Shown here: one piece after another, positions 1 to 64,000 of the stretch | Position numbering within the stretch: position 1 is the stretch's first letter | How the letters are laid out: each line of letters starts with the position of its first letter | Source of the DNA: Kaiparowitsia implicata GSE-PSE-MK54-09C | GTDB lineage: Bacteria; Cyanobacteriota; Cyanobacteriia; Elainellales; Elainellaceae | Assembly (NCBI GenBank): GCA_019359435.1 | Contig: JAHHHI010000063.1 | Location: 62,001 to 126,000, forward strand | DNA: 64,000 bases | Direction: 5' to 3' | The notes under the pieces: model-generated | Seen by the model: only the letters and a program-made list of their open reading frames with translations | Told to the model about the DNA's origin: nothing | The model's database searches: none | Position numbers and translations under genes: made by a program

Positions 1-2
1 TC

Positions 3-113
3 AGCCTTGCCCAGATAGTCTTTAGCTTCAGCCAGGCGGCAGTGATCTTCGACAGCCTGCTGGATAAAGCCGATATTTTGGTCGAAGGTGCGGCTCGTTT
101 GCTGGGCAAGTAA
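3..113 (+). CDS. C-terminal end of an unidentified protein (partial)
   Basis: An open frame enters from the left edge and ends at TAA 111-113, giving 36 residues that finish in DILVEGAARLLGK. Third codon positions are rich in G and C as in the neighbouring genes, which favours this strand over the minus strand, also open here but without a start codon. It would be convergent with the DUF1822 gene. The fragment is too short for a function. Confidence 0.35.
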   Translation, partial: SLAQIVFSFSQAAVIFDSLLDKADILVEGAARLLGK

Positions 114-119
114 GCCTGC

Positions 120-1307
120 TCACACCTCGGGCCGAAACACAAACGGAGGCCAGTTCAGGGTCGTACCATTGGGCAGCTCCACCATGGCGGTAAACTGCTC
201 ATCCCAGGTGCCAATCACCTGGGCATATAGGTAGGCGGCATCGAGATCTGGGCTCAGAGTTTGCTCCGCCAAAATCGCCTCGGTATCGCGCACAATCAGC
301 CGGGTGCCGGGCGGCAGCTGTTCCCCAGGCACCGGCCCCAAAAAGAGAAACAGCGACCATTCCGGCGGGCGAGGTTCAAACATCGTCCAGGTGAGGGCAT
401 AGAGCCGAAACGGTAGGCCAAACTGCTGGAGGTCGGTGTAGGCTCCCCTGGCGGTACTGGGAATCGAGCCCCCCGCTGGTTCTAAATCTCGCAAAACGGC
501 CTCCAGCTCTTCAGCCGGGGTGCTGGTCGACATCATGGCGTGGGCTGGGGCCAGGGGTGGCAGCAGCGTCCAGGCCAACCCATCGGCCACGGTGTCGAGT
601 TGGTCGCGCAGCCAGCGGCCCGCGTTGATCAAGTCGCCCGCCCGCTGAGTGAGTAAGGATGGTCGTGCTGGAGCCGATGCCGCTGCGGGGCTGGCCGCCG
701 CCAGCTGCTCCGGGTTGAGGCAGGTCAGGTAGAGCAAGATATCTTCGGGGGAGCTATCGAAGTACTGCACGGGCAAAGTATAGGTGCCATCGGCCTGGGC
801 GACAAGTTCCCCCTGGCGCAGGTGGGCCAGCAGGCGATCGCGCCGTAGTCCCGCCAAAATAGTCACCTGGTCGGCTTCTTCTTGCACCTCGGCCAGCACG
901 TAGAGGTGGGCAAAATTGGCGGCATCGTCCACCGCGCTCTGGGGAATCGTCACCACCTCGTCGCTGAGGCTACCCTGGGCCACCACCGCCAGGCGAAAGT
1001 CGTTGACCCGGCAGGTAACCGTTGGATTGGGGGGGCGATTGCGATCGTAATAGATGGCGATATCTTGAGCCCCGGCCTCTAACCACTGTTGCAGCCCCTG
1101 CACCGCCATGGCCCGCAGAAACGTCGGCCACTGCTGGGCCACATCGGGCTCTTGCTGGCAGATCTGCACCGCCCAGTCGATCGCAGCGGCAGACAGAGTC
1201 ACCATAGATGAGCGCCAGGGCTCAAACTCAAACTCAGCAGACTCGGCAGAATAGCTCATAGGAGGTAGATGGGGAAATGGGTAGGCGGCGAAAGAGAGCA
1301 ATATCAT
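120..1307 (-). CDS. DUF1822 family protein
   Basis: A 395-residue protein resembling the cyanobacterial DUF1822 family. The N-terminal part has the typical pattern of a VQICQQEP helix, a WPTFLRAMAVQGLQQWLEA helix and an IYYDRN segment. No signal peptide, membrane segment or catalytic motif is evident and the family's function is unknown. The start overlaps the stop of the upstream sigma-like gene by four bases (ATGA), so the two are probably translationally coupled. Another in-frame ATG lies about 16 codons downstream. Expression should come from the GAATAAG promoter upstream of the sigma-like gene. A regulatory or anti-sigma-like partner role is conceivable, but this is inference from coupling alone. 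Confidence 0.75.
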   Translation of the reverse strand: MILLSFAAYPFPHLPPMSYSAESAEFEFEPWRSSMVTLSAAAIDWAVQICQQEPDVAQQWPTFLRAMAVQGLQQWLEAGAQDIAIYYDRNRPPNPTVTCRVNDFRLAVVAQGSLSDEVVTIPQSAVDDAANFAHLYVLAEVQEEADQVTILAGLRRDRLLAHLRQGELVAQADGTYTLPVQYFDSSPEDILLYLTCLNPEQLAAASPAAASAPARPSLLTQRAGDLINAGRWLRDQLDTVADGLAWTLLPPLAPAHAMMSTSTPAEELEAVLRDLEPAGGSIPSTARGAYTDLQQFGLPFRLYALTWTMFEPRPPEWSLFLFLGPVPGEQLPPGTRLIVRDTEAILAEQTLSPDLDAAYLYAQVIGTWDEQFTAMVELPNGTTLNWPPFVFRPEV

Positions 1308-2641
1308 GACTCAGTACCCGGCATAAAGGGATGAATGGTGGTGCAGAGCTGATGGGCAAACAGGCTTTTAGCGGTGCGGCCCTTTGGCTGTTGAGCTTCA
1401 GCGGCGGCGGTGGCCAGCATCTCGTCTACCTCCTCGGCCAGCAGGGCCTCTAGGGTCTGGTCGAGGGCCTTAAGGCGATCGGCAGACACGTAGGCAAGGG
1501 CCTGGCGGCGCACGGTTTCGTAGAGCTGGGGTAGCAGCCGATGGCGCACATCCGATCGCAGGCGTTTCAGATTCAGCAATCGATTCACCTGCACCTGAGA
1601 GCTGAGGCCAATGTCGGGGGCCAGCTTGCCCATGCCCAGCCCTTTGCAATGGAACAGATGCAGCCCCTGCACGTAGGCCTGATCTTGAGGCGGCTTACGG
1701 CCCCGCAACCGATCAATGTTGGCCTGAATGACGGCGGCGATCGCCCCATCCAGCTCCTGCACCATGGCCTGGCGGTAGGCCTGCAAAAACTCGTCCTGGT
1801 CATCGCCAGTATCGGGGGGCGGGCTGGCCTGGGCATCGGCCACTTTTTCCCAGTCGAGGCTGTCAGATTGATAGGCCAGGGCTGGGCCGCCCCGCACATG
1901 CACTCGGTACTGACGCAGTTGCCCGGCTAGCTGCCGCAGCTGGGCCAGTACCTCTTTGGGCGGCAGGTCGGGGGCAATCGCCCGCAGTTGTTCGGTGGTG
2001 GGCGTTTGGCAGCGCTGGCGGTTGAGGCGCTGGGCGATGCGATCGCGCTGGTAGATCTGCTGGTAGCAACCCAGCAAGGCCGCTGCCTGGGTAACTTCGT
2101 ACTCGCTGCACAAATGGTACTGACGCAAAATCCGCTGCACCTGTTCGGGCTTGGTGTCGTTCAAAATTGCCCAGTCGCTGACTCGATACAGGCCCTTTTC
2201 TAGCAGCACCCGGTTTAGAGCCGGGTGGTGGTTGGTGCGCCGACTGGCCCAAGTGCTGAGGGCGGCTTTAGTAGGGTCATAGGTCTCTAAGATCTCCAGG
2301 GTAAAAGGGCAGTAGTCTGCGGCTAGCCGCCCATCGTCGTCGAGCACTAGATAAAGCAGGTCGCTGTCAGTAAACTTATAGTCTTGCCCAAACCGCTGGG
2401 CCAGACTGATGCAGACCTGCTGAATCTGGTAGGTAATGAAGCAGCGCAGGCTCAGCTGGGCCAGCTGAGCCTCGGCCTGCCCTGACAACCAGGTGGCGAA
2501 GATCAGTCGTGGCCATTCGGTCTCGGGGGCGTCTGCAATGGTGCTCTGAAACCAGGTTTGCACCTGGGGCAGCACCTGCATCTGGTAATCGCCTGAGCTG
2601 CTCAGGCGCACCAGTTGCCAATAGCGTGAAGCAGTATTCAT
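1304..2641 (-). CDS. sigma-70-like factor (cyanobacterial CHAT-cluster type)
   Basis: A 445-residue protein. The central stretch around residues 120-165 (DPTKAALSTWASRR, then SDWAILND) is reminiscent of sigma region 2. A C-terminal segment around residues 325-375 (LHLFHCKGLGMGKLAPDIGL, followed by a basic RLLNLKRLR helix) reads like a region-4 helix-turn-helix. From memory, proteins of this kind are annotated in cyanobacteria as sigma-70 family factors beside DUF1822 genes, but similarity to housekeeping sigma factors is weak. It lies first in a two-gene operon with DUF1822. Its own upstream region carries the GAATAAG-N17-TA element shared by the protease genes, so it may autoregulate and drive the whole cluster; that link is inference. 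Confidence 0.6.
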   Translation of the reverse strand: MNTASRYWQLVRLSSSGDYQMQVLPQVQTWFQSTIADAPETEWPRLIFATWLSGQAEAQLAQLSLRCFITYQIQQVCISLAQRFGQDYKFTDSDLLYLVLDDDGRLAADYCPFTLEILETYDPTKAALSTWASRRTNHHPALNRVLLEKGLYRVSDWAILNDTKPEQVQRILRQYHLCSEYEVTQAAALLGCYQQIYQRDRIAQRLNRQRCQTPTTEQLRAIAPDLPPKEVLAQLRQLAGQLRQYRVHVRGGPALAYQSDSLDWEKVADAQASPPPDTGDDQDEFLQAYRQAMVQELDGAIAAVIQANIDRLRGRKPPQDQAYVQGLHLFHCKGLGMGKLAPDIGLSSQVQVNRLLNLKRLRSDVRHRLLPQLYETVRRQALAYVSADRLKALDQTLEALLAEEVDEMLATAAAEAQQPKGRTAKSLFAHQLCTTIHPFMPGTES

Positions 2642-2706
2642 GGTTAGCTGAAGCTTGCGGGTTAACGGTAACAGTCAAGGTGCTAGGGTTTTTTCCCCGC
2701 CACTAT

Positions 2707-2736
2707 TAACTATTACTGACCACCGGGAACTTATTC
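2707..2736 (-). promoter_or_regulatory. GAATAAG-N17-TAGTTA promoter-like element for the sigma-like operon
   Basis: On the minus strand GAATAAG (2730-2736) is followed by exactly 17 bases and TAGTTA (2707-2712), about 66 bp before the start codon. It is one of eleven equally spaced copies in the window. Confidence 0.6.
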
Positions 2737-2884
2737 ATGGAGTTTCAGTAATTTTGGCAAGTCTTGCTTATACGGGAACAGATCCGCTGGCTGAGCGGCG
2801 TAGGTAACGGAGTCCGCTGACTGAACGGAGTTGTTTATGCAGTGTCTTTCAACGGAAGAAAATCAACAGGAGAATAAGGCAGGG

Positions 2885-5560
2885 CTAGAGGCCATTGCCA
2901 ATCAAAATAAATGGTGCCCAGTGGTAGGGGTGCTGAGAGCCCACTGCTGAGAGCGGTCTGCCATCAAGGGTCTCAATTGATATAGAAGCTCGGGAGGCGG
3001 CGAGGCGGGTGGCAGTGTCTTCGTTGTAGAGCAGGCTAAGCTGCGCCTGGCGTAGGGCCTCAGCCTTGGTGAGTTCGCCTGTAGCGAGGAACTCGTAAAA
3101 GCGCTGCATCAGGACACTGGTGCTGTCGTCATCCACCTTCCATAGGGAGGCGACCACGGTTTCGGCCCGACCCGGACGGAGAAAGTAGGAACTGAGTCCA
3201 GCAATTTCAGTACCATCTCCGGCGGGGCCACCCAGAGCGGTTTGGCAGGCGGAGAGCACCACCAGGTGCAGGTTGCGCAGGCGGCGCTCAATGGTTTCGA
3301 TGTCGGGAATGAAAAGGCGATCGCCGTTGCCTAGCACAATGTACGATTCCTGGGCACGACCGGGTACAAAGGCGGCGTGGGTGGCCATGTGCAGCACCCG
3401 ATGGCTGGCCACGTTGTCCCGCAGGGCATCGAAGGTGAAGGCCTCGTCGAGGAAAACCTGACCGGGGAAAATGCCCGCTCCCACGCTGTCATTCCGCACG
3501 ATCGCCGCTAGTTCTTCTTGTACCGCTGGCAGTGGGTTCAACCCTGCCACTGCCTGGGTCAGCCCCAGGCCCAGCACCTGGGACTCATCCACCGCTCCCA
3601 GTCGCCCGCCGGTTTCGGTGACGGCGGGGGCCAGCACGGTAGAGACCCGGTAGCGCTCGATCAAAAAGTTTTCGCCGTCGAACAGCGCCGCCATGGGAAT
3701 GTAGCGGGTGACGCGATCATTGACGAAAATCAGGTGGTCAACGCCATTTTTTTCTAGCTCTGCTTCCAAAGGTTTAATGATCCAGCCGTAGAGCTGCTGA
3801 CTGGTGGCCTGAAGGTCATCCAACGCCCCCCGATTTAGCAGTTCCCCAAACCGCTGCACTGTGGCCGATAGCTCTCCCTGAGGTACGGGTACCTCCACAC
3901 TGCCAATGACGTTGCCCGCCGTGGCCCACACTAACCACAGCTTGTCTTCCAGCACAAAGGGGTAGATTAGCACCGCCGTTTCCCCGGCTTCGGCATAGGC
4001 CGCTAGCAATTGCTCGGCCTCGCCGCTGATGGTTTCAGGGTTTTGAAATACGTCGTCGTCGGCTCGGTTGGCCCGGACGATGCGGTTGAATTCGGCCACC
4101 TGGCGATCGTACTGGGCTTTGAGGGCTTCTTGCTGGTCGTAGAGGGCGTCGAGGTCGGCGCAGTTGGTAGCTTCACAGTCGAGAATTCGGCTGCCCAAGG
4201 CGATCAGGCTACCGTGGGCCTCAATGACGGTTTGCTCTGGGTCGGTAAAGGCCAGGGCGGTACCAGTCCACACGGCGCGGGTGTTGGTAAACTCACGCAG
4301 TTCTTCCAGTTGCAACAGGTCGAGCACCTGCTGTGCTTCGGGAATACGGCCCTGGTTGAGGAGCAGATTGGCCAGGCGACGGTAAGAACCTGCAACAGTA
4401 TCGGTGAAGGACTGTTGCAGGTCAATATCCAGGCCACGAATGCCATCCCGAATGGATTCACGCACTTCAATAGAGGCTTTGAGGAAAACAATGGCGAGAT
4501 CAGGGTTGCCTTGCTCGTCAAAGAGAACACCAAGATTGTGGAATGAGATGCCTTCGCTTCTGCGATTGCCAATGTCGCGGGCGATAGCAAGCCCTTGCTC
4601 GTAGAAGTCAATAGCTTCCTGATATTGCCCTAGGCTGTAATAAGCATTTCCCAAATTCATTAGGACGCGGCCTTCACCACCACGATCGCCAATCTCGCGG
4701 ACAATCGCAAGACCTTGCTCATAAAGGTCGATAGCTCTCTGATGTTGACCCAGGCTGCGGCGAGCATTTCCCAAATTCATTAGGACAGTACCCTTTCCAG
4801 ATTGGTCGCCAATCTCATGGACAATGGAAAGACTTTGCTCATAAAAGTCGATGGCTTGCTGATATTGCCCTAGGCTGTAGTAAGCACTGCCCAAATTTCC
4901 TAGGCTGTAACTTTCTCCAGTGCGATTGCCAATCTCGCGGGCAATCACAAGGTTTTGTTCGTGGAGGTTAATACCCTGCTGATATTGCCCCAGGTAGATG
5001 TAGATATTGCCCAAGTTCCCTAGGGTAATGCCCTCCCCAGTGCGATTGCCAGTCTCACGGGCAATCGCGAGACTCTGGTTATAGAAGCCGATGGCTTGCT
5101 GATATTGCCCAAGACTGCTGTAAGCACTGCCCAAATTTCCTAAGGTAGATCCTTCTCCAGCGTGATCGCCGATCTCGCGGGTGATCACTAGACGTTGCTC
5201 ATGGAAAGTGATTGCCTTACGGTCGTCTCCAAGACCACTGTAAGCACTGCCTAAATTCCCTAGGGCATTTCCTTCGCCGCCCCGATCGCCAATCTCGCGG
5301 TAAATTTCCAGCGCCTGTTCCCAGGATTGCAACGCCTCTCGAAACTGGCTGGCGTTGTATTGCTGGATGCCCTGCTGGAAAAGGCGTTCAGCTTCGCTGG
5401 CTCGAAGAGCATCGGCTTCGGCCTTGCGCTCCTCGGCGCTCTGGGCCAGGGCAGCGGGCATCAGATCCCTGGGTTCTTCAAAGAACCCAGGGATCTCGGC
5501 AAAGGGCACCATTACCGCCGTTGCTGCAACCCAACCCAACCACTTTGCTGCATATCGCAT
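2885..5560 (-). CDS. secreted TPR-CHAT (caspase-like) protein
   Basis: An 891-residue protein. Residues 1-40 form a signal peptide ending at an AALA-QS cleavage site, so it is probably exported. About eight 40-residue tetratricopeptide repeats (GEGNALGNLG pattern) cover residues 55-375. After a helical linker, the CHAT domain fills about residues 530-891. The caspase-like dyad is present: His728 in HMATHA and Cys772 in LSACQT. It ends with the APFILIGNGL tail shared by its paralogues. CHAT domains are clan CD cysteine proteases; TPRs usually bind partners. The substrate is unknown. The leader has a conserved GGAG-N3-TGCCCC block before ATG and a GAATAAG-type promoter. A perfect palindrome sits in the signal-peptide coding region. 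Confidence 0.88.
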   Translation of the reverse strand: MRYAAKWLGWVAATAVMVPFAEIPGFFEEPRDLMPAALAQSAEERKAEADALRASEAERLFQQGIQQYNASQFREALQSWEQALEIYREIGDRGGEGNALGNLGSAYSGLGDDRKAITFHEQRLVITREIGDHAGEGSTLGNLGSAYSSLGQYQQAIGFYNQSLAIARETGNRTGEGITLGNLGNIYIYLGQYQQGINLHEQNLVIAREIGNRTGESYSLGNLGSAYYSLGQYQQAIDFYEQSLSIVHEIGDQSGKGTVLMNLGNARRSLGQHQRAIDLYEQGLAIVREIGDRGGEGRVLMNLGNAYYSLGQYQEAIDFYEQGLAIARDIGNRRSEGISFHNLGVLFDEQGNPDLAIVFLKASIEVRESIRDGIRGLDIDLQQSFTDTVAGSYRRLANLLLNQGRIPEAQQVLDLLQLEELREFTNTRAVWTGTALAFTDPEQTVIEAHGSLIALGSRILDCEATNCADLDALYDQQEALKAQYDRQVAEFNRIVRANRADDDVFQNPETISGEAEQLLAAYAEAGETAVLIYPFVLEDKLWLVWATAGNVIGSVEVPVPQGELSATVQRFGELLNRGALDDLQATSQQLYGWIIKPLEAELEKNGVDHLIFVNDRVTRYIPMAALFDGENFLIERYRVSTVLAPAVTETGGRLGAVDESQVLGLGLTQAVAGLNPLPAVQEELAAIVRNDSVGAGIFPGQVFLDEAFTFDALRDNVASHRVLHMATHAAFVPGRAQESYIVLGNGDRLFIPDIETIERRLRNLHLVVLSACQTALGGPAGDGTEIAGLSSYFLRPGRAETVVASLWKVDDDSTSVLMQRFYEFLATGELTKAEALRQAQLSLLYNEDTATRLAASRASISIETLDGRPLSAVGSQHPYHWAPFILIGNGL
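5463..5496. repeat. perfect 16-bp palindrome inside a signal-peptide coding region
   Basis: AGATCCCTGGGTTCTT (5463-5478) is followed by a 2-base loop and its exact reverse complement (5481-5496). It codes the IPGFFEEPRDL part of the TPR-CHAT signal peptide. Diverged but still paired copies occur at the same place in two paralogues (15475-15508 and 29268-29301). Confidence 0.85.
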
Positions 5561-5592
5561 GGGGGCAATACTCCATCTGGGGGTGACACCAC

Positions 5593-5622
5593 TATATAGG
5601 TCTGGACAAGGGCCACTTATTC
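5593..5622 (-). promoter_or_regulatory. GAATAAG-N17-TATATA promoter-like element
   Basis: GAATAAG at 5616-5622, 17 bases, then TATATA at 5593-5598 on the minus strand, 33 bp before the ATG of the TPR-CHAT gene at 2885-5560. Confidence 0.65.
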
Positions 5623-5660
5623 AGCTTTAGACAAACTTTCGATGAATCGACACCCTTGCT

Positions 5661-8375
5661 CTACAGGCCATTGCCGATCAAAATAAACGGTGCCCAATAG
5701 TAGGGATGGCTGAGGCTGTCGGCTACGCTCAGGGGCAGCCCCGTTTGCTTGCTGACAACATCAATTCCCGCTCTGCGATCGACCCCTGATGCGGTAAAGT
5801 CTCCCTCGATCAGGGCGATCTGGGCCCGTTGCAGGGCCTCGGTTTTGCTTATGCCCTGGTTCAGATTGGTATAGAAGGCATCCATCAGCATCTGGGTGCC
5901 GCCGTCGCTGACGATCCACAGGGAGGCGATCGCCGCATCGGCCCCGGCCTGTTTCATTCGGTAACCCAGGCCCAAAATTTCGGCCCCATTGCCGTCGATG
6001 ATATCTCCCACCGCAGTTTCGCAAGCGCTCAGCACCACTAAATCCACGTTGGGAAAGTTCCAGAGGCCCACATCCCGCAGGGTGACATGGCTACCATCAC
6101 CAAACACAATAAACGAGTCCTCTGGTGGGCCAGGGTTAAAGCTAGCGTGGGTGGCCAGGTGGATAACGTTGTAGTCGTTCATATCCAGAACGATAGAGGG
6201 TGCAAAGTCTTGGTTGAGCCGCTGAGTAGTGGTAGGGATGAGTTGAGCGATGTTTTCGACCTCGCGCCCGGCGTAGGTAAGTCCATCGAACAGTAGGGTG
6301 CGGGTGCTGGTGGGGATGGTGAACTGCCCTTCGGTAAAGGCGGCAGCTAACACTGATAGCCCGCCGGAGAAGGGGCGATTGGTCAGGTTGGTGAGGCTGG
6401 CGGCCACGATGTTGTTGACCTGGAGCCGCTGGGCCAGCCAGCTCTCGCCGTCGTGCAAAGCAGCCAGGGGAATGTAGCGCAGTTGGCCATCGGGGGCATA
6501 GAGCACTACTTCGGCATTGGCCTGGGCCAGGTCGGCCTCGATGGGGCGAATCAGCCAGTCGTAGAGCTGTTGGGCCGGGACGATCGCATCCCGTCGGGGC
6601 GACCCCAGGGCAGAGCGAAACTCTGCGATCGCCCGGTTCAGCTCTTCACGCCCCACCGCCACCGTGCGGCTCACGGGGGGTGCATTGGCGGTGACCACCA
6701 CCAGCTCCAGGCGATCTTCCAGAATTAGCGGGTAAAGGGCGACGGTGTTTTGCCGCAGCGTTTGCAGGTTGTTTTGCAGTTGGTTGAGTTCCGCCAGTTC
6801 CAGGTTGGCGGCCCCAGTTGTATTGCGCAGCCGCTCTACTAGGGCCTGCACTTCGTGGCTGGTGATCAATTGCTCAAAGGCGAAGCGGGCATCTTGCTGG
6901 AGCTGGCGCAGTTCGCGAATGCGGGCGGTTTGCTCTGGGGTGCGGTTTGCTGTGGCAATAGTCTCTAGCTCCCGCAGCCCTCGCCCCAGGGCCACAATCT
7001 GGTCTTGGTTGGTGGTAAAGCGCTCTAGGGCGGCCAGTTCTTCGGGCCGCAGAGGCACGCCGCTCTCGGTTTGGGCGGTGCGCTGCACGTCTTGCAGGTA
7101 GTCGTCCAGTTCTTGCACCTGCAACAGATCCAACACCCGCTGAGCTTCGAGCACGCGATCGGCTTGGAGGAGGAGGTCGGCCAGACGGCGATAGGTGTGG
7201 GCAACGGTCTCGGTGAAGGACTGCTGCTGCTCGGCGGTGAGGCCGCGAATGTCGCCGCGAATATCTTCTCTGACATTGACCGCTTGCTTGAAGAAGGCGA
7301 TCGCCAGCTCTGGCTCATCCAAGCCTTCCAGCACAAAGCCGATGTTGTTAAGGGTAATGCCTTCACCTGCGCGATTGCGAACCTCTTGAGCAATCGCTAG
7401 GGAATCGGTGTAGTAGCCTAACGCCTGTTCATACTGCCCCAGATTATGATACACCCCCCCAATGTTGTGGAGAGTCTGTCCAACGCCCGCGCGATCACCC
7501 ACCGCTTGACGAATAGCCAGAGCATCACTGTAGTAACGCAGCGCCTGTTCATATTGCGCTAGGTTGTAGTGCACCACCCCAATATTGTTGAGGGTGGTAC
7601 CCTCGCCCGCGCGATCGCCCATCGCTTGACTAATAACCAGGGCATCGGTGTAGTAGATTAGCGCCTGCTCGTATTGCCCTAGGTTGTAGTACACTATCCC
7701 AATATTGTTGAGGGTATCTCCCTCGCCTGCGTGATCGCCGACTTCTTGACGAATAGCCAGAGCATCACTGTAGTAACGCAGCGCCTGTTCATATTGCGCT
7801 AGGTTGTAGTGCACCACCCCAATATTGTTGAGGGTGGTACCCTCGCCCGCGCGATCGCCCATCGCTTGACTAATAACCAGGGCATCGGTGTAGTAGATTA
7901 GCGCCTGTTCGTATTGCCCTAGGCTGTAGTACACTATTCCAATATTGTTGAGGGTGGTACCCTCGCCCGCGCGATCGCCTACCGCTTGACTAATAGCCAG
8001 GGCATCGGTGTGGTAGCGCAGCGCCTGCTCGTATCTCCCAAGAGCATGAGAAATTACGCCCAACCCGGTCAGCGTTTGCCCTTCGCCCTGACGACTCTTA
8101 TCAGGAAAGGCTGCCTGCACGTCTGGATGACGGTACAGCTCTAGCGCTTGCAACAAAGCATTAAAGGCCGGTTCAAACTGGCTAGTGCGCCAAAGCTGAA
8201 ATGATTCATTAAAAAGCCGATCAGCCTCAGCCAGGTGGGTTTCAGCGGTCTGCCCCTGGGCCAGGGTAACTGCTTGCTGGGGCTGCCGCGTTGCCGCATA
8301 GCTTGGTGGTTTCCCCACTGGCAGTAGCACCGCTGCCAGCGCCACCCACCCTATCCACTTCGCCCTGTGCCCCAT
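5661..8375 (-). CDS. secreted TPR-CHAT (caspase-like) protein
   Basis: A 904-residue paralogue. It starts with a signal-peptide-like segment (VALAAVLLPVG core) and then has about eight TPRs of the GEGTTLNNIG type over residues 55-385. A charged helical linker (about 420-540) precedes the CHAT domain. His743 in HLATHA and Cys785 in LSACET give an intact dyad. The protein should be an exported cysteine protease or a peptide-binding relative; its target is unknown. Two adjacent TPRs have been duplicated very recently, with 163 bp identical between copies. It is transcribed from a promoter-like element about 160 bp upstream, so it has a longer leader than its paralogues. Confidence 0.88.
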   Translation of the reverse strand: MGHRAKWIGWVALAAVLLPVGKPPSYAATRQPQQAVTLAQGQTAETHLAEADRLFNESFQLWRTSQFEPAFNALLQALELYRHPDVQAAFPDKSRQGEGQTLTGLGVISHALGRYEQALRYHTDALAISQAVGDRAGEGTTLNNIGIVYYSLGQYEQALIYYTDALVISQAMGDRAGEGTTLNNIGVVHYNLAQYEQALRYYSDALAIRQEVGDHAGEGDTLNNIGIVYYNLGQYEQALIYYTDALVISQAMGDRAGEGTTLNNIGVVHYNLAQYEQALRYYSDALAIRQAVGDRAGVGQTLHNIGGVYHNLGQYEQALGYYTDSLAIAQEVRNRAGEGITLNNIGFVLEGLDEPELAIAFFKQAVNVREDIRGDIRGLTAEQQQSFTETVAHTYRRLADLLLQADRVLEAQRVLDLLQVQELDDYLQDVQRTAQTESGVPLRPEELAALERFTTNQDQIVALGRGLRELETIATANRTPEQTARIRELRQLQQDARFAFEQLITSHEVQALVERLRNTTGAANLELAELNQLQNNLQTLRQNTVALYPLILEDRLELVVVTANAPPVSRTVAVGREELNRAIAEFRSALGSPRRDAIVPAQQLYDWLIRPIEADLAQANAEVVLYAPDGQLRYIPLAALHDGESWLAQRLQVNNIVAASLTNLTNRPFSGGLSVLAAAFTEGQFTIPTSTRTLLFDGLTYAGREVENIAQLIPTTTQRLNQDFAPSIVLDMNDYNVIHLATHASFNPGPPEDSFIVFGDGSHVTLRDVGLWNFPNVDLVVLSACETAVGDIIDGNGAEILGLGYRMKQAGADAAIASLWIVSDGGTQMLMDAFYTNLNQGISKTEALQRAQIALIEGDFTASGVDRRAGIDVVSKQTGLPLSVADSLSHPYYWAPFILIGNGL
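7505..7907. repeat. recent 240-bp duplication of a two-TPR unit
   Basis: Bases 7505-7667 and 7745-7907 are identical over 163 bp at a spacing of 240 bp, exactly two 40-codon TPRs. Other repeats of the gene are clearly diverged, so this pair is young or has been homogenised by gene conversion. Confidence 0.9.
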
Positions 8376-8715
8376 AAGATTCTCCTGTACGATTCAGTAG
8401 ACTTTATCGGTTATAAAAGGCAACGCTATGAGTAGAACTTATCAAGGCAATTATCTTGATTTTGACACTACCTGTAGCGTAATCAATATTATTTCCAATT
8501 AAGTCTAGTAATTGGGCTGCTGGGTTAACAACAGCATATAGGTCTGACCCAGCGGAGCTTATTCACTTCATGAAAACTTTTTTCCCATAGTTGCGTAGCA
8601 CCCCCGAACCCATCAATGGGCAGCCTCGACCGATTTATCTCTCACCTGCAAAAAACCTTCACACGCGATGGTTTAGTGAGTTGGGTATTCAGTCAGTGAG
8701 CGATCGCACCTCCGC
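8376..8715. other. intergenic region between two TPR-CHAT genes
   Basis: This gap of 340 bp holds the long leader and promoter of the 5661-8375 gene. Bases 8398-8515 resemble 11389-11530 in short blocks (TTATCGGT, then TATTTCC-ATTAAGT). Nothing recognisable lies at 8565-8715, downstream of the next gene. Confidence 0.5.
8535..8564 (-). promoter_or_regulatory. GAATAAG-N17-TATATG promoter-like element
   Basis: GAATAAG at 8558-8564, 17 bases, TATATG at 8535-8540 on the minus strand. It predicts a leader of about 150 bases for the TPR-CHAT gene that starts at 8375. Confidence 0.6.
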
Positions 8716-11190
8716 TTACTGGGCTGAGCCAATTAGGGTAAACGCGGCCCACAGGCGGGGGTCGGGGTGGTTCTCCATGGTGGTGAGCATGGCTTGCCGC
8801 AGGGCCTGGGCTTTGTCGCCGCTCTGCTGCCACTGGTCGTAAAAGGTCACCATCCACTCGGCGGTAGCATCGTCATCCACCGCCCACAGCGACACCATCA
8901 AACTGGGCACCCCCGCCGTCACAAAGGCGCGGGATAAGCCAATTACCCCATCGCCAGTGATCCGTCCCCGTCCGGTGTCACAGGCGCTTAGCACCACCAG
9001 TTCGGCGTTCAGATCCATTTGCAGAATTTCGGCGGCGGTGAGCAAGCCACTCTCGTTAGCGGTGGGGGCCAGAGCGATCGCCCCTGGGACATCGAGCACC
9101 CCAGAGTCTTCGGGAGATCCGTATTCCAGTAACCCGTGGGTGGCCAGGTGAATGATGCGAGCGTTGGGCATCTGGGCCATGACGGTGGCTTTGCTGGCGC
9201 TGCCACTGAGGAGAGCATTGGTATCTAGGGCCTTGGCAATGGCGATCGCCTCTCGTTCGGCCCCAGGTAGGTTGCTGAGTTGCTCGGTTTGGTTGGTCTG
9301 AGGATTCCAGACCGAAGGCATGATGGGGTTGCCGACAATGAGTGAGTGAGTGGGGCGATCGCTGCGGGCATTGTTGGCGATCGCCTGCTGATAGGTGAGG
9401 TCGAGGACTTGAATGGAGGGGGCTGTGAGAATGGTGTGATTTTCGATCAGGTAGTCGCCATTGCCATCGACCAAAGCCGCAAAGGGAACCAGAAACAAGT
9501 CCTGGTGGGGAATGAATATCACCCGCTGGGTGGGGTCAGCGGGCAACGATTGGGCGATCGGCTCAATCAAGAGTTGGTGGAGTTCTTGTAACTGCTGCTG
9601 CCGCTGCGCTTGCTGTCGTTCCAGGGCATCAGGCGTAGGCTCAACGGCGATGGTGGCTCGGTTTTGTCCCCGCACCCCGATCGACGATCGCACCAGGCTG
9701 ACTAATTCAGAGAGGTTGCGATCGCCCAAGTCCACTTGCTGAAATGCAATTTCCCCGGTGGGCTGAACCACCCAGATAAAAAGAGACTCATCAGAAATGA
9801 CTGAATAATTGACCAGTGTGGCGTTTTGCTCTCTAGTAACTCGTTGAATTTCCGCCAAGTCGAGACTATCGATGGACTCTAAACCTGCAACATCAGCACT
9901 GCTATTGATTGAGATCCGATTGGCTAACAACTCAACAAAAGCTCTGGCTCGACCGCGTTCACCATAGACCAGTGCTTGCTCTGGCTCGTTTTGAGCAACC
10001 AGTGATCGCTGGAGATTTAAATAAGTATCAAGATAGGTATCAAAGAAGGTAACTTTTTCAGCGTCAGGTAGATCAGATGTGCGGAGGGTGTCAAAAATGG
10101 CGATCGCATCCAGTAATGCCTCTGTGGAAGCAGAAAATTGCCTCAGGTTGTAATGGGTTAAGCCTAAATTGTTTAGCGCATCTCCTTCTCCACGGCGATT
10201 GCCAATCTCACGGGCGAAGGTAAGACTTTGCTCATAGTAGTCAATCGCTTGCTTGTATTGACCCAAGCTTAAGTAAGCATTGCCTAAATTGTTTAGAGCA
10301 AGTCCTTCTCCACGGCGATCGCCAATCTCACGGGCGAAGGTAAGACTTTGCTCATAGTAGTCAATCGCTTGCTGATATTGACCCAGACCAAAGTAAGCAT
10401 TGCCTAAATTGTTTAGAGCAAGTCCTTCCCCTTGGCGATTGCCAATCTCACGGGTGATCCCAAGCTGTTGCTCATAGTAGTCAATCGCTTGTTGATATTG
10501 ACCCATACCGAAGTAAGAGTTACCCAAACCACCCAGAGAATTTCCTTCTCCACTGCGGTTTCCAATCACGCGGGTAATGGCAAGACTTTGCTCATGGAAG
10601 TCAATCGCTTGCTGATATTGACCCAGAGCAACGTAAGCAATGCCCAGACTGTTCAGTGCGCTTCCTTCTCCCCGACGATCGCTAATCTCACGAGCAATGA
10701 CAAGACTTTGCTCGTAAAAGTCAATCGCTTGCTGATATTGATCTAAGCTCAAATAAGCATTGCCCAGATTGCCCAGTGCATTGCTTTCTCCCTGGCGATC
10801 GCCAATCTCGCGGGCGATGGCAAGAGATTGCTCATAGAGTGCGATCGCCTCCTGATATTGTCCTAAGTCGACGTAAGCAATTCCCAAATTGCCCAGAGCG
10901 TTGCCTTCGCCCTGTCTGCTTTCCTGGGGAAAGGCGACTTGAACAACCCGATCTCGATAAAGTTCTAATGCCCGTTGCCAGGACTGCAGAGCTTCTCGAA
11001 ACTGGCTCACCTGATATTTCTGAGTGCCTTGCTGAAAAAGGCGATCGGCTTCGGCAAGGCGGGCGGCGGCTTCCGTACTGAGTGATGGGGCTTCCTCGGC
11101 AAGGGTATTTTCTGGATACAGCATTCCAGCCGCAGGCATCCACAGCCCTGTCGCCACCATTACCCCCAGAAGCTTGCCACCATATCTCAT
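8716..11190 (-). CDS. secreted TPR-CHAT (caspase-like) protein
   Basis: An 824-residue protein of a second CHAT subtype shared with the broken gene at 15411-18371. A signal-peptide-like N-terminus (VMVATGLWMPAAG) is followed by seven or eight TPRs over residues 50-345. A linker with an ERGRARAFVELLANR helix leads to the CHAT domain at about 520-824. His685 in HLATHG and Cys737 in LSACDT are retained. This subtype ends in WAAFTLIG and has the longer His-Cys spacing with a DVPGAIALAP segment. It lies divergent from the 11602 operon and shares the regulon promoter. Exported protease with unknown substrate is the best call. Confidence 0.88.
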   Translation of the reverse strand: MRYGGKLLGVMVATGLWMPAAGMLYPENTLAEEAPSLSTEAAARLAEADRLFQQGTQKYQVSQFREALQSWQRALELYRDRVVQVAFPQESRQGEGNALGNLGIAYVDLGQYQEAIALYEQSLAIAREIGDRQGESNALGNLGNAYLSLDQYQQAIDFYEQSLVIAREISDRRGEGSALNSLGIAYVALGQYQQAIDFHEQSLAITRVIGNRSGEGNSLGGLGNSYFGMGQYQQAIDYYEQQLGITREIGNRQGEGLALNNLGNAYFGLGQYQQAIDYYEQSLTFAREIGDRRGEGLALNNLGNAYLSLGQYKQAIDYYEQSLTFAREIGNRRGEGDALNNLGLTHYNLRQFSASTEALLDAIAIFDTLRTSDLPDAEKVTFFDTYLDTYLNLQRSLVAQNEPEQALVYGERGRARAFVELLANRISINSSADVAGLESIDSLDLAEIQRVTREQNATLVNYSVISDESLFIWVVQPTGEIAFQQVDLGDRNLSELVSLVRSSIGVRGQNRATIAVEPTPDALERQQAQRQQQLQELHQLLIEPIAQSLPADPTQRVIFIPHQDLFLVPFAALVDGNGDYLIENHTILTAPSIQVLDLTYQQAIANNARSDRPTHSLIVGNPIMPSVWNPQTNQTEQLSNLPGAEREAIAIAKALDTNALLSGSASKATVMAQMPNARIIHLATHGLLEYGSPEDSGVLDVPGAIALAPTANESGLLTAAEILQMDLNAELVVLSACDTGRGRITGDGVIGLSRAFVTAGVPSLMVSLWAVDDDATAEWMVTFYDQWQQSGDKAQALRQAMLTTMENHPDPRLWAAFTLIGSAQ

Positions 11191-11225
11191 CTGCCCGGCC
11201 CTCCCGTTCAGTAAAACGCCACCAC

Positions 11226-11255
11226 TATATCTCTCTGGACTAAGTCACCTTATTC
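11226..11255 (-). promoter_or_regulatory. GAATAAG-N17-GATATA promoter-like element
   Basis: GAATAAG at 11249-11255, 17 bases, GATATA at 11226-11231 on the minus strand, 36 bp before the ATG at 11190. A second GAATAAG lies 24 bp further upstream as part of a direct repeat. Confidence 0.6.
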
Positions 11256-11545
11256 AGCCTGGACTAAGTCACCTTATTCAGCTTTACGAAGAAACCCAAT
11301 TTCTTGGTGGTGTTGCTTAACCTTACTCACTCTGGCAAAAGAAACAGGATTTCTGGCTCCGTCACGCTAGCCCTCGCGCTCAATCATTAGACCTTATCGG
11401 TAATAAAGGGGGGTAAAACGGCCTCAAATGCCCATCTAGCAAAGACTTCAGCCTATTTCTCTCCGATCTTTCGAACCCTTGTGTAGCAAGGGTTCCACTA
11501 TTTCCGATTAAGTTTATTAAATAAGTCATCAAAATGACCTGAAGT

Positions 11546-11575
11546 GAATAAGTTCCGATTGCCTGGGAGTAGGTA
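11546..11575 (+). promoter_or_regulatory. GAATAAG-N17-TAGGTA promoter-like element
   Basis: GAATAAG at 11546-11552, 17 bases, TAGGTA at 11570-11575, only 26 bp before the ATG at 11602. It probably drives the four-gene unit 11602-15180. Confidence 0.65.
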
Positions 11576-11601
11576 CCCTCGAACGCAATCAAAACCTATC
11601 C

Positions 11602-12072
11602 ATGAGAACACCTTCTGTGAAACATCTCAGCTTCCTGGGTCTATCTCTCGCTACCCTACTCGCTTCCCTTGCCGTCCCCGTTGGCCTGCAAACCCTGCCC
11701 GATGGCACTGTCACCCTTGATACTTCAAAAGCCATTGCTACTTCTTCTTTAGTCGACACCAGTGGCCAAATTGGCCCCGAACACGAAAAGACTCTCTCCA
11801 GCGGTCGCACCATGCGCATGGCTCTGCACTCCTTCTGGGGCCGCAGCGGGCAGACCGTCACCATTGCCCTAACCAGCCAGGACTTTGACACCATCGCGGT
11901 TCTATACGACAGTACAACCGCCGAAGTCCTCGTAAACCACCACGATCCCAACAGCAACAACGCCACCGTACAAGTGACCTTGCCCACCTCTGGCCCATAC
12001 TTGGTCGGCGTTACCTCCACCAGATCCCAGCCCGCAGGCAACTATCGCCTCGTTGTCACCGATCGCAACTAG
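11602..12072 (+). CDS. secreted PPC-like beta-sandwich protein
   Basis: A 156-residue protein with a signal peptide (hydrophobic run about residues 9-25, then AVP). The rest is one domain resembling the bacterial pre-peptidase C-terminal (PPC) fold. Typical features are the FWGRSGQTVTI strand, the FDTIAVLYD segment and the closing SGPYLVGVTS and GNYRLVV strands. PPC domains normally accompany secreted proteases and may bind surfaces or assist secretion; here it stands alone. It is the first gene of a unit with a coiled-coil protein, a degenerate CHAT protein and a TPR protein. A protease-accessory role is inference. Confidence 0.65.
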   Translation: MRTPSVKHLSFLGLSLATLLASLAVPVGLQTLPDGTVTLDTSKAIATSSLVDTSGQIGPEHEKTLSSGRTMRMALHSFWGRSGQTVTIALTSQDFDTIAVLYDSTTAEVLVNHHDPNSNNATVQVTLPTSGPYLVGVTSTRSQPAGNYRLVVTDRN

Positions 12073-12207
12073 AAACCTCGATTCTGCCCTGACCCTTTTT
12101 TCTTCTTTCTCTTCCAGAGGGGCCCCGCCCAGAGGCCAGGGCCAAAGGCTGAGGAGAGCCGAAGCCATCCCAAAAACATCCACCTCAAAGCATTGGTGAA
12201 ATCGATC

Positions 12208-12981
12208 ATGCAAAAAACCACCCTACTGACCCTGGCCGCCATCGTTGCGATCGCCGCTGGTATTCCCAGCCTGGCCCTGTGGCACCACACTGACCAAACC
12301 AACCAAAATCTGGCCGCGCTCGAAGCCCAGCGCAAAGAAGAAGCCAGGGCCGAAACCGCCCGGCAACAACAGCTCGAACAAGAGCTAGAAACCGCCCGAC
12401 AAGAAGCTGTCCGCAGAGAACAGGAACTCGAACAGCAACGCCAGGCCGCTGAGCGCCAGCGCCAGCAAGCAGACCTGGTTAACCAAACCGCCGAAGCCTG
12501 GCGACAGTTTAACCAGACGCTCGACACCGCTGCCTCAGCCCATAGCAATAACGCTCAAACCCCAGCGCAGATCTTTGGAACCCTGGCCGCCGACCTAGGT
12601 ACCATTCCCCTGACCCAGATCGACCCGGAACTGGCTACCCTGATCAACGACTTTCGCAGTACTGCCCTGGAGGCTCACCAGATCAAGACCCATTACACCA
12701 CCCGCATGCAAGAGCTGGATGCCGGAGTTGTCAACGCCAGCAAAACCGGCTGCGAGGTCGGACGCATGGTTGGGGAAAATAACTCGCTGCGCAACTGTAT
12801 GGTTGGTGTTCTGTTAGGGGGCTTTGTCTCTGCAGTGGGTGCCAGCGAAGAATTTAACCAACTGCAAACAAGCTATGAAGCTCGTAGCCAAGTCTTGATC
12901 CAAGCGTTTGGCGACCTCTACGGTAGAAAAGAGGCCGTGGGCGATCGCCTGCAAACCACCTACGGCATCTCACTATCTTGA
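12208..12981 (+). CDS. membrane-anchored coiled-coil protein, function unknown
   Basis: About 257 residues counted from the ATG at 12208, preferred over an in-frame TTG at 12193. One hydrophobic segment (LLTLAAIVAIAAGIPSLALW) near the N-terminus is a signal anchor or signal peptide. It is followed by a strongly charged Q/E/R-rich coiled coil at about residues 30-90. The C-terminal half is helical, with two cysteines around a short glycine-rich hydrophobic stretch (CMVGVLLGGFVSAVG) that could insert into a membrane. I recognise no family. Its position between the PPC-like and CHAT genes suggests a structural or scaffold partner of the exported protease system; this is inference. Confidence 0.6.
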   Translation: MQKTTLLTLAAIVAIAAGIPSLALWHHTDQTNQNLAALEAQRKEEARAETARQQQLEQELETARQEAVRREQELEQQRQAAERQRQQADLVNQTAEAWRQFNQTLDTAASAHSNNAQTPAQIFGTLAADLGTIPLTQIDPELATLINDFRSTALEAHQIKTHYTTRMQELDAGVVNASKTGCEVGRMVGENNSLRNCMVGVLLGGFVSAVGASEEFNQLQTSYEARSQVLIQAFGDLYGRKEAVGDRLQTTYGISLS

Positions 12982-13082
12982 GCACTAGAGTCGCTCTCGT
13001 ATCACCGGGCATTGACTAACTCTACCTGGGCTTCTACACAACACAACCCACGTTCATCAAACTCGGATTTGGAGAAAATCTC

Positions 13083-14402
13083 ATGCACCTGTCCCGTACC
13101 CCTCAGCCCCGCCAATGGCTGCGCCTGGCCGCCTGCTCCCTTACCCTGTCCGCTTTCCCCCTGGGGTGGAGTCTGCTACCCGCACTTCCTGGACAGGCGA
13201 TCGCCCCCTTTCAAAGCATTCAAAGCGATTCCAGCACCCCCGCAGTCCCTGGGCAACTTGCCCTCACCAACCCCCAGATGGCTCACCTTCAGGATATGCT
13301 GCCCGAGCTAAAAACAGCGGTGATCCTGGCCCCGCAAGTGTATAGCGATCGCATAGAGCTATCCCTGACCACCAAGGACGGTGCTCCCCAGCGCTACACC
13401 ATCCCCGTCAGCGAAACGGAACTGCGACAGAGCCTTCTAGACTTTCGCCAGGCGCTAACCAATCCCCGCACCGACCCCCAACCTGCCGCTCAACAGCTCT
13501 ACCAGTGGCTGATTGAACCGATTCAAGCTGAGCTAATAGCGGCGGGAGCCGAGACTATTCTGTACGTGCCCGACGGCATCTTGCACTACGTCCCCCTGGC
13601 GGCTCTCCACACGGGCGATCAGTGGTTGGCAGAACGGTATGCCGTCAACGCCTTCACCGCTGCCGCCATGGACGTTGCTAGCCGCTCTGACCGACAACCG
13701 CCCCGAATTCTAGCCGCGGCTCACACGACAGGGCAGTTTGGGATTGCTGTAGGAGAAGGGCAGCCGCTACAGCTCCAGGGATTTCCCTTTGCCAGAGACG
13801 AAGTCGAGGCGATCGCCGATCGCTTCGCCAACACCACCGTGCTCCTAGACGAAGCCTTTTCTCCAGAAGCGCTGCTGCCTGAACTGGGCAACCATACCGT
13901 TGTGCATCTGGCTGCCAATACGTGGGTGTTTCCCGATCGCCCCGATGAGTCGTTTTTGCTGTTTGGCAATGGCGATCGCCGTTCCTTTAGCAACCTGCAA
14001 CAGTGGCCCCTAGGCCAAGTTGATCTGCTAGTGCTGAGCGCCTGTGAGACTGAAGTAAGAGATGCCCTCGACGATGGCCAAGCCGTCATCACATTCAGCA
14101 ATCTGATGCACAATGCCGGAGCCGCCGCCGTGGTAGCCCCCCTGTGGCAGGTGGATGATTTTGGCACCAAGGTGCTGATGGAGGCATTCTACGAGGCGAT
14201 TGCAGAGGGAACTACCTATGTTGCTGCCCTCAACTCTGCCCAGCGATCGCTGATTGCCACCCAAGCATCCCCGGCGACGCGCCAGCTAAAAGCCACTATC
14301 TCAGTTGAGGAGGGCGGAGGCGCTACCTCCGGCACCAGGCAGGGAGACCTCAGCCATCCCTACTACTGGGCACCGTTTGTGCTCACCGGTTCTGGTTTCT
14401 AA
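13083..14402 (+). CDS. CHAT-domain protein without TPRs, catalytic histidine missing
   Basis: A 439-residue protein with an N-terminal signal-like region (about 1-40) and then only a CHAT module (about 75-439), with the usual LAALHTGDQWLAERY segment and APFVLTGSGF tail. At the catalytic histidine site the paralogues read LATH; here the sequence is HLAANTW, with Asn for His. The cysteine motif LSACET is retained. The protein is therefore probably not an active protease and may bind substrates or regulate its active paralogues. The TPR array is absent, but a separate TPR protein is encoded 70 bp downstream and could supply that part. The pairing is inference. Confidence 0.8.
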   Translation: MHLSRTPQPRQWLRLAACSLTLSAFPLGWSLLPALPGQAIAPFQSIQSDSSTPAVPGQLALTNPQMAHLQDMLPELKTAVILAPQVYSDRIELSLTTKDGAPQRYTIPVSETELRQSLLDFRQALTNPRTDPQPAAQQLYQWLIEPIQAELIAAGAETILYVPDGILHYVPLAALHTGDQWLAERYAVNAFTAAAMDVASRSDRQPPRILAAAHTTGQFGIAVGEGQPLQLQGFPFARDEVEAIADRFANTTVLLDEAFSPEALLPELGNHTVVHLAANTWVFPDRPDESFLLFGNGDRRSFSNLQQWPLGQVDLLVLSACETEVRDALDDGQAVITFSNLMHNAGAAAVVAPLWQVDDFGTKVLMEAFYEAIAEGTTYVAALNSAQRSLIATQASPATRQLKATISVEEGGGATSGTRQGDLSHPYYWAPFVLTGSGF

Positions 14403-14472
14403 CCAGCTTGTGGCCCAGAGTCAGCAAAAGGCCGCAGGTCACTCACACCAAGTCATCTGAGGAAACACACCG

Positions 14473-15180
14473 ATGAAACCCCGATCTCTTCCCTTTGTTT
14501 TGGCCCTGACGCTGTTGGCGGGCTGGTTACCCCCAGCCCTGGCCCGATCGCCCGAGCTGCCGACGATTACTGACCTGATGGGCTCTGGCGCGATCGCCCC
14601 CACTAGCCAGCCCCAAACTCCCAGCGGTTCCAGCGAATTGGTGAATCAGGGCTTTACCCTGCTGGTCCAGGGGCGGTATATGGAGGCGATTGCCGTCTTT
14701 GATCAGGCGATCGCCATTGATGCACGCCAGCCCGATGCCTGGCTGGGACGGGGCTATGCCTGCTACAGCCAGGGCAACTACCCAGCCGCATTGCAGTCGG
14801 CCCAGCGGGCGATCGCCCTAGCGCCTGACCATGACGCCGCCTGGACGCTCAGTGGTTCGGTGCTGTTTGCCATGGGCCGCTACGCCGATGCCGCTCTGTC
14901 TTTGGGTCGCGCAACGACCCTCAATGGTAATAACGAAACCCTGTGGATGCTGGGGTTTGCCCATCTGCTGTCTGACCAGGCCACCGCAGCTCTCTCAGCG
15001 TTTGATGTGGCCCTGCGCCTCGCGCCAGAGTACCCGGATGCCTGGCTGGGGCGGGGCCATGCGCTAGAAAGTCTGGGGCGGTATGCCGAGGCATTGCGGG
15101 CTTATGAGCAGGTGCTGGCGCTGAATCCGGGCGATCGGGTGGCCCAGGATCGGCGCGATGCGGTGGAGCTGTTGGTATAA
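14473..15180 (+). CDS. secreted TPR protein
   Basis: A 235-residue protein with a clear signal peptide (LPFVLALTLLAGWLPPALA, cleavage near residue 25). After a low-complexity linker come about five 34-residue TPRs from residue 50 to the end, with the DAWLGRGYACYSQGNY pattern. It belongs to the classical TPR class, unlike the 40-residue TPR_12-type arrays of the CHAT proteins. It is the last gene of the unit starting at 11602 and follows the TPR-less CHAT protein, for which it may be a detached partner-binding arm. No enzymatic motif is present. Confidence 0.7.
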   Translation: MKPRSLPFVLALTLLAGWLPPALARSPELPTITDLMGSGAIAPTSQPQTPSGSSELVNQGFTLLVQGRYMEAIAVFDQAIAIDARQPDAWLGRGYACYSQGNYPAALQSAQRAIALAPDHDAAWTLSGSVLFAMGRYADAALSLGRATTLNGNNETLWMLGFAHLLSDQATAALSAFDVALRLAPEYPDAWLGRGHALESLGRYAEALRAYEQVLALNPGDRVAQDRRDAVELLV

Positions 15181-15348
15181 GTAGATCGCCAGGTTAGACT
15201 AGGCGACATAGATGCGATCGCAAAATGGCTGTAGAGCAGTATCAACGCTACGTTCAGCAGTATTGACCCAGCGGGCAGAACCGGCCAATGTTCAACACAG
15301 GGAATATAGCGGTTGAGGACGGGGCGAAGGTGAATTTTGCCTGAAGGT

Positions 15349-15378
15349 GAATAAGCCTGAGGAAGCCAGACATATATG
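15349..15378 (+). promoter_or_regulatory. GAATAAG-N17-TATATG promoter-like element
   Basis: GAATAAG at 15349-15355, 17 bases, TATATG at 15373-15378, 32 bp before the ATG at 15411. The following GATGTCA and TTGCCCC leader blocks are conserved with the 19608, 5560 and 29365 genes. Confidence 0.65.
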
Positions 15379-15410
15379 CTGATGTCACCCTAGGAATGAG
15401 CATTGCCCCG

Positions 15411-18371
15411 ATGCACTACGTTGTGAAGTTGTTGAGTTCGGTTGCTGTAGCAACAGTCCTAATGCCCCTTGTCAAGATACCGGGATTCTTTGGAGAATCC
15501 CGGTATCTATTGCCTTCAGCCCTGGCTCAGAGTGCCGAAGCCCGCAAAGCGGAGGCAGATCGCTTGTTTCAGCAGGGTCTTCAGCACGCCCAAGTTAGCC
15601 AGTTTCGGGAAGCGTTGCAATCTTGGGAACAGGCGCTGGCGATTTACCGAGAAGTTCAAGACCACAATGGCGAGGAGTCCGTTCTGGGGAATTTGGGTCT
15701 TGCTCACTACAGCCTAGGAGACTATCGTCAGGCGATCACCTTCCATGAGCAACATTTGGCTATTGCCCAGAACATCGGCAATCGTCGTGGTGAAGGTCGT
15801 GCATTGGGTAACTTGGGCATCGCTTACTTTAGCTTAGGAGACTATCGCCAAGCGATCGCTTTCCAAGAGCAATACCTGGCCATTGCCCGTGAGATTGATG
15901 ATCGTGGTGGTGAAGGGAATGCCCTGTCAGGTTTAGGCATTGCTTACGATAGCCTTGGAGAGTACAGTCAGGCGATTACCTTCTACGAGCAACGCCTGTC
16001 AATTGCCCGTGAAATCGGCGATCGCGGTGCCGAAGGCCGTGCTCTGGGAAATTTGGGAATCGCTTATCGTAATCTGGGAGAGTACCGCCGGGCAGTCGCC
16101 CTCCACCAGCAATCCCTTGATATCTTCCGAGATCATGATGATCGCGATGGCGAAGGGCGTGCCCTAGGGAACTTAGGCCTGGCTTACTTCAGCTTGGGAG
16201 AGTATCGCCAGGCGATCGCCTTCCACGAACAACACTTGGCCCTCGCCCGCCAGATCGGCAATCGCGGTGGCGAAGGATTGGCTCTGGGAAATTTGGGCGG
16301 TGCTTACTACAGACTGGGAGAGTACCGTCAGGCGATCGCCTTCCACGAGCAATATCTGGCCCTCGCCCGCGAGATCGGCGATCGCCGTGGCGAAGGGATT
16401 GCCCTAGGGAATTTGGGTGTTGTTTACAATAGCCTGGGCGACTACCGTCAGGCCATTACCTTCTACGAACAATCCCTGACGATCGCCCGCGAAATTGGCG
16501 ATCGCCGTGGCGAGGGGGGGGCTCTTGGAAACTTGGGCGGTGCTTACTCTAACCTAGGCGATTACTATCAGGCCATCACCTTCCACGAGCAATCCCTGAC
16601 AATTGCCCGCGAGATTGGTGATCGTGGTACCGAAGGGGGTGCCTTGGGAAATTTGGGCGGTGCTTACTTCAACCTAGGAGAGTACCGTCAGGCAATCGCC
16701 TTCCACGAGGAATATCTGGCCATTGCCCGTGAGATCGGCAATCGCCATGGCGAAGGGACGGCCCTAGGGAACTTGGGCAATGCTTACTACAGTCTGGGAG
16801 ACTACCCGCAGGCGCTTGACTTCCACGAGCAACGCTTGGCGATTGCCCGTGAGATCGGCGATCGCGCAGGTGAGGCTCGAACGCTCAACAATCAAGGATT
16901 TTTGCTGAATGCCTTTGGCGAGTTTCCTCAAGCCGCACGGGTGCTACAACAGTCCATAGCGACCTTGGAATCTCTGCGGGCAGACCTGCCTGATAGTCAG
17001 CTTATTTCCATCGCCGACACCCAGAGAGGAACCTACCAAAATCTAGAACGTGCTTTAGTTGCCCAGGGCAAAACCGACGAAGCTCTGGGCGTCACCGAAC
17101 GCGGACGTGCCCGGGCCTTTGTGCTGCAACTGGCTAACCGACTTAACAGCAGCGCCGACCAAGACACTATCGCAAAGCCCCCCACGATCGCAGACATCCA
17201 GCAGATTGCCCGCGACACCAAAAGCACCCTGGTCACCTACTCCCAAATCTTCGATCAGGCGCTTTACATCTGGGTCGTGCAGCCCTCTGGCGAAATTGCC
17301 TTTCGCTCCATCGAGTTCGAGGGTTCTGGCGACGCGGGCTTTGCCATCAACCCCATCACCGCCATTGATGGCCCTGTCTATCGCAGTGCCCCAGACGACT
17401 CTGAACTAGGGCAACTTGTCGCCGATTCGCGCGCCAGCATCGCGATCGAGAGCACCAACACCCGCCCAGAGCAACTGCGAGAGCTACATACCCTGCTCAT
17501 CAACCCCATTGCCGATCTGCTACCCACTGACCCCAAGGCCAAGGTGGTCTTTGTGCCCTAGGGCAACCTGTTTCTAGTGCCCTTTGCTGCCCTGCAAGAT
17601 GCCGAAGGCACCTACCTGATCGAAAAACACACCATTCTTACTGCCCCCTCTATTCAGGTCTATGGGCTAGCCAACGAAGCCGCATCAGCCACCGCAGGGG
17701 CCAATGGCCGATCACCCTTTTCTGCCGACAACGCCCTGGTTGTCGGCAACCCCACCATGCCCACGGTCTGGTCGCCTACCGCCAGCGGCGACTTTGCCGA
17801 AACCCAGCTCACTGACCTACCTGGTGCCAAAGCCGAGGCCGAGGCCATTGGCGGTTTTCTCAACATCACCCCACTGATCGGCCCCCAAGCCACCGAAGCG
17901 CGAGTCAAGCAACTCTTGCCCTCGGCTAGGCTGATTCACCTGGCTACCCATGGCCTGCTCGACTACGGCGACCCCCGCGCCTACGGCAGGCTAGATGTGC
18001 CCGGTGCGATCGCCCTCACCCCCGACAGCACCGAAGACGGCCTGCTTACCTCTGCCGAAATTCTGGAAATGGACTTGCAGGCCGAACTAGCCGTGCTCAG
18101 CGCCTGCGACACCGGGCGGGGGCGCATCACGGGAGATGGCGTGGTGGGCTTATCGCGGGCCTTGATCACCGCCGGGGTGCCCAGCGTCGTGGTTTCCCTC
18201 TGGGCTGTACCCGATGCCCCCACCGCCGAGCTAATGACGGAGTTTTATCGCCAACTCGACCAGGGCCAAGACAAAGCCCAAGCCCTGCGTCAGGCCATGC
18301 TCACCACCCTAGAGCAGCACCCCAACCCCCGCAACTGGGCGGCATTTACCCTGATTGGCGCTGCCGAGTGA
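15411..18371 (+). pseudogene. TPR-CHAT gene interrupted by a single in-frame TAG stop
   Basis: One continuous frame of about 986 codons encodes a signal peptide (ending ALAQS), eleven TPRs of 40 residues and a CHAT domain with HLATHG and LSACDT intact. It is interrupted only at TAG 17559-17561. Across the stop the protein reads AKVVFVP, stop, GNLFLVPFAAL, matching VIFIPHQDLFLVPFAAL of the paralogue at 8716. The change is thus probably CAG to TAG. The truncated product keeps the TPRs but loses the catalytic part. I chose ATG 15411 because the paralogues begin M-H/R-Y there; an in-frame ATG at 15396 also exists. Readthrough or a sequencing error cannot be excluded. Confidence 0.85.
15475..15508. 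repeat. perfect 15-bp palindrome in the signal-peptide coding region
   Basis: AGATACCGGGATTCT (15475-15489), four bases, then its exact reverse complement (15494-15508). It is positionally equivalent to the palindrome at 5463-5496, with several substitutions matched on both arms. Confidence 0.85.
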
Positions 18372-18399
18372 ATAAGTCTGCACTCCCCAGAAACACATA
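18370..18399 (+). promoter_or_regulatory. possible GAATAAG element with a weak -10
   Basis: GAATAAG at 18370-18376 overlaps the stop codon of the preceding gene. Seventeen bases on lies CACATA (18394-18399), a poor match to the other -10 blocks. It precedes the trypsin-like gene by 44 bp, so it may be a weak member of the set. Confidence 0.35.
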
Positions 18400-18443
18400 C
18401 CTCCAGAACCACCTAAACACCGTTCTTTTTGGAGTTGAGCACC

Positions 18444-19385
18444 ATGAATCTCTATCTCAGCCTTGGTACCACCGCCGTCAGCCTGGCCCTGGGGCTAACC
18501 AACTACCTCCCCGAGGCACTACGACCCCAGCCTGCTCAACTAGCAGGGAATGTAGAAATTGTCCCCACGGAATCTGTGGCCGATGCGCTTTTAGAGTTAG
18601 GGCTTGACCTGGAGGCCAGTGAGCCGATTATTCCCGAAGGTCTTAACATTTCAGCCAACCCTGCCGAGGGCAGCCGTGCCGTTTTTGACGAAGACAATCG
18701 GGTGCCAGTAACCAGCACCTCCTACCCCTGGTCGGCGGTGGGGCAGATCTCTGGCACCACCCCCGATGGCAACGGCTACATTTGTACGGGTTCTCTGGTG
18801 GCCGAAAACATTGTGCTCACCAACGCCCACTGTATTATGGATGCCGAAACTGGGCAAATGGCCACCAACATCAAATTTAAGCCCAACCTGATCAACGGTC
18901 GGGTGGCCAGCGAAAACGACATTGCCAACGTACAGCCGGTGCTGGTGGGTACTGACTTCTCCAACGGGCGCAACCCCGATCCCGATGACTGGGCTTTTGT
19001 CACCCTCGATCGCCCCCTAGGTCAAAAGTACGGCACTCTGATGATGGCTCCCATCCCCACCGCAGCCCTGGCCAATCGGCCCTTTGCCGAAAACCTGATC
19101 ATGATGGGCTACTCCGGCGACTTCCCCGTCGATAAGCCGGGGCAAACCGCCAGCGCCCACGTGGGGTGCAGCATTGTCGGCGAAGAACTGGATGTGGTGT
19201 TGCACCTCTGCGACACCTACGGTGGGTCGTCGGGCGGGCCAATTTTGACCCTGGTGAATGATGAAATTCGTATTGTGGCGCTGAACTCGGCGGAGGTCAC
19301 CGACCGGGAGACAGGGGAGGGGCTGGTTAATATTGCGGTGCAGATTCCCCGCATTGTTACCCGCCTCAATGCCCTGAGGAACTAG
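18444..19385 (+). CDS. secreted trypsin-like (S1/V8-type) serine protease
   Basis: A 313-residue protein from ATG 18444, preceded by GGAG at 18431-18434. It has a short signal-peptide-like start (about 1-25), a propeptide-like segment up to about 85, and a chymotrypsin-fold domain. The triad is visible: His129 in TNAHC, Asp181 or Asp182 in DPDDWAF and Ser263 in GGSSGGPI. The layout resembles glutamyl endopeptidases of the V8 group. It lies between the broken TPR-CHAT gene and the intact one at 19608 and is expected to act outside the cytoplasm with them. Possible roles are processing CHAT zymogens or being processed by them; neither is shown by sequence. Confidence 0.85.
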   Translation: MNLYLSLGTTAVSLALGLTNYLPEALRPQPAQLAGNVEIVPTESVADALLELGLDLEASEPIIPEGLNISANPAEGSRAVFDEDNRVPVTSTSYPWSAVGQISGTTPDGNGYICTGSLVAENIVLTNAHCIMDAETGQMATNIKFKPNLINGRVASENDIANVQPVLVGTDFSNGRNPDPDDWAFVTLDRPLGQKYGTLMMAPIPTAALANRPFAENLIMMGYSGDFPVDKPGQTASAHVGCSIVGEELDVVLHLCDTYGGSSGGPILTLVNDEIRIVALNSAEVTDRETGEGLVNIAVQIPRIVTRLNALRN

Positions 19386-19395
19386 AGCCGCGAAT

Positions 19396-19460
19396 CAGAA
19401 ACTGGGTTTTTAGCCTGCGATCGCCAGCGTGGGGCAGATTCCAGCAGAAACCCGGTTTCT
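19396..19460. repeat. cyanobacterial palindromic repeats
   Basis: AGAAACCCGGTTTCT (19446-19460) is a near-perfect palindrome of a type common between cyanobacterial genes. A degenerate copy (CAGAAACTGGGTTTTT) lies about 50 bp upstream. They fill the gap between the trypsin-like gene and the next promoter. Confidence 0.5.
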
Positions 19461-19545
19461 CGATAGAGCGATCGCCCCTATTGAGCACAGATGATGATGG
19501 CTAAGGAATCTGGGATCTCGGGCAGCAAAAGATCCTCTAAATGAT

Positions 19546-19575
19546 GAATAAGCTGCTGAGGCCCAGCCATATATG
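19546..19575 (+). promoter_or_regulatory. GAATAAG-N17-TATATG promoter-like element
   Basis: GAATAAG at 19546-19552, 17 bases, TATATG at 19570-19575, 32 bp before ATG 19608. AAGGAG at 19592-19597 is the ribosome binding site. Confidence 0.65.
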
Positions 19576-19607
19576 CTGATGTCAGTCTAGGAAGGAGCAT
19601 TGCCCCT

Positions 19608-22600
19608 ATGCATTACGTGGCGAAGTTGCTGGGTTTGGTTGCGGTTACGGCTGTGATGGTGCCTTTCAATGAGATTCCCAGATTCTCTAAAGGAACCTGG
19701 AATCCGATACCCCCAGCCATGGCCCGGAGCACAGCAGATGTCAAGGCTGAGGCAGAGTATCTTTTTGGTTTAGGTGCTGAGCAATTGGGTCGTAGAGAGT
19801 TTCGTGCTGCTCTGGAATCGTTTCAGCAAGCTCTAGAGATTTATCGCGCAATTGATGTTCGCGAGGCTTTTCCACAGGAAAGTCGCCGTGGGGAAGGCAA
19901 TACGCTCACTGGTATTGGCGTTATCTATTACTTTCATTTGGGCGATTATCCAAAAGCGCTGGAGTTTTTGCAGCAAGCGCTTGTCATTCATCGCGAGATT
20001 GGAAACCACGCCGGGGAGAGAACTACACTCGACGCTATCAAACGCACAGTCGAGCGCCTTTATGGCTTAGGTGTTGAGCAATTGAGTAGCGATGAATTTT
20101 ATGCTGCCCTGGGACTGTTTCAGCAGGCTCTAGAGATTTATCGCACAGTTGATGATCGCCTTGGGGAGGGCGCTACGCTCTATGGCATCGGCTTGAGCTA
20201 CGATCGTTTAGGCAATTATCCCAAAGCGCTGGAGTTCTATCAGCAAGCACTCGGCACCTTTCGCGAGAGTGGCGTTCGAGAAGTTTCTCCAGAGGAAATT
20301 CGCACTCAGGAGGGCACCATTCTTCACAATATCGGCTTGATCTACGACCGTTCTGGCGACTATCAGGCAGCGCTGGAGTTCTATCAGCAAGCACTCGATG
20401 TTCGTCGCGAGATTGGCGATCGCCGTACAGAGAGCACTACGCTCAACAACATCGGCGGTGCCTACGAAAGTTTGGGTGACCGTCCGAAAGCGCTGGAGTT
20501 CTATCAGCAAGCACTAGAACTCTTCCGAAACATCGGCGATCGCCGCGGCGAAGGCGACACGCTCAACAATATCGGCACTACTTACTTAAGCTTAGGCAAC
20601 TATCTCAGAGCACTGGAGTCCTTGCAGCAAGCGCTCGGCATCTTTCGCGAGAGCAGCGTTCGCGAGGCGTTTCCAATGGAAAGTCGCGATAGGGAGGGCA
20701 CCATACTCCACAATATTGGCGTTTTTTACTACAGTTTGGGCGACTATGGTAAGGCGCTGGAGTTTTATGCGCAAGCACTCGATGTTCGTCGCAAGAGTGG
20801 CGATCGCCGTGGTGAAGGCATCACGCTCATCAATATCAGCACTACTTACTTAAGTTTGGGCGGTTCTAGTGACTATCTCAGAGCATTGGAGTCCTTGCAG
20901 CAAGCGCTCGGCATCTTTCGCGAGAGCAGCGTTCGTGAAGCATTTCCAGTCGAGAGTCGTCGTGCAGAGGGCACGATACTTAACAATATTGGCAATGTCT
21001 ATAAAAGTTTGGGCGATTATCCGAAAGCGCTGGAGTTTTTGCAGCAATCGCTCGTCATTCATCGCGAGACTGGTGAACTTGCGGGGCAGAGCACTACGCT
21101 TAACAATATCGGCGGTGTTTATAAAAGTTTGGGCGACTATCCAAAAGCGCTGGAGTTCTATCAGCAATCGCTGGTCATCTATCGCGAGATTGGCGAACTC
21201 ACGGGGGAAGGCACTACGCTCAGTAATATCGGCTTTGTTTTAGCGAAGCAAGAACAGAATGATCTCGCGATCGCATTCCTCAGAGCCTCCGTCAACGTCC
21301 GCGAATCCATCAGGGGCGACATTCGTGGCCTCGACACCGACCTCCAACAATCCTTCACCGACACCGTCGCCGACACCTACCGCACCCTCGCCGACCTCCT
21401 CCTCGCCAGGGGCGAAATCCTCGAAGCGCAGCGGGTGCTCGAACTGCTGAAAGTGCAAGAACTGCAACAGTTCACCCGCAGTCGCGTCACCAACCTCGAA
21501 ACCCGCGACTACGAACTCGACCCCGCCGAAAAAGCCGTCATTGACGTCCACACAAACCTCGTCACCTTTGGCCTCAAACGCGCCGAGTGCCTTGCCTCCG
21601 TCGACTGTAGCGATGCCACACTCCGTAATCTCGATATCGAGTACGAACAGCTCAGTGATGCCTACACCCAGGCTGTCGAACAACTCATGACCCAGGGTCG
21701 GCAAGAGCAAGAGGCTCGGGCGCGGCGGGCCGATGGGCAACTGTTGCAGGCCCGCCAAGAGTTAAGTCCCGAAGGCTTTGCGGGTACTGCTGGGGTGCTC
21801 ACCCGTAACCATCCCGGCACCGTGCTGGCTTACCCCGTGGTGCTCGACGATAAACTGTGGGTGCTCTGGGGCTCAGCCGGTGACGTTGTTTCCGCCATTG
21901 AGGTGCCCGCTGGGCGACAGCGCATTGGCGATGCAGTGCTGCGGTTCCGCCAGTTAATGACCGCTTGTGAACTCGGCGGCTGCGATGCCCGCGACATTCC
22001 AGCCGTGCAGGCCGTGGCCCAAGAGCTTTACCAATACCTGATCCCCGCCCCCCTGGAAGAAGAATTGCAGGCACTCCAGGCCACCCTACCCGAGGGGCAG
22101 GTTCCCAACCTGGTGATAGTGCCCGACCTGGTCACCCGCTACATTCCCTTTGCCGCCCTCCACGACGGCCAGCAGTACCTAATCGAAAAGTACGCCATCT
22201 CCACCTTGCTATCAGCCGAGCAGACCACCGCCGATAACCCACTCACCACCCTCGACGGCACCTCCATTTTGGGGTTGGGGCTCTCGAACCCGGTGCCCGA
22301 GCATGGGTTCCCCTTTCCCCTAGAGAACGTGCCGATGGAACTGGCGGCGATCGTCCAGACCAGCGCCACCGAGTCCGGCATCTTTCGCGGTGAAACCTTC
22401 TTGAACGATGCCTTTGACCTAGACAAACTGCGCCTGGCCCGCCACCACCAGGTGCTGCACCTGGCCACCCACGGCGTATTCGACTCTAAAGCCGATTCCC
22501 TATCGTTTTTGATGTTGGGAGTGGGGCAACCGCTCTATATTCGAGATTTGCAGACCGCCCAAGCCTACTTTCAAAACCTCAGCCTGGTGGTGCTCTCCGC

Positions 22601-22973
22601 CTGCGAAACGGCCCTGTCGGATATTGACCAGAGCGGGCTAGAGCTGGCCAGCATTGCCAGCACCTTCCTCCAGGCTAGGGTGGATACGGTGGTAGCCTCG
22701 CTCTGGCAGGTCAGCGACAGCGCCACCAGCGACCTGATGCAGCAATTCTACGGCAGCCTGGCCCAGAGTACCCCAGAGCAGCGGGTCAGTGTTGGCCAAG
22801 CCTTACGCCAGGCGCAGCTTGCAATGCTGTACGGCAACGAAGCTGCCGATGCCACTTCCAGAGCCAGCATAGCGATCGAAAGCACTGGGCCTGGAGCTGG
22901 GGCGAGTGACCTGCCGCGCACAGCGCACCCCTACTACTGGTCGCCATTTACCATCATTGGCAATGGGCTGTAG
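19608..22973 (+). CDS. secreted TPR-CHAT (caspase-like) protein
   Basis: The largest paralogue, 1121 residues. The signal-peptide region (MHYVAKLLGLVAVTAVMVPF) is followed by about eleven TPRs over residues 45-560. They are less regular than in the other copies, with 45-55-residue units carrying FRESSVREAFPMESR-type insertions. A helical linker (about 600-720) leads to CHAT. His955 in HLATHG and Cys999 in LSACET form an intact dyad. The C-terminus SPFTIIGNGL matches the 2885 subtype. It has a good Shine-Dalgarno and the regulon promoter. It is presumably exported and proteolytic, with unknown substrate. Confidence 0.88.
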   Translation: MHYVAKLLGLVAVTAVMVPFNEIPRFSKGTWNPIPPAMARSTADVKAEAEYLFGLGAEQLGRREFRAALESFQQALEIYRAIDVREAFPQESRRGEGNTLTGIGVIYYFHLGDYPKALEFLQQALVIHREIGNHAGERTTLDAIKRTVERLYGLGVEQLSSDEFYAALGLFQQALEIYRTVDDRLGEGATLYGIGLSYDRLGNYPKALEFYQQALGTFRESGVREVSPEEIRTQEGTILHNIGLIYDRSGDYQAALEFYQQALDVRREIGDRRTESTTLNNIGGAYESLGDRPKALEFYQQALELFRNIGDRRGEGDTLNNIGTTYLSLGNYLRALESLQQALGIFRESSVREAFPMESRDREGTILHNIGVFYYSLGDYGKALEFYAQALDVRRKSGDRRGEGITLINISTTYLSLGGSSDYLRALESLQQALGIFRESSVREAFPVESRRAEGTILNNIGNVYKSLGDYPKALEFLQQSLVIHRETGELAGQSTTLNNIGGVYKSLGDYPKALEFYQQSLVIYREIGELTGEGTTLSNIGFVLAKQEQNDLAIAFLRASVNVRESIRGDIRGLDTDLQQSFTDTVADTYRTLADLLLARGEILEAQRVLELLKVQELQQFTRSRVTNLETRDYELDPAEKAVIDVHTNLVTFGLKRAECLASVDCSDATLRNLDIEYEQLSDAYTQAVEQLMTQGRQEQEARARRADGQLLQARQELSPEGFAGTAGVLTRNHPGTVLAYPVVLDDKLWVLWGSAGDVVSAIEVPAGRQRIGDAVLRFRQLMTACELGGCDARDIPAVQAVAQELYQYLIPAPLEEELQALQATLPEGQVPNLVIVPDLVTRYIPFAALHDGQQYLIEKYAISTLLSAEQTTADNPLTTLDGTSILGLGLSNPVPEHGFPFPLENVPMELAAIVQTSATESGIFRGETFLNDAFDLDKLRLARHHQVLHLATHGVFDSKADSLSFLMLGVGQPLYIRDLQTAQAYFQNLSLVVLSACETALSDIDQSGLELASIASTFLQARVDTVVASLWQVSDSATSDLMQQFYGSLAQSTPEQRVSVGQALRQAQLAMLYGNEAADATSRASIAIESTGPGAGASDLPRTAHPYYWSPFTIIGNGL

Positions 22974-23249
22974 GGACAGGGTGATTGAGACTACACTAAA
23001 ACCAAGCCTTCCCAAACTCAAACACGGCTAGTCGCTCAGCAGCAGAATACACCGTGCTGGATCGGTTGCGTGATCGCTGCCGCCACTACCAAACGGTCGG
23101 AGCCATCACCGAGAGCACGGCAGGTGCTGCAGCGACTGTTGCACCAGGCTTGAGCTAACGATCGGGAAAGCAAGCTGCTCCTCAGCAGCCTTGAGGGGTT
23201 GTCAGTAACCCGCCTCAGCGCTTACGAGGAACAGCTTAGATCGACCCCC
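22974..23249. other. intergenic region with a possible gene remnant
   Basis: Between the convergent TPR-CHAT and subtilisin genes, bases about 23030-23155 contain a frame reading SAAEYTVLDRLRDRCRHYQT and onward to a stop at 23155. It looks like the end of a decayed gene, perhaps a transposase, but has no start and no recognised family. Confidence 0.25.
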
Positions 23250-25274
23250 CTATTTCACGCTCGCCTGCACCAGGCGGACCGCCTGCTCCGCATCCACCAG
23301 GCCACTGCCAAGGAAATAGTGCAGCTCGTTTTCAGTCGGCGGGGTGGCGCTGCGATCGCGCAGCACCCGGTACAGCTCTCGCTCCTGTGGCGTCAGCGTC
23401 AGGGCGGCATGGCTAGAGGCGGCTTCCAACAGGGCGATGATGCGATCGCGGTTCAGTCGCCGCTCTGGATCGGCGCTCAACATCAGCGCCACCACCCCCG
23501 CCACCGCTGGCGACGCAAACGATGTACCTTGAGTCCACACGTAGTTGCCCCTGGGGTCTTGGGCCGGGGGCCAGGGTTGAGCGGGAGTAGTAATGCCTTG
23601 CCAGAACAGATCGCTACCGGTGCCGCTGGTCGATAAAATGCCACCCTCCAGTCCGGCTCGCATATCACCACCGGGTGCCATCAGCGTCAACCCTGGTCCA
23701 TAGTTGCTGTAGGAGGCGCGGGTGCCCTGGCGGGTGGATGCGCCCACAGAGATCACATCGCGCAACCCCGCCGGAAACCCAACTCGATCAATATCGCTGT
23801 TGCCTGACGCGGCCACGATGATCAAGTTGGGATGGGCCGCTAAAACCTCGGTGATGACATCGGCAGTCTCAGTGCTGGGCATGATGCCGCCCAGGCTCAG
23901 GTTGATGATGTCGGCACCTCGGACGGCGGCGTAGCCGATGCCTTCAACAATATTTACAGAAGGGCATCCACGGAACAACGCACAAACTCTAACGGGCAGA
24001 AGTGTAGCCTCAGGAGCAACCCCAATGAGGCGTGAGTGGTCTGTCCCAGCGGCCCCCACCACACCCGAGACCGTGGTGCCATGGAACTCACCCGCAACGC
24101 GAGCGCGAATGACTCTGCGAATCGCAGCGGCGATTTCTCTCTCCGAAAGCCCTGGTTCATTTCGTTGGATATCGGCAGCCATGGCACTGTGCTGGCGCAG
24201 AAATTCTCCGTCAGACAGGGTAAATGTGCTTTGGAACAGCGGACGTAGAACAGACAGTTCAGCGGCTTCTACGCGGGTTTCTGAGTCGTTGCCGACAAAA
24301 TCCCAGCCCCGGGACTCGCCAGGCAATCCCGAAACGCCCGGTGGTAGCTGGTAGATACTGTTCACCAATGCCGGATGATCCCACTGAATCAGGGCATCAA
24401 TCACGGCTACGGTAACGCCGCCCCCTCGACTGCCCAACGCCCAAGCCCCAGGAGCCTTGACCCCTGTGTTGTTGCGGCCCGAGGCCATGGCTGCACTGTC
24501 CAAATGCCAAGCCAATGCCGATGCATTGCCTGGGGTGGACTGGGCGATCGAGCGTTCGGAAACGGTTAACTCACTGTCAAGCCGATCGAGGGGCGATCGC
24601 ACCGGAATAAAGTTGGGCGTGGCCGATCGCACTCCGTCAGCCTGGTTCAGTGCTTCGGCAGCGGTGAGGACGGCGGTTTCACGGTCCAGAGTGCGCAGGC
24701 GGGCCAGCACGCGGTTTTCGGTGAATCGTAGCGGTCGGATCAACTCCAGGCCCTGGGCTGCCAGGATCTGCTGCTGCTCAGATGCGCTGGTGTTGGCCGC
24801 AAAGCTGACAATAATTTCGTTGGGCAGCAATATTTGCTCATTCTGGTCGGCCCGGCTCACGACCGCCAGGGTAGTCTCAACATAGGGCTGCTGAAGTCGA
24901 GGCCGCAGATCCCTCAGGCCAGAGCGGCTACCGGCAGGCAGCGTGGCGATCGCATAGCTCGTTCCCACAGGCTGCACAGTGACACCGCCACTGCCCCGGC
25001 TGGAGGCAGCATTGAGGTCGTTTTGCAACTGCTGATAGAGGGGCGTAGGGCTGACCGAGCGGCTTGGGGGCTGGTCTTGAAAGGCGACGGCGATCGCGTT
25101 CTCTTTCACCACTAGGGGAATATGTTCACCGTTGAAGCGGTAAAAGAGATCGGCAGTATCAACTTGGGCGATCGCAATGGTCGGACGCCATACCGCTAGT
25201 GCCAGGCCTCCACAAAAGTACAGGCCAAGCAGCAGCGTGATAATTAAGCGCTTGGATGAGATGGGTGGTGTCAT
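23250..25274 (-). CDS. secreted subtilisin-like (S8) serine protease
   Basis: A 674-residue protein. An uncleaved or late-cleaved signal segment (about residues 8-36, ending AIA-QV) precedes a long propeptide-like region (about 40-245). The S8 catalytic domain spans about 275-670: Asp293 in VAVIDAL, His398 in FHGTTVSG and Ser585 in GTSFASPAVAG, with oxyanion Asn492 in ASGNSD. About 60 residues inserted between Asp and His (340-395) are longer than in classical subtilisins. It is the second gene after a 53-residue membrane peptide, 9 bp away, under a GAATAAG promoter. It is probably exported and active, perhaps an activating protease for the CHAT proteins; that link is inference. Confidence 0.9.
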   Translation of the reverse strand: MTPPISSKRLIITLLLGLYFCGGLALAVWRPTIAIAQVDTADLFYRFNGEHIPLVVKENAIAVAFQDQPPSRSVSPTPLYQQLQNDLNAASSRGSGGVTVQPVGTSYAIATLPAGSRSGLRDLRPRLQQPYVETTLAVVSRADQNEQILLPNEIIVSFAANTSASEQQQILAAQGLELIRPLRFTENRVLARLRTLDRETAVLTAAEALNQADGVRSATPNFIPVRSPLDRLDSELTVSERSIAQSTPGNASALAWHLDSAAMASGRNNTGVKAPGAWALGSRGGGVTVAVIDALIQWDHPALVNSIYQLPPGVSGLPGESRGWDFVGNDSETRVEAAELSVLRPLFQSTFTLSDGEFLRQHSAMAADIQRNEPGLSEREIAAAIRRVIRARVAGEFHGTTVSGVVGAAGTDHSRLIGVAPEATLLPVRVCALFRGCPSVNIVEGIGYAAVRGADIINLSLGGIMPSTETADVITEVLAAHPNLIIVAASGNSDIDRVGFPAGLRDVISVGASTRQGTRASYSNYGPGLTLMAPGGDMRAGLEGGILSTSGTGSDLFWQGITTPAQPWPPAQDPRGNYVWTQGTSFASPAVAGVVALMLSADPERRLNRDRIIALLEAASSHAALTLTPQERELYRVLRDRSATPPTENELHYFLGSGLVDAEQAVRLVQASVK

Positions 25275-25283
25275 AGTAAGTAT

Positions 25284-25445
25284 CTAGTTTTCACTATCTT
25301 TGCTCAGCAGCTTACCGAGGGCAATCAAGAACGCTTCCTCCGCTGAATAGGTGGGTTGCTCGGGTTCTGAATTGCCTTGCCCCAGGGTGCTCTGCGTCCA
25401 GAGGGCAAACACAAAGGCGATAATAATGAGAATGACGGGGTCCAT
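25284..25445 (-). CDS. small single-pass membrane peptide
   Basis: A 53-residue frame from ATG 25443-25445 to TAG 25284-25286. The N-terminal VILIIIAFVFALW segment is one transmembrane helix, followed by a polar tail (EPEQPTYSAEEAFLIALGKLL). A GAATAAG promoter ends 33 bp upstream and the subtilisin gene starts 9 bp downstream, so it is probably the first gene of that operon. No family was recognised. It could be a membrane anchor or modulator of the protease. Confidence 0.6.
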   Translation of the reverse strand: MDPVILIIIAFVFALWTQSTLGQGNSEPEQPTYSAEEAFLIALGKLLSKDSEN

Positions 25446-25477
25446 AAGCAGGCTTTCCACTGAAAGAGTCTTGCCCT

Positions 25478-25507
25478 TACCTAGTTCTGTCGGAGGCCAG
25501 CTTATTC
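25478..25507 (-). promoter_or_regulatory. GAATAAG-N17-TAGGTA promoter-like element
   Basis: GAATAAG at 25501-25507, 17 bases, TAGGTA at 25478-25483 on the minus strand, 33 bp before the small membrane peptide and subtilisin operon. Confidence 0.65.
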
Positions 25508-25597
25508 ATCGGCATGAAATATAGCCGCACCGAGATTAATCAGCTTGCGCCCCTAGCACTTGCCCCAGGGCCTCTGGATAACGCTTCAGCGCTAAAT

Positions 25598-26263
25598 CTA
25601 ATGACCGCAGCTTCGGTATAGCTCGGCCATCAAGCACCGCACCTTGGCTTCAAACCAGCTGCCTTCAAAGGCTGCTTCGCGGGGTTGGCAAATATCTAGT
25701 GCCCCCTCATAGCAGGCCAGGGCGTGCCAACACTGCTGTCGAGCCTGGTAGACCTGGCCCAGGTCAGCCAAAACCAGGGCTTCGCCGATCGCATCTTGCA
25801 ACTCATAACGAATAGACAGCACTTTTTCGAGCTGCTTAACGGCCAGGGCCTGGTGCCCCAGGTGAAAGTTTGCGTTGCCCAATAGGTGCAGCGCAGCGGC
25901 ATGGTAACTGCGCATCAGCGATGGGTTGTTGATGCTCTGACTCGCCTTGGTAAAGCCGTACACCGCCAGCTCTGCCCAGCGGCGGGCCAGCCCATACTGC
26001 TGCTGCTGTAGTAGCAAAACTCCCATTTGGCGGCAGGTTTGCCCAATGCCAAACAGGTCATCGGCAGCCTCAAACTCGGCCATGGCTGCTTTGTAGCTGG
26101 TCACCGCCTGGGGCCACTGCTCCAGTTGGTGGTAAAGCAATCCTTGCAGGCTGTGGGCCTGGGCGCAGGCGGCAGGGTTTGAGTTATCGCGCCAGCTCTG
26201 CACAATTAGCGCAGCAGTCGCAACGGCACAGTGAAGCGCAAGCTTTGAACTCATGGCGAGCAT
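25598..26263 (-). CDS. TPR protein, function unknown
   Basis: About 221 residues from ATG 26263; another ATG at 26254 is possible. A longer frame begins at 26302, but that start lies inside the GAATAAG promoter spacer and is unlikely. The N-terminus is weakly hydrophobic (SKLALHCAVATAALIVQSW) and could be a signal peptide. The rest is made of about four TPR-like helical pairs (AQAHSLQGLLYHQLEQWPQA; ALVLADLGQVYQARQQ). No catalytic domain is present. The gene shares the regulon promoter and is flanked by the subtilisin unit and a TPR-CHAT gene, so a partner-binding role in the same system is plausible. Confidence 0.65.
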   Translation of the reverse strand: MLAMSSKLALHCAVATAALIVQSWRDNSNPAACAQAHSLQGLLYHQLEQWPQAVTSYKAAMAEFEAADDLFGIGQTCRQMGVLLLQQQQYGLARRWAELAVYGFTKASQSINNPSLMRSYHAAALHLLGNANFHLGHQALAVKQLEKVLSIRYELQDAIGEALVLADLGQVYQARQQCWHALACYEGALDICQPREAAFEGSWFEAKVRCLMAELYRSCGH

Positions 26264-26283
26264 TGGGGAGGAATGTACATCCC

Positions 26284-26313
26284 CACCTATTGCTCGCCTC
26301 ACAGAACTTATTC
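26284..26313 (-). promoter_or_regulatory. GAATAAG-N17-TAGGTG promoter-like element
   Basis: GAATAAG at 26307-26313, 17 bases, TAGGTG at 26284-26289 on the minus strand. It sets the start of the downstream TPR gene at or below 26263. Confidence 0.6.
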
Positions 26314-26326
26314 ATGCAGCTCAATA

Positions 26327-29300
26327 TCACAGGCCGTTGCCGATCAGAATAAACGGTGCCCAGTAGTAGGGATGAGCCAGGGAACCGCCCGCCACCAGAG
26401 GCTGGCCGGTTGCGGTCCTGATCAGCTCTATGGTGGCGCGATCGCCCCCTACGGCTGAGAAGTCCCCGGTAATCAGCGCATTTTGGGCCGCCTGCAATGC
26501 CTGGGCCTTGGTCATACCTTGGCCCAGGGCGTCGTAGAAGGCACTCATCAGCACCTGGGTGCCCTGGTCGCTGACCTTCCACAGCGAGGCCAGCACCGCC
26601 AGGGCACCGGCCTCCTGAATTTGGTAGCCCAGGCCGAGGATCTCCACGCCGCTGCCCAGCTGTGGGCTGCCCACGGCGGTTTCGCAGGCGCTGAGCACTA
26701 CCAGTTCCGCGTGGCTCAGGCTCCAGCTTTGGCGAATGGCTTCCAGGGTGACATGCTCACCACTGCCCATCACCACAAAGGATTGGCTAGGCTGGTTTTC
26801 CACCACTGCGCCGTGGGTGGCTAGGTGAATGATACTGTAACTGCCCAGGCGATTTTCTAGCTCCCTGCGACTAAAGCCCTGGTTCAGCAGCACGCTGGTG
26901 TTGGGCATCTGCTCGGCCAGGGCGTTGACCTCGGTTTCGGTGTAGGGCAGATCGCCAAAAGGAAACGTTGCCCCGCCCACATTCACCGTAAAGCTGCACT
27001 CGGCGCAGGCCGCCGCCAGTAGTCGCCGCCCCTCGGCATTGGGCACCTGGTCAAAGTTGGTCAACGAGGCTGCCGTGATGTGGCTGAGGCTGAAGCGCTG
27101 AGCCAGGTACTGCTCGCCATCGTGCAGCGCCGCCAGGGGCACATAGCGTAGGGCACCATCAGGAGCATAGAGCAGCGACTCAATGCCTGCCTGCTCTAGC
27201 TGAGGTTCGAGGGGGGCTACTAGCCAGGTATAGAGTTGCTGAGCCAGGGGTTGAATATCGCTGCGGGGGTCTTTGAGCGCCTGGCCAAAGGCAACAATTG
27301 CCCGGTTCAAGTCTTCGCCTTTGATGTCAATGGGGTAGCGCAGGGGTGGGCCATCGGCGGTAACCAGGACGAGTTCGAGGCGATCGGGCAAAATCAGCGG
27401 GTACAGCAGGGCGGTCTTTTGGGGTAGGCGGCGCAGGTTGTTTTGCAGGGCGCGATGTTGCCGCTCGATATCCAGGTTTTGCCCATCGGTTTCCTCGCGA
27501 ATGCTATCTAGTAGCTCCTTCACCTCTGTCAGGTCGAGAAAGGCGGTGAAGCGGCTTTGCGCATCGCCGTAGCGCTGGCGTAGGGTGGCGAGGCGCTGCT
27601 GTTGCTCTGGGCTAAGGCTGTCGTAGTCAGCGGTCTGCAGTTGGGCGAGTTCGTCGCTGTCGGCGATCACCTGGTCATAGAGGGCCAGTAGGTTAGTCTC
27701 CACTTGCCAGAAGGCGACGCCGCTGGCGGTGTCGGCGCTGCTGCGGACGCCCCGCAGGGATTCGTCAAGCTCCTGCACTTTCAGCAGATCGAGCACTCGC
27801 TGGGCTTCGAGGATGCGGTCCTGTTGCAGGAGCAGGTCGGCGAGGGTGCGGTAGGTGTCGGCGACGGTGTCGGTGAAGGATTGCTGAAGGCTGGGGCCGA
27901 GGCTGCGAATGTCGCCGCGAATGGATTCGCGCACATCAACGGAGGCTTTGAGAAAGGTGATAGCCAATTCGGTCTGTTCCTGCCTCCCTAAAACAAATCC
28001 GATATTGCCGAGCGAGTTGCCCTCCTCAGCCCGATGACCAATGTCGCGAAAGATGCCGAGCGATTGCTGAAAGAACTCTAGTGCCTTCGGATAATTGCCC
28101 AAACGGTCGTAGATAGTGCCGATATTGTTGAGCGAGCCGCCCTCTCCAAAGCGATTGCCAATCTCGCGGCTGATATCCAGCGATCGTTGGAAGAACTCTA
28201 GCGCTTTCGGATAGTCGCCCAAATGGTCGTAGACGCCGCCGATATTGCCGAGCGAGTTGGCTTCCCCAGAGCGATTGCTACTCGCACGACTGATATCTAG
28301 CGCTTGCTGGAAGAGTTCTAACGCTTTCGGATAGTTGTTTAAACGCTCGTAGATAGTGCCTATATTGTCGAGCGTGGTGCCCTCCCACGCAAGATTGCCA
28401 GCCTCGCGGAAGATAATCAACGCTTGCTCATAAAACTCCAGCGCCTTTGAATAGTCCCCTAAACTAAAGTAAAGTTGGCCAAAATTGCCCAGCGTGGTGC
28501 CCTCCGCCGCAGGATCACCAATCTCGCGGAAAATAATCAGCGCTTGCTGATAGAACTCTAGCGCTCTCGAATAGTCCCCGAAATTCGAGTAGACTACGCC
28601 AATACCGGTGAGCGTGGTGCCTTCACCAGCGCGATCGCCAATCTCACGGGAAATAACCAGCGCTTGCTGATAGAACTCTAGCGCTTTCGGGTAGTCACCC
28701 AAACGATAGTAGGTCAAGCCGATACCGGTAAGGGTAGTGCCTTCACCAGCACGATCGCCGATTTCATGAAAAATATTGAGCGCTTGCTGATAGGACTCCA
28801 GCGCTTTCGGATAATTACTCAAATTAGAGTAAATGATGCCAATATTGCTGAGCGTGGTGCCCTCCCCTATATGGTCACCCATCTCGCGACGAAGAGCCAA
28901 CTCTTGTTGAAAAAACTCCAGCGCTTTTGGATAATCGCCCAAACGGTCGTACATACTGCCGATATTGTTGAGCGTGAGAACCTCCCTTGCGCGATCGCCA
29001 ATCTCACGGACAATCGCCAAATGTTGCTCATGGAAGTCAATGGCTTGGCGATAGTTTCCTAGATTGCGGTAAGCAATGCCCAAATTCCTCAGGGCACGAC
29101 CTTCGCCGCCACGATCCTGGATATCTCGATAAATCGCTAGTGCCTGTTCCCAGGACTGCAGCGCCTCCCGAAACTGGCTGATGTTGAACTGCTGAATGCC
29201 CTGCTGCAACAGCCGATCCGCCTCGGCTTTGCGCGCCTCGGCACTCTGGGCCACTGCGGCGGGCATCAGATCTCTGGGTTCTTTAGAGAATCCAGGGATC

Positions 29301-29365
29301 TCGGCGAGAGGTACCATTACCGCCGTAACCGCAACCAAACCCAACCACTTCGCGGCACAACGCAT
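26327..29365 (-). CDS. secreted TPR-CHAT (caspase-like) protein
   Basis: A 1012-residue paralogue. The signal peptide (MRCAAKWLGLVAVTAVMVPL, ending AVAQS) is nearly identical to that of the 2885 gene. Ten or eleven TPRs of 40 residues cover residues 55-480. A helical linker (about 520-660) leads to CHAT, with His851 in HLATHG and Cys894 in LSACET. The TPR part resembles the 19608 protein (LGDYPKALEF pattern), while the CHAT part resembles the 5661 protein, which suggests past shuffling between paralogues. It has the conserved GGAG-N3-TTGCCCC leader and regulon promoter. An exported protease with unknown substrate. Confidence 0.88.
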   Translation of the reverse strand: MRCAAKWLGLVAVTAVMVPLAEIPGFSKEPRDLMPAAVAQSAEARKAEADRLLQQGIQQFNISQFREALQSWEQALAIYRDIQDRGGEGRALRNLGIAYRNLGNYRQAIDFHEQHLAIVREIGDRAREVLTLNNIGSMYDRLGDYPKALEFFQQELALRREMGDHIGEGTTLSNIGIIYSNLSNYPKALESYQQALNIFHEIGDRAGEGTTLTGIGLTYYRLGDYPKALEFYQQALVISREIGDRAGEGTTLTGIGVVYSNFGDYSRALEFYQQALIIFREIGDPAAEGTTLGNFGQLYFSLGDYSKALEFYEQALIIFREAGNLAWEGTTLDNIGTIYERLNNYPKALELFQQALDISRASSNRSGEANSLGNIGGVYDHLGDYPKALEFFQRSLDISREIGNRFGEGGSLNNIGTIYDRLGNYPKALEFFQQSLGIFRDIGHRAEEGNSLGNIGFVLGRQEQTELAITFLKASVDVRESIRGDIRSLGPSLQQSFTDTVADTYRTLADLLLQQDRILEAQRVLDLLKVQELDESLRGVRSSADTASGVAFWQVETNLLALYDQVIADSDELAQLQTADYDSLSPEQQQRLATLRQRYGDAQSRFTAFLDLTEVKELLDSIREETDGQNLDIERQHRALQNNLRRLPQKTALLYPLILPDRLELVLVTADGPPLRYPIDIKGEDLNRAIVAFGQALKDPRSDIQPLAQQLYTWLVAPLEPQLEQAGIESLLYAPDGALRYVPLAALHDGEQYLAQRFSLSHITAASLTNFDQVPNAEGRRLLAAACAECSFTVNVGGATFPFGDLPYTETEVNALAEQMPNTSVLLNQGFSRRELENRLGSYSIIHLATHGAVVENQPSQSFVVMGSGEHVTLEAIRQSWSLSHAELVVLSACETAVGSPQLGSGVEILGLGYQIQEAGALAVLASLWKVSDQGTQVLMSAFYDALGQGMTKAQALQAAQNALITGDFSAVGGDRATIELIRTATGQPLVAGGSLAHPYYWAPFILIGNGL
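29268..29301. repeat. imperfect palindrome in the signal-peptide coding region
   Basis: AGATCTCTGGGTTCT (29268-29282) pairs with AGAATCCAGGGATCT (29287-29301) except at two positions. It is the third positional copy of the palindromes at 5463 and 15475. Confidence 0.65.
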
Positions 29366-29406
29366 CGGGGCAACGCTCCATTCTGAGGTGACATCACTAA
29401 CATCAC

Positions 29407-29436
29407 TATATAGGTCTCACCCCGACGAACTTATTC
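29407..29436 (-). promoter_or_regulatory. GAATAAG-N17-TATATA promoter-like element
   Basis: GAATAAG at 29430-29436, 17 bases, TATATA at 29407-29412 on the minus strand, 42 bp before the ATG at 29365. It is the last copy of the element in the window. Confidence 0.65.
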
Positions 29437-29542
29437 ACCTTTATGAAAACTTCCTCGCCCAGCAGCTTTATCCACAACCCCATCTAGGCCCTCCTCCTCC
29501 ACCCATATCAGTCGGCCTGAAGGCGCTGCCCCAGCCAAAGTC

Positions 29543-30082
29543 TCAACCTCTTGGAGTCTCAATGTCAAAGACAACGGCGTATTCAGCCAGGGGAGCCAGA
29601 CGATGCAAGGCTCTCAGATGCGCATCGGCATCGTTGCGACGCCGAAACCGAGCCACCACCCGGCGCTGCATTTCAGGTAAATGCTGAATAATGCACCAGG
29701 GGTGCAACTGCTGACTATACGCCGTAGGCGGACTTACAGCATGGGCCACAGACGAATAGCACTGCCGCCCAGTCAGGCGATGCGCATCCTGCTCAGACAA
29801 TTCCGCCCGCTGGCTAGATACAACCTTCGCCGCAAGAGCAGCACTATCACAATTCAAAGCCCGCTCAATCTTGCCCAATAGCTCCGACGCCTCCCTATCG
29901 GTCGGATGTAAAGCCCAGGCATTGAGGGGAATAGGGAGATAGGTCAGTCGATAGGACTTGCCACTCTTGCGATGCACAATCCAAACAGCCTGCCGAGGTA
30001 GCTTTTGCAGGCGATCGCCCTGGTTTGCCAGTGCCGCTCGAATGCGTTTGATATCGGCCATCACTCGGTGTCCTTGGCTCAC
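29543..30082 (-). CDS. hypothetical protein
   Basis: About 179 residues from GTG 30082, chosen because GGAGG lies 8 bases upstream; a TTG 15 bases earlier and an ATG 21 bases later are also in frame. The N-terminal part (ADIKRIRAALANQGDRLQKL, then a beta-rich RKSGKSYRLTYLP) is basic. The C-terminal part is rich in histidine and arginine. I do not recognise a family. It is last in a three-gene minus-strand group with two small genes of a plasmid-like region and may be a plasmid accessory gene. Confidence 0.5.
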   Translation of the reverse strand: MSQGHRVMADIKRIRAALANQGDRLQKLPRQAVWIVHRKSGKSYRLTYLPIPLNAWALHPTDREASELLGKIERALNCDSAALAAKVVSSQRAELSEQDAHRLTGRQCYSSVAHAVSPPTAYSQQLHPWCIIQHLPEMQRRVVARFRRRNDADAHLRALHRLAPLAEYAVVFDIETPRG

Positions 30083-30181
30083 TTGACTGTCCTCCAAGAG
30101 GCTTCATTTCAATGCAGTTGATGCCACCCTAGCCAGAGAAGATTTGCCAAAACAGAGCACGGTGATATTGACAATTTTGGG

Positions 30182-30493
30182 TTAAGTGTGATCGTCTTCC
30201 TGCTCAACGGAGCAGAGTGCCTGCTGTAGGTCTGCCGGAATCTGGTCAAAGTTGTCGAGCAAAAAATCCATCAGGGCCAGATGGCGCAGGTCAATGGGGG
30301 TGGGGCGACGATAGCTGCGACCTTTGCGAAACCAGCCCCGCACAGTCGAGACCGACCGGGAGCAGATTGCGGCCATGTCTTCTTGGCTGACCTGCCACTT
30401 GGCGTAAAACCGCTGGGGCGTCATGCCCAACTGGCAATAGCTGTACCGCTCGATTAGGTGCTGTTCGCGGAGAGAAAGCGGACGGGGATTCAT
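30182..30493 (-). CDS. small helix-turn-helix protein
   Basis: A 103-residue protein. A helix-turn-helix is visible at about residues 33-58 (VSQEDMAAICSRSVSTVRGW, followed by a basic loop), consistent with DNA binding. The C-terminal part is helical (LALMDFLLDNFDQIPADLQQAL). Its start overlaps the end of the upstream gene by four bases, indicating coupling. It is probably a regulator of the surrounding plasmid-like genes; the target is unknown. Confidence 0.6.
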   Translation of the reverse strand: MNPRPLSLREQHLIERYSYCQLGMTPQRFYAKWQVSQEDMAAICSRSVSTVRGWFRKGRSYRRPTPIDLRHLALMDFLLDNFDQIPADLQQALCSVEQEDDHT

Positions 30494-30852
30494 CGGGTAG
30501 CCTCTTGATCGAATGGTTCGAGTTCGTCTTCCCAGGCGATATCGGCCTTGACCCAGGCGGCACTGGGGGAACTGCAGTCAAGCCAGATCAGGTAGCACCA
30601 TCGCCAGCGGCGGCTATGGGGTGCATAGCTGTAGAACCGGCCTATGACCAAGCCCCAATCGGTCGCGTTGCCGTGGGAAACCCAGCAAAGGCGATCGCCG
30701 TAATGGAAGTGGGGCGTTTCGACATTGGGGAAGGCGACAGGCAGGTCAGTTGCGGATGGGAGGTGCAAATGGCCAGGGTTAAAGGCATACCAAGAGGCTT
30801 GGTGGATTACCTGAAGCTGGCGCGATCGCCGATGTGGAAAGGGTTGAGCCAT
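30490..30852 (-). CDS. hypothetical protein
   Basis: About 120 residues from ATG 30852, preferred because AGGAGG stands 10 bases before it; an earlier in-frame ATG at 30903 has no such site. The protein is rich in tryptophan, histidine and tyrosine (FHYGDRLCWVSHG, RRWRWCYLIWLD), a composition typical of small beta-barrel proteins. I do not recognise a family. It is first of the coupled pair with the helix-turn-helix gene. Confidence 0.5.
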   Translation of the reverse strand: MAQPFPHRRSRQLQVIHQASWYAFNPGHLHLPSATDLPVAFPNVETPHFHYGDRLCWVSHGNATDWGLVIGRFYSYAPHSRRWRWCYLIWLDCSSPSAAWVKADIAWEDELEPFDQEATR

Positions 30853-30947
30853 AGGGATGGCACCTCCTGGGTGCTGGCGAAGGTCAGCCTGGCCGCTAAA
30901 CAAGGCTGAGGCGACTGAACTAGCGAATATGCTTATCTATATTAGTT

Positions 30948-30974
30948 TAATCTACTCTAATCTAGAGTAGATTA
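30948..30974. promoter_or_regulatory. perfect 12-bp inverted repeat, probable operator
   Basis: TAATCTACTCTA, three bases, TAGAGTAGATTA. It lies in an AT-rich spacer between the leftward genes ending at 30852 and the rightward ribbon-helix-helix gene at 31028. Symmetry and position fit an operator for one of the small DNA-binding proteins beside it. Confidence 0.6.
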
Positions 30975-31027
30975 CCCTTATTTGCAACGCTTCACCTAGG
31001 CTTGCTCTAGAGCTAGATAGAGCGGTT

Positions 31028-31189
31028 ATGACTACCCAGAAGCGCCAGACCAGCATTTACCTGCCAGACCCGATGAGGGATGCCATTCAGGCGATCGCCG
31101 ATAGAGAGCAGCGATCGTTTACGTTTGTAGTTGAAATGCTGTTGAGGGAGGCTTTAGAGGCGAGGGATGCCACTGGGAAGAGGAGCTAA
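31028..31189 (+). CDS. small ribbon-helix-helix protein
   Basis: A 53-residue frame from ATG 31028 to TAA 31187-31189. The QTSIYLPDPMRDAIQAIADR pattern (beta strand, then helix) followed by SFTFVVEMLLREALE is typical of Arc/CopG-type ribbon-helix-helix repressors. These bind DNA as dimers and often control plasmid copy number or toxin-antitoxin operons. It lies 53 bp from a perfect inverted repeat that may be its operator. No partner toxin is adjacent. Confidence 0.7.
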   Translation: MTTQKRQTSIYLPDPMRDAIQAIADREQRSFTFVVEMLLREALEARDATGKRS

Positions 31190-31254
31190 GTGAACCTACT
31201 TAGCCAGGACGTTTAGCGATTATCAAACTTGCAGCAGGAGGGTCTCTGGCAAGC

Positions 31255-31581
31255 TCAGGACTCACCCTTGTCTGATCGCTCCCATTCCAGGGTGATTTCT
31301 AAGTTGGCTTTGCCGGAGCCTTTGACGATCACGGCGGTCAGTTGCCCAGACTCGATTGCCAGCTCCATGCCAAATTTCACGGTCGCTTTTTTGGGTCTGG
31401 CTTTTTGAATGGGAGTGGCAATCATTTGCACGACTCCCTCAATCGCATCGGCGACAGGCTGAAATTGCTTAGGATCAAAGCTGACGTCTTCTCGCCCGGT
31501 TTGGGTGACCTCAAATTTGACCGTTGCGCCGTTGGGTAGTTGTACGGGCACGGTGTCGTTGTGAGAGTCTGTGAAGCTCAT
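31255..31581 (-). CDS. Trypco1 (trypsin-co-occurring domain 1) protein
   Basis: A 108-residue protein of the CU044_2847 / Trypco1 family. Hallmarks are VQLPNGATVKFEV at the start, the KKATVKFGMELAIESGQLTAV core and the final LEITLEWERS strand. The family is known for occurring beside trypsin-fold proteases in predicted conflict systems. That is the case here: its start codon overlaps the stop of the trypsin-NACHT-HEAT-TIR gene by four bases (ATGA). It is probably a regulatory or substrate partner of that protease. No secretion signal is present, so it should act in the cytoplasm. Confidence 0.8.
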   Translation of the reverse strand: MSFTDSHNDTVPVQLPNGATVKFEVTQTGREDVSFDPKQFQPVADAIEGVVQMIATPIQKARPKKATVKFGMELAIESGQLTAVIVKGSGKANLEITLEWERSDKGES

Positions 31582-34500
31582 CCAGGGGTCTCCTTAGGGT
31601 TGTGGTCGGATAATTGGCCTGCTCTTGGGGCGTTGCGTCTCAATTCAAGCGCAATTTCGCGGATGCCTTCGGCAATCTCCAGAAAGGCTTCGTCTGGATT
31701 TTGCCAGGTGGTGACAGGCTGGTGGTTTTTGGGCAGCATATCGAGTTGGCTAAAGGGGGCACCCTGCCAGTCTACGGGGCGCAGCAAGATGGGGATGACG
31801 CGGGCCTCGCCGGACTGGTGCCGCTCCATGGCGCGCTGGATTTCGAGGTGGTAGCAGGTGTCGTCGGCGAGGGAGTTAGCGCTGATCAGTAGCAGAATGA
31901 TGTCGGCGGTGTTGAGCTGCTGATGGATGGTTTGGGTGCGATCGTCGCCGGGAAGAATTTGGTGACTGCTCCAACTGGTGATGACGCCCTGACGTTCGAG
32001 CAGGGTGAGGTGGTTGGCTAATTGGATTTGTAAGACTTCGTCAGCGGCAGCGTAGGAAACGTAGAGGGAGATAGTGTTGCCTTGGGGGATGATATTCTTA
32101 AGGATTTCGTAGTTGTAAAACTGGCAGTGGTTTTGAATGGCAATGAGAGCACGAAATGCATCTTGTCCAGGGGAGAACGGTGAACCAGAAGAGGTTGGTA
32201 TTAGAGTAAGAAGTTCTGGCAAGGCGTAGGCTGCCAGATCACCTTTTATATTTTGCAATGCTGGCCCAGCCTTTACATGGCCATATTGAAGAGCTACCAG
32301 TAACCAATCGATAGCTGCTTTATTATTCATTTGCCCTAGAGCTTCTGCCGCCTCTCTTCTAACATCAGGGCTTTTATCAAAATCAAGAGCTTCGGATAGC
32401 TTGATTTCAATCTCATCGCCTATTTGGTCTGATGATTCTATTGCTCTCAAAAGGAGATCGTGATTATCATCTTGAAAGGCTTTAAGCAGTTCAGAAACAA
32501 CTTTTTCTCTATTCAGATTCCTTAGCGACCATAGTGCGATAATTTTCATTCCATAATTCATGTTATTGCTTTCGTCTTTAAGGCAATTAATCAACAGACA
32601 AATAGCTTCATCGTCGTCTAATTCCTCTAATCCATTTATCCTGCGAAGATAAAGATCTTCATCATGAATGTCTTTTGTTAAATCATCGGGTTCTGCTTCG
32701 CCATCTTTTTTAGCTAATGCCTGTTCTATTTTTAGACGTACGTCATCATCTTTTTCATCATCAAGAGCATTAGTTAGTGTGATAATGGCTGCTTTGCCAC
32801 CCAGCTCTCCCAGTGCTTTTACTGCAACCAGGCGAACATCAGCGTTTTTGTCCTTAAGAGCATTGATTAATTCGGGGATAGCATCTTTATTGCCAATTTC
32901 GGCTAATGCTAATGATGCGATAAAACGAACATAGGAACTTTCATCATTAAGAGCTTCTTTTAGAACAGGAGTTGCTGCGTCATTACTTAAGCTAACCAAT
33001 AAAGAAAATATCTCTTCTATTTTGTTAGAAAGTCCATGGGATAACTCTTCCTTGAGAATTTTGAACAACTCAGGAATAATTTCTTCATTCCCCAACGCTT
33101 CTAATACATGTGCAGCGCTTCTGCAAACATTGAGGTTCTCGTCTTGAAGGAACTTGAGCAACTCTGGGATAGCCGTCTCGCTTTTCAGTTCCTCCAGCGC
33201 TCTTTCTGCGCGAGAAAGGACATGATTATCTTGATCCTTAAAAGCTTTCAATAATCCAGAAATAGCTTCTTCACCACCCAAATTCCCTAACACTTCCACG
33301 GCTCTACTGCGAACATCGGAATCTTCATGCTCATCCAGAATTTTAATCAATCCAGGGATAGCTTCTTCACTGCCCAGTTCTTGTAGCGCTCTTTCCGCTT
33401 CCCAGTGAAGTTCCTCATCTTCAAGACCTTTAAGTAATTCAGGAATAGCTGCTTCAGATCCCAATCTCCCTAGCGCTAATGAAGCACTAAAGCGAACAGA
33501 AGGATCACCATCTTCTCTAAGAGCTGTAATTAGATCAGGAATAGCTACCTCATCGCCTAACTTGTCTAATGCTTGCACCACCATCTTGCGAACATTAGCA
33601 TCTTTATCTTTAAGATCTCTAAGCAAATCTTCAGTAAGTACATTGCCGCCTAGATCTACCACTACAGCTGCTATACTAAAAGGCTCATGAGGACGAACTT
33701 CTTCCACTGCTTGTTTAAGTGCAGATATAGCTACCTGACTACCGAGTTTTGCTAACGCTTCTGCTGCGCTCCTAGATATATGAGAATCCTGACTCTTGAT
33801 TGCTTCACACAATTTAGGAACTACTCCATCAGTTTGTGCTGCTTCTAGTGATTTTACCTTTAACCAATTAGGTAGCTTTAAGTCGCTTACCAACTCAACT
33901 GCTTGCTTCTGAAATCTGAGATTTACCTTTCCTACCAATTTTGCCCCTAGCATCAAATCTACTTCGATTGCCAGCCTTACCACTCGCAATGCTTGGCCTT
34001 CGTCACTCACCAGTGCCAGCAGCAGAGCAATGGGCTCTGTCCACTTCAAGTAGTTAAGATAGTCTTGCTTTAGTTGGTCATCGGTCAGGTTGGGTAATAA
34101 CTTGAGGATGTATTCTGCGGCGTAATATTCCTGAATTAGTTGGTGGCGAAACTCAATGTGTTCTTCAAAGTTGGGCTGAATAACAGGTTGGATTAGGTGA
34201 TATTTCAGCAGGTCTGTGAGCCAGCGCTCGGCACACTCTCTGGGATTTGCCCTGCCCGCTTGTTGTAAATATGCCGTTAAACAGTCTTCTGCTTCCTCCC
34301 TGGGGACAGATAGCTCACGATCGATTAAAGTTTTTCCCTGCATCATGACAAATGCCAGATGACGTAGCAGGCTAGGCCACTGGTCCCTTGAATCAACAGG
34401 AGCATCTTCCTGAATAGCTTGATGCTCGTCAGCTCCATGATCATAAAGCTGAGTAAATTCGCGAAAGGCAAGCCCGAGGTTCTCAGGTAGTTTTGGGGTT

Positions 34501-35975
34501 CTTTTCTCCTTTGCTGCCTGAATGCACTCTTCAGCAAACACGCGACACAGCATCCACAACAACAGCGGCGTTTCGGCAAACTTGCGGAGTCTGTCACCCT
34601 GAATCTGCTGAAATAGGCGATCGCCTTCATCTCCCAAGTAGCCCCGCACAAACTCCCGCATTTGCGGCTCTGTCAGGGGCAGCATCTTTAGAGTTTTGGC
34701 AATGCCCAGGGTGCCGCCCGCGCTCAGATCCCGCGTAGAGACAATCATCGGGGTGGTGGAGTGATATCTATCCCGAAAATTGGCAATTTCTGTCCTGAAT
34801 CGTTCTGGCAACTCGTTCAGGCCATCCAGCAGTAATAGTAATCTCCCTTGGCTCAGTAGTTTCTCAATGTGGGCGGTCTCCACTGCTACCTGATGACCAA
34901 CCAGGAAATCTCGAATCAGTCCCTCGATTGTTCCAATACATCGGCGCAATTTCACGAGCACTGGTATTCGAGCGGTTGGATCGTGTAACGCCTTCTCTGC
35001 CTCTTCCCAGAGCAATCGTTTCAGCGAAGTAGACTTTCCCGATCCCGGCTTGCCGATCAGCACCACATGCTCGGACGCATAGTTTCGCAACCCTGCTAAC
35101 ACATCCCATTGCTCAACCTGCTCTTGTTGTTCCGGGGTTCCATCGAGCTGATTTCCCTGCCCCTCCTTGTCAGGCTTCACCGTTTTCACCCGCAACTTCA
35201 ACCGCGATGAAAACCGCCTTTGGGAAACGGTTGTGGTGTCCTGCACTGGCATTCGCCGCCGATCTTCCACCGTTGTGGGGGTGTAAAGCTCCTGCCACTC
35301 CTGATAATCTTCGTTGGTAAGGATAGCTTGTAAATAGTGCTGGAAGTCAATCCCAGGTTGCGTAATCAGGCTTACCCAGCGGAGATCGCCCCCATGAAAC
35401 TCTTGCTGGAGCGATCGCAATTCAGGAAACTGCGCCAAAACCACCCGAGTAGGAATAGCACCACCGCCCATATCAGAAGAGCGATCGCGGGTAAACTTCA
35501 CCATGCCGCAGACCTTTCCCGTGCGCTGGTTCAGCAGCGGCGATCCACTCATCCCCGGTCGCACCTGCCCCAAATTAAACAAAATCGCCGCAATGGCGCT
35601 CCCGGTAATGCCATCACAGTTAAACGTGCGCGGTTCTCCCTGGCGATCGCCCTCATCAGGATAGCCAAATAGGTAAAGCGGATCGCGGGGTTGCACTTCT
35701 TCATCCAGCCACACGCAAGGCGGATTTACATCAGCCGCCAGCGTGACCCGCAGCAATGCCAAATCATAGGGATCCGGGATAAACCGCTCCACCATCGCAT
35801 CCAGGGTTTTGTTCTGCCACCCAACCTGAACTTGTCTGGGCGATCGCTTTACAACATGGTCACAGGTCAAAATCAATCCGGTCGCTACAAAAAAGCCTGT
35901 CCCCCAGCCATCTTGACCAGGAACTGTAATCTTGACCGTACATTCTTGCAGGAGTTCATCCAGTCGCTGGGGCAT
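31578..35975 (-). CDS. trypsin-NACHT-HEAT-TIR defence protein
   Basis: A 1465-residue STAND-type fusion. A trypsin-fold domain (residues 1-195) has His40 in TCDHVV, Asp71 in DPYDLALL and Ser144 in GMSGSPL. A NACHT ATPase (about 295-560) has Walker A GKPGSGKS at 308-315 and the acidic LLLLLDGLNELP segment near 379-390. A long HEAT-repeat array (about 640-1300) has the GNKDAIPELINALKDKN pattern. A C-terminal TIR domain (about 1325-1450) begins ISLYVSYAAAD and keeps a conserved Glu in YHLEIQRAMERH, the expected NADase residue. By analogy with bacterial NLR-like systems, HEAT repeats may sense a phage signal and TIR or trypsin kill the cell. It is coupled to Trypco1. The HEAT region is notably AT-rich. 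Confidence 0.9.
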   Translation of the reverse strand: MPQRLDELLQECTVKITVPGQDGWGTGFFVATGLILTCDHVVKRSPRQVQVGWQNKTLDAMVERFIPDPYDLALLRVTLAADVNPPCVWLDEEVQPRDPLYLFGYPDEGDRQGEPRTFNCDGITGSAIAAILFNLGQVRPGMSGSPLLNQRTGKVCGMVKFTRDRSSDMGGGAIPTRVVLAQFPELRSLQQEFHGGDLRWVSLITQPGIDFQHYLQAILTNEDYQEWQELYTPTTVEDRRRMPVQDTTTVSQRRFSSRLKLRVKTVKPDKEGQGNQLDGTPEQQEQVEQWDVLAGLRNYASEHVVLIGKPGSGKSTSLKRLLWEEAEKALHDPTARIPVLVKLRRCIGTIEGLIRDFLVGHQVAVETAHIEKLLSQGRLLLLLDGLNELPERFRTEIANFRDRYHSTTPMIVSTRDLSAGGTLGIAKTLKMLPLTEPQMREFVRGYLGDEGDRLFQQIQGDRLRKFAETPLLLWMLCRVFAEECIQAAKEKRTPKLPENLGLAFREFTQLYDHGADEHQAIQEDAPVDSRDQWPSLLRHLAFVMMQGKTLIDRELSVPREEAEDCLTAYLQQAGRANPRECAERWLTDLLKYHLIQPVIQPNFEEHIEFRHQLIQEYYAAEYILKLLPNLTDDQLKQDYLNYLKWTEPIALLLALVSDEGQALRVVRLAIEVDLMLGAKLVGKVNLRFQKQAVELVSDLKLPNWLKVKSLEAAQTDGVVPKLCEAIKSQDSHISRSAAEALAKLGSQVAISALKQAVEEVRPHEPFSIAAVVVDLGGNVLTEDLLRDLKDKDANVRKMVVQALDKLGDEVAIPDLITALREDGDPSVRFSASLALGRLGSEAAIPELLKGLEDEELHWEAERALQELGSEEAIPGLIKILDEHEDSDVRSRAVEVLGNLGGEEAISGLLKAFKDQDNHVLSRAERALEELKSETAIPELLKFLQDENLNVCRSAAHVLEALGNEEIIPELFKILKEELSHGLSNKIEEIFSLLVSLSNDAATPVLKEALNDESSYVRFIASLALAEIGNKDAIPELINALKDKNADVRLVAVKALGELGGKAAIITLTNALDDEKDDDVRLKIEQALAKKDGEAEPDDLTKDIHDEDLYLRRINGLEELDDDEAICLLINCLKDESNNMNYGMKIIALWSLRNLNREKVVSELLKAFQDDNHDLLLRAIESSDQIGDEIEIKLSEALDFDKSPDVRREAAEALGQMNNKAAIDWLLVALQYGHVKAGPALQNIKGDLAAYALPELLTLIPTSSGSPFSPGQDAFRALIAIQNHCQFYNYEILKNIIPQGNTISLYVSYAAADEVLQIQLANHLTLLERQGVITSWSSHQILPGDDRTQTIHQQLNTADIILLLISANSLADDTCYHLEIQRAMERHQSGEARVIPILLRPVDWQGAPFSQLDMLPKNHQPVTTWQNPDEAFLEIAEGIREIALELRRNAPRAGQLSDHNPKETPG

Positions 35976-36257
35976 ATCAGCGCTCTATGCTTTTGGGGGC
36001 ATTGTCCGGCAGCTCCTCGATAGACCTAATCCAGCCTGCACCGAAGCTACCCCTCAGTTATATCCTCTCCTAGAAGCCTCCTTTCCATCGAACGCCGATT
36101 TTCGTCCTGGTCAGCCGGTCTCCGCGAACGGTCATTACCCCGCTGCGTCATCCATCGGCCTAAGAAATGACGCCAACCTCTCAACTGCCAGACAACCACC
36201 TCTGCTATCTCCTCCGGGTTCAGCACATTCCTGATCTCGTAAGGGTACCCGGAAATA

Positions 36258-36647
36258 TTAGACTTCAGCCCCCTTCATGGCCTGCCTATGGCTTTTTGCT
36301 GAGCTTACTGGTGAAAGGTCTCGCTGTAGCTCCTGCCGAATCAGGGCAAACCGCTGCACATCTGCCTGAGTCAGCCAGGAGTCAATCTCATAGAATGTCT
36401 GCCCATTTTCTCGCTGAGTCCGCAACGTCAGAATTGTCTCCGGCAGGTGGTAGGCATCGCCCCTGAACTCGATATTCAGATCGCGCCCCCGCTCCACAAT
36501 CGTGTAGAACTGCTTGCCCTCAAACACCCGCTGCCCCCGGTGCTGCCCCTGGCAAAACCGCTCCAGGAGCAGCACCGCCGTCCCCGCAATCTGCTCCTGG
36601 GTCTGGCGGTCAACGGCAACAGGTGTTCTGGGTCGCGGCGGGGTCAC
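36258..36647 (-). CDS. hypothetical protein of the parM operon
   Basis: A 129-residue protein. Its start overlaps the end of the gene at 36644 by four bases, so it is the third gene of a parM-led operon. An N-terminal helical part (QEQIAGTAVLLLERFCQGQ) is followed by a beta-rich middle (GKQFYTIVERGRDLNIEFRG) and a helical end. I do not recognise the family. A role in plasmid maintenance is inferred only from position. Confidence 0.5.
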   Translation of the reverse strand: MTPPRPRTPVAVDRQTQEQIAGTAVLLLERFCQGQHRGQRVFEGKQFYTIVERGRDLNIEFRGDAYHLPETILTLRTQRENGQTFYEIDSWLTQADVQRFALIRQELQRDLSPVSSAKSHRQAMKGAEV

Positions 36648-37132
36648 GTCAAGTCATTGATGAAAGGGTTGAGCCCCGCCATGATGGCGGCATCGTCGCC
36701 CAAGAACTCCCGCAAGGGCTGATCCACCGGTCCTGGGTCGGGTAGGGTTTTGATGGGTTCTGCTGGGGTGGATGCCGTGGAGCTATTGGCTGATGGTAGA
36801 TGTCGTGGGTATGGCTTACCCAGTGAGAGAGCTGTCTTCGATGGCATTATCGAATCGTCGAAGGCTTCCAGTTCTGGGAGAAACCGCTCCTTGATTTCTA
36901 GAATCTGAGTCGTCAACTGCTGAATTGATCGCACAGCCTGCCGCCGAATTTCATCTTTGGGAGCCCGAACCGCTGCCATGGCAAACGGCCCGTAGCAACC
37001 ATTGAGCGCTGATCGCATCCGGGCATGGAGGTCATGGCGAGACTTTCCCCGGCAGTAACCAATCACCGCCACATCCAGCTCATCTCGGCTGGAGTATTGA
37101 ATTCGGGCCTTTGTTTCTGACGTTTGGGTCAT
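36644..37132 (-). CDS. probable ParR-like partition adaptor
   Basis: A 162-residue protein directly downstream of the ParM-like gene, the usual place of parR. The N-terminal half (about 1-90) is basic and mixed alpha-beta. The C-terminal half is proline-rich and disordered, ending in a short amphipathic tail (REFLGDDAAIMAGLNPFIND), as in adaptors whose tail contacts the filament. In type II systems ParR binds direct repeats upstream of parM, and such repeats occur at 38408-38586. Sequence similarity to known ParR is not evident, so the call rests on context. Confidence 0.5.
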   Translation of the reverse strand: MTQTSETKARIQYSSRDELDVAVIGYCRGKSRHDLHARMRSALNGCYGPFAMAAVRAPKDEIRRQAVRSIQQLTTQILEIKERFLPELEAFDDSIMPSKTALSLGKPYPRHLPSANSSTASTPAEPIKTLPDPGPVDQPLREFLGDDAAIMAGLNPFINDLT

Positions 37133-37175
37133 TCCTCTGATTCCTTATCTCGGTTGTCTTGGGATGGCCGTGCTG

Positions 37176-38309
37176 CTAGCGGGTCTGGGTTGTCTTGGCG
37201 CTGTACATAAAGGTTTTGAACAACCCATAGACATCGGCCCAGCGGACACTGGTGATCAAGTTGGGTTCAGCCGTGCCATCCTGACCTCGCAGCACGTCGC
37301 TCATCTCCTGTCGTAGAGCCTCGGCCCAGGTAATCTGCTGAGCAAGCCCGCGCTGGTCAAAAAATTGCTCCAGCTCTGGCCGAATGAAGTAGGCGGCACC
37401 CCCACCGACAATTACCTCCACCTCAGCCGAGGGCAGCCACTCCACCAGAAACTGGTTCACTCGATCCAAATAAAACTCACGGGCATAGCTACAGGCCCTA
37501 GACAAGTCGAGGGCTTCCTTGCGGCCTGGGACGTGGAAGGTGGGGTACCCCTGCAAAATTGCTTCGAGCAAAGCAGGGTCATCGGGAGCGACACCCGGCA
37601 GCTCGGTGGCACACTGCTTCAGATATTCCACGAACCCCGGTCCCTGGGAGGTGCTGTTGGTTTCCTGGGGCGTGCTGCCTTTCTCGAAGGTGAGGATGGA
37701 GAGATTGCGGTGGCCAAACATCAGGACAACGACGGTAGAATCGCGAATCCCTACCCCAGCCCTAGCCAGCTGTAACCCCTTGGCTAGGTAAAGCCCGGCC
37801 CCCTCTGGCTGCATCTCGATTCGCTCCAGATGTCCAAAGAGAGACCGGCCCCGGAATCTGAAGTCTGAGATCGCCCCTAGAATCTGGGCCTTCAGTTCCT
37901 TGCGATCTTGCCAGTATTCTTCTAGGGGCAGCAGCAGCCCCAGTTGAGCAGTGAACTCACAACCCGAGCTGTCGGAGTCCTGAGTTGCCAAAGTCTTCTC
38001 AGCGATCACACCCAGGGTAGCCAGAATTTTGTAGACGGCGCGATCGCGCTTTGGCAGGGCCAGACCCGAGTCACCTTTTTGGGCGATCGCTAACGCCCCA
38101 ATGGCATAGGCACTATTGCCCACCATTACATAGGCACTGTCCTCGGGTTCTTGGCTAGTCAGCCCGCCGAGCATCAGCCGGTCGAGCCGAGCGGGGTTCA
38201 ATCGAGCCACCTGGGGGTCGAGGTGCAGCAGGTAGGGCTGGCCCTGCCAGTAGAGGCACTTGGTGGCAGAGCTGCCCATGTCGATGTAGGTCTGGATGAT
38301 TTGGGTCAT
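37176..38309 (-). CDS. parM: ParM-like actin ATPase (plasmid segregation)
   Basis: A 377-residue actin-fold ATPase. The phosphate-1 loop is seen as YIDMGSSATK (about residues 8-17), the phosphate-2 loop as VVLMFGHRNLS (about 194-204) and the adenosine motif as EVIVGGGAAYF (about 296-306). Length fits the ParM/Alp family (about 320-380). Such proteins form dynamic filaments that push plasmid copies apart. It is first in a three-gene operon with a probable ParR and a small protein, and arrays of 11-bp repeats lie 100-280 bp upstream. It supports a plasmid or plasmid-derived origin for this region. Confidence 0.8.
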   Translation of the reverse strand: MTQIIQTYIDMGSSATKCLYWQGQPYLLHLDPQVARLNPARLDRLMLGGLTSQEPEDSAYVMVGNSAYAIGALAIAQKGDSGLALPKRDRAVYKILATLGVIAEKTLATQDSDSSGCEFTAQLGLLLPLEEYWQDRKELKAQILGAISDFRFRGRSLFGHLERIEMQPEGAGLYLAKGLQLARAGVGIRDSTVVVLMFGHRNLSILTFEKGSTPQETNSTSQGPGFVEYLKQCATELPGVAPDDPALLEAILQGYPTFHVPGRKEALDLSRACSYAREFYLDRVNQFLVEWLPSAEVEVIVGGGAAYFIRPELEQFFDQRGLAQQITWAEALRQEMSDVLRGQDGTAEPNLITSVRWADVYGLFKTFMYSAKTTQTR

Positions 38310-38879
38310 AGTTTGAATGCCAATGACAGCGTTTAATCAACAGATTGAGAAGCAAAGAATGTCTTCAATCTGGTTGATTGATATCTGTATTCTGAGTTGT
38401 CGTTTTTATTCACGACTTAATGACGACTGAATTGTTATCTTCAGCAAAATTCATCATCGTTTTGATGGCTGGTGAATTTCATTCACGACTTATTCACGAC
38501 TTGATAACGACTTGCTTATCCTGAACACGGGACAAGCCTTGAATCATCCAATCATTCACGACTTGATAACGACTTAATCACGACTTCCTGATCGATGTCT
38601 TTCTGCCAAAGGCAAAAATCAATCATTTAAGTGATGAATAAAAACAAACTTTGCAGCTCTCTGAGCTGAACAGAACTGACATTTTTCGTGGGCTAAAACA
38701 GAGATTATTGCCCCTTGTCTTCTCCCCAGGAAATGCCCCGGCAAAAGCCTGATGGGCTGCCCTGGGGGCTACGCCACTCCACTGCGTTTCGTTGCTCCGC
38801 GTTTCACACACCACGCCCAGCCCTGGGCCAGGGGGTTGCTGAAACCCAGCACTATCAGGGGTTGCGGGCGTGGGAGCCA
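38310..38879. other. parM upstream region and possible transfer origin
   Basis: A 570-bp gap between the divergent parM and mobilisation genes. The left half holds the parC-like repeats. The right half (about 38700-38870) is GC-rich, with short inverted repeats such as CCCAGCCCTGGGCCAGGGGG, next to the relaxase genes. That is a usual location for oriT, but I cannot identify a nic site. Confidence 0.4.
38408..38586. repeat. parC-like arrays of 11-bp direct repeats
   Basis: Eight 11-bp units of the forms ATTCACGACTT and GATAACGACTT lie in three groups: 38408-38429 (two), 38481-38513 (three) and 38554-38586 (three). Units within a group are contiguous, keeping one face of the helix. The parC site of R1-type parMRC is also built from 11-bp repeats upstream of parM. 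Replication iterons are an alternative. Confidence 0.75.
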
Positions 38880-39242
38880 ATGGCCGGTCGTTTACGAATC
38901 ACTGACGAATTCACGGAAAAGCTCATGGGTAAAGGATTTAGCGTCTCGCTGCCCCTTGAAGAGGCAGCGATCGTCGAGAAAGAGGCCAATCGGCTGGGGC
39001 TACCTGCCGCCAGCATCATTCGCCTGATGATGCGCGATGGTCAGCAGCGCCGCGAACTGGAGCGGCAGGTGGATGACCTCAAGGCCCGGATGGAGCTGTT
39101 GCAAGTGCAGTTTCAGGGGCTCCAGATTTTGCTAGAGACCATTGCCCTGGAGCAGGCTAATGCTCGGGGGCCGCAGGCGCTAGAAAATCGCAAGGCGCTG
39201 ATTCAGGAAATTCGCAAGCGCCAGGGATTGGTAGAAGGCTAG
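38880..39242 (+). CDS. mobilisation accessory protein (relaxase partner)
   Basis: About 120 residues from ATG 38880. Longer in-frame starts reach back to 38715, but that upstream part has unlikely composition. The N-terminal part (GFSVSLPLEEAAIVEKEANR, then ASIIRLMMRDG) suggests a ribbon-helix-helix-type DNA-binding fold. A coiled coil (about 60-100) follows. It ends 10 bp before the relaxase gene and carries that gene's AGGAGG site in its last codons, so the two are coupled. It probably binds the transfer origin and recruits the relaxase; this is inference from position. Confidence 0.6.
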   Translation: MAGRLRITDEFTEKLMGKGFSVSLPLEEAAIVEKEANRLGLPAASIIRLMMRDGQQRRELERQVDDLKARMELLQVQFQGLQILLETIALEQANARGPQALENRKALIQEIRKRQGLVEG

Positions 39243-39252
39243 GAGGTCAGCC

Positions 39253-42018
39253 ATGCTCAGCCTGACGGTGATCAGCGCCAACCAGGGCGAAACCTACTAC
39301 ACTGCCGAGAACTACTACACCAGCGAAGAGAACCAGGCCCACTCCGGTTGGTGGGGCCAGGGGGCCAAGAGCCTAGGTCTGGCAGGCCAGGTGCAGGGAG
39401 GCGACTTCAAGAATCTGCTCCATGGCTCTCATCCCCAGGGGCACCAAACCCTATCGGGTCGAAAGATCGACCCGGAGCGTCATCGAGCCGGGCTGGATTT
39501 GACCTTTAGTGCGCCCAAGAGCATCAGCTTGGCGGCTCTGGTTGGGGGAAATGAAGCGATCGAGCAGGCCCATCACACAGCGGTGGTGCGCACCCTGGCC
39601 ATCATCGAAGAGCGCTATGCCCAAACGCGGGTGCGGACGCCAGAGGGACGACAGGCGATCGCCACCGGCAACCTGCTCGTCGCCCAGTTCCACCACGACA
39701 CCTCCCGCGAGAAGGATCCGCAGCTGCACACCCATTGTGTGGTGATCAACGCCACGCAGCTCGCTAACGGACGGTGGCAGTCGCTTCACAACGACATCCT
39801 CTTCAAGCAGCAAAAGCTGTTGGGGATGATTTACCAGAACGAGTTGGCGGTAGAAGTGCAGCGCTTGGGCTACGGCATTGAGCCCAGGGCCAACGGCCAG
39901 TTTGAACTTCGGAGGTATCGACCCGACGACCTCCAGACTTTCTCCAAACGAAGGGAGCAAATTCTAGCGGCGGTGGAGGAGAACGCGACGGCCCAGGAGC
40001 GAGAGCTAGCGACGCTGATGACCCGTGCCCCAAAGGGCAAAGAAATTCCCAGAGAAGAGCTGCGCACCTACTGGCAGCAGCAGGCCCAGGCGTTGAAGCT
40101 GGAGCACCCTCAAGCCCAGCTGATAGATTGGCAGAGCCAGCCGAAGCGAGCCACTCAAGCCGGGCTCACCCACTGCGCTGAGCGGGAGGCGGTGTTCCAG
40201 CGCGAGCAGGTGGAGCGCTTTGCCTTGGAGAACCATCTGGGGCAGCAGTGCTTTGAGGACGTGCAACAGACCTTGGATGCCAATCCAGAGGTGATTCATA
40301 CCCATGACCGGCGGCTGACTACTCAGACGGCAGTGCTGCGGGAGCTGGAGACGATCCGCACAGTGCTGGATGGCCGGAGAGATGTAGGAAGTATTGCCTC
40401 TCCAGACTTAGTGGCAGCCCATCTGCGCGATCAGGGCTTGACCGAGGGGCAGGTGCAGGGGGTGATGTTGGCGGCCACCACCCGCGATCGCTTCATTGCC
40501 TGGCAAGGGGTAGCGGGGGCGGGGAAGAGCTATGCCCTAAATCAGTTTCGGTGGATTGCGGAGTCCCAAGGCTACACTGTCCGGGGCTTTGCCCCTAGTG
40601 CGGAAGCAGCAAAGTCGTTAGGCGACTCGGCCCAGATTCAGCCGGTGGAAACAGTGGCGGCGTTGCTGTGTGCTCAACTGGTGGAACCCAACCTGGCTCA
40701 GCCCGAGGTCTGGGTGGTAGACGAGGCGGGGCTCTTGAGCGCGAAGGATGCGCTGGCCCTGGTGACCAAGGCCCAGGCGCAGCAGGCGCGAGTGGTTTTG
40801 GTGGGAGATACCCGACAGCTGTCGGCGGTGGAGGCGGGGAACCCGTTCAAGAGTTTGCAGCAGGCGGGGATGGCAACGGCCTACCTCACCCAGTCGTTGC
40901 GACAAAAGAATCAGCAGATCAAGGCGGGGGTTGATCTGATTGCCGCTGGGGAGATTGCGGCGGGGGTGCGACAGTTGAAGCCCTACATCCAGCAGGTGAG
41001 TAGTCAGGATGCGAGGGCAGCGGCGATCGCCCGCGACTATCTCGCCTTGACCCCAGAGGAGCGCCAGAAGACCTTACTGCTGGCGGGTACCAACCAGGAG
41101 CGGCTAGCAATTACCCAACTGGTGCGAGAGAGCCTGAAGGCGGAAGGCACCCTAGGCCAGAGTTTGACAGTCAAGCGGCTGAAGGCGAGAGATTTGACGG
41201 AGACCCAGGCAGGCTATGCCCACCATTTTCAGCCGGGGAATGTGCTGATTCCCCAGGCCAGCTACAGGCGGCTGGGGTTGGAGAAGGGGCAGCGCTATGA
41301 GGTGCTGGCGACCGATAGCTACAGCAATGGGCTGATGCTGCGAGGGCAATCGGGGGCAGCATTGCAGGTGGATCCAGCTCAGATTAGGCGAAAGTCGGTC
41401 TATGAGGTGGAGGAGATGGAGATTGCAGTTGGTGACCGTCTCAAATGGACAAAGAATCATCGGTCACCAACTAGTGTGGGCGTTGGCGAAGCCTATCCGA
41501 AGGATAATCGCCTGCGGTGGACGCGCAATGACCATGCCCTGGGGCGGCACAATGGCCAGGAGTTTGAGGTGGTGGGGCTGGAGGATGGGCAGGTGCTGAT
41601 TCGTTGGGGGCGGGGTGAGGTGGGATGCTTCGAGAGTTCGGAGTTGGCCCTTCTGGATTACGCGCTGGTCAGCACCACCTATTCGGCTCAGGGCAAGTCG
41701 GCGGAAAGGGTGATCGGGGCGCTGGATCGCCATGTGGGGCGAGAGAGTTTTTACGTGGCGGTGAGCCGGGTGAAGCAGGATTTGCGGCTATATGCCTCGG
41801 AAGATTTGGATCGGCTGATCAAGCGGGTGGAGCCGTCCAAGGCGAAGGAAAACCCTAGCGACATTAAGCTTTCAGAGACAACGCTCAGCATTCAAAGCAG
41901 CTTTATGCAGCTGGTAGGTTTAGAAAGCACTGAGAATGAGGTGTCCCAGTTACCAAGTTCTCCACCGAAGGAACGTTTTTGCCAGAGACCAGCAAAACAG
42001 GTCGGCTTGGAGCTATAG
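39253..42018 (+). CDS. MobF-family relaxase/helicase (TrwC/TraI-like)
   Basis: A 921-residue protein. The N-terminal TrwC relaxase domain (about 1-290) has tyrosines near residues 15-24 (TYYTAENYYT) for nicking, and the histidine triad region HDTSREKDPQLHTHCVV (about 149-165) for metal binding. A RecD-like helicase follows, with Walker A GVAGAGKS (about 419-426), a DEAG Walker B in WVVDEAGLLS and the late motif TYSAQGKSAERV. It cleaves one DNA strand at oriT and unwinds it for conjugative transfer. No type IV secretion genes are in the window, so the element may be only mobilisable. AGGAGG stands 7 bases before ATG. Confidence 0.88.
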   Translation: MLSLTVISANQGETYYTAENYYTSEENQAHSGWWGQGAKSLGLAGQVQGGDFKNLLHGSHPQGHQTLSGRKIDPERHRAGLDLTFSAPKSISLAALVGGNEAIEQAHHTAVVRTLAIIEERYAQTRVRTPEGRQAIATGNLLVAQFHHDTSREKDPQLHTHCVVINATQLANGRWQSLHNDILFKQQKLLGMIYQNELAVEVQRLGYGIEPRANGQFELRRYRPDDLQTFSKRREQILAAVEENATAQERELATLMTRAPKGKEIPREELRTYWQQQAQALKLEHPQAQLIDWQSQPKRATQAGLTHCAEREAVFQREQVERFALENHLGQQCFEDVQQTLDANPEVIHTHDRRLTTQTAVLRELETIRTVLDGRRDVGSIASPDLVAAHLRDQGLTEGQVQGVMLAATTRDRFIAWQGVAGAGKSYALNQFRWIAESQGYTVRGFAPSAEAAKSLGDSAQIQPVETVAALLCAQLVEPNLAQPEVWVVDEAGLLSAKDALALVTKAQAQQARVVLVGDTRQLSAVEAGNPFKSLQQAGMATAYLTQSLRQKNQQIKAGVDLIAAGEIAAGVRQLKPYIQQVSSQDARAAAIARDYLALTPEERQKTLLLAGTNQERLAITQLVRESLKAEGTLGQSLTVKRLKARDLTETQAGYAHHFQPGNVLIPQASYRRLGLEKGQRYEVLATDSYSNGLMLRGQSGAALQVDPAQIRRKSVYEVEEMEIAVGDRLKWTKNHRSPTSVGVGEAYPKDNRLRWTRNDHALGRHNGQEFEVVGLEDGQVLIRWGRGEVGCFESSELALLDYALVSTTYSAQGKSAERVIGALDRHVGRESFYVAVSRVKQDLRLYASEDLDRLIKRVEPSKAKENPSDIKLSETTLSIQSSFMQLVGLESTENEVSQLPSSPPKERFCQRPAKQVGLEL

Positions 42019-42120
42019 ATAAAAACCTCGATTCTAGGAAATAGGGATCCTGGTTAGATCTAGTAGAGCAGATATCAATGTGAAAATCTTACAGTTGATG
42101 GCAGGATGAAGAACTAAGCC

Positions 42121-42159
42121 ATCATTCTGTCTAGGAACTAAGTTCTTAGACAGAATGAT
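42121..42159. promoter_or_regulatory. 18-bp stem-loop upstream of the BREX operon
   Basis: ATCATTCTGTCTAGGAAC, three bases, then GTTCTTAGACAGAATGAT, paired with one wobble position. It has no downstream T-run, so it is not a standard terminator. It lies 54 bp before brxE, between the relaxase and BREX genes, and could be an operator or an RNA structure in the leader. Confidence 0.6.
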
Positions 42160-42212
42160 GTAGAGAGGATTACAGCCGTACCTTAGTTACACCTAAACAA
42201 ACAGCTACAATT

Positions 42213-42710
42213 ATGTCCGATTTGACTTTAGACCCTTATAGCCAACTGCGCCTTCTGGTGGGGTATCTGGGCGAAAAAAACCAGAAAAACTGGTGGTCTA
42301 CCGCTTTCTTCGACGCCACCAGCAAGCTATTTTTAGAGCCTATTGTGCCTCGTACAGTACGCCTGGCTCAGTACAAAGGCGTCCATGAAGCCGCCCGGCG
42401 GCTTCATGATGAGCATGTGGCCGTAGGTGGCATTTACCACCTCTTTCGCTTGCCCGAGGAAGTGGAGCAGGACTTGCAGCAAAGGATTATAGCGGCTCCC
42501 GAAGAATGGTTCGCGCCCTTAATAAGTCCAGAGCAGGCTATGGCTACTCTGGAAACCCTGGCTGAGGCCCCCACCCCCATTGAATCAGGCCCCCAATCTC
42601 TGGGACAGTATTCCGAGCTGTATTGCCCTGCTGGCACAACGGTTCTGGCTCGCCATTATCTCAGCGCTTTCCGGCAGAACATTCGCAGTTACCCCTATTT
42701 CACCCGTTAG
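42213..42710 (+). CDS. brxE: BREX protein BrxE
   Basis: A 165-residue protein resembling BrxE. Recognisable stretches are RLLVGYLGEK, NWWSTAFFD, the VPRTVRLAQYKGVHEAARR helix and GGIYHLFRLPEEVEQ. BrxE is known from BREX type 6 loci, where it precedes brxA; its molecular function is not established. Here it is the first gene of a brxE-A-B-C-pglX-pglZ-brxL series. Its last codons lie inside a 95-bp tandem duplication. The original stop would have been two bases from the brxA start. Confidence 0.75.
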   Translation: MSDLTLDPYSQLRLLVGYLGEKNQKNWWSTAFFDATSKLFLEPIVPRTVRLAQYKGVHEAARRLHDEHVAVGGIYHLFRLPEEVEQDLQQRIIAAPEEWFAPLISPEQAMATLETLAEAPTPIESGPQSLGQYSELYCPAGTTVLARHYLSAFRQNIRSYPYFTR

Positions 42711-42834
42711 CCGTGCCGTTATCTGCTCCCTATACCGCTCTGGCTCGCCATTATCTCAGCGCTTTCCGGCAGAACATTCGCAGTTACCCCTATCTCACCC
42801 GTTAGCCGTGCCGTTATCTGCTCCCTATACCGCT
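42645..42834 (+). repeat. 95-bp tandem duplication at the brxE/brxA junction
   Basis: Bases 42645-42739 and 42740-42834 are the same 95-bp sequence, differing at one position (CCCTATTTC versus CCCTATCTC). Each copy holds the brxE end, its stop and the brxA start. As 95 is not a multiple of three, only the second copy's GTG is in frame with brxA. Confidence 0.92.
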
Positions 42835-43596
42835 AAGTTGCAGGCAGGGCTGGGTCTGGTTTCTGAAACAAAGTTGCTGCTACAGCTTTGGGAACCAGGT
42901 ATGACAGTGCCCATGCTATACAGAGAAGCCCTGACATCTGGACAGTTTCCAGGCATGACAGCTCGACGACTACGGAATGTGGTGGTCGAGTGCTTTGCGC
43001 CACGCTATCTTGCTGACAATGCGGCCCCGGCCCGACACCTGAAGCAATTGCTGACAGCCCTGACTAACGAGGAGCTGCTGCAATTTTTCCTACTGTTTAC
43101 CTGTCGTGCTACGCCAATTCTGGCGGACTTCATACGCCAGGTCTACTGGCCCCGCTATGAGGCGGGAGATCAACAGCTGCACAATGAAGTTGCTCAAAGC
43201 TTTATCCGACGCGCCATTGACGACGGTAAAACTGCCAAGCGATGGGCCGACTCTACTATTAAACGCATTGCGGGCAATCTAACGGGATGCTGTGCTGACT
43301 ATGGCCTGCTGGAAGACGGAGTTCGTTCTAAACGCCGATACCAGCCGGTTCATCTATCTAGCCGAGTAGCGGTCTATTTGGCCCACGACCTCCATTTCAG
43401 AGGCCCGGGGGACACCACCCTACTGCGCCATAGTGACTGGAGCTTATTTGGCATGAATGACAGCGACGTGCTCACTGAACTCAAACGGCTTTCTCTAGAT
43501 GGCTGGTTTATGGTTCAGTCTGGTGGTGATGTCGTGCGCATCAGTTGGAAGTACCCAGATCTGGAGACAGTTTGCCGTGTCCTTACAGAAAGCTAA
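42808..43596 (+). CDS. brxA: BREX protein BrxA (DUF1819)
   Basis: About 262 residues from GTG 42808 (start MPLSAPYTAKLQAG), chosen because BrxA proteins begin near such a YTAKL-type segment. Longer in-frame starts at 42580 or 42623 read through the duplicated brxE end. The DUF1819 core is visible: ETKLLLQLWEPG, TARRLRNVVVECFAPRYL and QLLTALTNEELLQFFLLFTCRATPIL. BrxA is a small DNA-binding BREX component with winged-helix character. It overlaps the start of brxB by 20 bases. The duplication moves the brxE stop about 100 bp away, which may uncouple translation of brxA. Confidence 0.8.
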   Translation: MPLSAPYTAKLQAGLGLVSETKLLLQLWEPGMTVPMLYREALTSGQFPGMTARRLRNVVVECFAPRYLADNAAPARHLKQLLTALTNEELLQFFLLFTCRATPILADFIRQVYWPRYEAGDQQLHNEVAQSFIRRAIDDGKTAKRWADSTIKRIAGNLTGCCADYGLLEDGVRSKRRYQPVHLSSRVAVYLAHDLHFRGPGDTTLLRHSDWSLFGMNDSDVLTELKRLSLDGWFMVQSGGDVVRISWKYPDLETVCRVLTES

Positions 43597-44167
43597 GCTA
43601 GACGCCGACTTTAAGGAGCTGGTGAACCGAGTGCGTCGGGGTCGGGAGTTAAGCAATGCCAGCTTTGAGCCGATCTACTACCTGGTGTTTCAGCCCAGCT
43701 TGATTTTGGAGGTGAAGCGCCAAACCCCGGCCTGGGTGGCTCGCCTCAAAAACGAGGGCTGGAACGATGTGCACTGTTTCTCGATCGCCCAAACCATTCA
43801 GGAAATTTTGCAGCATGACCCCCGCCGGGCTCTATGGCTGATGGCTGACGGCAAGGAGCCTCAGAATTGGCAGCGAACCAACGAGTCTTTGACGAACGCT
43901 CTACAGAATGGAAAAGCCATCCAGATCAAGCTGGAGGCTCTGTTGCAGTCTTTAGAGGGGCGCAAAGATGCCATCGTACTGGTCACCGATTTAGAGGCTC
44001 TTCACCCCTACCTGCGCATTGGGGCGATCGAGAGCCAGCTCCATGGTCAGTTCAGCGTGCCCACGGTGTTTCTTTACCCTGGCAGTCGTGCAGGTAAAAC
44101 AAGCTTGAAGTTTTTGGGGTTTTATCCCGATGACGGGAATTATCGATCAGTACATGTAGGTGGGTAG
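43577..44167 (+). CDS. brxB: BREX protein BrxB (DUF1788)
   Basis: About 196 residues from GTG 43577, which fits the usual BrxB length; a longer frame from 43499 would lie wholly inside brxA. Family signatures are the YYLVFQPSLILEVKR strand, the GWNDVHCFSIAQTIQEIL segment, the ALVTDLE-like VLVTDLEALHPYLRIGAIE and the closing VFLYPGSR ending in FLGFYPDDGNYRS. BrxB is a core BREX type 1-like component of unknown biochemical role, needed for host methylation and phage exclusion in studied systems. It lies 32 bp before brxC. Confidence 0.85.
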   Translation: MSLQKAKLDADFKELVNRVRRGRELSNASFEPIYYLVFQPSLILEVKRQTPAWVARLKNEGWNDVHCFSIAQTIQEILQHDPRRALWLMADGKEPQNWQRTNESLTNALQNGKAIQIKLEALLQSLEGRKDAIVLVTDLEALHPYLRIGAIESQLHGQFSVPTVFLYPGSRAGKTSLKFLGFYPDDGNYRSVHVGG

Positions 44168-44199
44168 CTCTCGGTTTTTATAGGTAAGGCATAAGGTTA

Positions 44200-47100
44200 A
44201 TGACTATTAGAACTCTCTTTGATCCCAATCGCGGGCTGGATCGGCCCATTGAAAAAGTGATCACCTTCGCGGCTAAGCAGGAGGCGCGGCTGAAGGCAGA
44301 GATTTCTGAATACGTCGTCACCGATAGCATTGAGGATCAGTTTCGCAAGCTGCTGGAGCGGATGCAGCTTGCGATGGAAGCGGGCGGTGAAAATGAGACC
44401 GGGGTATGGGTCTCGGGCTTCTATGGCTCGGGCAAAAGTTCGCTGACCAAGTACCTGGGCTTTGCCTTTGACGATCGCGTCCAGCTCGATCAGGTGCCGT
44501 TTCTCAAATATTTGCAGGATCGCTTCGATACTCCCCAGGTGAAAGCCCTGTTGGGCACCGTGGCCCAGCGGTTTCCGGCTGCGGTGGTCATGCTAGATCT
44601 AGCCAGCGAGATGCTGGCTGGAGCCACCATGGAAGATGTTTCGACGGTGCTCTACTACAAGGTGCTGGAATGGGCAGGCTATTCGCGCAATCTGAAGGTG
44701 GCTACCCTAGAGCGCAGAATTGAGCAAGACGAACGCACTGAGGAGTTTGAGGCCACGGTCAAAGCCCAAATACCGGGGATGACCTGGGCCGATATCAGAA
44801 ATGATCCCTTGGCGGTGGACGCTCTGATTCCGCAATTGGCCCACGAGATGTATCCGGCCCTGTTCCCTACGCCCAATGCCTTTAGCTCCAGCACAGACGG
44901 GTTCTTTCAGTTCGAGAAAGACCGCGTGAGCGAGATGATTGACCTGATTCGGCGCAAGAGCGGCAAGCAGCACATTTTATTCATTATCGACGAGGTGGGG
45001 CAGTACATCGCCTCGCGAGACAACCTGATTTTGAACCTGGATGGCCTAGCTAAAAACATTAAGGGCCAGGGAGACGGCAAGGTCTGGATTTTGGCGACAG
45101 CCCAGCAGACCCTAACCGAGGATGACCCACGGGCCTCTCTAAATTCTGACAAGCTCTACAAACTCAAAGACCGCTTCCCTATCCAAGTTGACCTGGAAGC
45201 CAGCGACATCAAAGAGATTTGCTATCGTCGCCTATTAGGCAAATCGCCCAGCGGCGAAGATGCCCTCGGGCAACTGTTTGACACCCACGGCCAAGCCCTG
45301 CGCCACAATACCAAGCTGAAAGACGCCAAGTTCTACAGCGCTGACTTTGATCGCACCACCTTCATCAACCTCTACCCCTTTCTACCTGCCCACTTTGATA
45401 TTTTGCTCAGGCTGCTAGGGGCATTGGCCAAGTCTACGGGGGGTGTGGGTCTGCGGTCAGCAATCAAAGTCATTCAAGACATTTTGATTGAAGAGCACAA
45501 TGGCCACCCGCCAGTCGCCGATCGCACCGTTGGCTGGCTGGCCACCACGGTCACCCTCTACGACTCCCTAGAGAAAGACATTCGGCGAGCCTTCCCCTCG
45601 GTTCACTATGCCGCTGAAACCACCTGCACCTTTTACCGCGACAAGCCGCTGCACCAGGAGGTGGCCAAGTCGATCGCGGTGCTGCAAATTCTCGGCAACC
45701 TGCCCATCACAGTCGAGAATGTCGCCAGCTTGATGCATCCAGCAGTGGATGGGGTATCTCGGCTGGAGCCGGTGCGCCAGGCGGTTGAAGCAATGCTGCA
45801 AGAGCCCCAGGTGCCCCTGAGCGAGAAGGAAGGTGCACTCAGCTTCTTGAGCGAAAAGCTGCGGGAAATCGACGTTGAGCGATCGCAGATTGCCCTCCGT
45901 TCCGTCGATGTTCGCAGCATTCTCAATGGAGGCCTGCGGGACAGCTTTGACCCCCTGCCTCGGGCCACCCTGCTGGGCAGTTTGCAGGTGGTTACAGGGT
46001 TAAAGGTGCTCTCTGGCAGCAGTGTCCAGGGGTTGGCGGGCGACCAGCATCCGGTGCAAACCCTGGTGCAGTTTGTGGATGTGACCGAATACGATGCGGT
46101 GCGCTCGGCCACCGTGGAAGAGTCGCGCCAGCGGCAGGCCCAAACTACGATCTATGCCCTGGGGCGCACCGATTCTGAGGCCCAAGACCTGACCGAAGAA
46201 ATCTACCGCTGCCAGCGGATTGATGAGCTTTATCGCAATGACCCCGACCAAGAAGTGCGGGACTACTGCAAAAACCAGCAAGTTCGAGCCGAGCGTCTCA
46301 AGATCACCCTCCAGCAGAAGCTTCAACAATCTCTCTATGGCGGCTCCTTCGTCTTTCGAGGGCAAATGACCGGGGTTTCTACCCTAAGTCAAGACCTGTT
46401 GGAGTCGGCCCGTAAGCAGTTGGGCGAGGTGGCGGATCGGGTCTTTGACCGTTACAGCGAAGCGCCTACTCGGGTCGAAACCAGCCAGGCCGAGAGGTTT
46501 CTGAAGCAAACTAATCTGTCGGCCATTACCTCAGCGCTGGATCCCCTGGATTTGGTGCAGGTGGTAAGTGGGCAGCCCCAGATTCAAACCAGCCAAAAGG
46601 CCATTGTCAGCATTCGCGACTACATTGATCGCAACGGCACGGTCGAAGGCAAGCGGCTGATCGACCATTTTGGCGATCCGCCCTTTGGCTGGTCGCCCGA
46701 TACTTTGCGCTACATTCTGGCGGCCATGCTGGTGGCCGGAGAAATTACCCTGAGAATTTCGGGCCGGGAAGTCAAGGCCGTGGGTCAGCAGGCCATTGAT
46801 GCCCTCAAAACCAACAAGAGCTTTGGCAAAGTTGGGGTGGGCCTGCGCGATTACAAACCGCCGATGGAAGTGCTGGGGCGGGCTTGTGAGCGCCTGACCG
46901 AGCTGATGGGTGAGTCGGTCATTCCCCTAGAGCAAGATATTTCTAAGGCGGCGCTGAAGCAGTTTCCTAAATATCAGCGAGACTTTAGCCCCCTGAGCGC
47001 TAAGCTAGCAGCCCTAGGAGTGGCGGGGGCAGACCGGCTACGATCGCTCACCGACGAACTAGCAGAGGTGCTGTTGTCCGATGCCTCCGATGCCCCCGAG

Positions 47101-47838
47101 CGCCTGGGGGGAGAAGACTCGGCCCTGTACGAAAACCTCAAGTGGGCCAGGGAGGTTGCCAAAGCCCTCGACAATGGCTTGGAAGGCACCATCCGCCAGC
47201 TCCAAGAGCATCAGCGAGAGATTAAGCAGCTCCCCAATGCGGGGGTGCCTGGTCAACTTCAGCAGGAGCTAGCGGAGGAGCTGAGCCATCTAGGGCAGCG
47301 GCTAAACCGGGATGACTTTTACAGCCACGGTGCAGAGTTCAATACGCTGCTGACCAAGATGCAGACCGGCGTGCGCGATGCGGTCAATGCGCTGAGTGAG
47401 CAGCAGCAGCAGCGGGTGAAGCAGGGGGCCAAGGATTTAGAGCTGCTGCCCGACTGGCAGGCCCTGACCGAAGAAGAGAAAAACAACATTCGCGCCGAGC
47501 TAGACAAACTGCTGAAGGGCAGCCCAGACAACCTGGCTGGCCTGCGCGACCTGATTGGGCGGGAATATTCCCTGAATATGACGGTGGAGCAGCAGAAGGG
47601 TAAGATTCAGCAGCTTGCCATTCAGCGACGGCAGGAGCAAGCTAAACCAGTTCCCATCGCTGGAGGCTCCAGTGTCCGAGAACTTGTCACCAGTTTTGAG
47701 CAGTCTCTAACTATCCCAGCTCGGATTCGGTCTGTGGAAGAGTTAGTTCGCCTACTAGCTCAGCTACAGCAGATTAAAGATTCCCTAGGTGGCTATGCCA
47801 AGATTGACATCTCCATCAGTATCCAAGAGCAGGAATAA
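44200..47838 (+). CDS. brxC: BREX P-loop ATPase BrxC
   Basis: A 1212-residue protein, typical BrxC length. It starts with the family pattern TIRTLFDPNRGLDRPIEKVI. Walker A GFYGSGKS lies at residues 73-80 and the HILFIIDEVGQYIA Walker B at about 252-265. The helical C-terminal part contains QLQEHQREIKQLPNAG and an LSEQQQQRVKQGAKDLELLPDW coiled coil. BrxC is a large AAA-like ATPase essential for both methylation and defence in BREX. It ends 9 bp before pglX. No damage is visible. Confidence 0.92.
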   Translation: MTIRTLFDPNRGLDRPIEKVITFAAKQEARLKAEISEYVVTDSIEDQFRKLLERMQLAMEAGGENETGVWVSGFYGSGKSSLTKYLGFAFDDRVQLDQVPFLKYLQDRFDTPQVKALLGTVAQRFPAAVVMLDLASEMLAGATMEDVSTVLYYKVLEWAGYSRNLKVATLERRIEQDERTEEFEATVKAQIPGMTWADIRNDPLAVDALIPQLAHEMYPALFPTPNAFSSSTDGFFQFEKDRVSEMIDLIRRKSGKQHILFIIDEVGQYIASRDNLILNLDGLAKNIKGQGDGKVWILATAQQTLTEDDPRASLNSDKLYKLKDRFPIQVDLEASDIKEICYRRLLGKSPSGEDALGQLFDTHGQALRHNTKLKDAKFYSADFDRTTFINLYPFLPAHFDILLRLLGALAKSTGGVGLRSAIKVIQDILIEEHNGHPPVADRTVGWLATTVTLYDSLEKDIRRAFPSVHYAAETTCTFYRDKPLHQEVAKSIAVLQILGNLPITVENVASLMHPAVDGVSRLEPVRQAVEAMLQEPQVPLSEKEGALSFLSEKLREIDVERSQIALRSVDVRSILNGGLRDSFDPLPRATLLGSLQVVTGLKVLSGSSVQGLAGDQHPVQTLVQFVDVTEYDAVRSATVEESRQRQAQTTIYALGRTDSEAQDLTEEIYRCQRIDELYRNDPDQEVRDYCKNQQVRAERLKITLQQKLQQSLYGGSFVFRGQMTGVSTLSQDLLESARKQLGEVADRVFDRYSEAPTRVETSQAERFLKQTNLSAITSALDPLDLVQVVSGQPQIQTSQKAIVSIRDYIDRNGTVEGKRLIDHFGDPPFGWSPDTLRYILAAMLVAGEITLRISGREVKAVGQQAIDALKTNKSFGKVGVGLRDYKPPMEVLGRACERLTELMGESVIPLEQDISKAALKQFPKYQRDFSPLSAKLAALGVAGADRLRSLTDELAEVLLSDASDAPERLGGEDSALYENLKWAREVAKALDNGLEGTIRQLQEHQREIKQLPNAGVPGQLQQELAEELSHLGQRLNRDDFYSHGAEFNTLLTKMQTGVRDAVNALSEQQQQRVKQGAKDLELLPDWQALTEEEKNNIRAELDKLLKGSPDNLAGLRDLIGREYSLNMTVEQQKGKIQQLAIQRRQEQAKPVPIAGGSSVRELVTSFEQSLTIPARIRSVEELVRLLAQLQQIKDSLGGYAKIDISISIQEQE

Positions 47839-47847
47839 CAGAGTTCC

Positions 47848-49905
47848 ATGGCGTTTGACCAAACGACTCGTAACCGACTACAGCGGTTTGTCAGCGATGG
47901 GCGATCGCTGTTAACCGAAGAGTTCACCCGCCAGCTTCAGAACGACTATGGACTGGATCCAATCGCTGGGGAGGTGACGATACTAGAGAACCTGGCCCAC
48001 CTGGACGATGGGCGGCGAGAGACAGCCCGTATTTTGCGGGCTACGCTGGCGCACTACCAGGCCAGCAGCCCAGAGGCCACCGTCAAAGACCTGCTAGAGC
48101 GGATTGTGCGAGAGCAGGCATTTACAGTGCTAAATCGGCTGGCGGCGCTGCGCATGGCCGAGGCCCGCGAACTGCTGATCGAGTCGGTGGCGGCGGGGTA
48201 TAGCTCCAAGGGGTTTCAGCTCTATGCACGGCTGGCGGGGACAGGGTTGGGGGAAACGGGCGATGCCTACCGCTGTTACCTGTTTAGTGTTTTTGATGAA
48301 CTGGCGCTGGATCTGGCGGTGCTGTTTGATCGGTTTTCGCCCATGGGGCGGCTGTTTCCCCGCGAATCTGCCCTGCTGGACTTGCTGAAGCTGCTGAATG
48401 ACCCGGAGCTGGCCGATCTGTGGGCCGAGGATGAAACCATCGGCTGGATCTATCAATATTTCAACTCGAAGGAAGAGCGCAAGCAAATGCGGGACGCCTC
48501 TGCGGCCCCTCGCAACAGCCGCGAACTGGCGGTACGCAACCAGTTTTTTACCCCCCGCTATGTGGTGGAGTTTTTGGTAGACAATACCCTGGGCCGCCTC
48601 TGGTATGAGATGACCCAGGGCGAAACTGCGCTGAAGGCAAGTTGCCAATATCTGGTGCGGCGTCCAACAGAGATTTTCTTGGCAGAGGGAAAAGCCGCTC
48701 CAGAGCCAACCGATACTGGAGAGGAGTTGAGCCAGGCAGACCTGCTGAAGCAGCCAGTACATATTCCCTTTCGGCCTCTGAAAGATCCTAGAGAGCTGCG
48801 GATGCTCGACCCGGCCTGCGGCTCAATGCATTTTGGCCTCTATGCCTTTGATCTGTACGAGCGCATCTATGGGGAAGCATGGGAACTGGAGCAGCAGTCT
48901 CGAAGGTTGACGCGCAGTGGGGAACTGAAGCCGCTGGCGAAAACCTACGACAGCAAAGAGGACTTCCTACGAGATGTGCCGCGTCTCATCATTGAGTACA
49001 ACATTCACGGCGTGGATATTGACCCCCGTGCGGCTCAGATTGCGGGGTTATCGCTGTGGCTGCGATCGCAAAAAAGCTGGCAAGCCCAGGGGCTCAAGTC
49101 CAAAGACCGGCCTCAAATTAGGCGCTCTAACATTGTCTGTGCCGAACCGATGCCTGGCGAAGAGGTGCTACTGAGCGAGTTCATTGAGACCTACCTCTCG
49201 GCCACAGCGGAGCAGCAGCTGGTGGGGCAACTGGTGCGGCGGGTATTTGCCGCGATGACGCTGGCTGGGGAAGCCGGATCGCTGCTACAAATTGAGCGAG
49301 AAATCAGTGACGACATTCAATCGGCTAAGCAGCAGTGGCTCAACCGCCCCGAAGGTGAACAGCTCAAGCTACTTGAGCTAGAGGCTGATCGCCCCAGGCA
49401 GCAGAGCCTGCCCCTGTCGGTGGAAGACATTACCGACGATCGCTTTTGGCTCAAAATCGAAGATGAAATCTACACCGCCCTAGAGCGCTATGCCGCCACT
49501 GCCGAGGGCACTGGACGGTTTCAGCGGCGGTTGTTTGCCGAGGATGCCGCCCGTGGGTTTGCTTTTATCGACCTGTGCCGTAAGCGCTACAGCGTCATGC
49601 TGATGAATCCGCCCTTTGGGGCTGGGAGCCTGCAAACTAAGTCGATGCTGGCGGTGGCTTACCCTCGCACCAAAAATGATGTCTATGCCGCTTTTGTGGA
49701 GCGGGGGCTGCAACTGTTGGAGGTGGCGGGCAACCTGGGGGCGATCACCTCGCGGACGGGCTTTTTTCTGTCGTCGTTTCAGAAATGGCGGGAGGAGATT
49801 TTGCTAAAAGAGGCTCAGCCGACGGTGTTTGCCGACCTGGGCTATGGCGTGCTGGATGCGGCTATGGTGGAGACAGCGGCCTATTGTTTGTCGAAGGTTG
49901 CCTGA
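47848..49905 (+). CDS. pglX: BREX methyltransferase PglX, N-terminal (catalytic) part of a split gene
   Basis: A 685-residue N-terminal portion containing the whole N6-adenine methyltransferase core. The SAM-binding motif DPACGS is at 321-326 and the catalytic motif NPPF at 587-590. It stops (TGA) just after the conserved LGYGVLDAAMVETAAYCL segment, where intact PglX proteins of about 1200 residues continue into FFRLLD. That continuation is found at 51545, after 1.6 kb of toxin-antitoxin genes. The methyltransferase half may fold alone; activity would require the C-terminal half made as a separate chain. It may have been split by insertion. Confidence 0.88.
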   Translation: MAFDQTTRNRLQRFVSDGRSLLTEEFTRQLQNDYGLDPIAGEVTILENLAHLDDGRRETARILRATLAHYQASSPEATVKDLLERIVREQAFTVLNRLAALRMAEARELLIESVAAGYSSKGFQLYARLAGTGLGETGDAYRCYLFSVFDELALDLAVLFDRFSPMGRLFPRESALLDLLKLLNDPELADLWAEDETIGWIYQYFNSKEERKQMRDASAAPRNSRELAVRNQFFTPRYVVEFLVDNTLGRLWYEMTQGETALKASCQYLVRRPTEIFLAEGKAAPEPTDTGEELSQADLLKQPVHIPFRPLKDPRELRMLDPACGSMHFGLYAFDLYERIYGEAWELEQQSRRLTRSGELKPLAKTYDSKEDFLRDVPRLIIEYNIHGVDIDPRAAQIAGLSLWLRSQKSWQAQGLKSKDRPQIRRSNIVCAEPMPGEEVLLSEFIETYLSATAEQQLVGQLVRRVFAAMTLAGEAGSLLQIEREISDDIQSAKQQWLNRPEGEQLKLLELEADRPRQQSLPLSVEDITDDRFWLKIEDEIYTALERYAATAEGTGRFQRRLFAEDAARGFAFIDLCRKRYSVMLMNPPFGAGSLQTKSMLAVAYPRTKNDVYAAFVERGLQLLEVAGNLGAITSRTGFFLSSFQKWREEILLKEAQPTVFADLGYGVLDAAMVETAAYCLSKVA

Positions 49906-50018
49906 GCATTCGCTACAAGGAGAAATTAACGGTGCCAGAACTCAATTGCTTACTTGTCAAATGTGAAGGCACAATTTCTGGATAACCTTACCCACCGCAG
50001 TGATGAGGAAATCGACCT

Positions 50019-50267
50019 ATGACAGCCATCCTTACCAATCATCCAATTGCTCAGACCTTTACGGCCATTCTGTATTGGGAAGAGGACGTTTACGTGGCAG
50101 AGTGCCCTGAGGTCGGTACCGCTAGCCAAGGTAACACTGTTGAAGAAGCCCTTGCCAATTTGCAAGAGGCGACTGAGCTATATCTTGAAGAATTTCCAAT
50201 GCCGACAGTAACCCGACGGTTGATTACGACGTTTGAGGTGCCCTATGCCCAAGCTGCCAAGGGTTAA
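50019..50267 (+). CDS. hicB: HicB-like antitoxin
   Basis: An 82-residue HicB-fold protein: FTAILYWEEDVYVAECPEVG, then ASQGNTVEEALANLQEATEL, the partial RNase H-like fold of HicB antitoxins. It lacks an obvious C-terminal DNA-binding domain, as in many short HicBs. GAGGAAAT precedes the ATG. It overlaps the downstream hicA by 23 bases. It probably neutralises the HicA RNase. It is the first gene of the block inserted in pglX. Confidence 0.8.
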   Translation: MTAILTNHPIAQTFTAILYWEEDVYVAECPEVGTASQGNTVEEALANLQEATELYLEEFPMPTVTRRLITTFEVPYAQAAKG

Positions 50268-50496
50268 AGCGAGTGAGGTAATTCGAGCGTTAGAGCGACT
50301 GGGTTTTGTACAAACCCGACAGAAGGGCAGCCATATTGTTATGAAAAAGAGAGTTTTTTTGCCTACAGAACCACCAGAGGAAATTGAAATTGGCTGTGTG
50401 GTGCCTTTGCATCAAAAAACGCTGGCCATTGGCACCCTAAAAAGTATCCTCAAGCAGGCGGGGGTTACTGTCGAAGAGTTTACGGAAAACCTATAG
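50245..50496 (+). CDS. hicA: HicA-like mRNA interferase toxin
   Basis: An 83-residue protein from ATG 50245. It has the double-stranded-RNA-binding-like HicA fold: VKASEVIRALERLGFV, then the GSHIVM motif with the catalytic histidine, and TLAIGTLKSILKQAGV. HicA toxins cleave mRNA and are held by HicB. Here the antitoxin precedes the toxin (hicB-hicA), the reverse of the classical order but common in cyanobacteria. A stretch FLPTEPPEEIEIGCV is a small insertion in the strand region. Confidence 0.82.
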   Translation: MPKLPRVKASEVIRALERLGFVQTRQKGSHIVMKKRVFLPTEPPEEIEIGCVVPLHQKTLAIGTLKSILKQAGVTVEEFTENL

Positions 50497-50503
50497 AGCT
50501 ACC

Positions 50504-50743
50504 ATGAGTTTAGTTATATCAGATGACATTATTAGGGCCAGTGGCTTATCCGAGGCCGAGCTTTTGCTGGAAATTATTGTCCTTCTATTTCAACAAGAGA
50601 AGCTGAGCTTAGGCAAAGCTAGCGAAATCCTCAGAATGCCTCAAATTCATTTCCAGAGATTGCTGGCTGATCGCGGAATCTGTGTTCATTATGATGTTGC
50701 CGATTTCCAGGAAGACTTGCAGCATCTCAGTGAAAAAGGCTAG
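50504..50743 (+). CDS. UPF0175 family antitoxin-like protein
   Basis: A 79-residue member of UPF0175, with the pattern SEAELLLEIIVLLFQQEKLSLGKASEILRM then FQRLLADRGICVHYDVADFQEDL. These small DNA-binding proteins normally stand before a PIN-like DUF3368 toxin. No such toxin follows; the next genes are an unrelated small gene and a TumE-like toxin. It is therefore an orphan antitoxin or serves another partner. It starts 7 bp after hicA. Confidence 0.8.
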   Translation: MSLVISDDIIRASGLSEAELLLEIIVLLFQQEKLSLGKASEILRMPQIHFQRLLADRGICVHYDVADFQEDLQHLSEKG

Positions 50744-50774
50744 CTATAAGGTCTTTGAGTGAAGGTGAAAATTG

Positions 50775-51038
50775 ATGAATAATCAACTGATTGATGGCTT
50801 AGTTCAAACAATACTTTCGCTCTCCCTAGAAGAGCGCCAACTACTGCTAAAGCGTATTCAAGACGCACAAACCCGTGATGAGATTCACCAAAAGCTGCAT
50901 CATTACGAGCAGCAGTACAGCATGACCAGTGAACAGTTTTATCAGCAGTTCTTAACGGGTGAGCTAGGAGACGCTGCCGACTATGTTGACTGGGCAGGCT
51001 TCTACGAAATGTTGCAGCCGCAGCCGGTGGCGAGCTAG
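50775..51038 (+). CDS. small protein, probable antitoxin of the TumE-like toxin
   Basis: An 87-residue acidic helical protein from ATG 50775. The N-terminal part (DGLVQTILSLSLEERQLLLKRI) resembles cyanobacterial antitoxin segments, and the C-terminal part (YVDWAGFYEMLQ) may cover the toxin. It ends 6 bp before the TumE-like gene and most likely encodes its antitoxin. No DNA-binding motif is evident. Confidence 0.55.
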   Translation: MNNQLIDGLVQTILSLSLEERQLLLKRIQDAQTRDEIHQKLHHYEQQYSMTSEQFYQQFLTGELGDAADYVDWAGFYEMLQPQPVAS

Positions 51039-51044
51039 ATAAAA

Positions 51045-51431
51045 ATGTCTCCCCCTGACTATCTGGCGACCATTAAAGAAGCTCTAACCCGCAGTCCGGT
51101 TGTGCAGGAGTGGATAATTGTCAACGAAGTGGCTTTATTAGAACGAGGGCACTTTCGGGTTCGACTGACTTTGTCGAATGGAGATTTTGTAGAAGCATCT
51201 GAGTTTTTCTATATCTGCAAAGATGGCATAGAGCAACAGCGCTACCGCTATCAGTGGATGGATGCTAAGCAACAGCAACTCAAAAAGCGTTGGGATAATG
51301 CGCCCCATTTCCCCAACATCGAGACGTTTCCCCACCATGTGCATGTCAATCAAGAAGACAACGTCTTACCCAGCCAGATGTTTGGTATTCCTCAACTGAT
51401 TACTCTCCTAGAACAAGAACTCTCTCCCTGA
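51045..51431 (+). CDS. TumE-like toxin (DUF6516 family)
   Basis: A 128-residue protein of the DUF6516 / TumE family. Typical features are the VNEVALLERGHFRVRLTLSNGDF-type strands, the FYICKDGIEQQRYRYQW segment and the HFPNIETFPHHVH motif with clustered histidines. TumE proteins are toxins of type II toxin-antitoxin systems. The small upstream gene is probably its antitoxin. It is the last gene of the block that separates the two pglX parts. Confidence 0.75.
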   Translation: MSPPDYLATIKEALTRSPVVQEWIIVNEVALLERGHFRVRLTLSNGDFVEASEFFYICKDGIEQQRYRYQWMDAKQQQLKKRWDNAPHFPNIETFPHHVHVNQEDNVLPSQMFGIPQLITLLEQELSP

Positions 51432-51544
51432 GTAGAAGTTGTCAGCGATCAGTGGCCAGTGATTAGTGGCCAGGTTGCTGATCTGCTCACTAGCCACTGC
51501 GCACTGATCACTTTCTTCCCACTGCTCACCGCAAGCTGCCGACT
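51432..51544. repeat. short repeat-rich spacer before the pglX C-terminal part
   Basis: A 113-bp spacer with the direct repeats ATCAGTGGCCAGTGATTAGTGGCCAG and inverted relatives (CACTAGCCACTG, GCACTGATCAC). Such TGATCAGTGG repeats are frequent between cyanobacterial genes. They may mark the right boundary of the inserted block. Confidence 0.55.
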
Positions 51545-53614
51545 ATGAACACCCTCTTCTTTCGCCTGCTCGATGCCGAAGACAAAGGCACCACCTTACA
51601 AGAAGCCATTGCTGCCTTGTCGCAGAACCCAACGCCAGAAGCATTTGCAGTGAATCCTGAATCGTTTGAGCAAGTGCCGGGAGCACCTTTTGCCTATTGG
51701 GTGAGTGATGCAGTTAAGAAGACGTTTAACAGACTACCTTTATTAGAAAGCGAAAGAATAAACGGAAGGGTTGGACTGCAATCATCTGATGATTTTAGGT
51801 TTTTACGCCTCAAGTGGGAAATAAATGGTTCAAGATGCTCGAAAACAGAAACTCATGGAGCTTGGTGTACCTTCGCAAAAGGAGGTGAACATTCTTATTT
51901 CTATTCTTTTCATCATTTGGTAATTAATTGGGGTATTGATGGAGAAGAAATTAAATCTTGGGCTGGCTCACTATACAACAAATCTCATTGGTCTAGAATA
52001 ATTAAAAATACCGACTTTTATTTTAGACCCGGTCTGACTTGGTCAAGCCGAACTACTAGTGGCTTGAGTGTTCGAACTATGCCTTCTCAATGTATTTTTG
52101 CTCATAAAGGGCCAGCTATTTTTATGAGAGGAGATAATTCATTAGACCTTTTATCATTACTATCTATTCTTAACAGCAAAGCTTTTCATTTACTCATTGA
52201 GCTTCAGCTCGCAGCAGCAGACGCAGCAGCACGTTCCTACGAAGTAGGTTTGCTTCAGCAGACACCTATTCCTCAATTCACTTTGGAATTAACTAAGAAA
52301 TTGGCGACTCTCGCTCGTCGCGCTTGGTCTCTCAAACGCAGTCTTGACACCATCACCCAAACCTCCCACGCCTTCATCCTTCCCGCCCTACTGCAAGTCC
52401 AGGGTGCCACCCTCAGCCAGCGCGCCCAAGCCTGGGCCACCACCGTCGCCACCACCGAGCAAGAGCTAGCCCAAATCCAAGCCGAAATCGATGCCCTCGC
52501 CTTTGACCTCTACGGCATCAGCCCCGAAGAAGTGGGGGTAGGAGAGCAGGCAGCAGGCAGTATGCAGCAGGCAGAAGGGGAGATAGAGCAGGCAGACTCC
52601 GAACTGCCCACTTCCGAAGACGACGAAGACGACACCACCGAATCCGCCGACCTCCCCTCCCTCGTCCATGGCCTGATCGAATACGCCCTCGGCGTTGCCC
52701 TCGGTCGCTTTGACCTCCGCCTCGCCACTGGCGAACATTCCCATACCCCCGAACCCGAACCCTTCGATCCCCTCCCCACCTGCTCCCCCGGCATGTTGGT
52801 CACCGCCGATGGCTTACCCCCCACTTCTGCCGAAGCACTGCCCCCCAACTACCCCATCGACATCCCCTTCAACGGCATCCTCGTAGACGACGAAGGCCAC
52901 CCCAGCGACATCATCACCCCCATCCGCCAGGTGCTCGACCTGATCTGGGGCGACCAAGCTGGCGACATCGAGCAAGAAGCCTGTCAAATCCTCAGAGTCT
53001 CCAGCCTGCGCGACTACATCGCTAAACCCAGCGCCTTCTTCGCCGAGCACCTCAGCCGCTACTCTAAAAGCCGCCGCCAGGCCCCCATCTACTGGCCCCT
53101 CTCCACCCGCTCCGGCGGTTACACCCTCTGGCTCTACTACCACCGCCTCACCGACCAAACCCTCTACACCTGCATCAACGACTTTGTAGAGCCCAAACTG
53201 CACCAGGTCAACCAGGCCACCACCCAGCTCCGCAGCCAAACCAGCCGCAACCGCGACGAAGACAAACGCCTCGAAACCCTCCAAACCCTAGAGCTAGAAC
53301 TCATCGACCTCCGCGACGAACTGCTCCGCATCGCCCAGCTGCCCTACAAACCCAACCTCAACGACGGCGTCCAAATCACCGCCGCCCCCCTCTGGCCGCT
53401 CTTTGGCCTCAAAAAGTGGCAGACCAAACTCAAAGACACCTGGAAGAAGCTGGGAAAAGGTGACTACGACTGGGCACACCTGGCCTACGCCATCTGGCCC
53501 GACCGAGTGCGCGAGAAGTGTAAGGGGGATAAGTCGCTGGCCATAGCTCATGACCTCGAAGCACTCTACGAGGCCCCGCCCGAGAAACCCAAAAAGAGCC
53601 GCCGCAAAGGTTAG
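51545..53614 (+). CDS. pglX: BREX PglX, C-terminal part of a split gene
   Basis: A 689-residue continuation of PglX. It starts NTLFFRLLDAEDKG, exactly where the N-terminal part stops, and continues through PGAPFAYWVSDAV, GLQSSDDFRFLRLKWE, WCTFAKGGEHS, FRPGLTWSSRT and RSYEVGLLQQTPIPQ, the specificity region of the BREX methyltransferase. A low-complexity acidic stretch near residues 334-375 is coded by GCAGGCAG-type repeats. The C-terminal part is GC-rich while 51720-52300 is AT-rich. No strong ribosome binding site precedes the ATG. It may be translated separately and assemble with the N-terminal half. Confidence 0.85.
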   Translation: MNTLFFRLLDAEDKGTTLQEAIAALSQNPTPEAFAVNPESFEQVPGAPFAYWVSDAVKKTFNRLPLLESERINGRVGLQSSDDFRFLRLKWEINGSRCSKTETHGAWCTFAKGGEHSYFYSFHHLVINWGIDGEEIKSWAGSLYNKSHWSRIIKNTDFYFRPGLTWSSRTTSGLSVRTMPSQCIFAHKGPAIFMRGDNSLDLLSLLSILNSKAFHLLIELQLAAADAAARSYEVGLLQQTPIPQFTLELTKKLATLARRAWSLKRSLDTITQTSHAFILPALLQVQGATLSQRAQAWATTVATTEQELAQIQAEIDALAFDLYGISPEEVGVGEQAAGSMQQAEGEIEQADSELPTSEDDEDDTTESADLPSLVHGLIEYALGVALGRFDLRLATGEHSHTPEPEPFDPLPTCSPGMLVTADGLPPTSAEALPPNYPIDIPFNGILVDDEGHPSDIITPIRQVLDLIWGDQAGDIEQEACQILRVSSLRDYIAKPSAFFAEHLSRYSKSRRQAPIYWPLSTRSGGYTLWLYYHRLTDQTLYTCINDFVEPKLHQVNQATTQLRSQTSRNRDEDKRLETLQTLELELIDLRDELLRIAQLPYKPNLNDGVQITAAPLWPLFGLKKWQTKLKDTWKKLGKGDYDWAHLAYAIWPDRVREKCKGDKSLAIAHDLEALYEAPPEKPKKSRRKG

Positions 53615-53640
53615 CGGCACATAATAGGGCATTTCCCCCG

Positions 53641-54273
53641 ATGCCGGATACTATATACTCAGCATCTATCGAAACTGAGCTTATGACTGGTAATGCTGAC
53701 GAACCGAATCAGGCAAGCGGGTCGCTAGCCTTTCTTAATTCATTTTGGGCTGACTTATCTAAGCAAGAAAAAATTATTCTCGGTGCTCCCTCAGTTCTTC
53801 TCATTACAGTCCTTTGGAATTTGGATAAATTTCCAGAGGATCTCAAATCTCTAGCGGTTGTAACTGCTGTATGTGTCTTTGTGGTTGCATGGTTAATTGT
53901 CCTCGCAACCCAGTGGAGGAGAAGTAAGAATCGCAATTACTCCTTAGCTCGCGAAAGAGACTTAATCATAGAAAATTGGAATACTCGATATGAACAAATG
54001 CATGAACTCAGGAAGAAGGTAACTAAAATTCAAAAAGATTTAGAGTCTTTAGTGCAGGAGGGAAGGCTGGAACTGCATAACCAATCCTTAATCGACCTCA
54101 GCGCATTAGTTTCAGAAATCGATAAATACATAGACACAACTAATCGCAGAGTTTTAGAAATTGAGCAGTCAGAGGAAGTGGTTAAAACTCCTGAAGAAAA
54201 CCAAGCCATTGTTGACATGCTCAAGAGCCAAGCACCAACTGAAACTATTCCTAATCGCTCAATTTCTGAGTAA
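53641..54273 (+). CDS. membrane protein with coiled coil, function unknown
   Basis: A 210-residue protein. Two hydrophobic segments at about residues 45-60 (IILGAPSVLLITVLW) and 72-91 (AVVTAVCVFVVAWLIVLATQ) form a hairpin in the membrane. They are followed by a basic stretch and a long coiled coil (about 115-180). It starts 26 bp after pglX on the same strand. Its last codons overlap the end of the convergent gene at 54251. It is AT-richer than the BREX genes. It may be a defence accessory gene in the pglX-pglZ interval; no family was recognised. Confidence 0.6.
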   Translation: MPDTIYSASIETELMTGNADEPNQASGSLAFLNSFWADLSKQEKIILGAPSVLLITVLWNLDKFPEDLKSLAVVTAVCVFVVAWLIVLATQWRRSKNRNYSLARERDLIIENWNTRYEQMHELRKKVTKIQKDLESLVQEGRLELHNQSLIDLSALVSEIDKYIDTTNRRVLEIEQSEEVVKTPEENQAIVDMLKSQAPTETIPNRSISE

Positions 54274-54721
54274 ATTCTTTAGCTAAGTATTCATAGTAAT
54301 GGGCAGATGCTGGAACGTCTCCGCTCTTAGCTTTATATTGAAAAACCCGTATGAAAATATTTTTAGGATGACCAAGTCCAGCTTTTACACCTGCCCTCAG
54401 GAATGGTCGAACCCCCCATTTATCAAGCACATCATATGTGCCAGCAATCATGGCATGTTTCACCAATTCATCGAAGTAAGTTATAGCCTCGCCTTCGCTG
54501 CCTTTGGGGATTAAGCATCCTTGTCGATGAAGGTTGCCAAAAAGTTCATCAAGACGTTTGAGGTAGGCTGCTGAGCCCAACGCATAATTAGTTTGCTCTT
54601 CAAGCAGTTTCTCCCGGTATTTAGCCAAGTTTTGCTTGACCGTAGGGGCCGCTTGGCAATTCACGTGCTGAATCTGGCGTTCTAAAGCATCCATGGCGTT
54701 TCTAAATTCGTTCCAGTTCAT
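54251..54721 (-). CDS. hypothetical protein
   Basis: A 156-residue, mostly helical protein on the opposite strand to the BREX operon, overlapping the 3' end of the preceding gene by 23 bases. Segments such as YAIGS-like ALGSAAYLKRLDELFGNLHRQG and the C-terminal YYEYLAKEF give no family. It has no signal peptide or membrane segment. Its orientation and composition mark it as a later arrival in the BREX locus. Confidence 0.5.
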   Translation of the reverse strand: MNWNEFRNAMDALERQIQHVNCQAAPTVKQNLAKYREKLLEEQTNYALGSAAYLKRLDELFGNLHRQGCLIPKGSEGEAITYFDELVKHAMIAGTYDVLDKWGVRPFLRAGVKAGLGHPKNIFIRVFQYKAKSGDVPASAHYYEYLAKEFTQKLSD

Positions 54722-54923
54722 CAGCCGGTTGCCTCATAACAATCTTCATACCCGTCTTTCTCGTGCATCCTTGACAGATCAGGACAGATCAGATCAGCAC
54801 GATTAGAAACTTGATGAAGATTGCAGGCTATCCGGCAAATCTTATCTACAGCATCATAGTACAATTGAACTAGAGTTGCGTGAAAACCTCATAATTTTTA
54901 GCAAATCCTGGGCAGGGCACTTA

Positions 54924-55835
54924 GAGGCTGTTTTAAAAGTCAGATTTTTGGTAGGAAAGCTCACACGGGAATAGGCTGGCAGTACGAAAACGTCAGCCCC
55001 GTATGAGCCATGAGCAAAGCCTACACCAGCAATCTCACCCGTGACCAGTTCGACCTGATTGCCCCCCTGCTGCCTGCGGCAAAACCCGGTGGCCGCCCAC
55101 GCAGCGTCTGTCTGTGGGTTATCCTCAATGCCATTCTTTATGTGGTTGTCCAAGGCTGTAAATGGCGAGACCTCCCTGCAGACTTTCCCGCTTGGTCAAC
55201 CGCCTACACCTACTTTCGCAACTGGCGCAAGGATGGCACTTGGCAGGTGGTTCATGACCGCATTCGGGGCTGGACAAGAGCCGATGCAGGCCGACCCGAA
55301 AGCCCCTCAGAAGCGATCATCGACAGTCAAACCGTTCCGACTTCCCCCATGACCAATCAGGCCGTAGGCTATGACGGCGCTAAGAAAATTAAGGGCCGTA
55401 AGCGCCACACTGTAGTGGATACCTTGGGTCTGGTAATGATGGTTGTCGTGACGGCGGCCAATGTCCCCGAGCGTCAGGGTGGGCAGCAAGCCCTCAGCAA
55501 ACTCAAAGGGCTCGTAGACCAAGTGAGTCGGCTCTATCTGGTGTGGGCGGATGGGGGCTATAGCGGTCAGCCCTTTATGAAATGGGTGATGGATAGTCTG
55601 GGGTGGGTGTTGCAGGTGGTGCTACGCTCGCAGGAGCGTCAGGGATTTGTCTTGCTCAAGAAGCGCTGGGTAGTGGAACGAACGTTTGGCTGGTGGCAGT
55701 GGTATCGGCGGTTAAACGTCGATTATGAACGCTTGCCTGAGAGTGCAGAGGCGATGATTCAGATCGCGATGATTCGGCTGATGCTCAGGCGGTTGGCCTA
55801 AATTGATACTGCACCCCACCTTTTAAAACAGCCTC
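54924..55835 (+). mobile_element. intact IS5-family insertion sequence with 3-bp target duplication
   Basis: Perfect 16-bp terminal inverted repeats GAGGCTGTTTTAAAAG at 54924-54939 and, inverted, at 55820-55835. They are flanked by TTA on both sides (54921-54923 and 55836-55838), a 3-bp TNA duplication as in the ISL2/IS1031-type groups of IS5. It is 912 bp long with one transposase gene. Intact ends suggest a recent insertion into the pglX-pglZ interval. Confidence 0.92.
55010..55801 (+). CDS. IS5-family DDE transposase
   Basis: A 263-residue complete transposase. The N-terminal DUF4096-type segment (TRDQFDLIAPLLP, then GGRPRSV) is followed by the DDE core. The first Asp is in IDSQTVPTS, the second in WADGGYSGQPF and the Glu in VVERTFGWWQWYRRL. 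It is coded in a single frame with no frameshift. The gene fills most of the 912-bp element and lies in the same direction as the BREX operon. Confidence 0.92.
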   Translation: MSKAYTSNLTRDQFDLIAPLLPAAKPGGRPRSVCLWVILNAILYVVVQGCKWRDLPADFPAWSTAYTYFRNWRKDGTWQVVHDRIRGWTRADAGRPESPSEAIIDSQTVPTSPMTNQAVGYDGAKKIKGRKRHTVVDTLGLVMMVVVTAANVPERQGGQQALSKLKGLVDQVSRLYLVWADGGYSGQPFMKWVMDSLGWVLQVVLRSQERQGFVLLKKRWVVERTFGWWQWYRRLNVDYERLPESAEAMIQIAMIRLMLRRLA

Positions 55836-56064
55836 TTAGATCTTGAGCTTTTTGAAACGCCTGGATGCTTGATTTGCAAGGCTTTCAGGCCTATGGCGGC
55901 TCTAGTAGCTGTAGCTAAGTAAAGAGGGCTAGCTGCTGTGTATGTCGCGGCAGGCTGCTCCCAGCTTGTCTAAGATCACAAAAAATAGGGTCCTGGCGAA
56001 TCCATAACCCTGCACATGTTTGATAATTGGGTTGAAGCTCCCATTCCAGGAGGATTCCACAAGT

Positions 56065-56289
56065 ATGGAACAGGCCACCATAGAGCAAGCTCTCCTAGAG
56101 CAAGTTCGCGCCCTCACCCCCGCTCAACAGCAAGAAGTCCTAGACTTCGCCGCCTTCCTGCGCCAAAAACCGCCCCAACCCTCTCCCAAAGCTCGCACCC
56201 CTGGGCTTCACAAAGATGACTCATACTGGATGGCCGATGATTTTGACGATCCGCTGCCCGACGAGTTTTGGCTTGGTGAAGACGCATGA
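56065..56289 (+). CDS. vapB: VapB-like antitoxin (DUF2281 type)
   Basis: A 74-residue protein from ATG 56065, with AGGAGG at 56048-56053; an upstream in-frame ATG at 56020 lacks such a site. The N-terminal helix (EQALLEQVRALTPAQQQEVL) and DFAAFLRQK are typical of DUF2281 antitoxins. The acidic C-terminal tail (DDFDDPLPDEFWLGED) probably wraps the toxin. Its stop overlaps the start of the PIN toxin gene (ATGA). Confidence 0.82.
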   Translation: MEQATIEQALLEQVRALTPAQQQEVLDFAAFLRQKPPQPSPKARTPGLHKDDSYWMADDFDDPLPDEFWLGEDA

Positions 56290-56678
56290 AAATTCTACTC
56301 GACACCCATGCCTTTATCTGGTGGGACAGAGATACTGCCAAACTTCCAACGGCTACACTTGACCGCCTCCAGTCCCCTGAGAACCAAGTGCTGTTGAGCC
56401 TTGTTAGCCTCTGGGAAATTCAGATCAAACTTCAGCTCGGCAAGCTAACCCTCAGAGGTGATCTAGCCGATATCGTTCGGCAACAGCAGGCTGAGGGTAA
56501 TATCACCCTGCTGCCTATCGAGTTTTCGCATATTTTAGAACTTGAACAACTCCCCCAGCACCACCGAGACCCATTTGACCGCTTACTAATTTCCCAAGGT
56601 CGAGTTGAGTTGGCTGCTATTGTTACCCGTGATGCCATCTTTGAGAGCTACGACTGCCAAGTTCTTTGGCAGTCGTAG
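56286..56678 (+). CDS. vapC: VapC-like PIN-domain toxin
   Basis: A 130-residue PIN-domain ribonuclease. Acidic residues are conserved: Asp6 in LLDTHAF, Glu43 in SLWEIQIK, Asp in RDPFDRLLI and Asp in VTRDAIFESY. VapC toxins cleave tRNA or rRNA and are inhibited by the adjacent antitoxin. The pair sits between the IS element and the AlbA_2-PIWI gene, inside the BREX locus. Confidence 0.88.
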   Translation: MKILLDTHAFIWWDRDTAKLPTATLDRLQSPENQVLLSLVSLWEIQIKLQLGKLTLRGDLADIVRQQQAEGNITLLPIEFSHILELEQLPQHHRDPFDRLLISQGRVELAAIVTRDAIFESYDCQVLWQS

Positions 56679-56790
56679 CTCTAACCGAAAACCTAATCCC
56701 TATGCTCAATAGTCCAAGCTTGTTTCACTGTCTTTGCAAGTCGCTACACTAAGATTTATTTCCTTTGGCTCTAAAGCTGGATCTACGATA

Positions 56791-59700
56791 ATGCCTGACC
56801 CTAGAGACATTTTTGAGCACCCTATTAATCACTGGAACTTTCTCACAGCATCAGAAGATACAGAGTTTGAAGGGCAATATTTTGATCGCAAAGAGGCAGG
56901 ACGAGCAAAGCCAGGCAAGAACTTCAAAGATGCCGATCTGAATGGTGCGATTGATGGCATCAAGGAATGCATTTCAGCATTTGCCAACAAAAACAAGTCA
57001 GGAAGCTTATTAGTTATTGGCATTTCAAAAAAAGGTGAAGTTAAAGGACTTGGCCACCTATCTGATCCTCAAAGAAGTAGATTGACAGCTTTCAATGCTC
57101 TTTTATCCGATCAATCAGCTCAGGCAAAATTTTTCGAATGCACCAACGACTCTAAAAAGCAAGACTTTATTTGCTTGGTGTATGTGCCCTATACTTCACG
57201 GCGAATTTGCCAAACGCTAGGCAACCATCCTCGTGCATGGATAAGGCAAGGCACCCAAAATATCTGCCTTACCCAAGAACAACTAGAGCAGCTTCGAAGA
57301 GACAAAAAAGTTGTAGATTATGAGCAAGATGACTGCTGCTCCTATAATCCCAAGGATTTAGATAATGGAACTTTTCAAGAGTTCCGCAAAGCGTTTCTAT
57401 CCAACTCTTCCTACGAGTACGACAACGAAGAACTTCTCTACCAAATAGGAGCCATTAATCAAGATAACAGTGGCTATATTTTTACGAATTCAGGATATCT
57501 TTTCTTTTCTGCCAATCCACAGAGAGTATTGCCTGCATCCTATATTCGCCTGTTGAGGTTTGAGAGCAATATTGAAGATGGTGACAACAGAGGTTTGCCA
57601 ACATTTGACAAAAAATTTACAGGTTCAATCACCAAACAGATTAGGGATATTAGAACTTTTTTTAGAGAATCAGGTTTCTTCAAACTTTATCAGAGAAGAA
57701 ATGCTGACGGCGGCTTTATTGAAGAGCCTGAATATCCTTTCATCGCCGTTGATGAGGCAATCGTCAATGCAGTAGCCCATCGTGAGTATGCCATTGGACT
57801 GCCCATTGAGTGCTTCGCTTACAAAAACGCTTTTGTTGTCCAAAATTCGGGACGGCTTCAGCAAAGAGATAAAGATGTACCCGAATTTTTCTCTCTTGAA
57901 GAGACAAAGCTAAATTCCTCACCACGCAACCCAAAATTAATTGAGTGGTTAAAAATGATGCGCGATGAGCGAGGGGCCGAATTTGTGAGAGCCCTTAGCG
58001 AAGGAACAAAGCGTATGCGTGAAGAAATGAAGGCTTTGAACCTTCTAGCCCCAGAGTACAAAATAGGGGAAAGTCAGACAACGGTGATTTTGTTTAATAA
58101 AGCACAAGATCGGGAAACAGCTTTTCGCCTTAATAAGCAACAAAAAACCACTGAGTTTACTAATCTTTTCCTTCTAAACTTCATCTCTGAAGATTCGCAG
58201 ACTCTTAATCTTAGACAAGTTTCGCCTCACTATAAGACAATGATGGCCAGCCTGAGAGAAGTCCTTTCAAGCGAAGGATGGTATATAGACAGATTTAAAT
58301 TTGGTAGGCTTATAGCTCACCGGCAAGGCATACACATTCCTCTAAATCCGGAGGTCAACAAATTTATCAGATTCTATCCTGCCTATATTTTTCAAGTCAG
58401 GCAGTATTTTGGAAAATATTACTTATGTATTGACTACACCTTGGAGATTAAAAATATAAAAAATCTTTTTGAGTGTCTTGTGCATTTTTCGGCGGAGGAA
58501 TTAATTGATAGTTCAGCAGTTGTAAAATATGATGGATGGGAGCTAGGGAGAATCATCTCGATTGACTCTGAATGGACTGTCGTATACCTATTTGACTTTA
58601 AGCAAGAAGTTCAGGTCGCTACTAATAAAGTCATCCCCAACCTGACAAGAGCACAAATCGATAAAGTCTTGCAGGACTCTAACATCAAGTTTGATCTACC
58701 AAGAGCTATCAAGGAACATAGCTTGGCTCTAGAGCCTAGCTCTTCAAGAACTCGCTCTGAAAAAACACAGTCAGTCGCAAAAGATCTCGCGGCTGAAGTA
58801 TTTCCTTTGAAAATTAATGATTTCCTATGCTATTTGTCGCCGGAACCAGCACCTTTAAGTAGACGCCAAGCTTTTGTAGACAGCTTTCAGGTTCGCAGCA
58901 TCCCAGAGCCCGATGTTGAATTCAGTCATCATCGCGAATCCAAAGATATACGAATTGGGATAACTCAATTTGGATCTTACAGTGATGACAAAAAGACTAT
59001 TGAGATTGTTCCTATTTGTGGGTCAAGTTTACAAGGAGGCATGACTACATTAATCAACAGGCTTAAAACAGGAAAATATAAGTATCGTGGATCTGAACGT
59101 ACATTTAGTACCCGTCTGAATTATTCTTCAGTCATTACGCCTAGTTCGGTCAAAGATACACTCAGTGAGTGCAGTAGATTAATATCGGAGCATCCAGAGT
59201 GGCAAGGTAACGATGCACTTGATCGAATCTTTCTGATCCACATTCCTGAAAGAGGATATTCCATTGATGATGAATCTTCTCCTTATTATACTATCAAGAG
59301 ATTTTTATTCGAGAATGGCATCCCCTGCCAAATGGTTGACACATCTACTCTTCTTAATCCGGATTGGAAAGATCTTAATTTGGCTTTAAATTTAGTTGCA
59401 AAGTGTGGAGTTACACCGTGGGTATTGCCAGGAGCAATACCTGATGCCGACTTCTTTATTGGGCTCTCTTATACACAAAGTAGGCGAGGGGACTATGATC
59501 GACTGATGGGATACGCAAACGTATTTGATCAATATGGTAAATGGCAATTTTATTCTGGCAACACCGACGCTTTTCCCTACATTGAAAAGACGAAATATTT
59601 TGAAGAACTGATTGAGGAAACCATTCAGAAGCTATCTTTATCTGAAACACCAAGTATTTATTTTCACTACTCTGCCAAGTTTTCTGGAGAGGACAGATCT

Positions 59701-60159
59701 GCCATACTAAAAGCCGCCCGGAGAGTTAAGCCACAAGGAAAATATTCGTTCATTTGGATAAACTCTCATCATAACGTGAGGCTTTATGACAGCCGAGCAG
59801 AAGGAGATGGTAGCTTGAGTAGAGGAGATTACTTTATTGCATCTCCAAATCAAATTTATCTCTCAACCACAGGATTTAACCCTTACAGAAAGGCACTTGG
59901 AACTCCCCTAATGCTTGAAATAAATACGAGGGTTGAGTACCCAGAAAATACTCCGAATCCTCCTCCTGACTTAAAGGCCATTGCTGCTCAGATACTAAGT
60001 CTTACAAAACTTAATTGGGGATCTACTGATTCTCTATGTGGCGAACCTATAACAACTAAATATGCAGGTGATATTGCATATTTAACATCTGCTTTCTTGA
60101 GGCAAGGATCTTCGTTTAAGCTCCACCCTGCGTTAGAAAGAACACCATGGTTCATCTAG
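56791..60159 (+). CDS. AlbA_2/Schlafen-like + HATPase_c_4-like + Argonaute-like (MID-PIWI) fusion protein
   Basis: A 1122-residue protein from ATG 56791; a TTG at 56734 is a less likely start. An AlbA_2 domain (about 25-170) shows FDRKEA and the GSLLVIGISKKGEVKGL strand-turn. A HATPase_c_4-like domain of the RecG-related type (about 190-450) has EAIVNAVAHREY at 322-333. Residues 480-800 may hold Argonaute N/L-like parts. The MID domain shows YTIKRFLFENGIPCQ with Tyr833, Lys836 and Gln847, plus Lys871 in VAKCG. The PIWI domain follows (FIGLSYTQ, SIYFHYSAK, QILSLTKLNWGS, KYAGDIAYLTSA). Catalytic Asp sites read Ser893 and Ser961, so slicing is unlikely. AT-rich relative to flanking pglZ. Confidence 0.8.
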   Translation: MPDPRDIFEHPINHWNFLTASEDTEFEGQYFDRKEAGRAKPGKNFKDADLNGAIDGIKECISAFANKNKSGSLLVIGISKKGEVKGLGHLSDPQRSRLTAFNALLSDQSAQAKFFECTNDSKKQDFICLVYVPYTSRRICQTLGNHPRAWIRQGTQNICLTQEQLEQLRRDKKVVDYEQDDCCSYNPKDLDNGTFQEFRKAFLSNSSYEYDNEELLYQIGAINQDNSGYIFTNSGYLFFSANPQRVLPASYIRLLRFESNIEDGDNRGLPTFDKKFTGSITKQIRDIRTFFRESGFFKLYQRRNADGGFIEEPEYPFIAVDEAIVNAVAHREYAIGLPIECFAYKNAFVVQNSGRLQQRDKDVPEFFSLEETKLNSSPRNPKLIEWLKMMRDERGAEFVRALSEGTKRMREEMKALNLLAPEYKIGESQTTVILFNKAQDRETAFRLNKQQKTTEFTNLFLLNFISEDSQTLNLRQVSPHYKTMMASLREVLSSEGWYIDRFKFGRLIAHRQGIHIPLNPEVNKFIRFYPAYIFQVRQYFGKYYLCIDYTLEIKNIKNLFECLVHFSAEELIDSSAVVKYDGWELGRIISIDSEWTVVYLFDFKQEVQVATNKVIPNLTRAQIDKVLQDSNIKFDLPRAIKEHSLALEPSSSRTRSEKTQSVAKDLAAEVFPLKINDFLCYLSPEPAPLSRRQAFVDSFQVRSIPEPDVEFSHHRESKDIRIGITQFGSYSDDKKTIEIVPICGSSLQGGMTTLINRLKTGKYKYRGSERTFSTRLNYSSVITPSSVKDTLSECSRLISEHPEWQGNDALDRIFLIHIPERGYSIDDESSPYYTIKRFLFENGIPCQMVDTSTLLNPDWKDLNLALNLVAKCGVTPWVLPGAIPDADFFIGLSYTQSRRGDYDRLMGYANVFDQYGKWQFYSGNTDAFPYIEKTKYFEELIEETIQKLSLSETPSIYFHYSAKFSGEDRSAILKAARRVKPQGKYSFIWINSHHNVRLYDSRAEGDGSLSRGDYFIASPNQIYLSTTGFNPYRKALGTPLMLEINTRVEYPENTPNPPPDLKAIAAQILSLTKLNWGSTDSLCGEPITTKYAGDIAYLTSAFLRQGSSFKLHPALERTPWFI

Positions 60160-60203
60160 CCATAAAGAGTTCTTGTGTGCCATTAACTTCCTCGCCATAA
60201 ATT

Positions 60204-62723
60204 ATGAGTATTGCTGAATATATCCGAGACGATATCCTCAAACTTCGCCTTAAGGCAGAGTGCCTGGTCGTCTACGACCAAGACCAGCGCTATCGCGACA
60301 TCTGCCTAGACCTAGCCGAAGAGCAGGTCGCCGTCATCGATACCTCAGCCAGCAGCATCGAAAGCCGCGAGCAGGCCCAAGCCGCCTTTCTCAAAGTCGC
60401 TAGCGGCAGCCTCAAAGGCATGGTTGTCTACATCCCTACCGCTGCCCCCGCCACCGATGAGCAACGGCAAAAAGACCCCTTCGCCATCTACGTTCAATGC
60501 GGAGCCCAGTTCCCCGATAGCGACGGTGACGAATACTTCAACCTCTGCCTAAAAGCCAAGCCCGAGCACAACACCGAAATTCGCCGCATCTTCCAAAACA
60601 ACCCCAATCCCCCTTTTGCCACCGTCGATGCCGTCGGCGGTGGCATTAGCTGGCCCCAACTGCGGGCTACCCTCCAGGCCGACTCCGCCGTCGATATCCT
60701 GATCGCCTTTCTCGTACCCACGGAAGCACAGCAGCATGCACTTAAAACCGAGACCGGCTGGTTGCCAGAGGCCAAAGACTTCTTTAAAGCCACCCTTGGC
60801 CTTACCCTCAAAACCCGAGCCAAATCCTGGAGCCCCATCGCCGAAGAGCTATGGCGCTTTGTGCTGTTTAGTGAATTTGTCTTTGACCTGCCCGTACCGT
60901 TGCCAGAAGCCCTCCAGGCGGTTCCCTATGGCCCCCCTGAGGCCGAAGTGGTAGTGTGTGACCTGTGCGATCGCCTACGCAACGACCAACGCTACCAAGA
61001 AGCCTACATAGAGCGGGCAGAAGCCATCGAAGCCGAGCTAAACTTGCCCCCTATCTGTGCTGACATTGACGATCTCGGTCAGCTCAACACCTTTCCCTTT
61101 GAAGAGAGAACCTTTCTCCAACGAGCCGTTCAGGGCATTGTTGCCAACGACCTAGACATTACCCGCGACCTGCTGACCCGCCACAGCCAATCGATCTGGC
61201 GCAGCAAGGGAGAAAACCAAGAGCAGTGGTCACTACTTCAAGCCGCCCTCAACCTGATCGTCATCTGCGAAGACGTTGACCGGCAGTTGCCTGAGTTTGG
61301 CCGCAGCCAGGAGAGCTTAATCAATGCCTACGTTGAGAGCCTGCGCCAGGTCGATCAGCGCCAGCGAGAGCTAGAAGAAAGCGTCGGCAATGCGATCGCC
61401 CTCAGCGATTCCCTTGATGCTGTTTTAGACGCCGCCCGTAGCTGCTACCGGCGGCTGACCGAAAAAGTTCAGGCGCTGTTTACGCGGCAGCTCGAACCCA
61501 GCGGTTGGCCCCCAGCGGGCCGTCTAACCAACACTGAAGTCTTTAAGCGGTTTCTGGCCCCCCGACTCAGCGAGAAAGGGCAGCGCATTGCCTACCTGAT
61601 GATTGACGCCCTGCGCTACGAGCTGGGTGCTGAGCTAGAAAAGCTGCTGACCGAAGTCGGCATCGTCGAAATGCATACCGCCTGTGCCCAGTTACCCACC
61701 ATTACCCCGGTAGGTATGGCCAGCCTGCTGCCCGACGCCCACAACAGCCTCACCTTAGACATCGAGCAGGGCAAGCTGGTGCCCAAAATCGGCGATACAG
61801 TCGTCAGCAATGTGACCCAGCGGATGGGGTACTTAAAAAAGCAATTTGGCGATCGCTTCACCGAGATGACCCTAAGAGATTTCATCACCAAAAAGAATCC
61901 CAGAGTTGAGCCCACCGTTGATTTGCTGGTGCTCCGCAGTACCGAGATCGATAGCCAGCTAGAGTCTAACCCCGAAGACACCCTGAGCCTGATCCCCAAA
62001 ACCCTTAAGCAAATTCGTGTAGCGCTAACCAAGCTGGCCAAACTCGGCTTTCAGGAGGCCATCATCGTTAGCGATCACGGATTCTTTCTCAATGCCCAGG
62101 CCGAAGCAGGGGATGTCTGCACCAAACCCCAGGGCAACTGGCTCTACACAGCCCACGATCGCATGTTGCTGGGCAACGGTACCGCCGACGCTCACAACCT
62201 GGTGCTGAGTGCTGATAAGCTCGGCATTCGCAGCAACGCCGCCCAGGTTGCCCTGCCAAAAACCATGGCTCCCTACCGGGCCGGGCATCTCTATTTCCAC
62301 GGTGGTGCTTCTCTGGCAGAGGCGATCGTGCCCGTCTTGGTCGTGCGTTTAGACAGTGAACCCGTAGAAAAGCTGGAACAGTTCCAGGTAGAGCTGAGCT
62401 ACAAGCGCGGCTCCAAACGGATTACCACTCGCCTCCCCCGCATAGAACTCTCTCTGCTGGCAGGCAATCTATTCTCCCAAGCCAGCGCCTGCGAATTGCT
62501 TCTAGAGGCCCAAGACGCCCAAGGGGAGGTAGTGGGCGAACCGCGCCCCAGTGAAGACGTCAACCCTGCCACCAGGACGATTACCCTATTCCCTGGGGAA
62601 ACCAAGCAAATCGTGCTGCGGATGGATGCCATGTTTGAGGGTAAGTTTACTGTGAAGGCTCTCGACCCGAACACCCTTAGAACTTACGCTAGCCTCAATT
62701 TAGAAACCGACTACACGGTCTAG
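60204..62723 (+). CDS. pglZ: BREX alkaline-phosphatase-superfamily protein PglZ
   Basis: An 839-residue PglZ of the BREX-1 type. The phosphatase-fold domain (about 435-720) carries YLMIDALRYELG (metal-binding Asp), TITPVGMASLLP, VLRSTEID and IIVSDHGFF (Asp-His), then HDRMLLG and HLYFHGGASL. The N-terminal part (1-400) is helical, and a C-terminal beta-rich domain ends in TYASLNLETDYTV. PglZ is a core BREX component required for methylation and exclusion. It starts 44 bp after the AlbA_2-PIWI gene and ends 5 bp before brxL. No damage seen. Confidence 0.92.
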   Translation: MSIAEYIRDDILKLRLKAECLVVYDQDQRYRDICLDLAEEQVAVIDTSASSIESREQAQAAFLKVASGSLKGMVVYIPTAAPATDEQRQKDPFAIYVQCGAQFPDSDGDEYFNLCLKAKPEHNTEIRRIFQNNPNPPFATVDAVGGGISWPQLRATLQADSAVDILIAFLVPTEAQQHALKTETGWLPEAKDFFKATLGLTLKTRAKSWSPIAEELWRFVLFSEFVFDLPVPLPEALQAVPYGPPEAEVVVCDLCDRLRNDQRYQEAYIERAEAIEAELNLPPICADIDDLGQLNTFPFEERTFLQRAVQGIVANDLDITRDLLTRHSQSIWRSKGENQEQWSLLQAALNLIVICEDVDRQLPEFGRSQESLINAYVESLRQVDQRQRELEESVGNAIALSDSLDAVLDAARSCYRRLTEKVQALFTRQLEPSGWPPAGRLTNTEVFKRFLAPRLSEKGQRIAYLMIDALRYELGAELEKLLTEVGIVEMHTACAQLPTITPVGMASLLPDAHNSLTLDIEQGKLVPKIGDTVVSNVTQRMGYLKKQFGDRFTEMTLRDFITKKNPRVEPTVDLLVLRSTEIDSQLESNPEDTLSLIPKTLKQIRVALTKLAKLGFQEAIIVSDHGFFLNAQAEAGDVCTKPQGNWLYTAHDRMLLGNGTADAHNLVLSADKLGIRSNAAQVALPKTMAPYRAGHLYFHGGASLAEAIVPVLVVRLDSEPVEKLEQFQVELSYKRGSKRITTRLPRIELSLLAGNLFSQASACELLLEAQDAQGEVVGEPRPSEDVNPATRTITLFPGETKQIVLRMDAMFEGKFTVKALDPNTLRTYASLNLETDYTV

Positions 62724-62728
62724 ATCCC

Positions 62729-64000
62729 ATGGATAAGCTTGATCTACAGCTCAACGACATCTTTGAGGGCAAGGTTGTCCGCAAAGACTTGCTGCACCGG
62801 ATCAAGAAAGGCACCAACGTTCCCACCTTTGTTTTAGAGTTTCTCCTGGCCAAATACTGCGCCAGCGACGATCCCATGGAAATCGATGCCGGGATGGAAG
62901 CCGTGTTGGCCACCCTCCAAGACAACTATGTCCGACCTGACGAGGCGAATGCCGCCCAGTCTAAGGTAGCGACCAAAGGGCACTACCGCTTCATCGACAA
63001 GGTTCATGTACGCTACGTCGAAAAAGAAAAGCGCCACTGGGCGGCCCTAGAAAACTTCAATTCCCAACGCATTGCCGTTAGCCAACAGTTCTATCGAGAC
63101 AACGACCGCATGTTGGAAGGCGGCATTTGGGCTGAGGTCACTGTCGCCCACAATGCTATTGAAGAAGACGACTACGCCTTTTATATCGAAGACCTACGCC
63201 CCGTTCAGCTCAGTCGTTTTAACTTCGAAGCCTATGCCGAGGGCAGTGAAGTCTTCAGCCGTAATGAATGGGTAGACATTATCCTGCGCACTGTCGGGCT
63301 TGAGGCGACCAAGCTATCTCCACGGCAACGGCTCCACTACATTGCTCGCCTCGCCCCGCTGGTCGAGCCCAACTACAACTTTATTGAATTGGGGCCGAGG
63401 GGCACCGGGAAATCTTACTTTTTTAGCGAGTTCTCCCCCTATTCCACATTGGTCAGCGGTGGCCAAGCCACCAAAGCTACCCTGTTCTACAACAATGCTC
63501 GGGGCAAAGTCGGCCTGGTGGGTTTTTGGGATACCGTGGCCTTTGACGAAGTCGGCGGCATCAAAATCAAAGATCCCGACACCATCCAAATTATGAAGGA
63601 CTTCATGGCCAACGGACGGTTTTCCCGTGGGGTAGAAATTATTGCCGATGCCAGTCTGGCCTTTGTCGGCAACATCGACATGTCGGTGGAGCAAATCGTC
63701 AACTCTAGCCAGTACGACCTCTTTCAGCCCCTCCCCAGCCAGTTTGACCTAGCTGTGATGGATCGCTTCGCCTGTTACTTACCCGGCTGGGAGATGCCGA
63801 AGAACAGCAGCGAATACCTGACCAACAGCTATGGCTTCATCACCGACTATCTAGCTGAAGCCTTTCACTATGCCTTCCAGCACACCAACCGCTATGAAGA
63901 AGTCACCAAGCGCATTCGTCTCGGTTCAGCCGTAGAAGGTCGAGATGAAAAGGGCATCAAGAAAACCGTGGCGGCTTTCCTGAAGATCCTGCATCCATCC
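62729..64000 (+). CDS. brxL: BREX Lon-like protein BrxL (cut by window end)
   Basis: The first 424 codons of BrxL; family members have about 680 residues. It begins with the family pattern LNDIFEGKVVRKDLLHRIK and NVPTFVLEFLLAKYCA. An AAA+ core follows, with Walker A GPRGTGKS at 222-229 and the VAFDEVGGI Walker B at about 272-280. The C-terminal Lon-like part lies outside the window. BrxL is a DNA-stimulated AAA+ protein of BREX type 1 that acts in phage exclusion. Its presence alongside BrxE is unusual. Confidence 0.92.
   Translation, partial: MDKLDLQLNDIFEGKVVRKDLLHRIKKGTNVPTFVLEFLLAKYCASDDPMEIDAGMEAVLATLQDNYVRPDEANAAQSKVATKGHYRFIDKVHVRYVEKEKRHWAALENFNSQRIAVSQQFYRDNDRMLEGGIWAEVTVAHNAIEEDDYAFYIEDLRPVQLSRFNFEAYAEGSEVFSRNEWVDIILRTVGLEATKLSPRQRLHYIARLAPLVEPNYNFIELGPRGTGKSYFFSEFSPYSTLVSGGQATKATLFYNNARGKVGLVGFWDTVAFDEVGGIKIKDPDTIQIMKDFMANGRFSRGVEIIADASLAFVGNIDMSVEQIVNSSQYDLFQPLPSQFDLAVMDRFACYLPGWEMPKNSSEYLTNSYGFITDYLAEAFHYAFQHTNRYEEVTKRIRLGSAVEGRDEKGIKKTVAAFLKILHPS

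Follow-up and report, generated by a model that had tools for sequence, protein, structure and literature searches.

A Schlafen(AlbA_2)-HATPase-long Argonaute fusion gene in an exchangeable slot of a cyanobacterial BREX locus

According to Song et al. (2023; PMC10620215), long-B prokaryotic Argonaute (pAgo) systems work via effectors that are activated by the target, and by abortive infection. In the BPAN, BPAS and BPAM systems of that study, the effector (a nuclease, a SIR2 or a membrane protein) is encoded by a separate downstream gene. Ryazansky et al. (2018; PMC6299218) reported that several long-B pAgos carry a fused AlbA_2 domain. Schlafen-HATPase-wHTH proteins, proposed to be a backup RNase, have been associated with BREX or BREX-related loci in 1017 taxa or more (PMC12839542, 2026). 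An accessory defence gene providing complementary defence is also known inside the BREX operon of pEFER; it encodes BrxU (PMC8565348). Here, we compare with these systems a gene from a 64,000-nucleotide stretch of DNA of Kaiparowitsia implicata (hereafter the window), with the following features:

56791 to 60159, plus strand: Schlafen(AlbA_2)-HATPase-long Argonaute fusion gene, 1122 aa
56869 to 57261, plus strand: AlbA_2/Schlafen core, residues 27-157, from Pfam, conservation and fold; candidate catalytic residues E27, D32 and K34
57490 to 58119, plus strand: HATPase (GHKL-like) region, about residues 234-443, putative N-box E322/N326/H330
58252 to 60153, plus strand: long-type Argonaute lobe, residues 488-1121, from the PADLOC Class II pAgo profile
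59284 to 59403, plus strand: predicted MID 5'-guide pocket motif Y832, K836, Q847 and K871, invariant in 12/12 members and aligned with 15 other Argonautes
59467 to 59469, plus strand: S893, replacing the first PIWI catalytic Asp in the family and Argonaute alignments
59671 to 59673, plus strand: S961, replacing the second PIWI catalytic Asp named in the original prediction, from the same alignments

The statement in the original prediction that no system with this architecture had been described does not hold: the AlbA_2-fused long-B pAgos of PMC6299218 have the same architecture, and the PADLOC profile PDLC02394, which represents the whole 1121-aa architecture, aligns with the protein from end to end (1912 bits). 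That catalogue presents AlbA_2 as DNA-binding; the BREX slot, the HATPase part and the RNase reading are added here. BPAN, BPAS and BPAM likewise combine a catalytically dead long Argonaute sensor with an effector, which we propose to be here the fused Schlafen module; no separate downstream effector gene is present, the next gene being pglZ. The words Schlafen and AlbA are absent from the main text of PMC10620215. The Schlafen-HATPase-wHTH proteins resemble the fusion protein in joining a Schlafen domain to a minimal histidine-kinase-like domain, but the HATPase is followed by a wHTH in the former and by an Argonaute in the latter; the terms Argonaute, PIWI and Ago have no match in the main text of PMC12839542. 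The bacterial protein DIP2311 (PDB 3lmm) shares the AlbA_2-HATPase fold of the N-terminal module and aligns with this module only, its chain of 492-583 residues having no Argonaute part. Unlike the fusion protein, BrxU is a Type IV restriction enzyme, and its gene lies between brxC and pglX (PMC8565348). This type of protein was therefore catalogued before; what we note here is its placement in a swappable BREX slot, and its function is a prediction.

The open reading frame spans 56734-60159 on the plus strand, and the family alignment favours the ATG at 56791 as the start. Twelve full-length members, including the window protein, are encoded by cyanobacteria and by one Rubrobacter plasmid, with AlbA_2, HATPase and Argonaute fused in all 12. 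Three further copies were excluded from the 12-member alignment, one (G595) consisting of two pieces on two contigs with an internal stop and two (G484 and G606) being truncated by contig ends. The gene is uncommon: at E-values of 1e-60 or better, the only carrier among the 36 genomes examined from the order was that of the window itself, and a class sample of 388 genomes contained five carriers, own genome included. At this threshold, nine of 388 genomes sampled from the order of another carrier, G197, have a copy if fragments and broken copies are counted. No relative was retrieved from IMG/VR when the query was the window protein or alignment A1; the mixed alignment A5 matched 31 loci, among them a full-length fusion (L075) and a fusion with a premature end of its frame (L074). 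No split form, in which an AlbA_2 gene would neighbour a pAgo of this kind that lacks the fusion, was seen among the loci fetched. Between the window and its nearest copy, in G820, dN/dS is 0.091 for one part of the protein and 0.061 for the other, and both parts are under strong purifying selection. The idea of a decayed gene was ruled out (dN/dS about 0.07).

The C-terminal part had been predicted to be Argonaute-like, and PADLOC profiles and PDB matches agree with this assignment. The Class II pAgo profile PDLC02379 aligns over its positions 81-723 (of 724) with residues 488-1121 (E-value 6e-34) and matches all 12 members, pointing to a long (N to PIWI) architecture in which PAZ is not separately resolved. 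Matches in the PDB comprise a short pAgo and CpAgo, to which the family profile adds RsAgo; as a counterpoint, the Pfam Piwi model reaches an E-value of 0.01 in only two of the 12 members, the window protein not among them. The serines announced at both PIWI aspartate sites, S893 and S961, are invariant in the family (12/12), whereas 11 of 11 cyanobacterial Argonautes taken as long-A have an aspartate in both columns. A third PIWI column compared contains G or R in the family and D in 10 of the 11 long-A controls; the PIWI catalytic tetrad is thus lost, as judged from the alignment at these three columns. The MID pattern first proposed stands for K836, Q847 and K871 (invariant, 12/12), but its tyrosine is better placed at Y832 than at Y833: the former (Y-x3-K836) is present in all members and is Y in 13 of 15 other Argonautes, and the latter is F in two members. 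The family stands apart from its long-A controls in a 27-row tree that contains no reference long-B such as RsAgo; long branches meet in this tree, and it makes a place in the long-B clade no more than tentative. These comparisons support a protein that would be a catalytically dead Argonaute of guide-binding type joined to a Schlafen/HATPase module.

In the N-terminal part, the FDRKEA AlbA_2 motif and the HATPase_c_4 box EAIVNAVAHREY are both present, as originally predicted. The Pfam profile SLFN_AlbA_2 matches residues 27-157 above its cut-off (E-value 1e-9), and HATPase_c_4 matches residues 368-434 with 23.6 bits (E-value 5e-5), under its cut-off of 26; each is found at an E-value of 0.01 in 12/12 members. 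The structural model of residues 1-450 (mean pLDDT 88.9) matches bacterial 3lmm with a Z-score of 22.3 and an rmsd of 15.6 over 380 residues, which indicates that the domain arrangement differs from that of 3lmm. Other fold matches of this model are the tRNase domain of SAMD9 (Z 10.9) and SLFN14, 11, 5 and 13 (Z 9-10), mammalian Schlafen chains overall giving Z 7-10. By sequence and model, the N-module is thus predicted to have an AlbA_2 fold. The whole-protein AlphaFold model, built on a 5-row alignment, has a mean pLDDT of 35.3, too low to show contact between the two parts. A related protein, L035 (the same gene as L055 and L063), joins the N-module only to an unrelated tail (about 104 aa); its genome also encodes a full-length fusion copy.

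The Schlafen motif E-x4-[D/E]-x-K is intact (E27, D32 and K34). In alignment A6 (34 rows, seven of them from the fusion or N-module family, L077 omitted), E27 and K34 are found in 33 of the 33 rows with a letter there, and residue 32 is D in 26 and E in seven. The Schlafen acids were mapped by motif spacing and alignment and not by superposed coordinates. The third of them, D248 of rat SLFN13, corresponds to residue 79, which is S in 11 members and A in one; this column is also unconserved among the other bacterial Schlafens compared. Loss of this acid would fit an AlbA_2 domain that only binds nucleic acids, the protein exerting a guide-directed block of the replication or transcription of invaders with no nuclease step. 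This explanation, which we regard as rather unlikely, also agrees with the DNA-binding annotation of AlbA_2 in PMC6299218, with the suppression of plasmid-encoded expression by RsAgo in a heterologous host (PMC10620215) and with the presence of a DNA-bound SAMD9 structure among the top fold matches (7ksp, Z 11.4, the best SAMD9 match). Against it speak the RNase Schlafens and the tRNase domain of SAMD9 among the fold matches, as well as E27 and D32, which are kept in 12/12 members and correspond to the first two Schlafen acids; in rat SLFN13 these are essential, alanine at either one abolishing cleavage (PMC5862951). SLFN5 retains these two key acids, yet does not cleave the tRNAs tested (PMC5862951).

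The BREX locus around the fusion gene comprises the following genes:

42213 to 42710, plus strand: brxE-family gene
42580 to 43596, plus strand: ORF containing brxA, match from residue 82
43499 to 44167, plus strand: ORF containing brxB, match from residue 33
44200 to 47838, plus strand: brxC
47848 to 49905, plus strand: pglX N-terminal half
51545 to 53614, plus strand: pglX C-terminal half
56286 to 56678, plus strand: PIN-domain gene directly upstream of the fusion gene, and also upstream of it in G820
60204 to 62723, plus strand: pglZ, 44 bp downstream of the fusion gene
62729 to 64000, plus strand: brxL, extending beyond the window end (691 aa in L043)

The location between pglX and pglZ given in the original prediction is right on one side, pglZ being the next gene, but pglX is not adjacent: it is split into two ORFs and separated from the fusion gene by a 210-aa gene, an IS and the PIN gene. 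The idea that other BREX loci carry embedded genes in this slot is borne out by G866, G729 and G753, which have different genes there; in G866, whose BREX is the same, a dynamin-like cassette takes the place of the fusion gene. In the window genome and in G820, pglZ follows on the same strand after 43-44 bp, and synonymous divergence between the two is similar for the fusion gene (0.348), brxC (0.352), the PIN gene (0.337) and the N-terminal half of pglX (0.301), indicating that the fusion gene has travelled with this BREX. Tight spacing and shared divergence could also mean that the fusion protein is a working BREX part steering PglZ, PglX or BrxC by guide, and in G197 the gene adjoins a different BREX type (a BREX-3-like locus). 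We consider such a role highly improbable: of the 11 whole genomes that encode the full-length protein, seven give no PglZ match, the related loci of G866, G729 and G753 have the slot without the fusion gene, and the gene is not present in all loci of the type, as would be the case for a BREX core component. Among genomes with fragmentary copies, G595 has a PglZ fragment and G484 and G606 have no PglZ match. An obligate link to BREX is ruled out by the seven genomes without PglZ match, and BREX is an optional setting for the fusion gene.

Genes for MobF relaxases lie nearby in the window, in G820 and in G729, and on the Rubrobacter plasmid. They would be in line with a fusion protein whose task is to guard or regulate a mobile element, through copy control or in competition between plasmids, instead of acting against phages, as would the triggering of the long-B system BPAN by a plasmid origin (PMC10620215). 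We view this role as improbable, and it is compatible with defence, not exclusive of it. At L034, the fusion gene follows genes that we take, by eye, to be rbcL-rbcX-rbcS, a chromosomal-looking place that argues against it. Inspection by eye of the ORF lists of the fetched neighbourhoods revealed no neighbour gene recurring beside the family, as expected if the effector is self-contained. Downstream of a Shewanella long pAgo matching the same Class II profile lies a restriction-nuclease gene; the gene downstream of an Adhaeribacter long pAgo (L038) gave no match.

The explanation that we tentatively favour, with a chance only slightly short of even, is that a single protein senses its target by means of a guide and thereby turns on a Schlafen RNase, its gene being carried as an interchangeable BREX accessory. 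By homology, the cleavage-dead long Argonaute would bind a short guide with a 5' phosphate, probably an RNA, and recognise matching invader nucleic acid. Recognition would be relayed to the fused Schlafen-HATPase module, which would stand in for the effector (nuclease, SIR2 or membrane protein) encoded separately in other long-B operons; this module may then cleave RNA, with tRNA or another structured RNA as the most likely substrate, leading to growth stop or death of the infected cell. Carried ahead of pglZ within a BREX locus that is mobile and type 1-like, the gene would add a second defence layer, outside BREX chemistry. A more specific version, possible but doubtful, is a single-chain guide-programmed tRNase in which the dead Argonaute, on recognising its target, triggers the fused, ATP-sensing Schlafen nuclease; it would be a BREX plug-in and a last line of defence, firing once a phage has defeated BREX.

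If the favoured explanation is true, a single polypeptide would combine the guide-directed Argonautes with the translation-stopping Schlafens, both of them antiviral themes, and would provide a compact RNase programmable by guides. The slot ahead of pglZ, being exchangeable, may in turn serve as a natural experiment on how BREX acquires back-up effectors.

The open reading frame at 56734-60159 on the forward strand of the window is real, as originally predicted, and starts at the ATG at 56791 to encode a fusion protein of 1122 aa. In this protein, residues 27-157 correspond to SLFN_AlbA_2 (Pfam) and residues 368-434 to HATPase_c_4, the latter slightly below the Pfam cut-off. The whole fusion protein is aligned by the PADLOC profile PDLC02394 ('pAgo', 1912 bits), and many further PADLOC profiles match the C-terminal part, with a Class II profile spanning residues 488-1121. 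Sequence searches of the PDB matched a short pAgo (8fex) and CpAgo, and the family profile also matched RsAgo (5awh, E 3e-10) over about residues 824-1098; the Pfam Piwi model barely detects the family (2 of 12 members).

We identified 12 distinct full-length members, with identities to the window protein of 47-95 percent: those of the window genome (G000), of the genomes G820, G864, G590, G710, G464, G197, G431, G450, G527 and G729, and of a Rubrobacter radiotolerans plasmid (identical contig coordinates equate G864, G590 and G464 with the fetched loci L032, L033 and L034). The predicted fusion of two parts is present in all 12; the copies of G595, G484 and G606 are broken or cut. At E 1e-60 the gene is sporadic: within the window's order its own genome is the sole carrier among 36, and of 388 genomes drawn from the class 5 have it, its own included. 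G450 additionally encodes the N-terminal module alone with a different tail (74 percent identity to that of the window over 446 residues). At L035:10001-13000, in a genome that also has a full-length copy, a Schlafen-HATPase module lacks the Argonaute and ends in an unrelated tail; it is followed by a hypothetical ORF and an ORF that looks by eye like a TIR protein.

Residues Y832, K836, Q847 and K871 of the Argonaute part are unchanged in the family alignment (12/12 full-length members), and the serines predicted at both PIWI aspartate sites, S893 and S961, are invariant (12/12). We aligned the family with 15 other Argonautes, 11 cyanobacterial ones taken as long-A on length and aspartates, and four plasmid-borne ones (L038-L041). 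Aspartate occupies both serine columns in 11/11 of the former, but not in the four plasmid-borne ones. An invariant guide pocket combined with replacement of the PIWI aspartates by serine predicts, at the sequence level, a protein that would bind guides and not slice. In the tree the fusion family stands apart from the 11 Argonautes taken as long-A, its exact placement being unsure because of long branches.

Among solved structures, DIP2311 (3lmm) is the closest to the model of residues 1-450 (34 sequences; mean pLDDT 88.9, pTM 0.67), with Z 22.3 across 380 residues and an rmsd of 15.6 indicating that the domains are differently arranged. Further matches include SAMD9 (7ksp with DNA, Z 11.4; 9o0d, titled tRNase domain, Z 10.9), SLFN14, SLFN11, SLFN5 and SLFN13 (Z 9-10) and other Schlafen entries (Z 7-9). 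Residues about 234-443 resemble histidine-kinase-type ATPases with Z about 7, a value also reached by common arrangements. In the module alignment, E27 and K34 occur in 33/33 rows with a letter there, and position 32 holds D in 26 of them and E in the other 7. For other bacterial Schlafens, 19 loci were tried and gave 18 rows, one of them gapped; all 17 with letters at these positions retain E27 and K34 and carry E at position 32. The third Schlafen acid position is S or A in the fusion family and is also not conserved among these other Schlafens. According to the accessible part of PMC5862951, the activity of rat SLFN13 is lowered by mutating any of three acids and abolished by mutating either of the first two, with which we equate E27 and D32 on the basis of motif spacing and alignment rather than a measured superposition.

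The gene order of the window BREX, in which the slot is the pglX-pglZ interval, is as follows:
brxE, brxA, brxB, brxC, pglX (split), slot, pglZ, brxL

This BREX is a putative type 1-like system, a call based on its BrxL and on the best-matching PglX model; both PglX and PglZ fall below NCBIfam cut-offs, and the best-fitting PglZ model is type 6. BrxL (62729 onward; L043:730-2805) has a C-terminal phospholipase-D-like (MIT_C) domain. The genome G820 carries a gene-for-gene counterpart of this element (74-97 percent), with the fusion gene 43 bp before pglZ. An IS4/5-type transposase gene lies at 55010-55801 in the window, and about 0.9 kb there are missing from the G820 copy. The two ORFs of pglX (47848-53614) enclose small toxin-antitoxin-like genes (TumE in the window). 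The split also occurs, with other small genes between the halves, in G820 and G729 (L066, L069), and looks established since all three share it; divergence is faster in the C half (dN/dS 0.32 vs 0.08 for the N half, window vs G820).

The fusion gene is under constraint, with a dN/dS of 0.071 for the window-G820 pair (0.091 in the N part, 0.061 in the C part), 0.17 for G197 and G431 and 0.10 for G864 and G590; pairs involving G710 were only partly computed owing to an ambiguous base. At synonymous sites the window and G820 copies of the fusion gene differ by 0.348, close to the values of brxC (0.352), the upstream PIN gene (0.337) and pglX-N (0.301), with pglZ below these (0.255) and pglX-C above (0.528). 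The gene therefore seems to have moved together with this BREX from the time the two copies diverged.

The slot contents vary. G866 has the same BREX as the window (PglZ 97 percent, BrxL 98 percent over 526 residues, PglX-C 96 percent over the 269 residues present on the contig), DNA similarity ending at 54721 and picking up again at 60204; its slot (L106:4413-8994) contains four genes, one for a dynamin-like GTPase, one weakly JukB-like and two unknown. The slot of a related BREX in G753 (PglZ 68 percent) contains a PIN gene and a PD-DExK-like gene, and that of G729 (PglZ 69 percent) only a 95-aa ORF, the Schlafen-Argonaute gene of G729 being elsewhere on that contig, at a distance of about 53 kb. 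Another MobF-like relaxase gene is located beside this Schlafen-Argonaute gene, and a MobF relaxase/TraI gene (39253-42018) adjoins the window BREX, which suggests conjugative spread. The G825 PglZ locus is uninformative, its contig stopping before the slot, and G805, G417, G770 and G900 have distant BREX loci (PglZ 25-26 percent).

The predicted placement in BREX holds for the window and G820, 43-44 bp before pglZ, but BREX is optional: a PglZ match was found in 4 of 11 whole genomes with the full-length fusion, vs 55 of 376 genomes sampled across the class (51 of them above cut-off), and PglZ was not found on the Rubrobacter plasmid, the only part of that genome searched. Three of the four PglZ-positive genomes have the fusion gene within or next to BREX, two of the three being the same element. 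In G197 the fusion gene is separated by 0.95 kb from a divergently oriented gene run leading into a BREX-3-type PglZ locus; this run includes the gene of an AddA-like protein fused to a BrxF domain, and a brxC-like gene is 7.5 kb from the fusion gene. The AddA-like protein, just before the BREX-3-type locus, is a 1275-aa AddA/RecB-like helicase-nuclease (L036:15024-18851; C-terminal BrxF domain, 152 bits). From these counts, the link with BREX is genuine on the scale of mobile defence cassettes and not obligate.

The original prediction knew of no described system with such an architecture, but fusions of AlbA_2 DNA-binding domains with long-B pAgos were already reported in 2018, in the accessible part of PMC6299218. 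Our literature searches, with preprints and most subscription papers outside their coverage, found neither a functional study of an AlbA_2-Argonaute fusion nor a report of an Argonaute inside BREX, and the main text of PMC12839542 gave no match to Argonaute, PIWI or Ago. The part of that paper available proposes Schlafen-HATPase proteins as backup RNases of BREX loci. In long-B pAgo systems, as described in the accessible part of PMC10620215, guide-directed target recognition switches on an effector that causes abortive infection; this effector is a separate protein, whereas in the fusion protein the Schlafen module is on the same chain. For the window protein, computation establishes the fusion, the residues, the fold of the N-terminal module, the constraint and the slot, whereas guide type, RNase action, gating and a defence role are inferred. 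Taking these two accounts together, the fused protein would most likely serve to switch on a Schlafen RNase under the direction of a guide.
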